64,000 nucleotides of DNA from Romanomermis culicivorax. Its lineage: Eukaryota; Nematoda; Enoplea; Mermithida; Mermithidae. This document shows, in pieces, positions 1-64,000 of this stretch (position 1 is the stretch's first letter; every line of letters begins with the position of its first letter). Location of the stretch: the NCBI GenBank assembly GCA_963922205.1, contig CAWUHX010000037.1:930001-994000 (forward strand). The letters run 5' to 3'. The notes under the pieces are model-generated. The model was not told the origin of the DNA, searched no databases, and saw only the letters and a program-made list of their open reading frames with translations. The position numbers and the translations under genes are program-made.

Positions 1-197
1 TAATTTGACTGTAAAGTGGAATACATCTACTAACTAATTACGCTCTTCTTAATTGAATTTGTAACGGAATTATTTTGGTCAAAACTTTTGAATACTAACT
101 GCTTGATTCTGTGCCGTTATCTATTCGCAGTCTTTAGTTCATGTTTATAACAGATTTGACTCGATCGATTTCTCCTATCTATTCTTAATGTATCAAG

Positions 198-3100
198 GTC
201 GATCCATGGATCCCACCGGAGCCGTCCGGACTAGTTCCGAAGCCGCCACCGCCGCCTATGCCTGGGCAATATCAAGAATTTGAACGTTTACGTCGAGAAT
301 GCCTGGAAAGAAAAGTGCTTTTTGAAGATGATATTTTTCCAGCCGAAGATTCGTCGTTGTTTTACAGTCAGCGTCCGTCGAAAAGGATTGAATGGTTGCG
401 TCCTGGAGTAAGAGATATCCGCCTTCGCTTAACATTGATGCAAATTTAGTGGACAATCTGTCGTGATAGATTTCAATTATTAACTGAAAATCAACTTTTC
501 GACGTGATATTTTATAAATGTCGCACAATGGTGCTCCTTTTCAGGAAATTTGCCAAGACCCACAATTATTTGTCGAAGGTCATTCTCGTTTCGATGTTGT
601 CCAAGGGGAATTAGGTGATTGTTGGCTATTGGCCGCTATGGCCAACCTGACGCTACGTGACGAATTGTTCTACCGCGTCGTGCCACCAGATCAAAGTTTC
701 ACAGAAAATTATGCCGGTATTTTCCACTTCCAAATATGGCATTACGGAAAATGGGTGGACGTGGTTATCGACGATCGTCTACCGACTCACGGCGGCAAGT
801 TGCTCTATTTACATTCGCCTAGTAACAACGAATATTGGAGCGCTTTGCTGGAAAAAGCCTACGCCAAGTAAATTCACAAAGGATAATGAGGTGTAATGTC
901 AGTTTAATAATTCTCGAATGTTAATGAATCAATCAATAGCGTTTTTCTCAGCAATTTCTTACGATGAACTCATAGTTGATGACGCACATTAAGCACAACA
1001 AAGAACGATTAATGCTGCATGTTCATTCTTGGTCTGCACAAAATCGATATTTTCGTAGGTTGCATGGATCATACGAAGCTTTAAAAGGAGGTACAACATC
1101 CGAAGCATTAGAAGATTTTACCGGGGGTCTAACGGAATTCATAGACCTGAAAGCTGCGCCTTCCAATCTTCTACAACTTTTGTTCACAACGTTCGAACTC
1201 GGCTCATTGATGGGCTGTTCCATCGAAGTAAGATTTTTTTCGAACCAGATTTTGGCGTCCGTAGTCTCCTCAAACAACGACTCGTTTGCCTACTGGTGAT
1301 TTTCCTGAAAAAATTATGCAAATTTTATTTAAATTTGGATTATATTATTAAACTGTAGTTATGCAGCAGTAATCGTCCCTATTCAAACCTGAAGATTTGA
1401 AAATTATACCAAAAGCGCACTGTAATTTTCAGAATTTCTATCTTGTCTGAATAGAATGACGAATCAACATGGATAATTAGTCTTTTTTGGCTACGGAATA
1501 TACAACTAAATAATCAGACCAATAAGTATTTGTTCTGTTTTTTTCTATTTATTCACATTATTGCGTTTACTAGGCCGACCCGAATGTTTTTGAAGCTCGT
1601 CTTAACAACGGTTTAGTTCGTGGTCATGCCTACAGTATTACAGCTATGCGCATGGTGAGTACGCTGATCGTGAAGAAGTTTCTTTTCTTCTTCTAATGTC
1701 AATTTTTGCTGCACTAATATTGAAACCCACGAGGATATATTCTGGAACATGGCGTAACGGTTCTGTTTACGCGTCCCTACCACGACGATTAGTATTACAT
1801 ACCTGTCTTCGCTTTGCACAAAGCTTAGAAAAATCAATTTTTTACTTTGTAGCATTACATTACTGCGAATCAGTTATTTGAAATTTTTTCTTACACCGAA
1901 TGCACGTCTCTGCTCTTAGGTGACCACTCAGAACGGCAAAGTGCCATTGCTACGCATTAGGAACCCATGGGGCAACGAACACGAGTGGAATGGCGCATGG
2001 AGCGATAACTCCCGAGAATGGAGTATGATTTCTGAACAAGAAAAGCGAGCCTTAGGACTGAAATTTGCCCACGATGGAGAATTTTGGTACGTAGAAGAAT
2101 AGACAAACTATATTTTAAAGATTTCAGTAAACTAAACACGCTGTCTCAGGTTTGAAACTTGTCCAAAATTTCTGACGTTTTGTCTGGAAATTCTGATTTT
2201 TGAGAGGATCTTTCAGATTTTTAATTCTATTGTAAGATGATAATTTATAATCGATCGTCTTTGGTACACTTTACGATTGTTGCTATGTTGTGTAATATAT
2301 AGAAAATCATGTGGAATCTTTCTCATCTGGTTTATTCAAATTTTGCTGTGTCTAAACTCAACTGATGTCGCAAATTGTATAGATTTTTTATTCGTGTCAG
2401 GATTACATTCGATGATTTCATTCGAAATTTCGAAAAGCTGGAAATCTGCAACTTAGGTCCAGAAGTAGCTGCAGAAATCGAACAGATGACTGGTGTACGT
2501 ATTGGAAAGACCGCCTGGCAAGCTGCTTCTCATGAAGGAGAATGGATCACTAATAAAACTGCCGGCGGTTGTAGAAATTTCATTAGTAAGCTACCGAATG
2601 GAATACGGTACTTCTTAATTTTTTGTCATGATGGTATAAATTACACTGTGAAAAAAGCGATAGTAGTTCGGAATATTGCTTCTATTTAAAGAATCTTCAG
2701 TCAAGAGTTCCACGTATAGATAAATTGCGTCGTCACAAATTTAGTTGAAAACACTTCACAGTTGTTTTTCGCAAAAATGTTCCTTGTCCATAATTAATCA
2801 ATTTTTTCCAATGGCTTCCGTTCGACATATCGGATACGGTTCAAATTCCTAATAAAGTTGCTTCTTGCTTCTGTACCAGCAAAAGTTGTCTTGCAAATCG
2901 CGTCACTAAAGTTTCTGCCCTTCTTTTCAGGAACTTTCGCTAATAATCCTCAATATAGAATCAGCTTGACTGATGCTGATCCCAACGATGCCGACGATCT
3001 TTGCACGTGCGTCATGTCTGTATTACAAATGTACAGACGTGAGAGTAAAGCCAGTGGTGTGGACATGCTACCGATTGGTTTTGCTATCTATAAAGTACGC

Positions 3101-3656
3101 AGAACAGTTCGTTACCCCAGAAGTACTGTGCCGAAGTATTCTTCACTATACTTGTATTCAAACCGACAAAATTTTCTACTGTAGATGTCTAATCTTTGAA
3201 ATACAATGGTTTCAAAAACCTTTTTTCGACCATTAATGTTCAGTGAAAAACGATTTTTCTAAGGATTGAAACGATATCTGTAAGGATTGAAACGATTCTT
3301 TACGACCATCTTTGTTAGGTATATTTCTAAATTGATCATCTGTTGATAACGGTGGGTTTGAACGTCTCAATGTCGTGCTGGGCGAAACCAAATTTTTTAT
3401 GTGAACTTGCTATTTTTTTATTTTGTGGCAGGTCGACGATCATGGTGCAGGTAGTCGCTTAGATGCTCAGTTTTTCTCGCAGCATAAATCTACTGCTCGT
3501 AGTCCTGTTTTCATCAATTTACGTGAAGTTTGCGGCCGTTTCCGCTTGCCGCCTGGCAACTATGTTATGGTTCCATCGACGTTCGAGCCGAATAACGAAG
3601 GCAACTTCATGGTTCGCATATTCACAAATGGATTGGTTCGATCTCAGCCCGTTTAG
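198..3656 (+). CDS. Calpain-type cysteine protease (CysPc plus C2-like domain), 8 visible exons, 5' end possibly incomplete
   Basis: Calcium-regulated cytosolic cysteine protease of the calpain family. Phase-consistent exons: 198-407, 545-867, 1059-1227, 1574-1654, 1920-2086, 2401-2585, 2931-3094, 3432-3656 (stop TAG 3654-3656). From the ATG at 258 this gives 487 residues. The catalytic Cys lies in [11 protein letters not shown] (exon 2), the His in [11 protein letters not shown] (exon 4) and the Asn in RIRNPWG (exon 5), so all three triad residues are kept. Exons 6-8 carry the EGEW...TAGGCRNF segment and the C2-like (CBSW) domain. The protein stops straight after that domain, so there is no penta-EF-hand: an atypical (non-classical) calpain. 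A proline-rich stretch precedes the ATG at 258 in the same frame, back to a possible acceptor at 196-197, so upstream exons outside the window are possible. The family call is secure; the exact paralogue is not. Confidence 0.93.
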
Positions 3657-4838
3657 AAGTAGTATTGGAAGGAGCGGAAAGTGAAGTTTTTCCATTTTCG
3701 CGACTGTCGCTTAGGTGTTATATAAATCATGTAAGTTGTCGTTTGGTATTAGGGCGCGCCTAGAGTTAACAGGGAATGCGGGACGTCTTTTGTACTTATC
3801 TTTTGACAAATTATGGTTTGCGTTTTTTTAAAGAAATTAAATTGGTAATACCTCCGTTTCAAAATCTCAAAATGTTGAGAGGCTTGATATTCAAAAATCG
3901 TTTTTCCAGATAATTTTCGCTCTAATTTTATCCTAAATCTAAACAATTCTCCTAAAATCTATTGAGTGTTTTGTGTTTTTGTTCGATAGTTTTGTCCTGA
4001 CCACATCATTGTTTGTACATCAACATGCCAACGACCTCCATCTTCAACCTGTTCGTGCAAAATTTTTTCTTAATGAAAATCTGCGTTTTGTGAACTTTAG
4101 TCCATTTTTTCGAATGAGCCTCGGTACCACAAAGATATTCACATAAATAAATCACGTGCAAGTCAATATCATTTATCACAAGCTGAACGACCTACGAAAA
4201 ATCCCAACTTGTGCTATTTTTATTTCGTTTTCATATTTGCACTTGCGTTTTGCATTGACTAGGTTCATTTGACATTAAATGGACTATAATTAACCATTTT
4301 GTGTGCTTCTAAATAAGTTCCGAAGTTTAGCGTGTAAGCTTTTAGACGAATTAATGTTCTCTATCATAACAAGTTTAGCATTTTTTATTTATTGCGGTAT
4401 TGATAGTGTGTTTAATTAACTTTATTTTTTCGAAATACAAAAAAAATATGATTTAGTATTGTAAAGAGTGCATCAATATGTGCATAGCATCGATCTTGAA
4501 GTCGGTTGAACAAAAAACGTGTAAATGGAAACATGTGTATCTTGAGGTATCTTTCGTTATGCCGTGCGAAATTTGAAGCTTTTCGGAAATTGGCTTTCTC
4601 TCTCCAACACAAGCTTTACTTTCGTCTTAGTTCATTTTTTATGATAGCGAAACTGCCCGAAGGAATCGGGATCATTAATTTAAAAATGTTGTGTACTCTA
4701 AGTTATAAGATCGGACACGTACTATGGTAAGCGTAGCTGTGGTGATGACGCCGGCGAAGATATTCTTGAACCTGATTTTGATTTTTTAAATGACGAGCTG
4801 TAAATGACAAACTCATTTGTGCTAAAAATCAGTCCATC
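3657..4838. other. Intergenic spacer between calpain and guanylyl cyclase genes
   Basis: About 1.2 kb of AT-rich DNA between the calpain stop and the cyclase start codon. It should hold the calpain 3' UTR and the promoter of the cyclase gene. I see no ORF with family features and no clear repeat. No TATA box or polyadenylation site could be assigned with confidence. Confidence 0.6.
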
Positions 4839-6498
4839 ATGAAAACGTTTTTCCTCATTCTCGTTCTAGCTCATTTATATTTGTTCTCAAATGTTCAACA
4901 GCAGAACGGCTGGCCACCCAATATGACAGCAGGCTTTTTGGTCTATACATGTAATTGGAAACTGCACGAATTAGTCGCTCAGATGGCCATCGTGGACTTG
5001 AAAGCCATCGGTGTTATGCCTAGTGATTTGAATTTCAAGTAAAAATAAATCGGTTTTAATCGTATTGAGCTGAGAAGCATGTTTTACATAATTGCAGTGG
5101 ATTTCATCCGTAGAAATTGTCTAGTCGAAAATTTTTTTCCAGATATTCTCTGAATTTGTAGGATAGTCCGATTAAATCATACTGACCAACCAGACTTTTC
5201 AAATGCTAAATTCTCATTAAAATTGCATATTGTCAATTTTTTGAGATTCTATTCGCGACAGTCTTGCGACGACGAATCCGCAATGAACACGTCTCTCGAT
5301 TTATACAAAAACTATCATGTCAACGTTTTCTTCGGCCCCGAATGTTTCGCTGGTATGAATAGCTTTTTCATATGTAAAATATCATTGCGGTCTCTCTCTC
5401 TAACCAAATTTTTCGATTTTATTTTCGTTTTCCAGATACTGATTACAAGCATACCTATAAGACCTCCGACCAGTTGGGGGGGGGGAGGGGGTCGAAAAAA
5501 GTCGGAATTTTTCCCAAAAAGGCCAAAACATACACTTTTTTGCAAATTTTTTTAACTTTTTCCAAACTGGGGGGGGGGGGGGTTGGGTGATGTTGGGTAC
5601 ATGGTTGGCCAAGTTGGGGAGGGATCCCCCCAACCCCCCCCCAAGTACAGGTATAATTACAAGAAAATTTATGTTTTAAGCTATCTCTATCACCGCCCTC
5701 CTGGCCGCCAATCTGGATTTGCCCACGTTTGGTTATTTGTCCGTTTCTAGCCAACTGGAAAACAAGAGGAAATATAAAACTCTGGTGCGCACAGCCAATT
5801 CTATGTCATATATGAGTCAAGCTATTCGCGAAGTTTTGCTCTACTTCAAGTGGCGCCGGATTGTCGTCATTCGCGTGCCGGGATCGACTTGCGACGTTTT
5901 GACAGACGCTTTTCCTACCACCTTCTCGGATACCAATGTCAACGTAGTCTCCACTTTGATGGTCAATTATAACGATACCAACAGTATGCAGAGCACTTTG
6001 GATCAATTGAAGTTGGAAGCCAGAAGTACGTATAAGATTTCTCACTTTCAAATCTTTATAATTCACTTTGTTCATGTTGTAAGTTCAAAAAACAGAAGTT
6101 CTGAAAGTTTATTCGGATTTTGGCTTAACACAATTATCGCTGCGTCTTTGTACACATTTCTTTTGAAGTTTCTGAAATTTCCGTTTGGATGGATAAATGA
6201 TTCGCTAACAGGTGATAAATAGAAAATATACGCCTCCTCCTACAAACATGATCGGGGATAACTTTTTGCCTATTTAATTCCTTCAGTTGCCCTTATTTGT
6301 GGTGGAACAACATCACCGGATTCAGCTCTCCCACTTTTGACTGCAGCCTACGAATATGGCATGAAATATCCCGATTACGTTTTTTTCGTCCCTGAATACA
6401 ATACATTGACGTCGGCCTCTTGGGAACCATGGTTACAACCATGGGTTAGCGCTTCTGACGCTTCCTACTTCCAAAAAGTCTATAAAAGCGTTTTCACG
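4839..6498 (+). other. Guanylyl cyclase exons 1-4: signal peptide and first half of ligand-binding domain
   Basis: Exon 1 encodes the leader and the start of the ectodomain. Exon 2 contains the CDD..A motif and VNVFFGPEC, matching the conserved 'vNvfiGP.C' of natriuretic-peptide-receptor-like ectodomains. Exon 3 carries the [12 protein letters not shown] segment and the region after it, where lysines and arginines precede the second lobe. Exon 4 has ALICGG and a WEPW segment. Intron 2 (5353-5680) carries an odd G/C-run insertion (5475-5642). Frames join without a stop, so the gene looks intact here. Confidence 0.85.
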
Positions 6499-9400
6499 GT
6501 GAGAATTTCTTTTTTTTGCCTTCGAAAAGCAGTTTCGTTAAAATAATGTTGTTGAGTTAACGTAGTGCCGCTGAAGAGCCTGTTTTCTCCTAAAAAAACT
6601 GAAGGAACCGTTTCACACATGTCGGCTTGCTGCATACTTCACCTTTCTCTGCTGAGTTTTCACGCGTGCCATAATAGACTAGTTATCTGCGCATTCTCAC
6701 AATTTTTCTCTACATATTCTTTTAAATTCTACCTCCACAATGTATTTCAATACAACATCTTATTTGAAATACTAATGAACAACATCGACATCTAATTCTG
6801 ACTCTTGAACCATTTCTTGACTGTTGCTAAGCTGAGCCTGTTTCTGCATGGGTTCAAATTTAATGTTTCTGCAATAGGAATTTTCGATGTTTCTTATGTG
6901 CAATCAAAGCAAATAATCAGATATTAATTTTATTTAGTTCATTCTAAACTAATTCTTGAATCTTAATGCGTTCAATTTCAATTTTTTAAATGTCACGTAG
7001 TAGGCACCAGACATGCACAGAAAGAATTTTCCAGGGAAAGGGGTACTCGGAATTTTTATCCAGAGGGCGTGGGCAAGCAAAAAAACAAGAAAAACTTGTG
7101 CAAGCATGTTTTTCATACAAGATATACATAAAAATCATGAAAAAAGCTGTCTTGGAAAAATTTTGAGGGGGGTGTTTGACGATTTTTTTCAGGCCGTGAG
7201 GTGGCCAGGGTCTCAGGTAGGAGGGTTTAACCCCTCCACCCCCTATGTGCATGTGTGGTAGGTACTGAAAATCATACCTGGACAAGCCCTATCGGTTCAT
7301 CTGGTACCAGCCAGCCCAAAAAGTTGGTTGATTGCCGAATCGTTTTGATGGTTGCCATGCCTAACGAGGGTAGAGAACCAGATGCATAGTAAATTTATCT
7401 TGTAGAAAATGGACAAAATGCAATTGCTCAAGTTAATTTCAAGAGTCTACTCACTTTTTAGGACATATCAGTGTGTTTCACTGTTTTTTTTAGCGAGGCG
7501 CTAATAAAACATTCACCGCGCTAATGAATACAATGATGAATATACAAGGCCGTTGGGACTTCGTCATATGTCGATTTCGTGTCTCTCACAGAGAAAAATC
7601 CCAAAATTTTTGGTCAGTGGGTATAACAGTCATTGTTTTCTGTCCGACATGGCCATTAGCATATCTACTTCCACTCACTACTTAAAATTCAGCAGTTTCA
7701 ATCAACTGAATTCTACTTCGTCTCTTTTTCATTTGTTACAAGAAACCATTTTGCTGATAAATGAGATTTTCCATCAATTTTTACAATTTTTTCTCTCGTA
7801 TCCTTTGGAGCACCGTTTTTCTCCTCAATGGGATCTTTTAAGGAACAAAATTTCGAAATGAGGAAAAAATTTTGGGCATTTTTTTCATAAGAAAAAGTTT
7901 TTTCACTTCAAAACCGAAAAGATTCATTTTGTCGAATTTCAGAAGGTGAAAACCTCAAAATTTTCCGCCCGTCATGAGTATAACAGTCATTGTTTTCTAT
8001 CAGGCGCGGCTGTTAGCATATATACTTTCACTTATACTCATTAACCTTCATCAGCTTCTATCAATTGAATTACTTCATCTCTTTTTTACTAATTTATTCA
8101 TGAGTCAATAATTTGCTGATAATTGAGATTTTTCATCACTTCTCAGAATTTTATTCTCTCCCTTCGTTTGGAGTTTTCCAACATCTTGAAACGTGAACCT
8201 TCCCAATCTGCGATTGAAATACGATAACGACATCATTACAAGACTGTAAATTTAGAGTTTCTATCCAGGAATAATTGTTGGGAACATACATTTTCCAGCA
8301 TTTTGGAACACAAAAGTCCGAAAATTTTCCCGCCACAAAGTGTTGGGCACCCTGTTCATGGCAAAGTCGCGTGGGGAAATCACCATGCAAATCGACAAAA
8401 TGGATGACCAGCGGCGCAGACATTTTTGCATAGAAGTGGAGCCCCAAAGAAAGACCGAAAATGATAGTGAAAATCATTCTTCACTATGATCGTATTTTTT
8501 ATAATATTTCTTGTTATATTTTGCTGGTGTCCATAAAATATTTCCCAGCACCTACGTTTTTATTTGCATATTTTTGACTGTGGTCAGTCCACATTCTTTT
8601 TGATATTTCGTCGGAATTATTGCTAAATATATTTGTTTACTATTTAGATATTCTCGATCGACAAAGGCGGAGGGCCGAAGGCCCAGGCGCCAGCTTGCAG
8701 TCACCAAGCCTTGGGAAACCCACTAAGGGTTATACTCAAGTAAGTTTATCCCTCAGGGGATTCCTTGTCTCAGTTAAGAGACTGCGGAGCTCTCTGGTGA
8801 GGCCCCGCATTTAAGTTTAAAGTATCTTTGTTGTTGTAGGTCTGGGGAACCGGACTGTTGCACTATCACCGAGGCTTAGCCAAGGGAGTAGTTCTAACAG
8901 GTCAGTTCAGACCAGAAGCCTCAATCTTTTCTTACGCCTCTTAAGAAAAGACCTGCACAACAAGTGGTGGCTTTTAACTCCTCACCACGGAACTTCGTAG
9001 TCAGACTAGGAGAAAAGAAAATCCTCCAGGTTTCTACAGAAAGTTAGCAGGATTGAGAATGCCTAATGAAAGGATACTGAGAGGTAATACTTTGAATAGA
9101 TCACCACCCAGAGTGGCGAGTGCTGGGAATCTTGTAAATTTGGGAAACAGAGATCAGCAACAGCATGCTGCTCTGGACCCAGTGATCCCGGATCAAACTC
9201 CTGCGAGGGTTCAACCATTGCAACAAAATGCAATGCATTTTACGCCGCAGGACGCAGGTGTACCAATTCACCACCCACCAGCGATTGCCATCGATCGGCA
9301 AGAGGCAGGCCCGGCGAATCCAAACCCAGACGCTGATGGACCGCCACCGCAAAATTTGAAAAGGTCACTGCCAAAGGTCGAATTAGCAGGACCGAAGAGG

Positions 9401-12400
9401 TAGGTAATTACGCCCGAATTTCAACCGAATTTGGAAGAAAGGGATCCTGAAATCGATCAACGATTGGAGAGGATTCCACAAGATCAAGAGTGATTCCAGC
9501 CGCAGGAAAGAGCTCCGGAAATGTCCACGCAGGAGTTGGCGATGCAGCTACGCGAATTAAAAGGGACCGTCGAAGCCTTGTTCGACATCAGCCGCCACCG
9601 AGGACAATAAAAGGGAAGCTGACAGTCACCGACAGGAGCCGGATAGACAGGTTAGACCATGTAATAGGGGTGCAGAAAGAGACAACCGTCTCTTTGCTGA
9701 AATGAATGCAGGTGCAGGGCCTAGTAATAGGCCTGAAATTGATGAAGGGCAAAGGCTTAACTTTGAGTCCAAAAGTTGGAGAGGTCCAGCTAGAGATTTT
9801 CGATTCGAGGGAGCTGAGCAATCGGCAGACTTCAGGAATCCAAATCAGATAGCTTCGCAGCATCCAACTTTAACAAGAGTGGTCTATGATGGTAGAGGAA
9901 ATATAGTTGATCCAAATACCCTTAGACCAGATCAACTGGCATGTTTCCCATATAGGGATTATAGGTTTGACAGAGACAACATACCATCAAATCAAGGAGG
10001 TGTACCACCTCAACGAGATCCAAATAGAATTATGCTGCAATCCCTCAACTCTGATATTGATCCAGTGTTAACAGCAGCTTATGATCAGAGGGAAATGCGA
10101 ACAAATAATTTGGCACAAGAGATTGTAGTTACGAATATTGTTAAAGGTGTGTTACCCAAACTTTTAGATGAGGGTATCAGCAGGTGCTTAGCTTCTTAAC
10201 AGCACTTGAAGGGGAATTTTGTAGGGATACACCCAAATCAGCTAAGTATGAAGCACTGCTGAGGCTTTCTATGGGTAGACTGAAGGCTGTTGCAGGAGAC
10301 AACATGACCTATAGGGAGGCCAGGAGAGCCATCATAAATGTCTTTGCACCTGAGTGTAACCTGGAAATGTTAACCAGGGAGTTATTTGAGATCCAACAAA
10401 GACCCAATGAACAGGCTGTAGAGTTTTTAAAAAGGGTTAGTATATTAGTAGAACTAGTAAAGGGTGATTTAGACTATCAGTCCAAACAGAGGCTGATTAT
10501 TGACACCTTCATATACAAGAGTGATCCCACATTTCAGTCTGAACTGAAAAATTCGAAACATACCTTTAGAACTTGGTATGATTTAGCAGTTGAAGTTCAT
10601 GATATTGAAAGAAGATATAGGAATGCCTTTCAAAGATACGGACCTAAGGGTACACAGGTTTTAGGAAAATTCGTCTCCGACAATTCGTCCCCGACAATTT
10701 GTCCCCAGGAAAATTCATCCCTGCACAATTTGTCCTTGAGAAAATTTGTCCTCGAACAATTCACCCCTGGGAATACTTGCCCCCAACAATTGTCCCCACG
10801 AAAATTCGTTCCCAAAATTTTTTTAAGGAAAAAATGTGCAAAATGCTATCCATTCAATTAAATTTTGGACTAAATTCCAAATCAAATTTTAAATAAAATT
10901 TTAAACCAAATTTTAAATTAAATTTTGAATCAAATTTTAAATTAAATTTTTAATTAAATTTTAAATTAAATTTCAAATTAAATTTTAAATTAATTTTTAA
11001 ATTAAATAATAATTCAAATTTTAAATCAAATCTTGAATCAAATTTTAAATTAAATTTTAAAACAAATTTTAAAACAAATTGTAAATCAAATTTTAAATTA
11101 AATTTTAAATCAAATTTTAAATTAAATTCTAAATAAAATTTTGAATAAAATTTTTAAACTAAATTTTAAATTAAATTTTTAATCAAATTTTAAATTAAAT
11201 GTTAAATTAAATTTTAAATTGAACTGTAAAAAAGTTAAATTAAGCATTAAAAAATTTAATTTAAAAAATTATTGAATTTTCCCAGGGACGAATTGTATGG
11301 GGACGAATTATCGGGGACGAATTATCAGGGGCAAATTGTCAGGGACGAAGTTTCCATATCCCGGGTACACAACAGGATCCTATAGTTATTAATGAAGTAG
11401 GTATGCCTAGTGGGCATGATCCTGAAATTGCCGTAGTTGCTAGGAATCAGTCAGAGGGATATCAACAAGGCCAGAGACAAAGGTTTCAACAACCATATCA
11501 AACTGTAGGTAATCAGGTACCGGCCCAAACCCAAAGGTCAAGGAGTGATTCTCCTGGAATAGAAGACATTCCAGTTCGGGAAGCCCCTAGGGCTCAGACC
11601 GAAAAAGGTAAGAAAGAATCCTTCTATTAAAAATTTCTAAAGAGATGGTACAACTGGTCGAAAGGTTCGATCAGCTTCAGCAAAAGGTTGATGGTAGGCA
11701 AATGGAAAATCGGTCTGATGTGGCCATACCCGGCACCAGCTAGGGAGGTCAAGTTTCCCGAGATCCGACAAAGCCATAGTGTGAGTTTCACAAGAACATA
11801 ACACATAATACTGCAGACTGCAGGACATTGAGAGTGTTATCCGAGCGCAGGAGCAGAGGCAGAGCCAGCTTCCCTAGCTTCAACAGGGGAGGCTTCAACA
11901 ATTTTGCTAGAGGTAACTATAGAGGTAGAGGAGGTTACCGGAATGCCAATTTTAATAGTAGAGGCAGAGGTGCATATAACATCGGCTATTCAGGGTATCA
12001 GGATAGCCATGAGAATTATCATCAGAATTCCGACTATAATGAGTTTCTGGAATTCAAACGACAGAAAGAACTGTAGAAGCAGTATCAACAAATGCAGCAA
12101 TACCAACGGCAGGCTGCATTACAGCAACCTCAGCCACCTCAGGCTATTATGGGTCCAACTCAGACTCTTCAACAGGGTCAATTCACAAATCAGCCGCCCC
12201 AGAAGGATTATTCGAGTGTAATGGTTGCAAGGCAATCACAAATGAATCCTTTGGGTGTAGTAAATCAGAGAGTGAACTGCCCAAATATTGTATTAGGTAG
12301 CATTGTTCAAATGCATGCAATTGCACCACAAAGTGTAGTACCATCGGTACAAGTAGTAAAGAGGGGCACACCAGCTAGTCCTCAGGAACAACATTTGCTG

Positions 12401-15400
12401 GATACGTACCCCCGAACAGCCCCATTCCACATTGAGGTTGTTATAGGAGGTCGTAAGACTCTCTAGTGAGGCCCCGCATTTAAGTTAAAAGTATCTTTGT
12501 TGTTGTAGGTATGGGGAACCGGACTGTTGCACTATCACCGAGGCTTAGCCAAGGGAGTAGTTCTAACAGGTCAGTTCAGACCAGAAGCCTCAATCTTTTC
12601 TTACGCCTCTTAAGAAAAGACCTGCACAACAAAAGCGCTGGGATAAGAAAGGTATTACGATGCATTAGTTTCATTTTGATTTATTTTCATTGTTATAAAG
12701 ATTCATTTTTCAGCCTTTTAGAATGTACAAACCTGAAAATTTTTTTTTGCTCGGTTATGGCCCTGTGAATATAGGTAGGTACGTTTTAAAGAACGCTGTC
12801 AAGAAATAAGTTTACAACAGAGCACACCATATGGAGGGGCATGGGGGGGTATTACCCCGGTCTTAGATTTGGAAATTCATTTACTACCCCCATAAAAACA
12901 GCTCACTATAGCAAAAAATTTTGGTAGACCTCATCCTCTCCTCTGTAGGTTATAGTAATTCGAGAAAAATTGTGCAATGTGTGCTTGAGAGGAATTACTC
13001 ACTGGCCTTTTCGACACATTTACTGAGCAGATGATAATGGGAAAGTATGCAACTTCTGTGCCATATAGCGATTTTTAGGAAAGGATATCCGCAGATTTAT
13101 ATATACTACTTGTAGGAAATCATTATACATATAATTGGGAGATCAAATACTGAGTAATGTAAATATGTGATTCATGAAAAAATCGCCCCTTGGGAAGAAA
13201 AACATTATGTTCTTAAAATTCTTCCTCTCCATGCTCTCCTTTCCTTTTTCCCGCTTCTGCACTTTCATATGGAAGCACTGTTTCAACCGTTATCAGTGAT
13301 GGAATAAGCTCATACTCCTAAAGATGCTGGTTCAAATAATGTTTCCAAAAGTATGTTGTGCCTGATTCTTGAAATGTGCAGGAATCAGTTGACACAACAA
13401 CCTTCAAAGTGTGACTATTCTCTGCGTATAATTAGTATATTCAAGTTGCATGATTTTGAGCTGGAAAAAATGGGTTGAAATAGTAAATGGTGTTTGACCG
13501 TAGGGGCATTTATCATTTTTGTAAGTTGTAAGTGGTTTTGTTGTGAGAGTACTACACCAACCCCCTCCGGAAAAAAGTTGAGAGAAAAAAAAGGTCACGG
13601 CATATTTCAAGTACTAAACTTATAATTTACGATTTTACCCTACCTAAATTTTCGACCTTGGGGTCCTCTGGTTTACAATAACACATTTCTCAACAATGCT
13701 TAATACAATCACTAATAACTTGATCACTATTGTAAAAAGAAATAAACTATTGTAAAAAGAAATAAACTACCGTGCGCTAATGGAGTCAAACTGCCATTAG
13801 CGGCACTGCTAATGGGTGTGCCGCTAAAAAAACACTGGTGTGTTGTAATGGGGCGTCTGGCTATTCATAACGCGGCATTCCCCGCACTCACCACCACCAC
13901 TACAACCACAAATTCCGAACCACCCATGTGGCTCGGTTAGCGCAGTTGGTTAGCGCGTCTACCTTGTATGCAGAAGGTCGAGGGTTCAAGCTCCTCACCA
14001 AGCGTTATTTTTCTGACGCGCCGGCCACGTGGATTTGGGCATATGACAAGATTGTGTCCGAACTTGGCGTCCGTCCTAACTTGGCGTCCGTCTTAACCTT
14101 GCGTATTAGTCCCATGTTGGCGTCCATTTTATGTCCTAACTTGGCGTCCATCCTAACTTGGCGTCTAACTTGGTGTCTGTCCTAACTTGGCGTCTGTCTT
14201 AACTTGGACTATAATATGCTTTGGATCAAAATTAACCCAAATTCACTTTATTGATTGTTGAAAAATATGCATTTACGAAATACACATAAATCATTACACT
14301 TACAGGAGTTATTCAGAATATACGTAAATTTTACTCATATTTTTCTATATATAGAAACAGTTTGCCAATGAAGAAAGCACATAGTTTCACAAAGAAACAT
14401 TGCATTTTTGCATACAAATTCGTAGGTTCCCAGAATTTCGAAAACTGAATAAGTTATCTATGTTCTCAAAATCTAACAGACTTCCCGTCCCGCAAAAACG
14501 TTCATTTGAATTTGAGTCTTTAAATATAGTTGATCAATTGCGCTGTTCTCTAAAATACGGGTGATTTTGGAGAAGCAAAGGGAATCAAGAGAATCAAAAA
14601 TATAGCCCGATAAATCGTTGCTATCCATTCACATTTTCTTCTTACTTCTTTCTTCCTTTACCTCATTTCTCATAATGTATTTTCATATATTTTGTATTTA
14701 TTCGTTTAAACCTTTTTCCTTAAAAGAGGATGCAAAGGAGGAGGGCCCGAACAAGACAGCATTGAGGACAGAAGGAAGGAAGGGGGAACACGACTAAACA
14801 ATAAATTCAAAATAATTTCGTGATAAGCTAGGGATCAACTCTCAGCTCCATAATCCTACAGTTCTGAGCTGCTTTGCTGCTCCGTTGCTCTGGCAGAGCA
14901 GCTATGGATAAAGGTGATCTGGAACTCCGTATATTTTTGTCAGTTTCTTTACTGTATTTTACATTGCTGAAAGGAATGCGACAAATAAGTTCCTTGGTTA
15001 AGTATGGTTGATTTTTTGACTCCTGCCTTGCTACTCAATTCCCATGGTACTTGATTGGAGAGGGCCGTGGCCCCCTTGATTCTCCAGTATGGTAGCTGGT
15101 TTTTCCCATTCATCCTATTACCATCTTTTTTTGTTTACTCTTCTTTGTATTCTTTCTCTGTTTAATTTTTTTGTCTGTGTTTCCGTTTCTCCTTTCTTCC
15201 CCTTTCTATTTTCTCTTCCATTTTATCTATCACTCTCTTTTATTCATTTTGCATATGGTCAGTAGTTTAATAAAATGTTGATGTATGAAATTGTATTAGC
15301 AGCTAGTACACAAATTATATAGGGATACCTACATAAAGAATTTCAGAGGAGATGTAATAAAGTTAAAGTAAGAGAACAAAAAGAGATGAATTCGAAGACT

Positions 15401-18400
15401 AAAAGAGGGAAAAATGGAAGAATCAAGTTAACTTTGATTTTATGATGCGTTGGACGCCGAGTTAGGATGGACGCCAAGTTGAGATTTTTATATTTAGCCT
15501 CTAATATAGCATTGGACGCCAAGTTAGGACGGACGCCAAGTTGGGACAAACGTCAACTTAGGACGGACGCCAAGTTGGGATAGAACATACGACAAGTGTA
15601 CTCAGTGGAAAACCTGGAAAATCAGAGGAAAAAATTACGTCTGGGAAATCTGGAAAAGACTGAGAACTTGAAAAATCGAATTTTTGTGCGTTCTAAAAGA
15701 TCAAAATTTCCTGTTGCGTCGTACCGATTTTTATTCATCGAATTCGGCTCGAGCGCGACACTCCGAAAGTCAAATACTATTATCCGATTAGCGTTTAATT
15801 CGCTTTTTCTGCCGATCTTATTTATATATCTTCTCACTCAGTGAGTGTTATAAATCATGATGTTGTAGACAGATTAAAACACGAAAAATCAATGTAATTA
15901 AGATTTTGCCGTGTGCTCTATATATGCATTATTTTTAGCATTTTACGATTTGGTTAAAAAAATCTGAAAAAACTGGAAAATTCTGGGAAAATGACCCGAA
16001 AAAGCCCCAGAATTTCACTTTAAAAATTTCTGTCCGAAACAAACATTCTTGGCTCCGCACAAAGATCTTTTTGGTATCCTTGTTCAACGTACAAAAAGAT
16101 TTTGCCCGCATTATCTGGTCGGAAAATGGTTCTCCAGGCTCTAAAATCAGAAAACACCGAAAATTTTTTTTGGCCCGGCTTCTACTTCATAATTTTTCAG
16201 AATGCTCCATCCAATGTTTTCCCCGTTCCTTTCGGAGCAAAGATTTTCGGAAAATATGAATTGTGCATATTAAACACTAAAATCTCAATTTTACCTCCTT
16301 TTTGTAACTATACTTTCGAACGTGAGGCCGAGTCTGAATTTACAGCGATCATGGAAAAACTCTCAAGAATTGCAAATGGAAGTTTTTCAAATTATGAAAG
16401 AATGAGTGTATTTTTCAATTTTGAAATGATACATGTTTTCGAACAGAAAATTTGAACCTTATACTTCTTGAATAAGTTATCAGGAAATTGATTTTCCAGC
16501 CTGAAGCTGCGTTCTTCAATACCGTGTACTTTTGTCTTTTGTGCTATATAATGAGATCATGAACTCTGCTATCTGGTTTCCGCACACCTTTTTTGGACTT
16601 CGTGGAAAAATTTTTGGACATTTTCCATACAGAACGGAAATTTTTTTTGCGCGTTTCTACTGCTGGTATTGATTAAAAGGTGCATTTTGGTGCAATTAAG
16701 GTCAAAATCTCAAACTTTTTCGATGCTCCACGCCGGCAATGGCAATAATTTATAATGTTCACTACAACTAACCTGAAGCACAGCCAAAAAAAGTAATTTT
16801 TCATTTCTCAGTCATCCATCATTGTTTATAAGAATCTGTTATGTCTCTGCTAGAGTGAGTAAAACCCGTCTCTTTAAACTGAGAATATAATTGTTGATTT
16901 TTCCCACATTTCTCCATACATTTATTTAATACCATCATTTTTCTAGGGAAAATCTGAACTGAGACTATTGAGAGTACTACAAATTATCTCTACCAGTGTC
17001 ATCATGGTTTTTATAGAATAAAATCATGGTTTTTATAGAGTACAAAAATGTCTTGGCTGATCTTTGTACATGTACGAAAAGGCTCGTACAAATAAAACAC
17101 CGGAGTCGTACCTATTTTTTAATTATAAATAAAATAATAACTAGCATCGGATCAAGCCTTGCGCACCCTGACGAATTCATGAGGATTAAAATCAATGTTT
17201 CACCAATTGAAAATTTCAATCCAAAAAATATGCTCAATGGCCCACTTTGCGAAGTGATGATCCAACCATGCGAGCGAAAACCAAATCATCAGATAAAAAT
17301 ATATATACTCGTCTGCTCAAGCACATACATGTAATTAGGGGGCCCGACTTGGTCGAACCCTATGCTCAAATGTTGGGAGCCCCCTAACTCGCAAAAATTT
17401 GGAAAAAATTAGCTTGTTTGGCCTTTTTTGAGAAATTTTTCGAAATTTTGGTATTTTTTGTGGACGCCCCAAATTATGGGACCCCCACCCAAAAATTTGG
17501 GGTTCCCCAACTGATCGGATCTCTTACAGGTATGCTTAAACAATTATATCACGACTACGTCATGTATAAAAACTTCACTGGATTCCATTGGTGATTGTGA
17601 CATTGGTGACATGATAGCTAATTCTTTTATTTACAGGTTTCATTCCCTTGATGTTTGGTTAATTCCCTTCTTGGCTGATTGCTTGATTCTTAAATTAATC
17701 AGTTGTTTAGTTGAGATTAGTTTCCTGATTAGCTGGTTCATTGAAACTGTGATTCGGTTGGTAATTTCTTGACTGGCTGTTAACTTGACTGATTCAACTA
17801 AACAGTCAGTCAATAAATTACCTGCAAATTGTTACTATTATTACGTTCATTCACCTAGTAAATCAACCAATGAAATCAGTCAGTTACTTTTCTTTGTTGG
17901 TTGATTGGTTGATCTCCCTGCAGTTGGATTTTGGTTTATTCCCAGATTAATGGTTTGTTGATTGATGTCATGATTCACTAGATAGTTGGTTGGTTGATTA
18001 CCTGGTTGCTTGGTTGATTCCTTGATTGGCTACTTGGTTGGTTCAATGATTCCCTGGTTAGTTGGCTCATTGATTCACTGGTTGGTTGATTCATTGATTC
18101 CCTGGTTGATTGGTTGATTGATTCTCTGGTTGATTGGTTGATTTCCCGATTGGTTGGTTGATTGATTCCTTGATTGGTTAGTTGGTTGGTTCACTGATTC
18201 TCTGATTGGTTGATTGTTTAGTTCATTAATTCCTTGGTTGGTTGACTGATTTCTCGATTGGTTGAAGCTTCGATTTGTTAGTCGATCGATTCATTGATTG
18301 TCTAGTTGGCTGGCTGATCCCCTGGTTGGTTGGTTGTTTCCTTGATTGGTTGGTTGGATCATTGATCTCCCGGTTAGTTGGTTGATTGACTGGTTCATTG

Positions 18401-21400
18401 ATTCCCTGATTGGTTAGTTGGTAGGTTCATTGACTCCCTGGTTATTTGGTTGATTGATTAATTCCCCGATTGTTAATTGATGCCTCGATGATTCATTGAT
18501 TCTCTGCTCGGTTGGCTGATCCCCAGCTTGGCTGTTTGATATTCTGATTGGTTGGTTGGCCGTTTTGATTGGTTGGTTGGTTGATTCCCTGGTTGGTTTA
18601 TTGATTGGTTGGTTGATTGATTGGTTGGTTGATTCCCTGGTTGGTTAATTGATTGGTTGGTTGGTTGATTCATTGATTCCCTTGTTGGTTGGTTGATTCC
18701 CCCATTGGCTAGTTGATTGATGCCTCGATTGATTAGTTGGTTGATTCATTGATTTTCAGGTTGGTTGGTTGTTTCCCTAATTAGTTGCTCGGTTGATTCC
18801 TGGATTGGTTAATTGATTCACTGATTGGTTGGTTGTTTGATTTCCTGGTTGTTTCCCAGATTGGTTAGTTGGTTGCTTCATTGGTTCCATGGTTTTTTGA
18901 TTGATTTAACGATTAGTTGGTTCACTGCGACTGATTGGTTCATTGGTTCCCTGGTTTTTTGATTGATTTACTGATTAGTTGGTTCACTGCGACTGATTGG
19001 TTCACTGATTCCCTGACTTATTGGTTGTCGACTCTCTGTTTACTTGGTTAACCTTTGAATTATCGATTGCATTTGCTGGGTGAAAATCGGTTCATACACA
19101 AAACATGATCTGGTGTTGAGAATCAAGTTATCTGATACCGAGGTCACGTCATCTGGTACCGAGTTGCATCCAGTTAAACCTATTGTCCAGGTATGCTGAA
19201 AATTGTTAGTATCACATCGAATACAGTCGTCAATTCCTCTAAATGGTGAACCTGAAAATGCTTTTTTTGACATCTGATTCAATTCAAGTCACATGTTTGC
19301 AATAGTCTTTGTTGAAATCAGTCTATCAATAATGTTTCAATTGTGCCTGCAATTCATATTATTTTTTTAGTAAGTGCATTTTTTTGGCGTCAAATAGTAG
19401 TATATGTCGCCTACTTCTCTTTCAGATCAAATTATCTTTTATGGAAGCGCCAGAGTATCAGAATTTTTCGAATCGAGTGGTAAATGCAGTCATAAATAAC
19501 GATTATTATCGGGACGCTAATTTCACACCAGATGTAAGAGTTTCATATTTCAGTGGTTCTGAAAATAAATCAGCGAACAGGATTCACATGTACAAAAATT
19601 TTCTCCTGATGTCATCAGTGGTTTTTTTGTACTCGATCCATTTGTACTGGTACAAACGACCTCTCAAAAACCGTTTGTACTCCAAAATTTTATTTTATTG
19701 TAATAAAATGCAACAAAAACAATGTGAAATATGAATATGTTGACCATTTTCACGAGACACATAAGAAGACTGCGAATGTACACTCATAAAACAGTTGATC
19801 ACGAGGCACAGAACATGCACTAGTAGAATACTCCACAAAAAGCTTCTATTGTTATGCCATAGCTACTAGTTTGTCGTTATCGATGCGGACGCATAACAAA
19901 CAAGTCCATTGGCACTGAATACTGACAACTGTTGAGTGATGAAAAATTTTTTTGCGCTAAAATTTCCGTTTGTACTGGTACAAGCGAAGCCAAAATTTTC
20001 GTTTGTACTCTGGACCGTTTCGTTTGTACAGTACAAAAAAACGGGATGTCATACATGTGCACAACAGCTCCTGTAGCAGACATCCCCAAGCTACAAAATT
20101 TGGCCAAGGACAACTTCAAGTAGTTGACGAAACATCAGACAATCCCATGGGGCGGGTACGAGCGCGTATTACCCCCACATAAAGTCCTACAAATTGATCG
20201 CCGGTTGCGTAATTTTTTCACGAAATGAAATGTTTAGTGAACATTTAGCTAAACTACCCCGAAAATTTTCAACTTTACTCCTACTTGAAAAATCTGACTT
20301 TGGGGACCTTTGTATAACCTTGCAGGAAGATGGCAGTTATATTCTCATACAGACAACAAAGCGCCCCATGCATACATGTAATTGGGTGGAAGTGCTATGA
20401 GAACCCCCCTCCCCAGAAATCGTCGACCATATGGCTAGCCATTGGGCGACCGCCATACATGCACAGCATAGAAATTCTGGGGGGGTCAGCTAGGACAGGG
20501 GGTGGAATACAAATTTTTTTTGTTCCTGATAACGAAAAAAGATCTTCGATAGGTCTTGTAATATCCAAGCAGCATATTCTTTATTTTATATTAGTCAGAT
20601 ATGGGAAATTATTTGCCTATACTGTACTTTTTAAAGTTTTAATGTTACTTTTTTGGACTTCAAGTATGCTTTATTTAGAAAAATTGTTCAACTACGGCAT
20701 CATTCCTATTTTTATGATGACTTTCTCTTCTCACTTGCTCATTTTCCTTTGTCATCTTCTGGATCAGTGCTGGGGTGGTCAAATCTGCTGGGGGTTAATC
20801 AAAGTCTGCTGGGGGTCAAAACCCCTCCCAACCCTCCTCGTGCATGTATGGCGAGCGCCACCAGGATTTTCCAATCCTATGGCTAGCCATTAGCCATAGG
20901 GACCCCCATACTTTTGGTCGGAAAAATACTGAAAAATTTCAATTTTTTGATGTAAAATGTCAATTTTTGAATAAAAAATGGTCAAAAACGTCAATTTTTT
21001 CGGCGGTTCGCGCCATAAATACATTTTTTATCATTTTTTAGACAACAATTACTATTTTTTGGACCGTTTTTCAGACTTTTTTCGTGGATAAATCAAATTT
21101 TTTTTCCTTCAGAGACCCATCCCCCCAAAATTTTGGGAATTACTGACCCCCGGCCCAGAAAAAGTGGCCCAACCTCCCCCCCAGACCTCGGGGCTCCGTT
21201 ACATGTATGGCCCCATCGTGCATTTGTACTACTTGTAGAATAGTACGTTCAATCTCAAGCACCTCTGCTTTGTTGTCTATTGAAGGAAAAAAAGCTGAAA
21301 TTTTAGTCTGAAAAGACGGAAAATTGTCTGAAAAAACTAGAATTCTAAGGTCAAAAATTTTGAGTCAAGTGGCGCAAGGCACCGAAAAAAGTTGAGTTGT

Positions 21401-24400
21401 TGAAAAAGTTGAAGGTGTACGTAAGATTTGCCAATCGTTTGACTGTTAGACCTAAATTTTGACTGCAGTGCCAACCTGTTGGATGAAAACAGGCGGAAAA
21501 TGATAATTTTTCGGCAGAATACAGTTATTTTGGAACTAGAAATGGTCGAAAATATCAATTTTTGTCGCTCCTGCCATAAATACCAATTCTTATGGATTTT
21601 TAGACCAAAAAACTATTTTTGAAAACCATTTTCCAACTTTTGTGCCGAAAATTTCGAACTTTTTTCGTCCTGAAACCTTCTAAATTTTCGGAAACATGAT
21701 CTCGCCAACCGTCGTAGCCCCGTTTCTATGGTCGCTATATATCTAGCAATATGGACGAAGATTTCTGGGCTAACGTTCCCCTTTCCTGTTGTTTAAGCCT
21801 TTCAGAAGGTTCGCCTGTGAGTTGCGGGAAAAACATATAAAGCGCACCAAAACACTCTCCTTGATATATGTTTAACATTTCCAGAAGATCGCCATTGAAT
21901 TGTGAAACCAAATCATTTAAACACGACAGGTGCGCAGCGCCCAGAAATTTGGGATTTGGGTTTTTGAGAAAACATTAGACATCAAAATAATGTTTCATTC
22001 TGATCTCGATGCATTCGAACGGCTTTGTAAAGATTGTTACTGTCCCGAATCGAATTTTTCCTCCAGGAACATGTGTCAGAAAATTTGAGAATCCACCCTC
22101 AGAAAATGCGTAAATATGCAGTAATTTAGTCTTTACGAAATTTGAAGACTTACTGAAAGTCGCTTCCGAGCTCAATTGTAAAAATTATCCCCTTATGAGT
22201 AGACGACATACGTGTGATAACGGATGATCCCAACGTCGATGCATTTTTTAAATGGATTGAATGTTGAAAAATGTCCAAGGCATACAATTGATTTTCGAAG
22301 ATTTTAAAACTCATCGGACCTCTTACCCCTATGGGTCAGGTTAGTCCCCACCTTACATGTCATTGGGGTGAGAGAAGTTCTGTAGGAATCCCCCTCCCGA
22401 AAATCGTCGGCCATATGGCTGGCCATTGGGCGAATCCCCCCAGATTTTCCAATCCCATGGCTAGCTATATGTTAGTCATAGGGACCCCCATACTTTTGGT
22501 CGGAAAAATACTGGCGAATGTAAATTTTTTGATGAAAAGTGTCAATTTTTGAACAAAAAATGGTAAAAAATGTCAGTTTTCTTGGCGCTGCGCACCATGA
22601 TTACATTTTTCACGGTTTTTTATTTTTATAGTTCTTTTCGGATTTTTCTGGTGAAGAAATCAAATTTTCTCCTTCACAGGCCCTCTCCTGAAATTTTGGG
22701 TAATCAGTGATCCCCAGCCCCAGACATGCACGGCAAGAATTTTCCAGGGGGGAGGGTCCTTGGACTTTTTGTCTAGGGAGGTAGGGGGTGGGCGAGCTAG
22801 AAAACAAAAAAAAAGTTCTGAAAGCTTGTTTTTCATACAAAATATGCACGAAAATCATCAAAAAAGCCGTCTTGAAAAAATTACAGGGGGGTGTTTGGTT
22901 TGGGGCCAGGGCGGGTGGCTAGGGTCTCAGGTAAGGGGGTTTACCCTCCTACCTCCTCCTATGTGCATGTATGCATAGCCCTAGAAAAAGTCGCCCGACA
23001 CCCCTGACCTCGGGGCCCCGTTACGTGTATGGTCCCCACCCAACCTGCCCGAGGTATTACACGTATTCTAGGCGGCCTCGAACCTTTCAAGCACCTTCGA
23101 AATACAGATGTGATTACATATCGTACCTAATATTATTGAAAGAGCATATCAGAGTTATTGAAATTTATCAGAACTTTTTGACAGGAAAGTTTCGTATGTT
23201 TTTGATTCTCTCAAATTTCAGACGATCGTTTATTTGTCCGCCTTTTACGACTCGGTTTATCTTTACGGGCTTAGTTTGAATGAATCAATTCATAAACAGA
23301 TGGATATGTACAGCGGTGCAAATATCATGAACGCTGCTGAATTTATGATATACAATGGTATGACATGTACTGAACTACGCGAAATTAAGTAGTATTCTTT
23401 ACGCATGTCTTCTTCCCCACACATCGGAAATTTGAATATTTATTTCTGAGCTCTTAAATGTCAAAGAAATTCTACATTCCATTTGAATTACTTGCATATT
23501 TATTCAAAACTTTTGATGGAAGTTTTCGACAATTTTTGATTATTTCTTGCATTCGGAAAAGCAATATTTCGAACCTATCATAGAAAATTTTTTGCAACTT
23601 CAAACCAAGCCATTTTATCAGCTTCTGTTCAGGTGCTCGCGGAAAGATTGTTATTGATGGAAATGGAGAAAAAGTACCTAGATACAAAGCTGGCCAATTA
23701 CAAGTGGAAAATTCTAGCATAACATATTTCATGGTTATGGGGATTAATTCCAGCGATACGAACAATTTTAACATTAAGCTATGTAGTGTTAAATGTTATT
23801 TTATCGGTTCTATTATATGTAGCTTTGTAGTTTTTGGAAATGAGAGGTCAACCAATTTGGGGCACACCAAAGAATCAACCTATTCTCGATGTACCAATAT
23901 GCGGCTTTAGCAATGAATTTTGTCAAAAGAGCTACTCAACTTGGTGTAAGTACCTTATTTTTGAAGAAAAATTTTCCGCTTCGCTGAGAAAGTTTGCTTT
24001 CTTTCAGTGTGAGAATGAATAAGTACTACTAGATATAGAAGTCTCCTAACCGTTTCTATCACTTGTTATGCCTCAAGGACCGTATAGACGATTAGGCAGC
24101 GGGAATGAATACACCAAAAAATTTTACCGTTTTCTAAATTGTAAAAAGCAGACTTGAAAAATATTAAAAATCTTTTAGTTCTTTTTATCTTTTGCGATAC
24201 AGCAATTCATTATGATTCATCATTTTTATAAACCACCATCAATGCCATTTCGTTTCAGACATTGCAAGTGGCGTTCTTATTTTCGTTTTGCTTACAATTT
24301 CAGTGAGTGCTGCATTTTATTACAGGTACAGTATTGCGACGAATTTTGAAGCTTTGTACTCAAAATGTTGACGTAGTTGAAATTTAGGAAACGAAAATTT

Positions 24401-27400
24401 GAAGCCGCCTTATACTGCGAGTCGTTATGGAAAGTTGACATGGCCTTTTTCAAGCATCTTTCGTCGGAAGACAGAGTAAATAAATCGAATATTGCGACGA
24501 CTTTCAGTTAGTGAAGCATGACCAAATGATAAGCCGATCTCTAAGTTACAAATATTGCCTTTGAGTAGTTCTTCGTGTCATTTTATGGTGAATGAAGTGA
24601 CAATTAAGCTGAAATCAGGCATCTTACTCGAACTTGTGGTAAACTCACTGCATGCTCCGTTTACTGTATAGGAGGAAGATTTTTTCTTACAATTTAACAT
24701 TGTTCTATTAGTTTTCGCGCTCAAGAGTTGCTTCCCTGAACTTGGAAAGTCAAAGCTGTCGAGGCGATGGCATGTTTGTGCCGTCGCGCCTGGGTAACTA
24801 CGCCAAGGCTGTCGGCACTTATAAAGGAACACTTTGTTTGGTCAAACGAGGCCAAAAATTTGGTCGAATCGCATTCAACAAAGCACACAGAAAAATATTT
24901 GTCAGTTTAAAAACGGTGAGCATGCGTTGAGGAATTTGACTCAGTAGAGTGTGTTTTTTGATATGAAGTTGAAGTTTTGCCTACAGTCCATAAACCATCG
25001 AAATGAAATCGATATGAAAACTTTTTGAAGTCGAAGAATCAAGGGATCAAACATTAGTACATCTTGCCCTAGCTTGCCGTTTTTTGTTCTTCTGATTCGA
25101 CAAAATTTATTGTGTGGCTTTAATATGTTTTACACTGTTATGTTCAAATTTGCTAACTCGTTTCTACTTGATTTGCATAATTCATCTGAAGAATACATCG
25201 AAAAATTAGTCTAGTTTTAAATATCAGAAAAATAATCTTCCACTATGACTTTCTCAAATTCAAACTTTTGCATTTTTTCTTGCGAAAATCGAGCATTTTC
25301 CTTGTGATCAGTTAATAACTACTGCACTGTGTCTCTCGCCCCTTTCATATATTAATCCTCCCATAGATCAAAGAAATCACTCACGACAATTTGAACAGTT
25401 TCATCGGTTTATCTATCGACGAGGAAAAATATTTTTATTCCTTATGGGCATATTGTCCTCGCGGAAGCCTTGACGACGTTTTGTTCGAATCGGAGATGCG
25501 CATCGACGAGACCTTTCAAGTTTCGTTGATCAGAGATATCATATCTGTAAGATTATATACAATAAAAATTTGCGCCTAATTATTTATTCTACAACTAATG
25601 ATTTTTGGACATTATCCTGCTGCCTATTATTCTGTGCAAAATTATACATCCATGACGGTTGTCGTGTTAAAATCGAATTAAGAGGTGAATGTTCATCATT
25701 TTATTTCATCTAGAGATTATTTTTATTGATTCTTGCAATACTTTTCTTTTTGTTCAACAGGTTATTCAAAATTTTAATTTACATTATTATAGTTTCTTTC
25801 ATTTAGGGGTTGAGCTTTCTTCACGATTCACCCATCGGATTTCATGGCCAATTGTATGCAAAAAATTGCATCGTTGACACGCGATGGATCGCTAAAATTA
25901 CCGAATATGGCATGTTCGATTTATTTCGAGAACTGTTCGAGCAAAATGCAGTGATACCATTGTTCAAACCGCCACTAAACAGTAATTTTTTCATTTTCTT
26001 ATTCAAGTACCTTTGCATTATAGCGTTACCTATTTGGGATTCACGCCGATAATCCAACATTTATCTTGCATTGACGAAAATGTTTCGTGAACATTTGCAG
26101 CTCTTCGTGAACATCCAGGAATGATTTGAGGTGTTATGAATGCGGAGTAATTAAAAGTGCGGATATAATATCTTCTCTTTTCCTCTGAATAGCTTAAGCG
26201 ATACCTAAAAATGAGCTAATTGTTATGATTTTGTGTGCATCCAGAAAGACAGTTTTCTTTGAACAATCTTATTATTTTTAAATACCATAGTTCATGCATA
26301 TATTGAGGCATGGAAGATAAAAATTTTCCTGCTCTCAATAATTGAGCGCTATTGTCAAGTTTGGTATATATACACCAAAATCATCACGAATTTTTCAATA
26401 GTCTTTAAATTTTAAACTTTGAATAATTAGCTTCATAAAGAAGCTTTTAAGAATTTCCAGAACTTTTTTATTTGATTCAAAATACTCGAGTCATACCAGT
26501 TCATTCGATAACATGAGTAAAAATATTTCTAATGCGAAAGCAATTGCAATCCGAAAGCATTTTCGAGTCCACTACAAATTTATTGCACATTGGTTTGCAA
26601 AGTTTTAGTTGGCATAAAAATTAGCGGTCATTTTAAGTAGCTAACATGTTCTCTTTCAGTTTTGCTTTGCACGGCGCCGGAAGTTCTTCGGGAAGAGGAA
26701 AATATTGACTATAAGCTGGTAGATATTTATCAATTTGGTATAATTGCCTACAAGATTTTATATCGTAAAGAACCTTTCGACGAACAAACTATTACTTCTA
26801 GTGGTAAAACCATAGTAATTTTTTACTTTTTTCTCAATTGTTCTCTGTTAAGACTTTCTTGAAAATCGAAATAGAACTAAAATAACGTGTTAAAGTGTAA
26901 CGGGTGTCCGGTAAAAATCTGGACTTTTGTCAATCCTTCACTGTGACATCAATTTTCGAAATGGTGTAAAGTGAGTTACTCCATTGTAAAGAGCGTGAAA
27001 TATACATCTAAGCAGTGAAATTCCTTTTTTTCTTGCACTCACTTTTCGCTGCTAAAATGCCATCAAAAGAGGAAGCTTTACATTCTCGCGTGTACAAGTT
27101 TTATTCTAACCACTTTGATGAAGGCAAACAATATACGTTCTCTCATTTCAAAAACGAAGGCGTTCCAAAAAGTATGATCTGTAGTATTCTACTATGCCGA
27201 TGGTCGACCATCTAATCGTCATCCTCGATCTGGCAGAAAGCCAAAAATTATTACGAAAACCAAGCCGAAGCGGCTCACTTCAGCATTCAAGGACAGTTGC
27301 TCTGTGTCCATTCATCTGACCACCAGAAAATTTGGAGCAATGAAGTCGCACATACACGAAATTGTTCAGAAGAAGTTAAAATTACAGTATAGGAAGAAAA

Positions 27401-30400
27401 TTCGAATTCCCTCTACATCTAATGTGCAAATTCAACATTCAAAGATGAAGTGTGGCTAGTTTCTTTGATGTTTAGGTGAAAACATTTCATCACAGATGAT
27501 GAGTCATAGTTTACTTTGTCACACTCCTCGATAAATGGCAGTGGCGGGTTCTGCACTCAAGACATATCAGGTACGCCTACAGATGTTAAATTTGTTAAAA
27601 AAGCGAAGTTCGAACAGAAAGTTTTGGTTTTGATCACCATCGGGCCGAATGGCTTGTCACAGCTTTCATTTGCAAATCTGGCTATGCCATCAATGCTTAA
27701 CATTATTTCAAGGAATGCATTAAGCGTAGGTTGATCCCTTACATCGCGCCAACTACACTGATGGTGAATATGTCTTTTGGCCAGATCAAGTGGGTGCACA
27801 TTATGCCAGAATCATTTTGGATGAATTGCGTGTCAAAAATGTGGAATCAGTGGAAAAGTCTTTAAACCCTGCCTGTGTTCCTGAAGTTCGAGCCATCAAA
27901 GATTTTTGGTCTTATCTGAAGTCTTTGGTCAACGCCCAAGGTTGGCAATCAAAAACTTTACAACTGATAACTCATATAAAGTTCTGTTTAAAGAAAGTTG
28001 ATAACAATATTGTACAGAAGTTGGCTGTGAGTACTCGCAAAAGGATTGATACTCTATGACGAAATGGAGCCATTAAAGCTTGTAATTAGCCCTATCTTGT
28101 AGAATTTTTATTGCTCTTTAACTTAATGTAATGATTGTCCAATAATAGAAATTGGCATTGTAAAAAACGACCTTTTATGGTAGTCCGGATTTTTACCGAA
28201 CGCCCGTATGCTTGATCAATTATTCTATGATTCTTGACGACTATGATCGAAACTTACAATAGACGTTCAGTTTATCTATACGTCAGCTTCAGTGGCATAT
28301 TCTCTAGAAGTTATATCGTTGCTGAAGACGTTGGATTTCAACGGTCGTCCTTTAAGACCCCTTCTAAAACAAGTTCAAGGTTTCGATTTGAAGTTCCTAA
28401 ACTTATTGGAAACGTGTTGGCGGGAAAATCCGAAGACTCGAATCAACGCGGCATTATTGAAAAAAGAAATTTTTGTTCAAACTCGGAAATAGTAATTCAT
28501 TTATACAGTTTGTAATACTAAAAGAGGAATAATTTCAGCTCACTTCTAGCGGTAAGAATCTTATCGATCACGTGATGAATATGTTGGAAAAATATGCTAC
28601 GAATTTGGAAAAAATTGTCGAAGAAAGGACAGAGCGGATGAACGAAGAACGTCGAAGAGCTGATAATTTGCTTTATCAAATTTTGCCCAAGTTTGGATAC
28701 ATGGATCGTATTGTTTTTCTGTTGCTCTAGAAAAACGGCAAAGTGGACTCGACCTTTCAGAAATAGCAGCATCAAAATCTAACTTATACCTTGTGGTGTT
28801 GTATAAAAATCGTGCTTCTACGATGAAGTAATCATTTTGCTCTCTAGGACGATAGCCGACGCCTTAAAAGTCGGCCGAACGATCGACCCAGAAATTTTTG
28901 AAACTTCCACTATCTATTTTTCTGATATCGTCGGATTTACGGCAATTTGTTCAAAAAGCCTGCCGACCGAAATTGTAGCCATGTTGAACAGTTTATATTC
29001 ACAGTTTGATGAAATTATTCTAGCATTCGACGCTTATAAAGTAGGCTGTCGAGGCTTTTAGCAAGAATATCGTTAATTACTGAGTGAGAAAATAAGATTG
29101 TAGTATGTTGCACTGCACTGTATTTAAAAATAATTTATGAAAACAAACAATTATTTATGCGAACATATGTATATCCTAGTGATTTGTAAGGCAAGTTGAA
29201 AACTTAATTTTTAAGAGTTGGCCATAAAACTTTCAAATGCAGATGATCCACGTAATGTAATAAATCCTCGTTTACGGACTTTTTTATTGTCAGGTGCTAT
29301 AAAGTGGAAAAATCCCTAATATGAATTTCGTTTATTGTCATATAAGACTTAATTTCTATAATGATATAGTTTTTGTCTCACTTTTAGGTTGAAACTATTG
29401 GCGACGCGTATCTCGTAGTTTCTGGCGTACCTGTGCGCAACGGCATGGAGCACGTGACGAATATCGCTGAAATGTCTCTCAATGTTTTAAAGGTTTGTGC
29501 AGAATATTTTATTTAGGCCGAAGAGAAGATCAGTTGAAACCAAAGTTGATTCCTTCGAATTTGCTTTTGGTCCGTGCAAGCACCATCTCGCTGTTTTATA
29601 CTATTGATCTGGCAAATTACTGGAGGGCTACAAAAACAGTTTGTCAGATGAGGAGACATGGGCTATGAGGATTAGAGAAATCATAGCCAAATCAATCGTG
29701 TTGAAACTGTATTGGTGTAGCAAATTATATCCTAGCAGTTTGTAACAGATTTAAAAATTGTATTTATTGATAAAATGGCGTAATCTTCGAAAAGTTCATC
29801 TTGCGTTTCGCAGTAAACTTATTGTCTTAGCTTAATTTTTAGGTTCTTAAACGGTACCGTGTACCCCATATGCCGTTTACACCTGTTAGCGTCAGAATCG
29901 GTTTGCACAGCGGCACAGTTGCTGGCGGAGTCGTGGGTGTCACTATGCCAAGATATTGCCTGTTCGGCGATGCTGTTAATTTTGCATCTAGAATGGAAAG
30001 TTCAGGTGAAGGTGCGTACATATTTCACTATAGTCTGTTTTTTATGAAATTCATCCAAATTGAAAAATGACAAAAGTGAATGTTGTCATTAAAGTACTTC
30101 CATCAGAGTTTCAACTGTGGGATTTTCACTACTTTAAAAAATTGTTATGGCTTCGTTGTGGTTGCTCGCCGATTTTCAGCCATATGTGACATGTAGCCTG
30201 GCGGTAAATCGTAAACATATGTTCTGTTTTCCAGTTTCATGAATTTTTCATTTTTTGCCGGAGATGTTTAGGCATCGGTGCCGTTGCTGATGCCTTATAC
30301 GGTTCTAGGATAATTCGCCCCCAGCAATTCTTCCCTCACAATTCGCCCCCGGTAATTCGCCCCCACTGCAGTTCGCCTCCGGACAATTCGCCCCCAGTAA

Positions 30401-32807
30401 TTAGCCCCTGGTATTGTACATACCTAGGTGATTTAAAAGCAACTACATGATATGTTATGTAATATATCTCCAGACATTTCCCCTATTAGGTAACCATATT
30501 TTATGTGAAGCATGAAGGAGATGAAAAGATGATTTTTCACTTCGCCCTGTCTCCTATGTTTTCCTTTTCACTCTTTTTTCACATTGTCTTTTTTCTTTTC
30601 TTTTCTGGTTGCATTCATATATTCTTTTGCCAGCTTCATTTCTTGTTACTTTTTATCGTGATCTATGGAGAGAAATTAAGATTATGACAAAGTATCACAA
30701 TTGTTCTACGTGCGACTCTATCGTGTTCTTCACTATCTTTTTTTGTGACAACTTTGCGGTGTACCAAAAACAAAAAAGAATAAAAATAGAAAAGCAGAAG
30801 AGAAATATAAAGGAAAAAAATCAGAAAAGAAGAATGAGTAAAAAGTAATCAAAAAAATATAGCAGAAGAAACTAAACAAGAAAGATGAAAGACAAAAAAG
30901 AGGAATACAAGAAAGAAAATTAAACGAAAAAGGAACATAAAACAAATGCAGATCGAAGAACATAAGTGACTCGCAATTCTGCTTATGAAATCCGTGTTAC
31001 ACATTAAAATTCTGCGTAAATTCTCCCGGGTATTCACGCCATCAGACTAAAATTTGGCATGGTTTCTGGGGATTAGGACACCATCATTACAAACCTGAAA
31101 AAATATGGATTTGTAAATTGCCAGTGTTGAGATTTTTCACACATTTTTGGTCGAAATTGATTATTTTCAGTAAGATAAACTCGAAGAGTTCGAAGCCACA
31201 CATTTTGTTTCAAGTGGAAAAACAACCGACCACTTCAATTTTAGGAAACTAGTGCTTAAACGCCTGTATTGCTGACTGTAAGAGTAAAAAAGACTTATAC
31301 TGACTTAGTACTAACCGCACCAGTAAAAAACCATATATTCAAAGAAAATGAAGAAAGATTATTTGTGGATCTTTATTTGGAACATTGCTGTAGACCTTTT
31401 TCTTCTTGTACATAATACTTGCACTCTGCATGCAGAATTCATAAATAAACATGCTATTTCGGCTAAGGAAAATCTCTAGGTTTAGTGCATTGATGAGTAC
31501 AAATGCTACTACATAACTGCTAACAACCTAGTGGAATTATTTTTACATCTGAATTTTTTAAATTAAAAAACAGTGAATTGGGGGCCAATTACTGAGGGCG
31601 AATTGCTCAGGGGCAAATTGTCCGGGGGCGAACTGCAGTGGAGGAAAATTACCAGGGGCGAATTGTGGGGAACGAATTGCTGGGGGCGAATTGTCCGTAT
31701 CCCGCCTTATACATATTGAATATGAGATGAGTCTGAAAAATTCCGAAAATTACTGGAGTGCTGAAGTATACAGAATTTGCAATTGATAATTATTCTGAAA
31801 ACTGACTAAAATGTCAGTCAGGGAAATCTAGTGGGTTATATAATGTTGAAAATTTAGCCATAATGCGGGAGTTCCCGAAGCGACACCACCGGAAATTTTT
31901 TAAAAAATGATATGGTTCTGGAAAATACATGAGTGGAAACTAAATCATCATCACGTCGAGCGAAATTATAGAATTCCTGAAAACCTGGCCCAAAATCTTG
32001 CATGTGCCCAACCGACTAGTGTCGCTTCTAATTAAACATGTATAAATTGTTTAAAAAATACATATAAAATAAAACGCGACCACGACGTCAACTTCTTCGC
32101 AACCAAAGTAAGGGTTAATACACTCCTAAGCTTTCCTATGTTACTGTATGCATGGATGTGGCCAACCTTGTTATCCTACTGCAAAATTTTTTTGATTTTT
32201 GGATCTCAGTATCCGGCTTAGCATTCTCCTTAGGCTTAGACTTAGGGAACGCCTGTGGATTGCAAGGCCAAGGTCGTAAGTTTCTGGTAGTAGGATAACC
32301 CGGTTGGGCCCATGGATGGTTAGCGCACTTTCAGCTAGATCAGCTTTTTGGACTGGGTCCAAAAAATCAAAATGGAGTTCCATTCCGCAGCTACTTTTCA
32401 ATTGTTCGTTGTGCCTCTAGAAAATTTCCGTTAGATGGCCGTCTGACTCCTGAAAAAATTCAATCGCATTTGTGAGATAGTACTCATTTTTACAGATTGA
32501 AATGCATAAATTTGAATAATAGACTTTAAATTAAGCTTTGTTCCAATAAGTAAATGTCTGATGAACGTTTACCTTTAAATTAGCAGTGAAGTTCTTCAAA
32601 TTATGTTCTTCAAGGGAACAAGATACACATGTCCGAAAGTATGTACACCAATTTATCGATTCATTCGAAATATGTTACGGAGAAGCGGGGCGAGATCGAA
32701 ATTAAGGCAAAAACGAAAACGTTTATATTTCGCTTTTGCAAATTTTCATTATTTTTTAGGGCAAAGGAAAATGCACGACGTATTGGTTGCTGGAGAAGAA
32801 AGAGTGA
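4839..32807 (+). CDS. Receptor-type (membrane) guanylyl cyclase, 21 exons, about 1062 aa
   Basis: Single-pass receptor that makes cGMP from GTP after ligand binding. Exons (all phases agree): 4839-5038, 5246-5352, 5681-6025, 6287-6498, 19426-19533, 23222-23357, 23633-23787, 23831-23945, 24259-24325, 24388-24475, 24712-24915, 25367-25546, 25807-25981, 26660-26803, 28287-28491, 28550-28690, 28848-29040, 29388-29492, 29843-30011, 32615-32706, 32760-32807. Total 3189 nt with stop, a normal length for this family. Order: signal peptide, ANF-receptor-like ectodomain, one TM, kinase-homology domain, dimerisation helix, class III cyclase domain. The start was chosen because the ATG at 4839 opens a hydrophobic leader ([16 protein letters not shown]). 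Least sure boundaries: the acceptor at 5245, the donor after 23787 and the acceptor at 28549, each chosen to keep the frame. The introns carry the mobile elements listed below. Confidence 0.9.
5475..5642. repeat. G/C-homopolymer-rich insertion in cyclase intron 2
   Basis: Runs of 8-12 G on the + strand (around 5476-5490 and 5570-5582) are followed by C runs near 5626-5642. The layout suggests a short element with G-rich and C-rich ends. The runs open a spurious proline-rich ORF on the minus strand. G runs of this kind can form quadruplexes; function unknown. Confidence 0.5.
7011..7261. repeat. Dispersed repeat copy (shared with 22722-22975)
   Basis: About 250 bp starting near 'agacatgcac.g.aagaattttccagg' and ending near 'tatgtgcatgt.tg' recurs at 22722-22975 with scattered differences and indels. 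It contains the shared blocks 'tgtttttcatacaa.atat' and 'cagggtctcaggta'. It has no coding frame of its own. The copy lies in the 12.9-kb cyclase intron; the rest of 6499-7010 shows nothing recognisable. Confidence 0.7.
7617..8174. repeat. Pair of ~200-bp diverged direct repeats
   Basis: Copy 1 (about 7617-7812) and copy 2 (about 7974-8174) both run from 'gtataacagtcattgttttct' through 'ttgctgataa.tgagattt' to 'ctttggag', roughly 360 bp apart. They are clearly diverged and in the same orientation. The DNA from 8175 to about 8640 shows nothing further that I can name. Confidence 0.65.
8790..8962 (+). repeat. LTR-like repeat, left copy
   Basis: Matches 12459-12631 almost base for base, from 'ctctct.gtgaggccccgc' to 'cctgcacaaca', with only a few differences by eye. 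It contains 'tttgttgttgtag'. The true 5' edge of the LTR is probably upstream and was not found because the right copy is truncated. Confidence 0.75.
9053..12466 (+). pseudogene. Gag polyprotein remnant, frameshifted and interrupted by a foldback-like element
   Basis: Open segments 9053-9403, 9702-10199, 10184-10650, 11372-11630, 11828-12076 and 12092-12466 lie in order in different frames. The segment after 10184 looks like a capsid domain: LTALEGEF.....[14 protein letters not shown], then AIINVFAP, then [19 protein letters not shown], a retrotransposon-gag pattern. The 11828-12076 segment is Arg/Gly-rich (RGRGGYRN), as in nucleic-acid-binding gag tails, and the last segment is Gln/Pro-rich. 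Deleting the inserted element at 10657-11362 with one 9-bp duplication rejoins the two flanks in one frame. No zinc knuckle was seen. Confidence 0.75.
10657..11362. mobile_element. Foldback-like element A with iterated inverted ends (706 bp)
   Basis: Left end: a tandem array of 'gacaattcgtcccc'-type units (about 10670-10815). Right end: the inverse array, 'ggggacgaattatc' (about 11283-11350). The core (10860-11280) is AT-rich 'aaattttaaattaaa' sequence with no gene. An exact 9-bp target duplication, GGGTACACA, flanks it (10648-10656 and 11363-11371). Termini are GGTTTTAGGA... and ...CCATATCCC, matching element C (30301-31703). A 9-bp duplication and GG/CC ends fit Mutator-like or Foldback elements; no transposase is present, so it is non-autonomous. 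Confidence 0.8.
12459..12631 (+). repeat. LTR-like repeat, right copy (5'-truncated)
   Basis: Right partner of 8790-8962. It follows directly on gag sequence, without pol and without a clear polypurine tract, so its 5' part (and pol) seems deleted. DNA from 12632 to 13900 after it holds no recognisable gene. Confidence 0.72.
13931..14004 (+). tRNA. tRNA-Thr (anticodon TGT), possibly degenerate
   Basis: A cloverleaf can be drawn: acceptor gctcggt/accaagc (6 of 7 pairs), D arm gcgc/gcgc, anticodon arm tctac-cttgtat-gcaga (one mismatch) with U33 and anticodon TGT, variable ggtc-type linker, and T arm gaggg-ttcaagc-tcctc. Length is 74 with the discriminator G. A T-rich stretch (TTATTTTT) right after it can serve as a Pol III terminator. 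It sits in the 12.9-kb cyclase intron, 46 bp before foldback-like element B. Two stem mismatches leave open a pseudogene. Confidence 0.7.
14051..15587. mobile_element. Foldback-like element B with iterated inverted ends (~1.54 kb)
   Basis: The left end carries at least seven copies of AACTTGGCGTCCGTCCT-type units (about 14058-14205). The right end has the inverse, 'aggacggacgccaagtt' (about 15450-15580). A 9-bp flanking duplication with one mismatch is visible: TATGACAAG (14042-14050) and TACGACAAG (15588-15596). The core (about 14210-15440) has no convincing ORF. The terminal sequence differs from elements A and C, so it is a separate family with the same plan. Confidence 0.7.
15597..17640. 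other. Intronic stretch without recognised gene; dispersed-repeat head near 17326
   Basis: About 2 kb of AT-rich intron with ORFs that match nothing I know. At 17326-17530 a segment begins 'cacatacatgtaattagggg', the same opening as the repeats at 20370 and 44117, and it is rich in C and G runs ('gaccccc', 'gggg'). Confidence 0.45.
17640..19045. repeat. Minisatellite of TTGGTTGATTGATTCCCTGG-like units, ~1.4 kb
   Basis: Degenerate tandem array built from ttggttgatt, attgattccctgg and similar modules, with irregular spacing. It makes a spurious Asn/Gln/Pro/Thr/Ser repeat ORF on the minus strand (18473-18673). It lies in the 12.9-kb cyclase intron, about 0.4 kb before exon 5. Confidence 0.85.
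19616..20044. mobile_element. Foldback-like element D with iterated GTTTGTAC ends (~430 bp)
   Basis: The left part (19620-19690) has repeated 'gtttgtac' and 'gtactggtacaaacg' modules after a T7 run. The right part (19965-20044) has the inverse arrangement, ending gtacaaaaaaacgg. An exact 8-bp duplication, GATGTCAT, flanks it (19608-19615 and 20045-20052). The core has no gene. It is the smallest of the four elements of this plan and lies in the intron between cyclase exons 5 and 6. Confidence 0.6.
20362..21240. repeat. Dispersed composite repeat, copy 1
   Basis: It opens with 'catacatgtaattgggtgg' and continues 'aatcgtcgaccatatggctagccattgggcga'-like sequence; after a private insert it has the block from 'gggacccccatacttttggtcggaaaaatactg' to 'gcgccataaatacattttt', then 'ggggctccgttacatgtatgg' at the end. 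The same modules recur at 22329-23045 and partly at 44117-44270. The ends TACATGTAA and TTACATGTA are inverse of each other, so it may be a MITE-like element. No gene of its own was recognised. Confidence 0.65.
22329..23045. repeat. Dispersed composite repeat, copy 2
   Basis: Starts 'ttacatgtcattggggtgag' and contains the 'catactttt ggtcggaaaaatactg' block (22487-22515) shared with copy 1. It then contains the 'agacatgcacggcaagaattttccagg' block (22722-22975) shared with 7011-7261, and ends 'ggggccccgttacgtgtatgg'. It seems to be a longer version of the family or a nested pair. It lies just before cyclase exon 6. Confidence 0.65.
26900..28206 (+). mobile_element. Tc1/mariner-superfamily transposon, full length but inactive
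   Basis: Terminal inverted repeats of about 25 bp are visible: gggtgtccggtaaaaatctgg at the left (from about 26902) and the inverse, ccggatttttaccgaacgccc, at the right (ending about 28204). Each is bordered by TA, the target used by this superfamily. Length is about 1.3 kb. It lies in the intron between cyclase exons 14 and 15. Confidence 0.85.
27058..28059 (+). pseudogene. mariner-like transposase, broken by stops and frameshifts
   Basis: The start (27058) gives an N-terminal helix-turn-helix region ([19 protein letters not shown]). Later pieces, in other frames, hold FITDDES (first catalytic Asp, about 27492, followed by an in-frame stop), [29 protein letters not shown] sequence with the second Asp (about 27775), and IKDFWSYLK at the position of the third acidic residue. 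Several stops and frame changes make it inactive. Confidence 0.8.
28550..32807 (+). other. Guanylyl cyclase exons 16-21: linker helix and catalytic domain
   Basis: Exon 16 gives the dimerisation helix ([18 protein letters not shown]). Exon 17 has [13 protein letters not shown] with the first metal-binding Asp. Exon 18 has [13 protein letters not shown], with the Glu that selects guanine and the second Asp. Exon 19 has [17 protein letters not shown], with the Cys of guanine recognition and the Asn/Arg of the transition-state site. Exon 20 has KIHMSES and RGEIEIK; exon 21 has [10 protein letters not shown], the usual C-terminus. All catalytic residues are present, so an active guanylyl (not adenylyl) cyclase is expected. 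The intron before exon 20 is 2.6 kb and carries a foldback-like element; the last intron is a 53-bp GC-AG intron. Confidence 0.92.
30301..31703. mobile_element. Foldback-like element C with iterated inverted ends (1403 bp)
   Basis: Left end: repeated 'aattcgcccccag' units (30310-30415). Right end: the inverse, 'gggggcgaattg' units (31575-31695). Flanked by an exact 9-bp duplication, GCCTTATAC (30292-30300 and 31704-31712). Starts GGTTCTAGGA and ends CCGTATCCC, nearly the same as element A, so A and C are one family. The core has no gene; ORFs in it are low-complexity (Phe-rich or Lys-rich). It lies in the intron between cyclase exons 19 and 20. Confidence 0.82.
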
Positions 32808-33870
32808 AATATACAGAAAATTTGTGCGAACAGACCGTCTTTACGTAGAATACTTTCATTAAGTCACTTGATATCTTTTGAACAGTCGGTAAAATTCTAT
32901 ACGCATCAATTCTCGGCAGGGTTGCATTTTTGCATTCTCTGACGATTTTCTGAACTTTCTTAAACAACCGTTGTGCGTGATGGGGTCTTTTCAGTAGTAC
33001 GCTTTACACTTTAGAATAATAAAAAATTTTGCGATGCACTTCTATCAAAATTAACGATTATTACAGAAATTTCCGTTTTTGTAGGTGTATTCCTGTTTCG
33101 TTAGTTACGGTCTGTATATTTTTGAGTGGTAGTAAGACAGAGACAAATTATGATAGTATAACTCAATCAAAAATTAATGCAATTGAAACAATTAATCTGA
33201 AGAAATTTTTGATGAAATACACAAATTTTTCGGAGCATACCTTACAATAGGTATCTTCAATGCAATAGCTGGGAATTCTCCGAACCAATAGAAACGAAAA
33301 AAATGAATTCTCATAAGAACAAACAGTCTACTTGGAGGAAGATTTAAATCCTTGTGAATATATGAAAGCATTAGTGTATAAGGAATAATGAGTCACCTGG
33401 GCACGATGGTCTTAAATTTTGTAAAAAAATTAGGACACATTAATGGGAAAATTGTTCGAAAGACGATAAAAAAATTGCAAAACTTTTGACATCCTGCCAT
33501 TTGGGCTAATGTGCAGATAGGCGGATGAGGTTTATACTGCACATAGGTATACATGTCCTCTTCACAAACACGAAGTTTCACTAGAATATCTTTTCAACTT
33601 GACCAGTTGTTGCATAATGAAACCCCTCTCCCTTAAAGGGGCAATACAGGGGTAAGCGGATTTGTAGTATTAAAATTCTGAAGTACAATTTGTAAATAAG
33701 AATACTGGACAGGCTTACAATTACTGTAGTTTTGTCGCTGAAATTTCCAAGCCAGCGTTTTGTTTAGTGCACGAACAAATTGCACAAAGAGCCCAAAAAA
33801 TTTGTGCCAATGGCACAAAAATTTTTTTCCATTTTAAAAATGCACTGAAAACCTTTAAAATGTTTTAATA
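32808..33870. other. Intergenic stretch after the cyclase gene
   Basis: About 1 kb with short ORFs only. It presumably includes the cyclase 3' UTR. I recognise no gene, RNA or repeat here. Confidence 0.5.
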
Positions 33871-33879
33871 TGCTAAAAG

Positions 33880-34113
33880 TTCGATCATTAATCACGTTCT
33901 GGCCGACGGTGTTCCACAGAGGACAATTTATCGAATCGTAAAACGTTGGGAGTCCAATTAACCAGCCGACTGATCTATTGGGTCTGGCCGGAAAGCTGAG
34001 AAGGGCAGCAAGAGGTTAAAGGTGATCGAAAATCAATCAGGAATTTTGACATGCCAGTTGTCTGCAAAGTTCGAGTGCATCCAATCATACATGGTCAAAA
34101 CAATCAAGAAGAC
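33880..34113 (+). pseudogene. Tc1/mariner-like transposase N-terminal remnant, split by the LTR element
   Basis: The translated + strand reads HVLADGVPQRTIYRIVKRWES, then GSGRKAEKGSKRLKVIENQSG and SAKFECIQSYMVKTIKK, the paired helix-turn-helix pattern of this superfamily, with internal stops. The retroelement LTR starts immediately after it (34114). Likely remains of its C-terminal half lie beyond the other LTR (about 43560-44110). Confidence 0.6.
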
Positions 34114-35012
34114 TGTAAGGTACCTGCTAAAGCAGTACTGTAAATATGTAGCATACTGTATGTAATAGACATTCATTAAATGTTAGTAATTTTCACATTT
34201 TATCGTCTCAAGGGTGTCTGGGATTCACACCCAAACATTCCTACAAAATTACGTGAAGTACTTTATTTTGATCCGTTCACACCCCGGTAGCCCAAATAAG
34301 ACACCCTAATTAATTTGCACAAACGGCAGCTGTTCCCCTAGAACCCACACTAAACTACACATTCCACAGCTACCGTAATCCCCAGTAAAAATCGTAAACA
34401 ACACCTGCACACAGTAAAATGCGTAGAAGCCCCGCCGTACAGTAGTCTCAAGTGTAACGGTAGCGGGGGCCCCACAAAACATGTGTATACAGAGAAACCG
34501 ATACAGGAAGCATGCACAGAAGCACAAAGGTGTGGCCAAGCCCACTGTAGAAAGCAAGCGAAGCACAGAAAGCATACAGTACCAGAAAAGCATTAGAGAG
34601 GCGTAATTAAGAAAGCATAAAAAGCGTAGCAGGAAACGACGATTGGCGGAAGAAGATGGACAGAAGCTCGACCTCCCGCGACGCCCAGGGAGTGGCCAAA
34701 ATCGCGGTATAAAAGCAGAAGCAAAGCGTGATTTAGTTAGTTGTTAGATTGTTGTAATCGTTTCGTTTTGATCCGCGGCCGTTCCCTTATTTGCAAGCAA
34801 CCGTCTTCGAAAGCAATTAAACCATGTCGTGTATTTTTATTTGCAAGCAAACGTCCCGTCCGAATTGTGTATTGTCGACGTTCAAGCGACCGTCGATCAC
34901 CGTTGTTTTATTGTAATCATACGCCCGTGCCCCCGTCCCGTTATTTGTCCCCGCCGTATCGACCGATTGGTTAGAAGTAAAGTACCTCACACAAATCTGG
35001 TTGTTATATATT
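34114..35012 (+). repeat. 5' LTR (~899 bp)
   Basis: Begins TGTAAGGTACCTGC. The first 781 bp (to 34894) match the 3' LTR with 13 differences counted by eye. The remaining ~118 bp are present only here. A TATA box (TATAAAA, 34708-34714) is in the expected place for the LTR promoter. The 3' edge is inferred from the TGG of the primer binding site at 35014 and is good to a few bases. An antisense ORF within it also occurs in the 3' LTR, simply because the LTR is duplicated. Confidence 0.85.
34708..34714 (+). promoter_or_regulatory. TATA box of the 5' LTR promoter
   Basis: TATAAAA follows a G/C-containing stretch in the LTR and is repeated at 43109-43115 in the 3' LTR. It should drive the genomic transcript; the start site would lie about 25-30 bp downstream. 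Confidence 0.6.
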
Positions 35013-35013
35013 T

Positions 35014-35031
35014 TGGTGACCGTACCATTAC
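35014..35031 (+). other. Primer binding site candidate
   Basis: TGGTGACCGTACCATTAC starts with the TGG that pairs with a tRNA CCA end, directly after the LTR. The priming tRNA was not identified. Confidence 0.5.
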
Positions 35032-35251
35032 GTTAACCAGTGGAACTCCCTGCCCCCAGTTAGGTGTACTCTTATCCAGGCATTTAGAAGCATTAGATAA
35101 TACAGTAGTAATCATTTCCTACAGTAAGACAGTATTCGTAGAAAGCAAACTGGAAATCTCCTCCAACGAGACATTAAGCGATACATTTAAATGAATACAG
35201 CGTGAAGCAAAAATTGAAGCATTTAAGCAGAAATCCCATCATAAACCAAGA

Positions 35252-38200
35252 ATGACCCACCAAACACAAGATCATTTAGGAGAAATAGTTAGAGAACAGA
35301 TAAACGATTTATTTTCAGAACATTTTCGTACCCTACGCACACAATTGAATCAGAATACAGTAAACCCTACCCTAGTAGACGATCTCAGAACAGCAAACAT
35401 TCGTAATAACATGGCAAATAGTTTTTACGGGAAGCCTACAGTATTCACGGGCGGCGTGACCCAACATTTTGGTGAATGGAACAAAAGATTAGAACAACAA
35501 TTCATGGCACTCCAAGGCATGAAAGATACAGACGTACAGTTAAAGTTGGCATGTTTAGAAATTCATTTAGGAGGAGCCGCATTAGCAAAATTCAAAAGTT
35601 TAGCAAATTCCGAAAACCCTCCCCACACATACGAGCAGTATAAAGTCGCATTACAGGCATTTTTCCCAAACAATAGAGATAATGAGCTACATCAACAATT
35701 CTTACGCGAAAGAAAACAAAAGCGTTCAGAAACAGTAACAGAATCCTTATTTGATCTAAAACATCTCGCAACCCTCGCCTACCCTAACTTTAACACAGAC
35801 GCACGAGAAATGATCATAAAACCCCTCTTTGTAGAAGGCATGCAAAACGAAATCAGGGAAGCAATTAAGTATAGAAGGTTCGCAACTCTAAAAGAAATGT
35901 CAGACAAAGCAGCTTACATTGAACAGCAAATTCTTAGAAATGAGTTAAAGTCCAACGCCCTTCCCTTCATACCCCCAAAACCCGAACCCATCTTTTCCCT
36001 AACCAAAAACACAGACCAACAGGATCTTTTGCATCAGTTAGAACAACAAGTAAAAGATTTACAGTTGCAAATCAAACAAAAACCCCAACCCCCACAACAG
36101 AGTAGCTACAACAATTTCAGTAACAATACTTTCAGCAGGAATAATGCTTACAGGAACAATACCACCCCCAGGCAACCCACATGCTTCCAGTGTGGACAAA
36201 TCGGACACGTAGCTCGTAATTGTAAATCAGTAGGCACCCGAAAATCATGTGAAATCTGTTTCCATAATAATCACAGTACACGTGATTGTAAAAGCCGATG
36301 CATCCACTGCTCCCAAACAGGACATAGATCAGATAACTGCCTTTCAAAACCCTACTCCAATTTTCAATGTTTTATATGCAAGCAGAGAGGTCATACAAGC
36401 AGGTATTGCCCAAATCAGCAGAGTCGTAATATTCAAAATTGCATTGAGTACAGGCAACCCCAACCCCTCATGGACATTGATGACCCCGCATTTTACTCAA
36501 AATTACCCGCCATAACTAACGGCCCTCAGACTACTTTAGGAACTATCATGCCCAACACCCACCGCCGTAGTGACGAATACATCCTTGATCTGAACGTACC
36601 CGATTGGTGCGCCATGTCACCACCCCCCACGCCTGAAGCCGCAAAAATCGAAAAATCGCCGCCCACCATCCCCGTAGGCTACAAGATCCCCCGAAAGCAA
36701 GACACAACGCCGCCCACCGCCCCCGAAACCCCGTCAAAAACAGGCCGCAACTTGTTATCCCTTCTCCATGGCCTGACCCCTGAACCCTACCAATTCTGCC
36801 CCCGCCAAACATTGCTACTGACCCCCATAAGTAAGCAAGTCCAAACCCCATCCCATAACTCAACTTCTAAAGTTTTACAGAATGTTCAGATTGCAAACCG
36901 GCCACCCCCCCAGCTCAAAATTGCAAAACGACAACACCAAAAGCCCCAACACCAAACCGGCCACAACGAAAACATACAGTGCCCCGCCGCCTCCACTAAA
37001 ACATTCTATTGGCCGATGTTTTGTATTTTTCTTTGTATAATAATCCCCACATCGTGTAGTGCCCAATTTCAGATGTGTGGAACTTCATTGAGCGGTCACT
37101 CAGTCAGCATACCGAAACTTGTATCATGCACGCCCCCTTCCACAGTAGACAAACCCGTACAGACACTCGGAAAAATCTATATCCCCTCCACTAAGCCCCA
37201 CATTACAGACGCATACAAATGCAGTGTTCGCAAACGCAAAATTTGTACTAATACAGAATTTTTTGGATCAAAAGGTATTGTCTTTGACCAAACCGAAATG
37301 CAAAATCTAACCCCACATGTTTGTAAGGCAGTTGTTATAGACAAAGAGCACAACGGTCAAAAATTATATGAAACCCAACCAGGATTTTGGTCAACAAATA
37401 ACTCCCTAAGCATAGAATACACATGGTGTTGTACAGACCATTGTACCTCGGTCACTAACGTCATCATAGAAATAGGACAAATAGCATCTTGGAATGGAAA
37501 ATCTATGACAGGTACATTAGGCGACCTAGGGTCATGCAAACCGACATCAGGTCATTGTGTTACAGCCGATGGATCCATTATCTGGAATGAAACAGCATTT
37601 GGAAACTTATGCCCCTTCGAATACAAAAACACACATCCCATCAAACTCACACAAACCCACATGATAATAGAAGAACTACAAGGTGCATTCTCCGTTAAAA
37701 ATACAGTTTTTTCGAACCCCAATTGCCCAGAAATCCAAGACAGCATTCTAACCGAACAAGGCATTATCGTACAATTAGACAAAAGCACACCACATCGTAA
37801 CGCATTTTTAACCCCAAAAACCAACGAAACTCATACTACATTATACGATTTTGATGATTTTGAACCCATAAATGCAAAACTAAACTATCTAGCAGACAAA
37901 ATACAGGAATTCGAAATTCAAAATTTCAAAAATGTATGGAATGAATTATGCAGACAGGCACAGGGTCACCTTGATCTCGTATGGCAAATTTTACGTCTTG
38001 ATGCAACCCTTGGAGCGCGTGCATTCCTACAGCGAACGGACATCATAGCAGAATTCACAGGAGAAGCCCTCACAGTCTGGCCCTGCAAGCAGGTAAACGC
38101 ATCCAAAGTCTTTTACAACCATAAAATCAACCAAACATGCTACAAACTTTTGCCCATTCTCGTAGGAACTGAACTCATGTTTTCAAATCCAGGAGGCAAC

Positions 38201-39853
38201 GATTTGACCCCTTTTTCACAAACCGTTGACTGCCATCACATGCATGTAGCCCTTTACAAACAGAATAATACATGGGTCAGTGAAACAGGATCCCCGCATG
38301 TCACAAACTTACCTTTAGAAATCGTCTGGAACCAAAATTTCTCCCTTTTTCATTTTAATACACCCGCAATTTTTCATGATCAACTTGCAACTATTTCAAC
38401 CAACTTACTGTTTTTGAAACAATACATTTACAAAACTCACACACTCGAAAACATTGTCAAAAAACTCGTCAATTACACCGCCCAAATGTCTCTCAATTCC
38501 GATACAGTTTACAACATGATCTCAGGCACTGGCCAAGCACTCGGAAATACACTCTCTGGCGCCGGTCAAGGCATAGAACATGTAATAACGGGTACCACCC
38601 AAAGTCTCACGGACGGATTAAACAATTTACTCAAAGGACCCCTGCAAATCATTATCAATCTCGCCGTTATTACTGTAGTTATTGCAGGCGTCTTTTATTC
38701 GTTTCTCGTTCTTCGAAAATATTTCCCCTCTCCAAAGCGTCATGCCACAAATGAACATGCATACGAAATACCATCAAACAACAGACATTTACATGAGACT
38801 ATTCCCCCATCATTCGGCCATGCTCTCTTAGAATTAGCTAATCGTCGTGGGGCACAAACACAGCAGAAATACGTCCTTGTTGATATTGATAACCCCCGAA
38901 CTCCTGCAATCGAACTCATTAATCAAATTCACCAATCTGCATCAAATAAGCCACCCCAAAACATACCTGAGAAACATACCCCTCATATTCCAATCACACT
39001 TAACCGCAAATTAATGACAAAAGGCATGATTGACACTGGTGCAGTTTACTCACTCATTGATTCCCGAATCGCTCAAATCCTACAGCTAGACATGAAACCC
39101 CCGCTAGTCCAAGCAAAAGCAGCAAATAATCTTCCGATTCACTTTGTAGGGACCACTTTTGTCACAGTGACAGCCCAAACAATCCAGGAAACAATCATGG
39201 TCCATGTCCAAAAAGATTGCACAGCAGACATCCTTCTAGGCAAAAACTTTCTCAGTCGATTTTCGGAATACACTATCAACAATCAAAAATCACAGGTCAA
39301 ATTTGGCAATGTTATACTACCTTGTGATGGCCTAGAATATAGCCCTCTTTCAACTCGTGGTGGAACTTATTTGGATGAGAAATTAGAATTACCACCCCGT
39401 ACAGTAACCGAATTTACTGTCCCCTTGCCCAAATCGTACCTACAAGTTAAACAGCTTGAATTCACCCCAAAACCCAAACAGAATCCCAAAATCCATTTCG
39501 CAGCTTGTATCTCTGAAAACCAAAACAGTCGCATACGCATATCCATCCTAAACACACAAGAAACAGCTCAAATTCTTTATCCTGGAACATGCATTGGTAC
39601 AGTCTCATGTTACATCCCAAAACAAAATGCTCCCGCTAATCTAACCCCTTCAATGCAAAACCAGCCCAACCGTTTTGATACATTCACATGGTTAAAAGAA
39701 AATGTCAATTTAACCTCCAGTGACCTCACAGAAACCGAGAAAATGCAACTCCTACGCGCCCTATCGAAGTATCCCACATTATATGCTAAATCCAAAATGG
39801 ATGTAGGTAGAACCACCCTCGTTTCACATACAATTGACACCAATGGCTCCTAA
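35252..39853 (+). CDS. Gag - envelope-like glycoprotein - aspartic protease polyprotein (1533 aa to first stop)
   Basis: One open frame. Residues about 1-300: Gag matrix/capsid region (FTGGVTQHFGEWNKRLEQQF, then LQAFFPNN, a retrotransposon-gag pattern), then a Gln-rich helix. About 310-385: four CCHC zinc knuckles (CFQCGQIGHVARNC and three more). About 395-580: Pro-rich linker. About 584-606: hydrophobic leader ending in SCSAQ. About 607-1130: Cys-rich ectodomain with many N-x-S/T sites. About 1130-1155: membrane span. About 1258: protease active site MIDTGA, followed by ILLGKNFL. The frame stops at TAA 39851, but the same frame continues into RT. An envelope placed before protease is not the usual order. 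The glycoprotein family is not certain. Confidence 0.88.
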   Translation: MTHQTQDHLGEIVREQINDLFSEHFRTLRTQLNQNTVNPTLVDDLRTANIRNNMANSFYGKPTVFTGGVTQHFGEWNKRLEQQFMALQGMKDTDVQLKLACLEIHLGGAALAKFKSLANSENPPHTYEQYKVALQAFFPNNRDNELHQQFLRERKQKRSETVTESLFDLKHLATLAYPNFNTDAREMIIKPLFVEGMQNEIREAIKYRRFATLKEMSDKAAYIEQQILRNELKSNALPFIPPKPEPIFSLTKNTDQQDLLHQLEQQVKDLQLQIKQKPQPPQQSSYNNFSNNTFSRNNAYRNNTTPRQPTCFQCGQIGHVARNCKSVGTRKSCEICFHNNHSTRDCKSRCIHCSQTGHRSDNCLSKPYSNFQCFICKQRGHTSRYCPNQQSRNIQNCIEYRQPQPLMDIDDPAFYSKLPAITNGPQTTLGTIMPNTHRRSDEYILDLNVPDWCAMSPPPTPEAAKIEKSPPTIPVGYKIPRKQDTTPPTAPETPSKTGRNLLSLLHGLTPEPYQFCPRQTLLLTPISKQVQTPSHNSTSKVLQNVQIANRPPPQLKIAKRQHQKPQHQTGHNENIQCPAASTKTFYWPMFCIFLCIIIPTSCSAQFQMCGTSLSGHSVSIPKLVSCTPPSTVDKPVQTLGKIYIPSTKPHITDAYKCSVRKRKICTNTEFFGSKGIVFDQTEMQNLTPHVCKAVVIDKEHNGQKLYETQPGFWSTNNSLSIEYTWCCTDHCTSVTNVIIEIGQIASWNGKSMTGTLGDLGSCKPTSGHCVTADGSIIWNETAFGNLCPFEYKNTHPIKLTQTHMIIEELQGAFSVKNTVFSNPNCPEIQDSILTEQGIIVQLDKSTPHRNAFLTPKTNETHTTLYDFDDFEPINAKLNYLADKIQEFEIQNFKNVWNELCRQAQGHLDLVWQILRLDATLGARAFLQRTDIIAEFTGEALTVWPCKQVNASKVFYNHKINQTCYKLLPILVGTELMFSNPGGNDLTPFSQTVDCHHMHVALYKQNNTWVSETGSPHVTNLPLEIVWNQNFSLFHFNTPAIFHDQLATISTNLLFLKQYIYKTHTLENIVKKLVNYTAQMSLNSDTVYNMISGTGQALGNTLSGAGQGIEHVITGTTQSLTDGLNNLLKGPLQIIINLAVITVVIAGVFYSFLVLRKYFPSPKRHATNEHAYEIPSNNRHLHETIPPSFGHALLELANRRGAQTQQKYVLVDIDNPRTPAIELINQIHQSASNKPPQNIPEKHTPHIPITLNRKLMTKGMIDTGAVYSLIDSRIAQILQLDMKPPLVQAKAANNLPIHFVGTTFVTVTAQTIQETIMVHVQKDCTADILLGKNFLSRFSEYTINNQKSQVKFGNVILPCDGLEYSPLSTRGGTYLDEKLELPPRTVTEFTVPLPKSYLQVKQLEFTPKPKQNPKIHFAACISENQNSRIRISILNTQETAQILYPGTCIGTVSCYIPKQNAPANLTPSMQNQPNRFDTFTWLKENVNLTSSDLTETEKMQLLRALSKYPTLYAKSKMDVGRTTLVSHTIDTNGS
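37004..38750 (+). other. Envelope-like glycoprotein segment inside the Gag-Pro frame
   Basis: A hydrophobic leader (FCIFLCIIIPTSC), about 520 residues with many cysteines in pairs (CCTDHC, GSCKPTSGHC) and sequons (NLT, NNS, NET, NAS, NQT, NNT, NFS, NYT), then a Gly-rich stretch (SGTGQALGNTLSGAGQG) and one strong span (IINLAVITVVIAGVFYSFLVL) followed by a basic, proline-containing tail. This is the topology of a type I viral glycoprotein. The Cys spacing recalls class III (rhabdovirus/chuvirus-like) glycoproteins that retroelements are known to capture, but that is an impression, not an alignment. Confidence 0.72.
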
Positions 39854-42483
39854 CCCATACGTAGACAACTTTATTGGACTTCCCCAAAAGAAAAGCAAAT
39901 CATACAAGCAGAAGTTGAGCAACTCGCAGCAGCAGGTGTCATCAGCCAAAGCAATTCTCCATGGTGTACCAACACAGTTTTAGTTCCCAAAAAAGATGGA
40001 GGCCATCGTTTATGCATTGATTTTAGAGGCCTCAACAAAGTCACCAAAAAAGATACCTACCCCTTACCCCGTATAGACGAAATTTTAGACACCCTACGTG
40101 GAATGAAATATTTTACGTCCCTTGACCAATCCAATGCATATTATTCCATTCCCATAGCACAAGCAGACAGAGAAAAAACGACCTTTAATTGCTCAGCCGG
40201 CCAGTATCAATTCAACTACCTCCCCTTTGGACTCACCAATGCCCCAGCCACATTCCAAAGGTTAATGGATGTTATCCTCTCGGGTCTGCAATGGAACACA
40301 TGCCTTGTGTATCTCGACGATGTTTTGGTATTCGCAGACTCCCATGCCCAAATGCTGGAGCGTTTAGACACTATTCTTGCCCGATTCTCACAAGCAGGCC
40401 TTAAGCTAAACATACAAAAATGCAAATTCTGCCAGCCCCAAGTCCAATACTTAGGCCACGTCATTTCTCAGCAAGGCATTTCACCAGATCCCCATAAGGT
40501 ACAGGCGATCTATGACATACCCACACCCAAAAACTCAAAAGAAGTTAAGTCATTCCTTGGCCTACCCTCATATTATCACAGATTCATCCCAAATTGCTCT
40601 CAAGTTTCTAGCCCACTCACATCGCTACTCAAAAAGAACTCAGAATTTTCCTGGGGCCCCGAACAGCAAAACGCATTCACTAAGCTCAAAGAATTACTCA
40701 TCCATGCCCCAATACTACAGCATCCCGATTTCACAAAACCGTTTATTCTGCAAACTGATGCCTCAAAACTCGGAATCGGCGCCATTCTCAGTCAACTTGA
40801 TAGTAAAGGTCAGGATCGCCCCATTGCTTTTGGGAGCCGCACACTAAAACCCGCAGAACGCAACTATCTGATCACTGAGTTGGAAACCCTTGCAGTAGTC
40901 GAATTTGTCAAGTATTTCCGCCCCTATCTTTTCTAGCAACATGTTATTGTACACACTGACCACACAGCAGTTCAAGCAGTCTTACAAAAGGAAAACCCGT
41001 CCCCTCGCATTGCCCGTTGGGGATTAGCCCTCTCCGGAATTCAGCTAGACATTCGCCCTAAGAAAGGCACTGCTAACCGCAATGCAGATGCAGTTTCTCG
41101 ATTCCCCTCACAGACAGCAAAGCAATCCTTTGATATTGAGCAATTAGAAACCCACCCCGAAATATCAACTATCAATTCAGTTTTGGAAGCCGAAGCAACT
41201 GAACAAGAAGAGCAACAGAAAAATTTTGCTGAACTCCAACGCACTGACCCAACTGTCAAAAGTATTTTAGCAAAAATCGCCCAAAAACACCCCCTTACCC
41301 TTATCAAATTCGCAGTGCATCAAAACATTCTCTTCCGTATAGTCGACAAACAGGCAAAACTATACATTCCCAAGTCGCAAGTCCAGCATCTAATCGCCTC
41401 ACATCATGACAGCAAGTTCACAGGCCATTTTGCGGCCCGGAAAACTTTACACTTGCTCAGACAGAAATATTTTTGGCCCCAAATGAGCCGTGATATCAAA
41501 CATTACTGCAAAACTTGCCACCCATGCCAGACACAGAAAGCTCTTAGGCACAAAGTACATGCACACTTGGTACCAATTCAGCCGACTGGTCCCTTTGATC
41601 GAGTTGGTGTTGATTGCATGGGACCATTACCCCTCACTGAAGACGGCAACCGATTCATTGTCGTTTTCATCGATTATTTCACAAAGTATGTAGAGGCATT
41701 CCCGACCCCTGACATCACTGCAGCCACTATTGCCAAGCTATTCGTAACCAAAATTGTTTGCCATCATGGGTCCCCGAAAATCATCCATTGCGATCGTGGC
41801 ACCGATTTCGTATCCGACCTCTTCTCACGGATCACCAGTTTATGCAATACTCAGAAAATTCATTTTACCCCATACCATCCTATTGCCAATGGAGAAGTTG
41901 AGCGTTGCAACCAAACCCTAGCCACCTGTATCCGCATGTACATCAATTCAAATCACACTGATTGGGATACTTATCTGCCCTATGCCCTTTTTCGATCAAC
42001 ATCCATAAAAATGATAGCACATCATATCCCCCATTTGAATTACTCCACGGTAGACAAGCTAATCTGCCGTCAGACGCAGCCTTAAACTTTTTGCCCACGT
42101 CCTACATGGTTGATTTAGATGATTACGCCCTTCGTGTCAAATCGCATTTCACAGAAGCACTCTCAACCGTGCAGAAAAGTTTGCAAAAAGCCCAAGCCCA
42201 CTACACCCGTCAGTATAACAAGCATGCTCAGAGCATACATTACAAGGCAGGTGATCTTATTCTCTACAAAAATCATTCGTGTAAACAAGGGCTGACTCCC
42301 AAATTCCTCCCTCACCAAAACGGTCCCTATACAGTTACAAATTTCATGTACCCCAATGTTACACTCAAACACCCCCATAAGAACATTACATTTACGGTGC
42401 ATGTAAATGAGACAACCCCTTTCTACCCTCGGAAAGCAGCTAACGAATCTACCCCCACCCCTCCTCAACCTCGAAAGCCTTGA
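39854..42483 (+). pseudogene. Pol: reverse transcriptase, RNase H, integrase (one stop and one frameshift)
   Basis: Same frame as the upstream ORF. RT: VPKKDGGHRLCIDFRGLN, LPFGLTNAPATFQ and the catalytic YLDDVLVF (about 40308). RNase H: ILQTDASKLGIGAIL, then a TAG at 40934, then VHTDHTAVQAVL. Integrase: HHCC zinc finger (HHDSKFTGH...CKTCHPC, about 41400-41530), catalytic Asp in VGVDCMGPLP, Asp in HCDRGTDFVS, Glu in NGEVERCNQTL. Near 42000 a one-base shift moves the rest into the next frame (41962-42483), which holds HGRQANLP and a GPY-type C-terminal module (QNGPYTVTNF). Stop at 42481. All catalytic residues remain, so decay is recent. Confidence 0.9.
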
Positions 42484-42500
42484 ATGAGGACGTTCAACTC

Positions 42501-42514
42501 CGGAAGGAGGGAAA
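42501..42514 (+). other. Polypurine tract
   Basis: cggaaggagggaaa lies immediately before the 3' LTR (TGTAACG at 42515). This is the expected plus-strand primer of an LTR element. Confidence 0.75.
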
Positions 42515-43295
42515 TGTAACGTACCTGCTAAAGCAGTACTGTAAATATGTAGCATACTGTATGTAATAGACATTTATTAAATGTTAGTAATTTTCACATT
42601 TTATCGTCTCAAGGGTGTCTGGGATTCACACCCAAACATTCCTACAAAATTACGTGAAGTACTTTATTTTGATCCGTTCACACCCCGGTAGCCCAATTAA
42701 GATGCCCTAATTAATTTGCACAAACGGCAGCTGTTCCCCTAGAACCCACACTAAACTACACATTCCACAGCTACCGTAATCCCCAGTAAAAATCGTAAAC
42801 AACACCTGCACACAGTAAAATGCGTAGAAGCCCCGCCGTACAGTAGTCTCAAGTGTAACGGTAGCGGCGGCCCCACAAAACATGTGTATACAGAGAAACT
42901 GATACAGGAAGCATGCACAGAAGCACAAAGGTGTGGCCAAGCCCACCGTAGAAAGCAAGCGAAGCACAGAAAGCATACAGTACCAGAAAAGCATTAGAGA
43001 GGCGTAATTAAGAAAGCATAAAAAGCGTAGCAGGAAACGACGATTGGCGGAAGAAGATGGACAGAAGCTCGACCTCCCGCGACGCCCAGGGAGTGGCCAA
43101 AATCGCCGTATAAAAGCAGAAGCAAAGTGTGATTTAGTTAGTTGTTAGATTGTTGTAATCGTTTCGTTTTGATCCGCGGCCGTTCCCTTATTTGCAAGCA
43201 ACCGTCTTCGAAAGCAATTAAACCATGTCGTGTATTTTTATTTGCAAGCAAACGCGCCGTCCGAATTGTGTATTGTTGACGTTCAAGCGACCGTC
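42515..43295 (+). repeat. 3' LTR, truncated at its 3' end
   Basis: Matches 34114-34894 over 781 bp with about 13 substitutions (about 98.3% by eye) and no length change. After 43295 it gives way to 'atatatatactaaaaaaagc'. The last ~118 bp seen in the 5' LTR are missing. TATA box at 43109-43115. Confidence 0.88.
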
Positions 43296-43380
43296 ATATA
43301 TATACTAAAAAAAGCTGCGATTACCCCCAGATCAGGGCAGTGTCACGTGTTGCATGGCTGTACATCACCCCTTTGGCACT

Positions 43381-43451
43381 GGCTCGGTAGTTCAAATGGA
43401 AGAAGGCTGCACTATAGTCACAAAGACCCGGGTTCGAATCCCAGATGAGCA
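43381..43451 (+). tRNA. tRNA-like sequence (degenerate tRNA or SINE head)
   Basis: It has an A-box-like TAGTTCAAATGG and a perfect B box, GGTTCGAATCC, and is followed by ATTATTTTT as a possible Pol III terminator. The acceptor stem pairs only 5 of 7 and the anticodon stem is poor, so no isotype can be given. It may be a tRNA pseudogene or the head of a SINE. Confidence 0.4.
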
Positions 43452-43559
43452 TTATTTTTCGAACAGTGTGTGTTTGGCGATGGTCACAATGGCAACGCGT
43501 TTATCCAATATGAGTCAGCAGTGAACAGTTCAGATTCAAACAAACTGTGGTCACATGGT

Positions 43560-44110
43560 CAGCAAATTTTGAGGCTGCAAGTTCATTCTGGGTGATGAAT
43601 CTTCATGTTTTCGCACTCCAAGAAAAATTTGAGCATTGGGTATTAGTCTAGTGATGTCAGCAAAGTGTCCAATGACATTTAGTACAAAACCAAAGCTGAA
43701 TTCAAGAAGAAGCTGTTGGTGTGAGTAGCCATTTCGTTGTACAAGCTATGGTTGTCACATCCAAGAAATTGGATGCAGCTCGTTAAAGAGAGGAAGCAGC
43801 TTTGTTGCCATAAGGCAATGTATAGTTCGATTGTGCAGCATTTCAATGGTTTTTACCAGTGAAAAATCTTGTCTGGGACTGAAGATATGACACTTCAAAA
43901 ATATTGCCATTTTTTGTTATCACCCGTTATGACCATTCCTTAGTCAATGGCCAACTGGAAGATTCTCAGAGAAGAAGCATTATCACACTGATCCCTAAAG
44001 CAAACACAAAGATCTAGAAACTTTTTGGCAAAGTTAAGATCAATCTCTCTTGAATATTGAATATAAAAACCTAGCAAAAGCTTTGGCGCAGGAAGACTTT
44101 TTAAAAATTC
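43560..44110 (+). pseudogene. Tc1/mariner-like transposase C-terminal remnant
   Basis: Broken frames read SFWVMNLHVFAL (for FxMDDExxF), YKTKAEFKKKLLV, VQHFNGFYQ and AKLRSISLEY, in the order expected for the catalytic half of this superfamily, with several stops. With 33880-34113 it probably makes one old transposon split by the LTR element. Confidence 0.45.
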
Positions 44111-44116
44111 AAAGAC

Positions 44117-44270
44117 TATGCACATACATGTAATTGAGGGGAGTTTCTATAAGGAACCCCCAGAAATCATTGACCATATGGCTTGCCATTGGGTGATACC
44201 CCCCATAATCTTCCAATCCTGGCTGGCCATATGGTAGACATAGGGACCATCATACTTTTTGTCCGAAAAA
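44117..44270. repeat. Dispersed composite repeat, copy 3 (short)
   Basis: Opens with acatgtaattgaggggag and holds 'aaatcattgaccatatggcttgccattggg' and 'catacttttt gtccgaaaaatat' modules in the same order as copies 1 and 2. A short 'tataggtagtatggt' tandem repeat follows (44290-44430). Confidence 0.6.
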
Positions 44271-44539
44271 TATTAGTAGTAAGGCTGGACTGTATAGGTA
44301 GTATGGTTGAGCACATCCCTATCTTTTGTGAACTGCCTATAATTTGTTATTTTTGGCTGACTTATAGGTGGTATGGTAAGCATATATGGTCAATTTTTTT
44401 TGTCGATTTATAGGTAGTATGGTAAAAAGCATGCAAGTTCTGGAGTTACCATTATAGTAGAATTACGGTAATATTTTTATATTATGGTAATGGTGGAGTT
44501 AGGGTAATAGTCGTGTTACTGTAGGTGGAAAAGGAAAAT

Positions 44540-45420
44540 TGATGATGAACAAAAAATGAAAAAAGGAAAACTAAAATGAACAAAAAAGGGAAAAGAAAAA
44601 AAGAAAGCCTGTATAAAAAACCACTTCCTCTGTGGGCAGAGGAAGTCTTTCAAAAATTTGCGCCCCGGACCCCCTTTTGACAAAAGGGCACCACCTGCAG
44701 GCCTAAATATGGTCGGAGGTCTCATTCCTGAATGATCGTTCCGGTCAGAAATTGTCAGATTGGTCAGTAATGGTCTGTTCTATAAGTAAAATCTCGAAAA
44801 AGTCTATATGCGATGAAACATTATTCCTATGGGTGCATGCCTATAAAGTCGATTGCCTGTTGAAAAATGACCAAAAAAGGTCTTTTATAGAAAAATGACC
44901 AGAATGAGGCTGGTATAGAAAACGTGTAGAAAATTTCGAGATCTTGGAGAGCTCAAAAAAAATATTTACGTTGACTAAAGAAAACACTTTTAAATCAATG
45001 TATCAATTTTGTTTTATTGTGAAATAATTATTTAGTCCAACTACAAAAATAAAAAAGGAGAAATAAAGTGAGCAAAATTGGAAAACTAAAAGAAAGCATG
45101 TACAAAAACAACTCCCTCCACCCACGAAGGAAGTCTTCCAAAAAAGTGCCCTCGGGCTCCAAAATGAGAGTGCACCATCTGCAGGTATACAGAAAAGCTA
45201 ATTGGAAGCCCTGCATTTCTGCATGATCATCCAACTTAGAATGGTCATATATGTCAATAATGCTCAATTCTATGAGTAAAAGCTCTAAAAGTCCATAAAT
45301 GATTCTTCCTAGGGGTTCATACTTATAAAGTCATGAAAAAATGACCAAAAAGATCTTTCATGAAAAATGACCAGAAAGAGACTGGTATAGAAAAACATCT
45401 AGAAAATTGGAGACAGTTTA
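44540..45420. repeat. Pair of ~380-bp diverged direct repeats
   Basis: Copy 1 (about 44545-44945) and copy 2 (about 45045-45420) share ordered blocks: 'gaaagc.tgta.aaaaa', 'ggaagtctt.caaaaa', 'caccacctgcagg', 'tctataagtaaaa', 'aaaaatgaccaaaaa' and 'gaccagaa.gag.ctggtatagaaaa'. No coding sense. Confidence 0.65.
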
Positions 45421-46149
45421 GATGCAAAAAGGAACTGTCCTCGGTCTAGAAACGGTAATTGATACTACAAAAATTGATGAAGGAAAGAAAGAGAATAGAG
45501 GGCACATATACATAAAGAAAACTATGCCAGAGGTTAAAGGTCTACTAAAACATTGATGCTAGACATACACACAAGATAGGATGTGTATAGAAACTGATAC
45601 ATCTTATAATACATACTGATTTATACAGGTAAATGTCTGATTTTGTATACTGGCTGTTTTCCAAAACAAACATAAAGAGGTTAGACCGCTGAAGCCCATT
45701 CAGCTCATAAAATTAATTATAAATGCTAGAACAGGTCAAAGGTTCTATAAAGAGCTGGTAGCAAGATAGAGACACTTTACCAAAACAATTAAGGTGGTGC
45801 TTATTTTTGATAGTTTTGTGGGATAACCTAGAAGCTTCAAAGAAAAAGGGGGGGAAAAACCGAAAAGATTCAACCAAAAAGTCAGAAAAAACTGGAAAAG
45901 CTTTAATGAGAAAAAAGAGGTATAAATAGGAAAAATAGAAGAAGAAAAATCACTTTTGATTCTTGCTCGATGACTGCTTTTTGGACGACAACAACGAAAT
46001 GGAAATGATCTTCATCACATTCATTACTGCTCTGAGAGGCGTATGGTAGGTTGATATTGGAGATACATTTTAAATTTAAATTCGTACGGATATAATTTGA
46101 ACATTGTAAAATATTATTATTAATTTGGTGCTGTTTTTGACTAGGATCC

Positions 46150-46385
46150 ACATCGACGCAATGGCATCGACATTTTGGGAGGAGGCGTTGATTGATTTTA
46201 AAAGTTGGTGGAAAAGATAGCATGGGGAGTTGTATCTGGCTAGGATGAAACCCTTTTGGGGTTTCATGAGACGCCTATGCCAGATGTTCGAAAACCCTGC
46301 GCTGGATGATGAGCAATTAGCCTCCCACTTGTGGAACATCCTCCTGCCTGGTGTGAGGGCTCAATGGATAGGGACCGATCAAAAT
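46150..46385 (+). pseudogene. Possible gag-like fragment
   Basis: One frame reads FWEEALIDFKSWW, a stop, then LARMKPFWGFMRRLCQMFENPAL and HLWNILLPGVRAQW, which resembles the middle of a retrotransposon gag. It is short and lacks flanking pol or LTR. The surrounding 45420-47380 shows nothing else I can name. Confidence 0.3.
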
Positions 46386-47380
46386 ACGTCAACCACCGCA
46401 TAGCTTTAGGGCTGCTGCATTTCTAGCAAGTTTTGATGTTATAATACTTAAAGACATGGTTTAGTTCTATAGAGTTATATCTAATGAGGGTAAAACTTGT
46501 TATGACTTTTTACTGTAATATTTCGGCGTAAGACAAGAAAAGGTAAATTGTACTAAAAACAAACTATGGTACAGCCTTTTTACTATCTAGTTACAAAAAG
46601 GCAGGTGTTAATGTATAGTAGAACAAGAAAAAGAAATAGTAGAATATTATGGTAAATAATTGGTATAACAAAGAGATAGTTAACTTTCCTAAAACGTAAC
46701 AAAGAACAGGTGTTAATTACTGTATAGTAAATTTTGTATTGTATGTATGTATGTATGTAGGTAAGTAGGTAAATCGCTGAATCATTGTTTCTAGAATATT
46801 CAAGAAGGTCTCACACATTTTATGAAATTCTTGTACAATAAGGCTATGGAGATAAAAAAGAAGAGTTTATCTGCATAAATATAGATTTGACAAAGCTAGG
46901 AAAATATATATAGTAAGAAAAACGAAGAAATAAAAAAGAGTGTTAATAATAATGGACTTTGTACCTACTAGAAAGCAGCTAAAATGTTATATATATAGAG
47001 TATATATTTGAACAAAAATTTTTGTTTCAATTAAAATTAATTTTAAAATTTTAGTGGCTACAAATAGAGACAGTAGGCGCAGTGGTCGTTGTTGTCTAAT
47101 TGTATATATTAATTTACGCAAGTAAAAATTTCTGCAAAAATTTTTAAAAACTTAATATTTTTTATTTTTGGGTATTATTTGTATATATTTTTGTTTTTAT
47201 TTTTGCTGTATAATATGTTTAATAAAAATAAAATTAAATTGAAAGCAACAAAATTTTTGTTATTGAAAATTATATTAGTGGTTGTCACTCTAGAGTTCTA
47301 GTGTGTCATCTGTTGGAAAATGAAAAGGGTTACTGTAGGAGAAAAACATATTATTATAGTAAAATAATTAGAGGTGCATA

Positions 47381-49484
47381 AATGAATGAATAAATGAATA
47401 AATGAATGAATGAATGAATGAATGAATGAATGAATGAATGAATGAATGAATGAATGAATGAATGAATGAATGAATGAATGAATGAATGAATGAATGAATG
47501 AATGAATGAATGAATGAATGAATGAATGAATGAATGAATGAATGAATGAATGAATGAATGAATGAATGAATGAATGAATGAATGAATGAATGAATGAATG
47601 AATGAATGAATGAATGAATGAATGAATGAATGAATGAATGAATGAATGAATGAATGAATGAATGAATGAATGAATGAATGAATGAATGAATGAATGAATG
47701 AATGAATGAATGAATGAATGAATGAATGAATGAATGAATGAATGAATGAATGAATGAATGAATGAATGAATGAATGAATGAATGAATGAATGAATGAATG
47801 AATGAATGAATGAATGAATGAATGAATGAATGAATGAATGAATGAATGAATGAATGAATGAATGAATGAATGAATGAATGAATGAATGAATGAATGAATG
47901 AATGAATGAATGAATGAATGAATGAATGAATGAATGAATGAATGAATGAATGAATGAATGAATGAATGAATGAATGAATGAATGAATGAATGAATGAATG
48001 AATGAATGAATGAATGAATGAATGAATGAATGAATGAATGAATGAATGAATGAATGAATGAATGAATGAATGAATGAATGAATGAATGAATGAATGAATG
48101 AATGAATGAATGAATGAATGAATGAATGAATGAATGAATGAATGAATGAATGAATGAATGAATGAATGAATGAATGAATGAATGAATGAATGAATGAATG
48201 AATGAATGAATGAATGAATGAATGAATGAATGAATGAATGAATGAATGAATGAATGAATGAATGAATGAATGAATGAATGAATGAATGAATGAATGAATG
48301 AATGAATGAATGAATGAATGAATGAATGAATGAATGAATGAATGAATGAATGAATGAATGAATGAATGAATGAATGAATGAATGAATGAATGAATGAATG
48401 AATGAATGAATGAATGAATGAATGAATGAATGAATGAATGAATGAATGAATGAATGAATGAATGAATGAATGAATGAATGAATGAATGAATGAATGAATG
48501 AATGAATGAATGAATGAATGAATGAATGAATGAATGAATGAATGAATGAATGAATGAATGAATGAATGAATGAATGAATGAATGAATGAATGAATGAATG
48601 AATGAATGAATGAATGAATGAATGAATGAATGAATGAATGAATGAATGAATGAATGAATGAATGAATGAATGAATGAATGAATGAATGAATGAATGAATG
48701 AATGAATGAATGAATGAATGAATGAATGAATGAATGAATGAATGAATGAATGAATGAATGAATGAATGAATGAATGAATGAATGAATGAATGAATGAATG
48801 AATGAATGAATGAATGAATGAATGAATGAATGAATGAATGAATGAATGAATGAATGAATGAATGAATGAATGAATGAATGAATGAATGAATGAATGAATG
48901 AATGAATGAATGAATGAATGAATGAATGAATGAATGAATGAATGAATGAATGAATGAATGAATGAATGAATGAATGAATGAATGAATGAATGAATGAATG
49001 AATGAATGAATGAATGAATGAATGAATGAATGAATGAATGAATGAATGAATGAATGAATGAATGAATGAATGAATGAATGAATGAATGAATGAATGAATG
49101 AATGAATGAATGAATGAATGAATGAATGAATGAATGAATGAATGAATGAATGAATGAATGAATGAATGAATGAATGAATGAATGAATGAATGAATGAATG
49201 AATGAATGAATGAATGAATGAATGAATGAATGAATGAATGAATGAATGAATGAATGAATGAATGAATGAATGAATGAATGAATGAATGAATGAATGAATG
49301 AATGAATGAATGAATGAATGAATGAATGAATGAATGAATGAATGAATGAATGAATGAATGAATGAATGAATGAATGAATGAATGAATGAATGAATGAATG
49401 AATGAATGAATGAATGAATGAATGAATGAATGAATGAATGAATGAATGAATGAATGAATGAATGAATGAATGAATGAATGAATT
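47381..49484. repeat. (TGAA)n microsatellite, ~2.1 kb, nearly perfect
   Basis: After a short edge with 'aataaatgaataaatg' variants, the tetranucleotide TGAA repeats without a visible change for over 500 units and ends in 'gaattagatg'. On the minus strand it makes a 735-residue Phe-Ile-His-Ser ORF, which I read as an artefact of a 4-bp repeat without stop codons. Confidence 0.98.
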
Positions 49485-49799
49485 AGATGTAGAGACCAGG
49501 TGCAAAAATCATTACATGAAAAGTAGAGTGTTGTTCATCTTGAGATTTGCTGTCTTTTATAGAGTTTTTCTGTAGGTCTCAGGATAAAAAGAATAAAAAG
49601 GTGTGAGATAATTACCGAGAGTAATTTAGAAAGGAAGGAAAACCAGCTATAATTAGAGATAGAGATAGATTGAAAGACTAGTTCTAAATAATAGGTAATG
49701 AGAAGGATAGTATAAACAACAAAACTATAAATGTTTTTTATTATTATAAAAAAATGAGAATGTACATAATATAGATATATAGCTCAGTTAAATACTATA

Positions 49800-50979
49800 A
49801 TCCGTAAAAGTTTCATGATTTTCATCAATCATTACAAGAGAGTCAAATTCTGCATATATGAGTGCCTCAATACCTCTATCAGGATCCCTACATCTTCAAA
49901 TAATTGTATAAAAGTAGGCAAATATCTGTTTTCTTTAAAATTTAACATATAAGGAGTAGTAGGCAGTGTTGTAGTACAGCTAGTTACTTTAATCTGATTA
50001 TATCCAAAATGTTTGAAATGGAAGGGACTCTGCTGATAATCACACCTAGCAGCAGCACCATCAACAAGCACCACAACGAGATGAGAAGGTAAGGGTTCTG
50101 TGAACAGAGAGTTTAGAGGCACTGAGTGACGACTAGCTGTTATGTATAGACAGCATTGAATAGGATATTTTGCAGCAGTGCTTTCTAACATACATTCAAT
50201 AGCTAAATTACTATTATCTGCAACTTCAACTTTTTTAATAAATAAAGACATGCTTTTAACTTTGATCTTATAAGCTTTATTGTCAGTAGATATAAATTTC
50301 TGCAAACAAAAATCATCTCTATGTCTGTATAAATCAATTTTCGAGGTACATTGATTCAATAGAAAGCATTCTTGCATAAATAGATCAGCATGTATGGGGG
50401 CCATTAACTCAACAACCGTACTGTTTTCGAACATTCACACTCTTTCCAAAGCACCTTTGTTTTTCTTTATATCAAGAACATAGTCATTTTCAAAAGTATA
50501 ACCAGCAGCCGTAATGTGTGTTAATTTAGCATCATGACCATAGTTTAATTCCATTTCCAAGTAAGCTCTGTATGCCTATCTATCACCACTAAAATATTAA
50601 AATATTAAAATATTAAAACTTAAAAACATATGAGCATACATTTAATTATAAAACTTACTTGTCAGATATTAATTTTGATCTGTTCAAAAAATGTTTCGCG
50701 GATCAAGTTAATTCGTGCCTCAACCATACCAGTGGGATTGTTATGACATCCAATGTTAAACTGCCAGTACCAATGTTAGCTTTCGTAATTCAAATAGTAA
50801 AATGTATAAAATTTTTTGATAAATCTAACATATATGAATCAGGTGAAATAACAAATTCTTATAGTCCCTCATTAGTACAAGGATTTTGGAGTTGAATGGA
50901 CCTGTGTTGGAGGTACAGTAAATAAATCTAAATCAGTTATATTACTAGGAGATGATGCAGCATCAATAAATTTACTCAT
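49800..50979 (-). pseudogene. Maverick/Polinton (adintovirus-like) major capsid (hexon) remnant
   Basis: Read on the minus strand from ATG at 50979. The N-terminus has DLDLFTVPPTQ, the signature start of the invertebrate 'F54H12.2-like' family linked to Polinton/adintovirus capsids. After frame breaks there is AYRAYLEMELNYG (about 50560), then an open 200-residue part (50434-49832) with LMAPIHADLFMQECFLLN, KVKSMSLFIKKVEV, KYPIQCCLYI and SPFHFKHFGYN, all in family order. The last residues run in another frame to about 49800. Double-jelly-roll capsid function is from family knowledge. Stops and frameshifts make it a pseudogene. Confidence 0.75.
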
Positions 50980-51173
50980 TTTGAATAGATATCCTTTAAC
51001 TGACTACTCTACATGGAGTCTTTTTTTAGAATAAGGAATGTTGTTTTAGATGTTTACATTTATGTTGTTTTTGATGTTGATCATGTTGACCATTATTCAA
51101 CTTTTCATTGCTTTTTATATGTACTGTAGAATTTATGTTTACGCTTCCCTAAATCTTTTCCTTTCTGAATGCG

Positions 51174-51488
51174 TCACCTGTCTTCTGTACTACTGCTTTG
51201 TCTATGCTCAGCAACACTTTCTTTAAAAGAACGTCCTTCTACTACATCACCTGCAATTTTAGAACCTGCAGCAAGTGCATGCTTTCCTGCAGACTTTAAC
51301 AAAGGCATAGCTAGATGCCACAAACTCTTGAAAAAATTACCCAATCATGCTCCCTGGTGTCTATAATAAAATGGGTCTGCTCTGAAACCTTCTAAGGCGC
51401 CACCTAGCTGGAATTGAGTATCATGAATGCTATGTTGATAAATATTGACCCAGTAATCAAATGTTTTGGGAACATATACTGTATGCAT
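51174..51488 (-). pseudogene. Polinton/adintovirus-like minor capsid protein (pVI/pX-like) remnant
   Basis: Minus-strand frame from ATG 51488 to TGA 51174-51176 with one internal TGA (about 51350). It reads DPFYYRHQGA, stop, LGNFFKSLWHLAMPLLKSAG, then ALAAGSKIAGDVVEGRSFKES. The pattern of a Gly-rich start, an amphipathic helix and 'a...G..ia.DvleG....es' is that of the small capsid-associated protein lying next to hexon in Polintons and adintoviruses. Its position between the hexon-like and penton-like genes supports this. Confidence 0.62.
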
Positions 51489-51626
51489 ATCTTGCTTTGT
51501 AAATTCAAATGAATGAATGAATAAATAAACAAAGAGCGTTTGCAAAAATTCAACCTGACAACAACCTGTCCAAATGCAAATGAATGAATAAATGCTAGTA
51601 AAAATTTGATACTATTATTATTATTA

Positions 51627-52544
51627 TTATAGGAATGAAGGAGTACGTGGTGGGAAATGTAATTTAACTATAACGTTCCAAAATTGGAATGGTATACATT
51701 CATTCATACTGCTTTTTATATTAATTTTGAGTACTTTAGTTTCTTCTAATTGAATGGGTATATAGTGAGGTGTTTCATATAATCGACTTACAATATCTTT
51801 GTATTTTCTCTGCATGTTTACTATACATAAAAGTGGTGCTAAAGTATTTCCAACAATTTGATTTTAAATAATATTACAGTAAAATGAAAACTCTGTAAAT
51901 CCCTTAAATTTGGTGGTTGAATCCTCAACATACATAAATGTTTATTTCCTGGATTGGCAAAGAAACAGATTTGAATGGTTGAATATGTGTGTTAGAATTT
52001 TGTCCTTTCTCTCCAACAGTATATAAGTTAATATTGACACTTCTGTTTTAAAAATCTTCAGCAGTTGCATCAGAAGCAGTATTAGTAATGCTAAAACCTA
52101 GAATTTCCATTAAATGTTTGCTTAGATTGATTCTAGGCAAACTTGTACCACTTTTTATTTTCAAATTAACTAATCCTCCACCATGTTCATCATATGAAAA
52201 CATGATTTTAATGTCAGTTTCTACAATCCCTGCTCCAATTTTTGCATTCAATTCATCAATTATTTCAGATACCTTAAAGTAATGTTTTTTAAAAACTACA
52301 ATTTTAATTTCTTTAATAGGTTCAATTTTATTCCCAACACCATCTGTAATTAACATTATTACATTATCTCCACCATGATTGGAAATTGTAGCCCAGCTAT
52401 AGGGGTATATTATTTCACTTAATCCTACCGCCCAACTACCATCTAGCTTCAGACAGTAGGGTAGATGGGCTGAAAAATCTGCGGGTATGTTTATTCAGTA
52501 TTACTGGGTAAAGTGATATAAAATTGATCGTCAAAGGTTATCAT
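51627..52544 (-). pseudogene. Polinton/adintovirus-like penton (minor capsid) remnant
   Basis: Minus strand. ATG at 52544 opens QFYITLPSNTE; after a frameshift come LDGSWAVGLSEIIYPYSW (about 52420), FKVSEIIDELN and IKIMFSYDEHGG (52356-52048), and LSKHLMEILGF. Further on come NQIVGNTLAPLL and YETPHYIPI (51815), ending PFQFWNVIVKLHF (about 51640). This order matches the single-jelly-roll penton family: 'LPSN', 'W.VgLsEI.yP', 'SyD', 'L...LGF', 'PhYvP', 'pF.fG.viv.LHF'. At least two frame breaks. Confidence 0.75.
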
Positions 52545-52620
52545 TATTTATAATGTTAACTGTTGTAGGTATTGTCTTTAACGAGGTAGGTGACTGTAAT
52601 AGTCCTGGTACGGGGCTAGG

Positions 52621-53880
52621 TAATGCATTTTGGGTCTAAAATTTGCAGATCCATTAAAATGGATCTATGTTTTTCCCTCAAATTTTTAAAGTCAAAAACC
52701 TTAAAAATCCTTTGGAAACTTGTTTGCATCATTTCCTACCATCAGTGGAACATTTACAAACCAAAAAATAAAAAATTTGATATTTTTTTAGATTTTTTTT
52801 TAATTTTTAAATTTTTTTTTAGATTTTTCAAACTAAATTAAAAATGTCGGGCATGCTTGAAAAAGTAGGAAAACAAGTTTCCTAAACTTTGAACAGACTT
52901 TTTGGGAAGAAAAAAAGCTGATCCGTCAAAAGTGATCCATGTTTTAGTCGTGCACAACTAACACATGGATCGCCACTGATGGATCACCTAATTTTCAAAC
53001 TCAAAAACCTTAAAAATACTTTGGAAACTTGCTAGAATTACTTCCCATCTCTGGAACAGTTACAAACCAAAAGTTTAGGGTTTTTGAATTTTTTAAAATT
53101 TTTTTAAAATTAAAAAAAATTTAAAAAATTTTTGAATTTCCTTTAAAATTTTTCGAAACTAGTTTGGAAATGTCGGGCATGCTTGAAAACATAGGAAAAC
53201 AAGTTTCCTAAATTTTGAACACACTTTTCGGGAAGAAAATATGCCAATCCATCGTGTGCCAGTAAAACATGGATCAGCCCCTGATGGATCGCCAAATTTT
53301 CAAACTAAAGACCCTTAAAAATACATTCAAAACTTGCTAATAGCACTTCTTATGATCAGGTGAACATCTACAAACCGAGATTTTAAAGTTTTAAACTTTT
53401 TAAAATTCTTTTCATTTTTCTTGAATTTGAAAAAAAAATTTCAATTTTTTCAAAATTTTTCGAAACTAGTTTAGAAATGTTGGGCATGCATCAAAACGTA
53501 GGAAAACAAGTTTGCTAAACTTTGAACACACTTCTCAAGAAAGAAAACATGCTGATCCGTCAAAATTGATCCATGTTTTAGTCATGCACAACTAAAACAT
53601 GGATTGGCCACTGAGGGATCACCACATTTTCAAACTCAAAACTCTTAAAAATACTTTGGAAACCTGTCAGAAGCACTTCTTATTATCACTGGAACTGGTA
53701 GAAACAGAAAGTTTGAAGTTTTTTAATTTTCCATAATTTTTCAAAATTTAAAAAAAATTTTCAAAACCACTTTAGGATTGTTGGCAATGCTTAAAAACGT
53801 AGGAAAACATGTTTCTCAAACTTTTTACATGCATTTTGGGTCTAAAATTTCCAGATCCATCAAAATGTTCTAGTAGCCAG
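52621..53880. repeat. Tandem repeat of ~305-330-bp units, about four copies
   Basis: Blocks 'tcaaactcaaaa.ccttaaaaatac.ttggaaac', 'aatgt.gggcatgcttgaaaa.gtaggaaaacaagttt' and 'gatccatgttttag' recur at about 52670, 52994, 53298 and 53628. Units are diverged, AT-rich and non-coding. Confidence 0.8.
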
Positions 53881-55000
53881 TTCAACCTTACCCATTAGTT
53901 TTTGCCATTCGTAGATTTATCCATAACTTCAGTCGGTTCTTTGGTGTAGGGTACTTTCAAGGCTTTAAACTGTAAGGTAAAAAATGAATTTTACACTTTT
54001 TTTACACTTGAATGGAAATTTTTTTGCAAACTTTTTGTTCATATTATATGAAAATCCTTTTACTATTTTAAGGAAGAATTTTTTGCCAATTTCATCACAA
54101 ATCGTTTTTTGTGTTTTCATTTATGCCTCTTTTGGTAAGTTTATTTTGTCCATTTACAGTTATGCTTTTTTCAAACAAGTTCAGTGTATAATTTAAATTT
54201 GCATTCAGAATTGTATGTTTCTATTTTAAAGATGCTTCGGGAACAAATTTGGCAAATATCCTTTTTCGAAAGTTTCTGTGTTATATAACATATGTAAAGT
54301 TTGGGGAAAAAAATTTTTCGCCTTTAAGCTTGTGGTTATTATATTGTATTATTGATGTGTTCTCGTATCATGATAAATAATTTTTCAAAAAAACTGAAGT
54401 GGAAAAAAATGAAAATTTTCCAATGCTTTTCACCGGGTTTCAATTCATTTATAATTTTTTCTATTATTCTAGTGTGCTGTTAGAAAACGTCATTCTAGCT
54501 GGTGCTTATAGGTTCTAATTATATCAACATATTATGGATAAATGTTTGATCCAAAAAATGAAACAATGATTAAGTTTAATATTCTAAATATATTGCTACA
54601 CCAAGATTTTTAATTCTAACAGTAAAACAGAAACCGGAAAAACCCAAATTCCTAATATAACTTGCTTCAGCCACCAAAAACTCCGTCAAAACTGTTGTTA
54701 CATCAGGAACTATACAAATTTTTTTTTAGGTTCCCAAAAACTTTAATTGTTATTCTCAAACCTGTCACCATAACCTATGAAAAGCCATGGCTGCCAAATA
54801 GCCAGTTCATGGTCGGTCAAATTGCAGTCAGATATGGCAACTGAAACATATGTTTTGCAATAGTGACTAATTGGTTCAGACAAAGTCTGATATTATTTGG
54901 TGTGTTGTTGACAAATAACAGAGGGCATTAACCATTGGTAATATTGAATGGGGAATTGCGTGGTGACTTGATCTTGGTTTAACAGCTGCACAATGGGGAA
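53881..55000. other. AT-rich stretch without recognised features
   Basis: Only short ORFs without family features. It begins right after the ~310-bp tandem repeat and ends at the retroelement remnant. Confidence 0.5.
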
Positions 55001-55264
55001 TCAAAGCCGATGTAGAGGGGAAAAGGGTACCAGTGACCCATTGCTGAAAATTTAGTGAAATCGCAACTGAGGCTTGGGTGATGAGAAAAATAATTTCTGC
55101 AAGCTCCATGACCTCCATCCATCTTGTGGGCAGATGGTGTGGGCTAGGCAGGGGGGGCAATCCGATTTTTCAACTTCGATTTCTTCGGTTTGGCTGGAAG
55201 TATCAGATTTATTGTCACAAATGCTAACTCTATCCTCTTTGGGAATCTCTTCTAAAATGTTGTC

Positions 55265-58030
55265 CTAGACAGCACTAAGGAACGATTTGGTCAAGGGTTT
55301 GATTGTGCCAATTACTGTGAGTGACAATTTAATATTTGGGATCTTGATGCAGTTATCTTTGAAATTTAGGATGACATAGATGTCAGGGTGTGCAAGGAAA
55401 TCGGTGCTGATAATACATTGATCATTGCAATTGTCCTCGAGGATTACACATTTGATCATATGTTTTCTGAAGGTGGATTCCATGATGATGACTACTGGGC
55501 CATGAGCAGTGATGATGGGGCCATCAATAACTTTGATTTTTCCACAAATTGGCAAGGAGAGGGACTGCTTGTTGAAAGTGGGCTTGACAAGGCTGGACCA
55601 CAAAACTGAACATTGTGGGCTGGAGATAAGAGCACAGGTTTTGATGCTAACTGATCTTTATGTGGATTTGAAAAGCACAGGTCTAGGCGTCCTTATTGAC
55701 AAATGATTTCATGGTCGGCGTAAGGTTATCAACCTGATAAATGGAAGAGCAAATGTGGCAAAGATCATCTGTGGTGTAGGCTTAGTGGCCCACTGAACAA
55801 TTCGGGGGCTCATGACAGGGGCAGCCATGGGGACTTTTTTAGATGGCATAACCATATTGGCAGCGGATGTAGGCTGAATGGCTGCTCCTGCATCCAAGGC
55901 ATTTGCCATGGGAAGGGTTGAACCCATTGGTAGTGCCAGTAAAGTGAGTGGTACTTTAGGACTATGAACTGGTGTGGGACGAATCCATAGGTTTAGTTAC
56001 ATGGGGTGTCTGTGGTGCCTTATAATGGATATGTTGTTCCCAAAGGGAGAGGTAGTTGTAAATGGAGTAAATGCATATGTATTCTGAACAGAATCGTGAG
56101 AGAAACGATTACTTTGGGTATAATATCCTCGTGAGCCACAGGAATAATTGGTTCCTCTTGAGCTGGATGCACTGCCTTGGGGTCTCCAATCACGTTGTCC
56201 TCAAATATTGTTTGAAAAATCCATCATGGAGGTGGCAAAGCATTGTAATTTGGTCAGTGTTGATCATTTTGATTTGTTTGGGCGTTTTGATGCATGAGCC
56301 AGATGCAATTTTCAATATTGTGCATGCAAGATTTGTGAGCATCACACCACAGGCTGGATGGTTGATTTGGCTGGAAACCCATGGGGCATCTACTAGCAGA
56401 GTGGTCAAAGCAGTCATGGTATTGATCGCAGTGTTGTGAATTGTCGCAGTGGGGTGTGTTGCATGGGTATGATTAATTTTCATCAGGGTGGTAATGTGAC
56501 TGTCCTTCCTCAGGTTTCCAGTCATATCTTTTTATCATTTGTTCTACTAATATTTTGGTTCATGGCAGTGCCAGTTGGAAAGAGATGTTCTTGGGCAGTG
56601 CAAGAGTTGTATCAGGGGTGCATTGTTCCGTTGACAGGGCCTGATCTCATTGTCTTTCTTGAGAGTGGTCCAAACTTTGGCAGCAGTCAAAAGTACAGAA
56701 AGGGGGTGGGGACAATCAGGGTATCACAGCATCTGGAACAGCCTGGTTAACCAATATGTGTCATTTAGCAGTGCTGATCTCCGCTTTTGTGGCATTGACG
56801 ATGGGTCATTTGATTGCAATCAGGCCCCAACTGGAACATGAGGAAGTTTTTTGCATCTTCATACTGTATCATAGCTTGAATCATATTGCTTGGGGTGTCA
56901 CATGTTAAACAGCGGAGGGCGCTCATTTTGACATGGTTTGACCTGTCATAGCCAAACTCATTTTTCGAGGGAAAAAGTGTAACAATCTTTTGTTGGTTTC
57001 TGCACCATCAATCACAAGCGGATGCATATTATTGACAATTGTTTTGATTTGGCTGTCTTCTTCACAGTGGGATAAACCCAGTGGATCATAATGGTGGTAT
57101 GAATTGTCATAATAGTCTTTGGGCAGATAATCCAAGAAGCTAAATGGTTGGGCCACAGGTGGCAGGTGATCCAGTGGTGCAGAATGTATGTGGTCATCTT
57201 TGCCAGGTGCTGCCTGGCAGAATTCTTTATTGTAGACCATATCCGTGGATGGTGCTTTAGTTTTAATGTAGGGCCCTGGTCTCATGTAGGCCAGAGCCGG
57301 CTCAGCCTCTCTGTAAGCATCATTTGGGATGTAAACATCACCTGCATCCTCACAGGGGGCTGGGAACTAGCCCACAGTGGTCTAGGCATTGGTGGGTTGA
57401 TGGGCACAGCAATAGTGGCTATTGATTGTTGCATTGGGCTAGCAAGAGCATCGAATCAGACATTTGTTGCATGAGTTTGTTCTTTGATTTTGCATTGGAC
57501 ATGCAATTGCTGGCCTGATGTTGGTTGCTGAGCAATCAATCAAATAATCGGCTGATGGTGCTGATTATTTGATTGATTGTTTGTACCATTGGAACATTGT
57601 TGGTTATCCTTGCAGTGGGATTGCTAAGTTGGTCAAGGGAATGGAGCACTTAGGTGTGGAAGTTTTGAACTTCATAAGCATTGGGGATGGCGATACCGCT
57701 GCATTGGTCATGGTTATTTGTTTGTTTGTCAGCTGGGGCCAGTGGAGGTTCAAAATTGATGAAACAGTTTGTGGAATTGGTTCAGTCAAGGTTTGCATAT
57801 GATGTCGAGGGTGCAGCAGCATGTTGCAGTAGCAGTTGAAGTCTGGCCCATGTGCCAGTGATGTTGGTTTCAGTGGGGTTAAGAACCTGTCTCAGAGATG
57901 ATGGTGTGGTTGTGCACCTTGGTGGGGCGATGCTAGGGTTTGGCAATGGATTGGGCAATGGACCACCTTGCAGCATTGTGTAACTGGTGTAGTATATCAC
58001 ACATTTAGCTAAACCAGTATTATCCATTAT
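55265..58030 (-). pseudogene. LTR-retroelement remnant: gag-like and aspartic-protease-like, minus strand
   Basis: The best part is 55603-55265: CVILEDNCNDQCIISTDFLA followed by HPDIYVILNFKDNCIKI, the C-terminal half of a retropepsin-like domain ('Ll.GtdFL....ivldf....i'). Upstream on the minus strand the sequence is richer in G/C than its surroundings and holds Cys/His patterns such as CDAHKSCMHNIENC (about 56330), like a gag nucleocapsid finger, in changing frames. No RT or integrase was seen, and no LTRs were found. Confidence 0.5.
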
Positions 58031-58443
58031 TTCTATATTACAGTAAACTTAGTATTATTAAAACACATTCAGAATAAATAAATACTTACATTTATCATTT
58101 TCGTTTTTGTTTTGTGCACTATTTTGGCATAACTGCGTTTTGTTATTTTTGGCCATAAAGGCAGGTGAATTTAGTCTATGTTTGGTAGATAATAAAAGAA
58201 TGTGTTTTATTTACTTTTCTGGTCTTCATGGCCAGCCAGAAATTTTGATGATTGAGTAATGTCTCTGCTTACCAACTCCTACCCAAGCCCTCTTGCAGCA
58301 AATTCTGAACTGGTCTTCCACCACATGCCTTCAGCCTTTCCTCCTTCTTTCATCTACACTTCACTGGTGACCATACCAGTTTGGAACAGGAAGGGCACAG
58401 GTAAGTAGGGCCTTAGGCCAATGTCAATACCCCCCCTCCAAAA

Positions 58444-60166
58444 TTGAATATTCCGCCAATCGATGCCAGCAACCCATCTGTGCAATTACCACCCACCACA
58501 TCCCCTAATCCCACCACACAGGACAAATTGGATCTTATGGTGTCCCAGATGAAAAAAATGATGCTCTTACTAGGCCAAATTCAAAATCAAACTGTGGCTC
58601 AACAGCAGAAAATCAATGACCTTGAAACAGGTAATTTTCCAGTAAGTACATCTAATATTCCTTCTCCTCACTCTTCAGGTCCATTGTCTGCTGAGCAAGG
58701 GGTTATGGAATAACCAACCCATCCTATACCTTGCCGGCAGAAAGTAGCCATGACCCTGATGTCAGCAACAATGTTTTCCAATTAATGAGACAGGAAGTGC
58801 TGCAAATTTCAAATCAGGGTCAGCAAAGAGTTGCCAACTTTACTCTTCCCATGGGCATTAAACCAAAGTTAGTTTTGCAATTTTTCAAAACTTTAGATCA
58901 TCAGTTCACAGACAATTCTCCCTTACCCAAAAGTGTAAAACTCGAAACTCTGTGATGAAATACTGACCCCCATGTTCACCATTTTAAGGAAGATCGGTCT
59001 TCCTACAACAATGCCAAACAAATTAGCTTAAGTTTTTTAGCCTCCCCAGGAACCTTAAGTGGCCTTCATGAAGAATGGTCTACTATTTCCCAAGGGGATT
59101 CAGAAAGTTGTGTTCAATTTGTCAATTGACTATAGTCTTATGCGTCAACTCTTTTTCAGGACAAAATGGAAAAAGAAAGAGACCAAATGATAATTACTCA
59201 ATTTTAGAGCAAGTCATCTCCAGTTATCCAGGTGACAATGGACAAGCACAAGGGCAAAATTGTTTCGCTTCAAGATCTTGTCACCTTGTGTGATAATTTG
59301 GAGAAATAACTAAAAATCCAAGATGAACTATTCTAACAATGGCTATAAAAGCATCATGGCCTTGCAATTAATGAAACAAAATTGCTGGATCAAGTAAGCC
59401 ACCTGGGGAACCAGGATTCACCACCACCAGCCACACCATTTAACAAATTTAGAGGTAACACTTTTAGAAAGTCAACCAGTAATTCATCCTACAGAGGACA
59501 ATCTATCCATAACACGAGCTCCCATCATGGTAGTTGCAGCAGTAACCCCTCTTGGCCTCAGCAGCAGCTTTTCCTTGCCCCACCTCCTGCACCTCCTGCA
59601 CCCGAGCCCACACCAAAACCTAATAATGATGCCATTTTGGCTAATAATGCACTTCTTGACCAACTTATTGACCTCTTTCAAAAAAATCAAAATATGCCGC
59701 AAGTCCATGCTCCCACTGTGCCTGCAGTACCAGTGCAACCACCAGGTGTCTCTTGAACAGGGCTGTATTGTGGATATCATTTTGTGTTTGGCTATCCAAC
59801 CAAACAGTGTGTAAAGTTACAAGAATATGCAGCCCAAAACCCATCAGCGGATATTTCCTTTTTTCCCACAACACACCTGAGAATTCTCATCAACCTCGTG
59901 CACCCACCCAATTTTCGAATCAGCCTCATTTGGTAGCTCCTTCCTCTACCCATGGAGGTTATGGTAATTATACCACACCTTCCAGGAGACCACCTGCATG
60001 GAAACCATCGACATATAACAGTAACCAACCACGTGCCCCAAATGTTCAAAGTATAGGCGAGAATTTAAATGGGCAAAACCAGGTGGCCTTCCTTAAGATA
60101 GAGAAACCTATTAATATCCTACTGAAGCTGACGATTTATGCAATAAATATGAAACACAAGCTATGA
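58444..60166 (+). pseudogene. Gag-like retroelement remnant, plus strand
   Basis: Open pieces follow each other: 58444-58713 (Pro-rich start, then [19 protein letters not shown] and QQQKINDLE, a coiled coil), 58731-58955 (LPMGIKPKLVLQFFKTLDHQF), 59382-59756 (basic, then Pro/Ala-rich) and a zinc-finger-like CGYHFVFGYPTKQC at about 59770, like the CxxHxxFG gag fingers of some gypsy elements. It points away from the minus-strand remnant at 55265-58030, so the two are head to head. No pol found. Confidence 0.5.
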
Positions 60167-60169
60167 ATG

Positions 60170-62680
60170 ACCCAACACTATGAGTAGAAGTAATGTATTA
60201 CAATTCGATTTGTTTCAAAAGCTTTTCGTGCATTGCTTCTGTATTTATGTCCACTTCCATTGCTTTCCTATCCTTTAGTCTGAAACATAAGATTTTGAGA
60301 ATACACAACTTTTGTTGATAAAGAATTGCAAATCAAAATCTATCGACCGGAAGCAACTCATTTGTTCATTTCATGCCCTAGCGACACATGAATTTCTATC
60401 ATTTTTTGTAGGCCCCTATGAGACAGTGTGAACTATTCACTGCACAGGAGGGCCATTGGTCCCTTGAGCTTTAGCCATAGAATTAGTCATTTTTGTGGAA
60501 AAACAGCTTTTAACCATTATATAAAATAGGAAAAACATTCTCATGCCATACTATAAAGCATTTTATTCCTCATCTAATGAATGGTCAACCATAAAGCTGG
60601 TTCAGGGTTCATGCCTATGATGATACATCTCAAGTCTCACACATAAATAGACAGAAAAATGCTAAAAAATGCGAAAATTCTCAGCTTTGGAGTACCGTAG
60701 CTATGTGAATATTATTTTTTATGCAAGGTGAGCATTACCTCAATATTTAGCATACAAAACCTGTTCTATGTCTCATTTTTGAAATTAGCAGTGCATGAAT
60801 TTTGGTACTTTTTTGTCAGCAAGTAGAAAACATGATAAACTATCTGTATGGGAAAATTTTTGGTGCTTCTGAGCTTTAGCAGTAGGGGTGGTGATTTTTT
60901 TGAAAAAATGACAATTTTTGTTTTTCGAAGTTGTTGTTTTGAGCATTGTTGTATTCTTAATACACACTCTTCCCTAATTTTACAGTAAATCGTAGCCTAT
61001 TTATTTGCCTTACATTGGATAACTTTATAGAACAGGATATCTGATGCACATGAACCTGTCAAGTTGGGTGTATGTTAAAAACTGAAAAAAAGAAAATTTT
61101 AAACTTCTGTCTTACTGTAGGTATGCAAGTTTCGACTTTCAGACAAAATGAATATCATTTTTACTGCTAATGCATCAAGTTACCTCAAATATGTGGGTTT
61201 CAGGTGGGGCCAATTTTTTATTTATCAAAGTTATGTTGAATCCTTTCAGAAATTCTCAGCCAGGATTTTTTTTTGGGGGCAAGCAATTTTTGGGGATCAT
61301 TTTTTGAATCAATATTGTGAGTTAATGAAATCTGATGACAGTTTTGAACGTATCTCACTGAGCTCTATCACATGCTGCAACAAGTAAGGAAATTTAACAG
61401 AAAATTCAACTTGAAATTTTTTTGTGAACATAAACTGTTTTTTTAATCAAATTTTATTCATCAAGCAACTGACAACCTTTTTCTATACTTCAGCAAAGTG
61501 CTCCTAGTTTTTTCCGCAAACATGTCCACAACATCTCCCAAATAAATCATTTCAATTTCCAGTCAATATGGAAAAATTTATTGACATAATTTCTCTAAGG
61601 CTCAACCGCAACTGTGATAAGTAAAAAATTAATCATACCTCAAAAAAACATATTTTGTACAATTTTTTGCGCTGAAGAACATGCCAGTATTTGTTTGATC
61701 TAAAAATCGAAATTCGTTTTGTAACATCGATCCAAAGGTTCACATTTTTTGCAATTTTTCAAATCTTAAGTGACAATCATTGAAGGCCTATAAGTAATCA
61801 GGTATGCAATATCGATCAATAAAACTTTGTCAGTGCATGTAACAATATTTAGTGTATATGCATGACACATGTAGATATATGTAGCACCTAAATTATGGTT
61901 CAGACTACACTTTAAATTCCAATTTTCAGTAATTATCAATGACCCAAATTCACACATTTTTGTATCCTGTAGAGTCAAATAATCAGTGTCATTGATTAAA
62001 CTCCACTATGTTATGGCTAAACCCTTTGGCCACATACCCAAAAAGTTCTATCAAAATAAAAAAGCCATTCAGTGTGCCACAGTGAAACAAGTGGAAGCCA
62101 TTTTTGAATAAAATAGGAAAATTTTTTGCTTGAAAATGCACTCTCACTTAAAGTTGTAATAATCCAACTAAAACTTTTACACATTGTCTTACACATCTCA
62201 ACTATATACCCATAACTTTTGGTCACAATATCGCTATTTCTTACAACAGAAACTATACAAAGTGAAACACATTCTTGATATTATTGAAAAAACTTTAGGT
62301 GCAAGTTGGAGTTCCATTTAGTAGAAATATTATTAATTTTAGCCCAAATCAACTACATTGCAGCCACACGAAGTTACATCAAAGTCTTGACAACATAGTA
62401 TATCAAAAAACTAGAAAAGCCTCATTTTTTTGTCAACTATAAAATTTTCAACAAAAACTGACAAACTCTTAGGATCATTTTCAGATCATAAGAGCTCAAC
62501 ATAAAATCCACTTGAATGCAATAGAAATATTTGCTGTAAACTGGATAAAATTTTTAAAAAGTCGGACCTGCATACTAATTATTGAAAAAATTATCCAAAA
62601 CAATCTGTTTTCAGTAGTTCACTTTCATATTCTAAATGAGGATAAAACATCACTGAATCTTTGTAGGGTTGTTCTTCATC
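60170..62680. other. AT-rich stretch without recognised features
   Basis: About 2.5 kb with short ORFs on both strands; none has motifs or repeats that I recognise. Confidence 0.5.
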
Positions 62681-62689
62681 TCCACCACC

Positions 62690-63531
62690 ACATTATCCTT
62701 CCAGGTTGCTACTGTAGAATGTAGTAGGTTCTTCTCCATGATAGCTGGCTTCCCTAGCCCAGAATCCTGTAAATTTCTGTGGTGTTAGGAAGTCAGATCT
62801 GGCAGAAGATAGTCTTCTCCTCATTACTTCAGTGATGACTTCAGCATAGAATTTTTGATGATATACAATGCCACTGTAGTATTTTTCCAGCAAATATTAA
62901 CTTTGTTTTTCTGTCAATGGACGACATATCTTATGCTTCTATAAGGCCCAACCTTTTTCCATAACATCGAATGAGTCAGCTTCAAAAAACAATTGAAGAG
63001 CTTCTTGAAGTTCAGGCAAGCCAGGGGTCAATTGAATACTTTCTAGTGTTCTACTATAGCTTTGTATTGCCATATAACCTAAACTTGTTCGCTGTGGCAT
63101 TAGCTTGCAGTTACCCAAAATAAGATTTTGCAACAAGTTGCAATGAAGTCAAATGCCTTTATACTGATTGCAATCGGGAAGTTTCCATTTTCAATATTTT
63201 GTGATGGTTCAACATTAGAATTATAGATGTTATACTTTGACACTACCTATGGTTCAATTAGTAGCACCCCTAGATTGACTAAGAGATCATCAATCAGAAT
63301 AGTGCATGGTACTCAATTAGAATGCTCAGCAGCCTTGATCATCAACAAATAATAGTTGTTCAACAATGGCCCATAACTATGCTTGTCCATGTTGTTAGGT
63401 CTGATGTACTTGAGCTCGACAAATTTTACAACATTCTGTCTTGATATGTCAGTGTTCACTTCATTGATTATGATGCTGCATTTGATGCAGCATAATAATG
63501 TTGCTAACCAGACTGTGCAAATATGAAGCAT
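62690..63531 (-). pseudogene. Possible lamin-tail-domain-like coding remnant
   Basis: Minus strand. 63531-63313 holds IIINEVNTD....VVKFVELKY and, after the stop, ILIDDLLVNLGVLLI. 63136-62939 holds SLGYMAIQSYSRTLESIQLTPGLPE. 62893-62693 is in the same frame as the previous piece and reads RRRLSSARSDFLTPQKFTGFW. 'INEVN...EFVEL' and a later 'TPGLPE' recall lamin-tail-like (LTD) domains of extracellular or repeat-derived proteins. Stops and a frame change break it. This is a weak call; it could be an unrelated decayed gene. Confidence 0.28.
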
Positions 63532-63539
63532 TGATTCCT

Positions 63540-64000
63540 AAAATTGGATAATTATGGAAATTTGGTGCAGTGATTAAGGAAAGTCAGACCTGTGATGATA
63601 TATCACAGTGGCTCATGTTCTAGATCAGACACTATGTAACTTAAAAATTGACATCCTTTATGAGTGAAACATAAACTACTTCCAAACAGTGCTTCTATAC
63701 AACACAATCTCCTCTATTTTGTACACAGCATTACAAAAATTAAAAATTGATTGATTATGCTGCACATTAGAATCCAATTCTGAAAAGAGCACTGAATAGT
63801 GATCCTATGGGGTCCCTGACCCAGAAAGAAAAGTTGGGAATCCCCGACTTTTTAACTCCAACCCCTACCCTGACCCTGAAAAGAAAAACTGAGTTGGTGT
63901 TGAACGTTTTTCGGGGTTACACTTGCACTTTGAAATTTTTTTCCGTAAAATGAGTCAATTTAGTTCACTTCAAGTCTTGTTACTTTTTTTGGTTAAAGTC
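63540..64000. other. Right edge without recognised features
   Basis: About 460 bp of AT-rich DNA; no ORF or repeat that I can name. Confidence 0.45.

What the first reader, a model, noticed from the sequence alone, without database searches (positions are those of the whole stretch)
35252..42483. Retroelement polyprotein with an envelope-like glycoprotein between Gag and protease, all in one frame
Seen: CCHC knuckles, Pro-rich linker, hydrophobic leader, Cys-rich ectodomain with sequons, a membrane span, then the DTGA protease, RT, RNase H and integrase, with no frame change until a late indel near 42000. In retroviruses and known env-bearing Ty3/gypsy or BEL elements, env lies after pol and is made from a spliced mRNA. 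Here the glycoprotein is part of the Gag frame and precedes protease. If general, translation of one polyprotein would send the downstream enzymes across or to a membrane, or a splice or cleavage step must separate them. Could be a new element lineage or a domain capture.
Basis: partly seen in the sequence, partly recalled or inferred. Interest (0 to 1): 0.87.

Follow-up and report, generated by a model that had tools for sequence, protein, structure and literature searches.

The report
Retroelement with envelope inside its polyprotein
A large, recently active family of virus-like jumping genes in an animal (probably nematode) genome carries a cell-fusion surface protein in the middle of its single long protein instead of at the end, which implies an unusual way of making retrovirus-like particles.

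Summary
At 34114-43295 (+) lies a Ty3/gypsy-type LTR element reading Gag-Env-PR-RT-RNase H-IN in one frame. The middle domain matches Pfam Monjiviricetes_fusion (class III, chuvirus/gB-like), with a leader, 16 conserved cysteines and one membrane span. The order is not a rearrangement. In the host genome (359 Mb), 45 of the 75 best-scoring env copies sit in open frames of at least 2400 codons, and RT lies downstream in frame in all 47 joined copies. Ten other loci with diverged env keep env before RT (10 of 10). Env pN/pS between copies is 0.08. Three public proteins carry gag-env-pol in one frame. Best mechanism (inferred): a flavivirus-like membrane-threaded polyprotein, Gag and Pol cytosolic, Env lumenal; the positive-inside rule holds for 6 of 6 spans. 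A spliced or trans-spliced message is not excluded. Env-bearing Ty3 and BEL elements in the papers consulted place env after pol. Verdict: new variant of a known kind, high interest.

The parts
34114..35018 (+). 5' LTR (3' end approximate; TATA-like box at 34708)
   Evidence: 98% match to 42515-43295 over 781 bases; TATA box in both LTRs; end not fixed because the 3' LTR is truncated
35252..36990 (+). Gag: capsid-like region, four CCHC knuckles (about 36182-36409), Pro-rich linker
   Evidence: (zf-CCHC above cut-off; Retrotrans_gag weak, E 0.0038, below cut-off)
37016..37060 (+). Internal hydrophobic leader (putative signal peptide core)
   Evidence: hydropathy 2.19 over 15 aa; leaders also in P0005, P0007, P0112
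37064..38632 (+). Env ectodomain, class III (Monjiviricetes-like) fusion glycoprotein, 16 conserved Cys
   Evidence: PF24664 E 8.1e-18, 1.6e-18 on the piece; Cys columns
38648..38704 (+). Transmembrane span, followed by a putative cytosolic tail of about 100 aa before the protease motif
   Evidence: hydropathy 2.4, cytosolic side net +3, lumenal side 0
38990..39259 (+). Retropepsin-like protease
   Evidence: PF13975 E 7.8e-07
39851..39853 (+). In-frame stop codon in this copy
39854..40936 (+). Reverse transcriptase and first part of RNase H, ending in a second in-frame stop in this copy
   Evidence: RVT_1 5.9e-39, RT_RNaseH_2 2.2e-36
40937..42085 (+). RNase H end and integrase (H2C2, rve)
   Evidence: rve just under its cut-off
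41962..42483 (+). Integrase C-terminal part, in a shifted frame in this copy
   Evidence: no significant Pfam match of its own
42502..42514 (+). Polypurine tract next to the 3' LTR
42515..43295 (+). 3' LTR, truncated at its 3' end

Best explanation
It is one copy, now broken, of a multi-copy Ty3/gypsy-type LTR retroelement family that codes Gag, a class III Monjiviricetes-like fusion glycoprotein, protease and Pol as ONE polyprotein. SHOWN: the order, the single frame in many genomic copies, the glycoprotein family match, and purifying selection on env. INFERRED mechanism: the genomic RNA is translated from the Gag AUG. Gag emerges in the cytosol. The hydrophobic leader after Gag acts as an internal signal peptide and threads the ectodomain into the ER lumen, where signal peptidase cuts Gag from Env. 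The single membrane span stops transfer, so the tail and protease-Pol stay on the cytosolic face, and the element's protease then frees Pol from the Env tail. Topologically this is the capsid/internal-signal/glycoprotein/cytosolic-enzyme plan of flavivirus polyproteins (recalled), applied to a retroelement, and it would co-localise Gag, Env and Pol at one membrane for enveloped budding and cell-to-cell or host-to-host spread.
For: Frame and order: of the 75 env copies scored in the own genome (best of 4214 candidates, so biased to intact ones), 75 had no internal stop and 45 sit in open frames of at least 2400 aa; of 113 scored RT copies, 63 do. Where an env and an RT copy of the two lists lie within 8 kb (47 of 75 env copies, the window's own among them), RT is downstream at 2853 (46) or 2850 (1) bases, always a multiple of 3, and 43 of 47 report the same open-frame length. 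In 20 fetched pieces, 19 had gag, env and PR in that order on one strand; the 20th lacked the gag probe and held only the last 292 bases of the gag-linker segment before env. Selection: env pN 0.0080, pS 0.103, ratio 0.077 over 16 sequences; 0.06 over 7. Topology: hydrophobic leader before the ectodomain in 4 of 4 proteins that reach it, and one span after it with cytosolic side +2 to +5 versus lumenal -1 to +1 in 6 of 6. Conserved ectodomain: 16 Cys in register in the five proteins that cover it. P0111, nested among env bearers by RT, lacks the ectodomain yet keeps two hydrophobic segments and one frame.
Against: No RNA or protein data. Equal molar Gag, Env and Pol would be unusual, though single-ORF Gag-Pol elements exist (PMC12440569, abstract and passages). 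Acceptor-like sequences lie just upstream of the leader (36873-36880 and about 36906-36913). The window copy had an exceptionally weak best splice donor upstream of env (200 of 200 dinucleotide shuffles did as well or better), but this did not hold across 19 other copies, whose best donors (1.66-3.42 of 9.65 bits) are about what shuffles give. P0005 has two hydrophobic stretches before its ectodomain and no basic flank before the first. The structure model was too poor to confirm the fold (pLDDT 49.6).
Confidence: 0.6

Rival explanations
1. Env (perhaps with Pro-Pol behind it) is made from a shorter message, by cis-splicing into an acceptor just before the leader or, since the host looks nematode-like, by spliced-leader trans-splicing; the single frame is then a by-product of compact capture.
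For: Acceptor-like TTTTACAG at 36873-36880, about 135 nt before the leader Met at 37016, and another at about 36906; Met at or next to the leader in the window, P0005 and P0112. Insect errantiviruses make Env from spliced RNA (PMC12992720, passages).
Against: No strong donor upstream of env in the window copy, nor in the 1.74 kb upstream in 19 other copies (best 3.42 of 9.65 bits; the 5' UTR of those copies was not examined, and these values are near chance). P0007 has no Met directly before its leader. A separate env message does not require gag, env and pol to share a frame, yet they do in copies of diverged subfamilies.
Confidence: 0.27
2. Env is skipped: splicing removes the env segment so that Gag-Pol is the usual product, and the unspliced RNA gives Gag-Env-Pol.
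For: P0111 shows that a Gag-Pol frame without the ectodomain exists as an open frame.
Against: P0111 keeps a leader-like segment, about 44 residues and a second hydrophobic segment, not a clean exon joint; no strong donor between Gag and the leader in the window.
Confidence: 0.07
3. Rearranged or misassembled copy, or a passive insertion of a viral gene with no function in the element.
For: This copy is itself broken in pol.
Against: 75 scored env copies, the same spacing to RT in 46 of 47 joined, pN/pS of 0.08, and three public proteins with gag before env.
Confidence: 0.02

Closest known systems
Anakin (BEL/Pao element of mosquitoes with a chuvirus-derived glycoprotein; PMC7642597, passages read)
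   Same: LTR retroelement that captured a glycoprotein of the chuvirus (Jingchuvirales) kind inside its LTRs
   Different: Pol is BEL/Pao, not Ty3. The passages read name other BEL env genes as downstream of the polyprotein; none that I saw describes env between Gag and protease in one frame
Errantiviruses and other envelope-carrying Ty3/gypsy elements (PMC12992720, PMC13172572, PMC12859917, passages; the key survey eLife 108449 is not held and was not read)
   Same: Ty3/gypsy with env; type III fusion glycoproteins are mentioned for gypsy elements of mosquitoes (PMC13172572)
   Different: Env from spliced RNA (PMC12992720); errantiviruses lie gag-pol-env (recalled)
Troyka (PMC12440569, abstract and passages)
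   [quoted passage not shown] LTR ends are CG..CG, whereas here the LTR starts TG
Cer1 of C. elegans (PMC10309623, passages) and TelKA of rotifers (PMC5408684, passages)
   Same: Retrovirus-like LTR elements of small invertebrates with an extra ORF
   Different: Extra ORF after pol; CERV is a nuclear protein needed for RNA export, and TelKA env is paramyxovirus F-like
Flavivirus/alphavirus structural polyproteins (recalled)
   Same: Works like: cytosolic capsid protein, internal signal, lumenal glycoprotein, span, then cytosolic proteins
   Different: No kinship; RNA viruses without reverse transcription

Membership tests
Metaviridae (Ty3/gypsy) | PR-RT-RNase H-IN order with Ty3-type RT/RNase H | tested here: met
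   gag-asp_proteas, RVT_1, RT_RNaseH_2, RT_RNaseH, Integrase_H2C2, rve in that order
Metaviridae (Ty3/gypsy) | RT groups with other Ty3/gypsy RTs | tested here: met
   Tree of 31 rows (chosen by me from 121 RT matches in session): six-member clade 100/100 inside a 26-row set 100/100 that holds elements some of which are named K02A2.6-like. No named reference clades available; exact Ty3 clade not resolved
Metaviridae (Ty3/gypsy) | LTRs, PPT, CCHC Gag | tested here: met
Metaviridae (Ty3/gypsy) | Primer-binding site | tested here: inconclusive
   5' LTR end not fixed because the 3' LTR is truncated
Errantivirus | env after pol, from spliced RNA | tested here: not met
   env precedes PR and RT in the window and RT in 47 of 47 joined copies; splicing itself not testable
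Anakin / Belpaoviridae | BEL/Pao-type pol | tested here: not met
   Pfam hits are Ty3-type; no BEL-specific family among the hits at E up to 1
Troyka | no env; CG..CG LTR ends | tested here: not met
   env present; LTR starts TGTAA
Class III / Monjiviricetes fusion glycoprotein | profile match above curated cut-off | tested here: met
   66.5 bits vs cut-off 27 for the window piece; PF24664 in 4 of 4 rows of A1, and in P0112 and P0115; the match covers the middle of the profile, positions 296-463 of 653
Class III / Monjiviricetes fusion glycoprotein | class III fold (gB/VSV G-like) | tested here: inconclusive
   AlphaFold2 mean pLDDT 49.6; fold search never accepted; weak sequence matches to gB chains (best hit E 0.004, a chain named ORF8; an unrelated ribosomal protein scored E 0.02 in the same list)
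Class III / Monjiviricetes fusion glycoprotein | membrane fusion activity | not testable with these tools
   needs experiment
Membrane-threaded polyprotein (works like) | internal leader plus stop-transfer span with positive-inside bias | tested here: met
   spans 6 of 6; leader present 4 of 4, with a basic N-side clear in P0007 and P0112 only

The most novel reading that the evidence does not exclude
A lineage of retrovirus-like elements that expresses all its genes as one membrane-threaded Gag-Env-Pol polyprotein, flavivirus style, without a separate env message: a third way, beside spliced env and separate ORFs, by which a retrotransposon became enveloped, old enough to span diverged subfamilies and several hosts or samples.
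Probability: 0.5. Interest if true: 0.9.

Novelty: new variant of a known kind. Interest (0 to 1): 0.8.

Why it matters
In the enveloped retroelements of the papers consulted here, env follows pol, and in insect errantiviruses it is made from spliced RNA, which separates Gag-Pol from Env. A many-copy family under purifying selection with env inside the Gag-Pol frame shows that this layout is not a rule, and makes a sharp question testable: can a retroelement place Gag, a fusion glycoprotein and Pol at one membrane from a single translation product, and how does it then balance their amounts? It also documents a Monjiviricetes-type glycoprotein inside a Ty3/gypsy element; PMC10084718 (passages) reported no clear evidence of such capture for Gypsy and Copia in its arthropod survey.

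Tried and rejected
Artefact or single rearranged copy: rejected by genome copies and public proteins. Decayed passenger env: rejected by pN/pS. Host domain: rejected by PF24664. BEL/Pao or Troyka membership: rejected.

Led nowhere: viral-contig scans and the genome-contig scan found no relative. The AlphaFold2 model is too poor to use; fold searches were never accepted. Splice-donor depletion looked strong in the window copy but was not confirmed in 19 other copies, so it is not used as evidence for the mechanism. The donor matrix was recalled, not taken from a tool. One search ended in an error after printing the env ratio; the gag comparison it was to make was not obtained. PHROGs on three other ORFs gave nothing. 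Sequon enrichment was modest (0.7-1.7 per 100 aa in the ectodomain versus 0.5-1.0 outside) and is not used. An AU test does not reject P0007 joining the clade (p 0.167) and does not show it either, so one capture versus two is open. In one search a strict protease motif was found between env and RT in only 3 of 10 loci; no profile search for protease was made there, so protease placement in those subfamilies is not shown.

Literature: ten searches, among them gag-env-pol / env between gag / between gag and pol / env upstream of / env-pol. I saw the listings, and passages of nine papers (one of them with its abstract); most listed papers were not opened. In what I saw no report of this order appeared. 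The most relevant survey (Chary and Hayashi, eLife 108449) is not held, so I cannot say that it does not describe such elements.
Full report
WHAT IS THERE. The window holds an LTR element on the + strand, from 34114 to 43295. The LTRs match at 768 of 781 bases, and the 3' LTR is cut short; a 13-base purine tract abuts the 3' LTR and a TATA-like box lies in each LTR. ORF 35195-39853 runs 1552 codons without a stop. It contains Gag with four CCHC knuckles, a hydrophobic leader (residues 608-622), a Cys-rich segment, a membrane span (1152-1170) and a DTGA protease. RT, RNase H and IN follow in the same frame. This copy is dead: in-frame stops end at 39853 and 40936, and the IN tail is frame-shifted.

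WHAT THE MIDDLE DOMAIN IS. The segment matches Pfam Monjiviricetes_fusion (PF24664) at E 8.1e-18, above its cut-off; 4 of 4 rows of the env alignment match it, and so do P0112 and P0115. The match covers the middle of the profile. Weak matches to herpesvirus gB profiles (3 of 4 rows, best E 0.0064) and gB chains fall on the same central stretch; they are not significant alone, and an unrelated ribosomal protein ranks among them. Sixteen cysteines are in register in the five proteins that cover the ectodomain; the eight C-terminal ones are in register in all seven rows. A structure model from seven sequences was poor (mean pLDDT 49.6), so the fold is not confirmed.

IT IS GENERAL. (i) Same genome: the window lies in a 359 Mb, 595-contig assembly; 40 LTR matches were scored, of 2504 candidates. 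Of 75 scored env matches (4214 candidates in the first look), 75 have no internal stop and 45 lie in open frames of at least 2400 aa; of 113 scored RT matches (8599 candidates), 63 do. These lists hold the best-scoring copies and so favour intact ones; a separate PF24664 search scored 68 hits, 8 of them with a stop inside. Joining the two lists, 47 of 75 env copies (the window's own among them) have a scored RT within 8 kb; it is downstream in 47 of 47, at 2853 bases in 46 and 2850 in one, and 43 of 47 report identical open-frame lengths. The other 28 env copies had no partner in the scored RT list, which is capped and says nothing about them. The 20 RT copies that score best after the window's own, taken irrespective of frame length, were read upstream: 19 of 20 have gag, env and PR in order on one strand. 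By spacing, gag and env are in one frame in 17 of these 19 and env and PR in 16 of 19; 14 of 19 have no stop from env to RT, two have one stop and three hold many because of a frame shift. The 20th lacks the gag probe and holds only the last 292 bases of the gag-linker segment. (ii) Other subfamilies: ten further PF24664 hits, picked by eye from 68 for differing open-frame lengths and profile coverage, all have env before RT (10 of 10), in one frame without stops from env start to RT end in six; in the other four, env or RT is broken by frame shifts or stops. CCHC knuckles were seen upstream in the env frame in 8 of 10; a strict protease motif between env and RT in only 3 of 10. The ten fall into several groups, 40-62% identical to the window's env, of which six loci are near-identical to each other. 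(iii) Elsewhere: the env search gave three public proteins, and an RT search listed 120 of 2082 matches (8000 candidates scored), adding P0112 and P0115. An env profile found env in 7 of 127 session proteins, four of which had been used to build it. Env precedes protease in 5 of 5 public proteins that hold both, and gag precedes env in the 3 of 5 that reach that far (P0005, P0007, P0112). P0008, from the mermithid nematode Romanomermis culicivorax (lineage), is 53-54% identical to the window env and 75-78% to the six-locus subfamily, so the host is probably a nematode (inference; the assembly is unnamed).

KINSHIP. In an RT tree of 31 rows chosen from 121, the window, P0005, P0006, P0112, P0115 and the ectodomain-less P0111 form one clade (100/100), with P0111 nested among env bearers (92/87), so its lack of an ectodomain looks like a loss. 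P0007 sits on a long branch; an AU test does not reject its joining the clade (p 0.167). In the env tree the window pairs with Romanomermis (95/93) and P0005 with P0006 (98/97).

SELECTION. Between copies, env has pN 0.0080 and pS 0.103 (ratio 0.077) over 16 stop-free, alignable sequences out of the window plus 20 fetched copies, and 0.06 over 7. Pairs are not independent and only stop-free copies were kept, which biases the ratio down somewhat; even so, the excess of synonymous change shows that env coding was maintained through recent rounds of copying. No such ratio was obtained for gag or pol.

HOW IT PROBABLY WORKS. A leader before and one span after the ectodomain make Env a type I membrane protein inside the polyprotein. 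The flank after the span is more positive than the flank before it in 6 of 6 proteins, placing the tail and Pro-Pol in the cytosol with Gag. Thus the enzymes would be held at, not sent across, the membrane. Signal peptidase would free Gag and the element protease would free Pol; neither cut is shown. P0111 fits: with the ectodomain gone, a leader-like segment and a second hydrophobic segment remain and the frame is open. Against: no RNA or protein data, and acceptor-like sites stand before the leader. The window copy lacks any good donor upstream of env, but 19 other copies are much like shuffled sequence in the 1.74 kb upstream, so splicing, including trans-splicing, stays open.

COMPARISON. 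Insect env-bearing Ty3 elements use spliced env RNA (PMC12992720, passages). Mosquito Anakin is a BEL/Pao element with a chuvirus glycoprotein (PMC7642597, passages). PMC10084718 states no clear evidence of such capture by Gypsy or Copia (passages), although PMC13172572 mentions type III fusion glycoproteins of gypsy elements in mosquitoes (passages). Troyka has a single Gag-Pol but no env (abstract and passages). Nothing I saw in the listings of ten searches, or in passages of nine papers, describes env between gag and pol, but the main survey of envelope-carrying gypsy elements could not be read. I file it as Ty3/gypsy carrying a Monjiviricetes-type glycoprotein, a new variant by layout and probably by expression strategy.

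Noticed in passing
P0112 residues about 1340-1900 (public protein): Three tandem retropepsin-like domains follow the glycoprotein; the middle one has lost the D-T/S-G motif.
   Followed up: partly
P0111 residues 500-600 (public protein): Relative by RT with no ectodomain but a leader-like and a second hydrophobic segment between Gag and protease.
   Followed up: partly
P0007 residues about 470-545 (public protein): Cys/His-rich stretch between the nucleocapsid knuckle and the leader, not seen in the window copy.
   Followed up: no
L023 (own genome): This copy reports an open frame of 3612 aa, longer than the rest, and lacks the gag probe; only the last 292 bases of the gag-linker segment precede env.
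   Followed up: no
window 47381-49483: (AATG)n microsatellite of about 526 copies, open in three frames on the minus strand.
   Followed up: no
window 10668-10820 and 11283-11349; 14056-14207 and 15514-15580; 30312-30408 and 31581-31693: Pairs of short tandem arrays whose units look reverse-complementary (by eye), about 0.5-1.3 kb apart, as in non-autonomous elements with repeat-rich ends; one pair lies at the end of a weak gag-like ORF, 10172-10861 (Retrotrans_gag E 0.0031, below cut-off).
   Followed up: no
window 518-871 and 5680-6222: Host gene pieces: ORFs matching calpain protease and a receptor ligand-binding domain (ANF_receptor).
   Followed up: no
cytosolic tail, window about 38.75-38.9 kb: A loosely shared stretch (window residues FGHALLELANRR) recurs after the span in P0005, P0006, P0112 and P0115, possibly a Gag- or protease-recognition site.
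   Followed up: no
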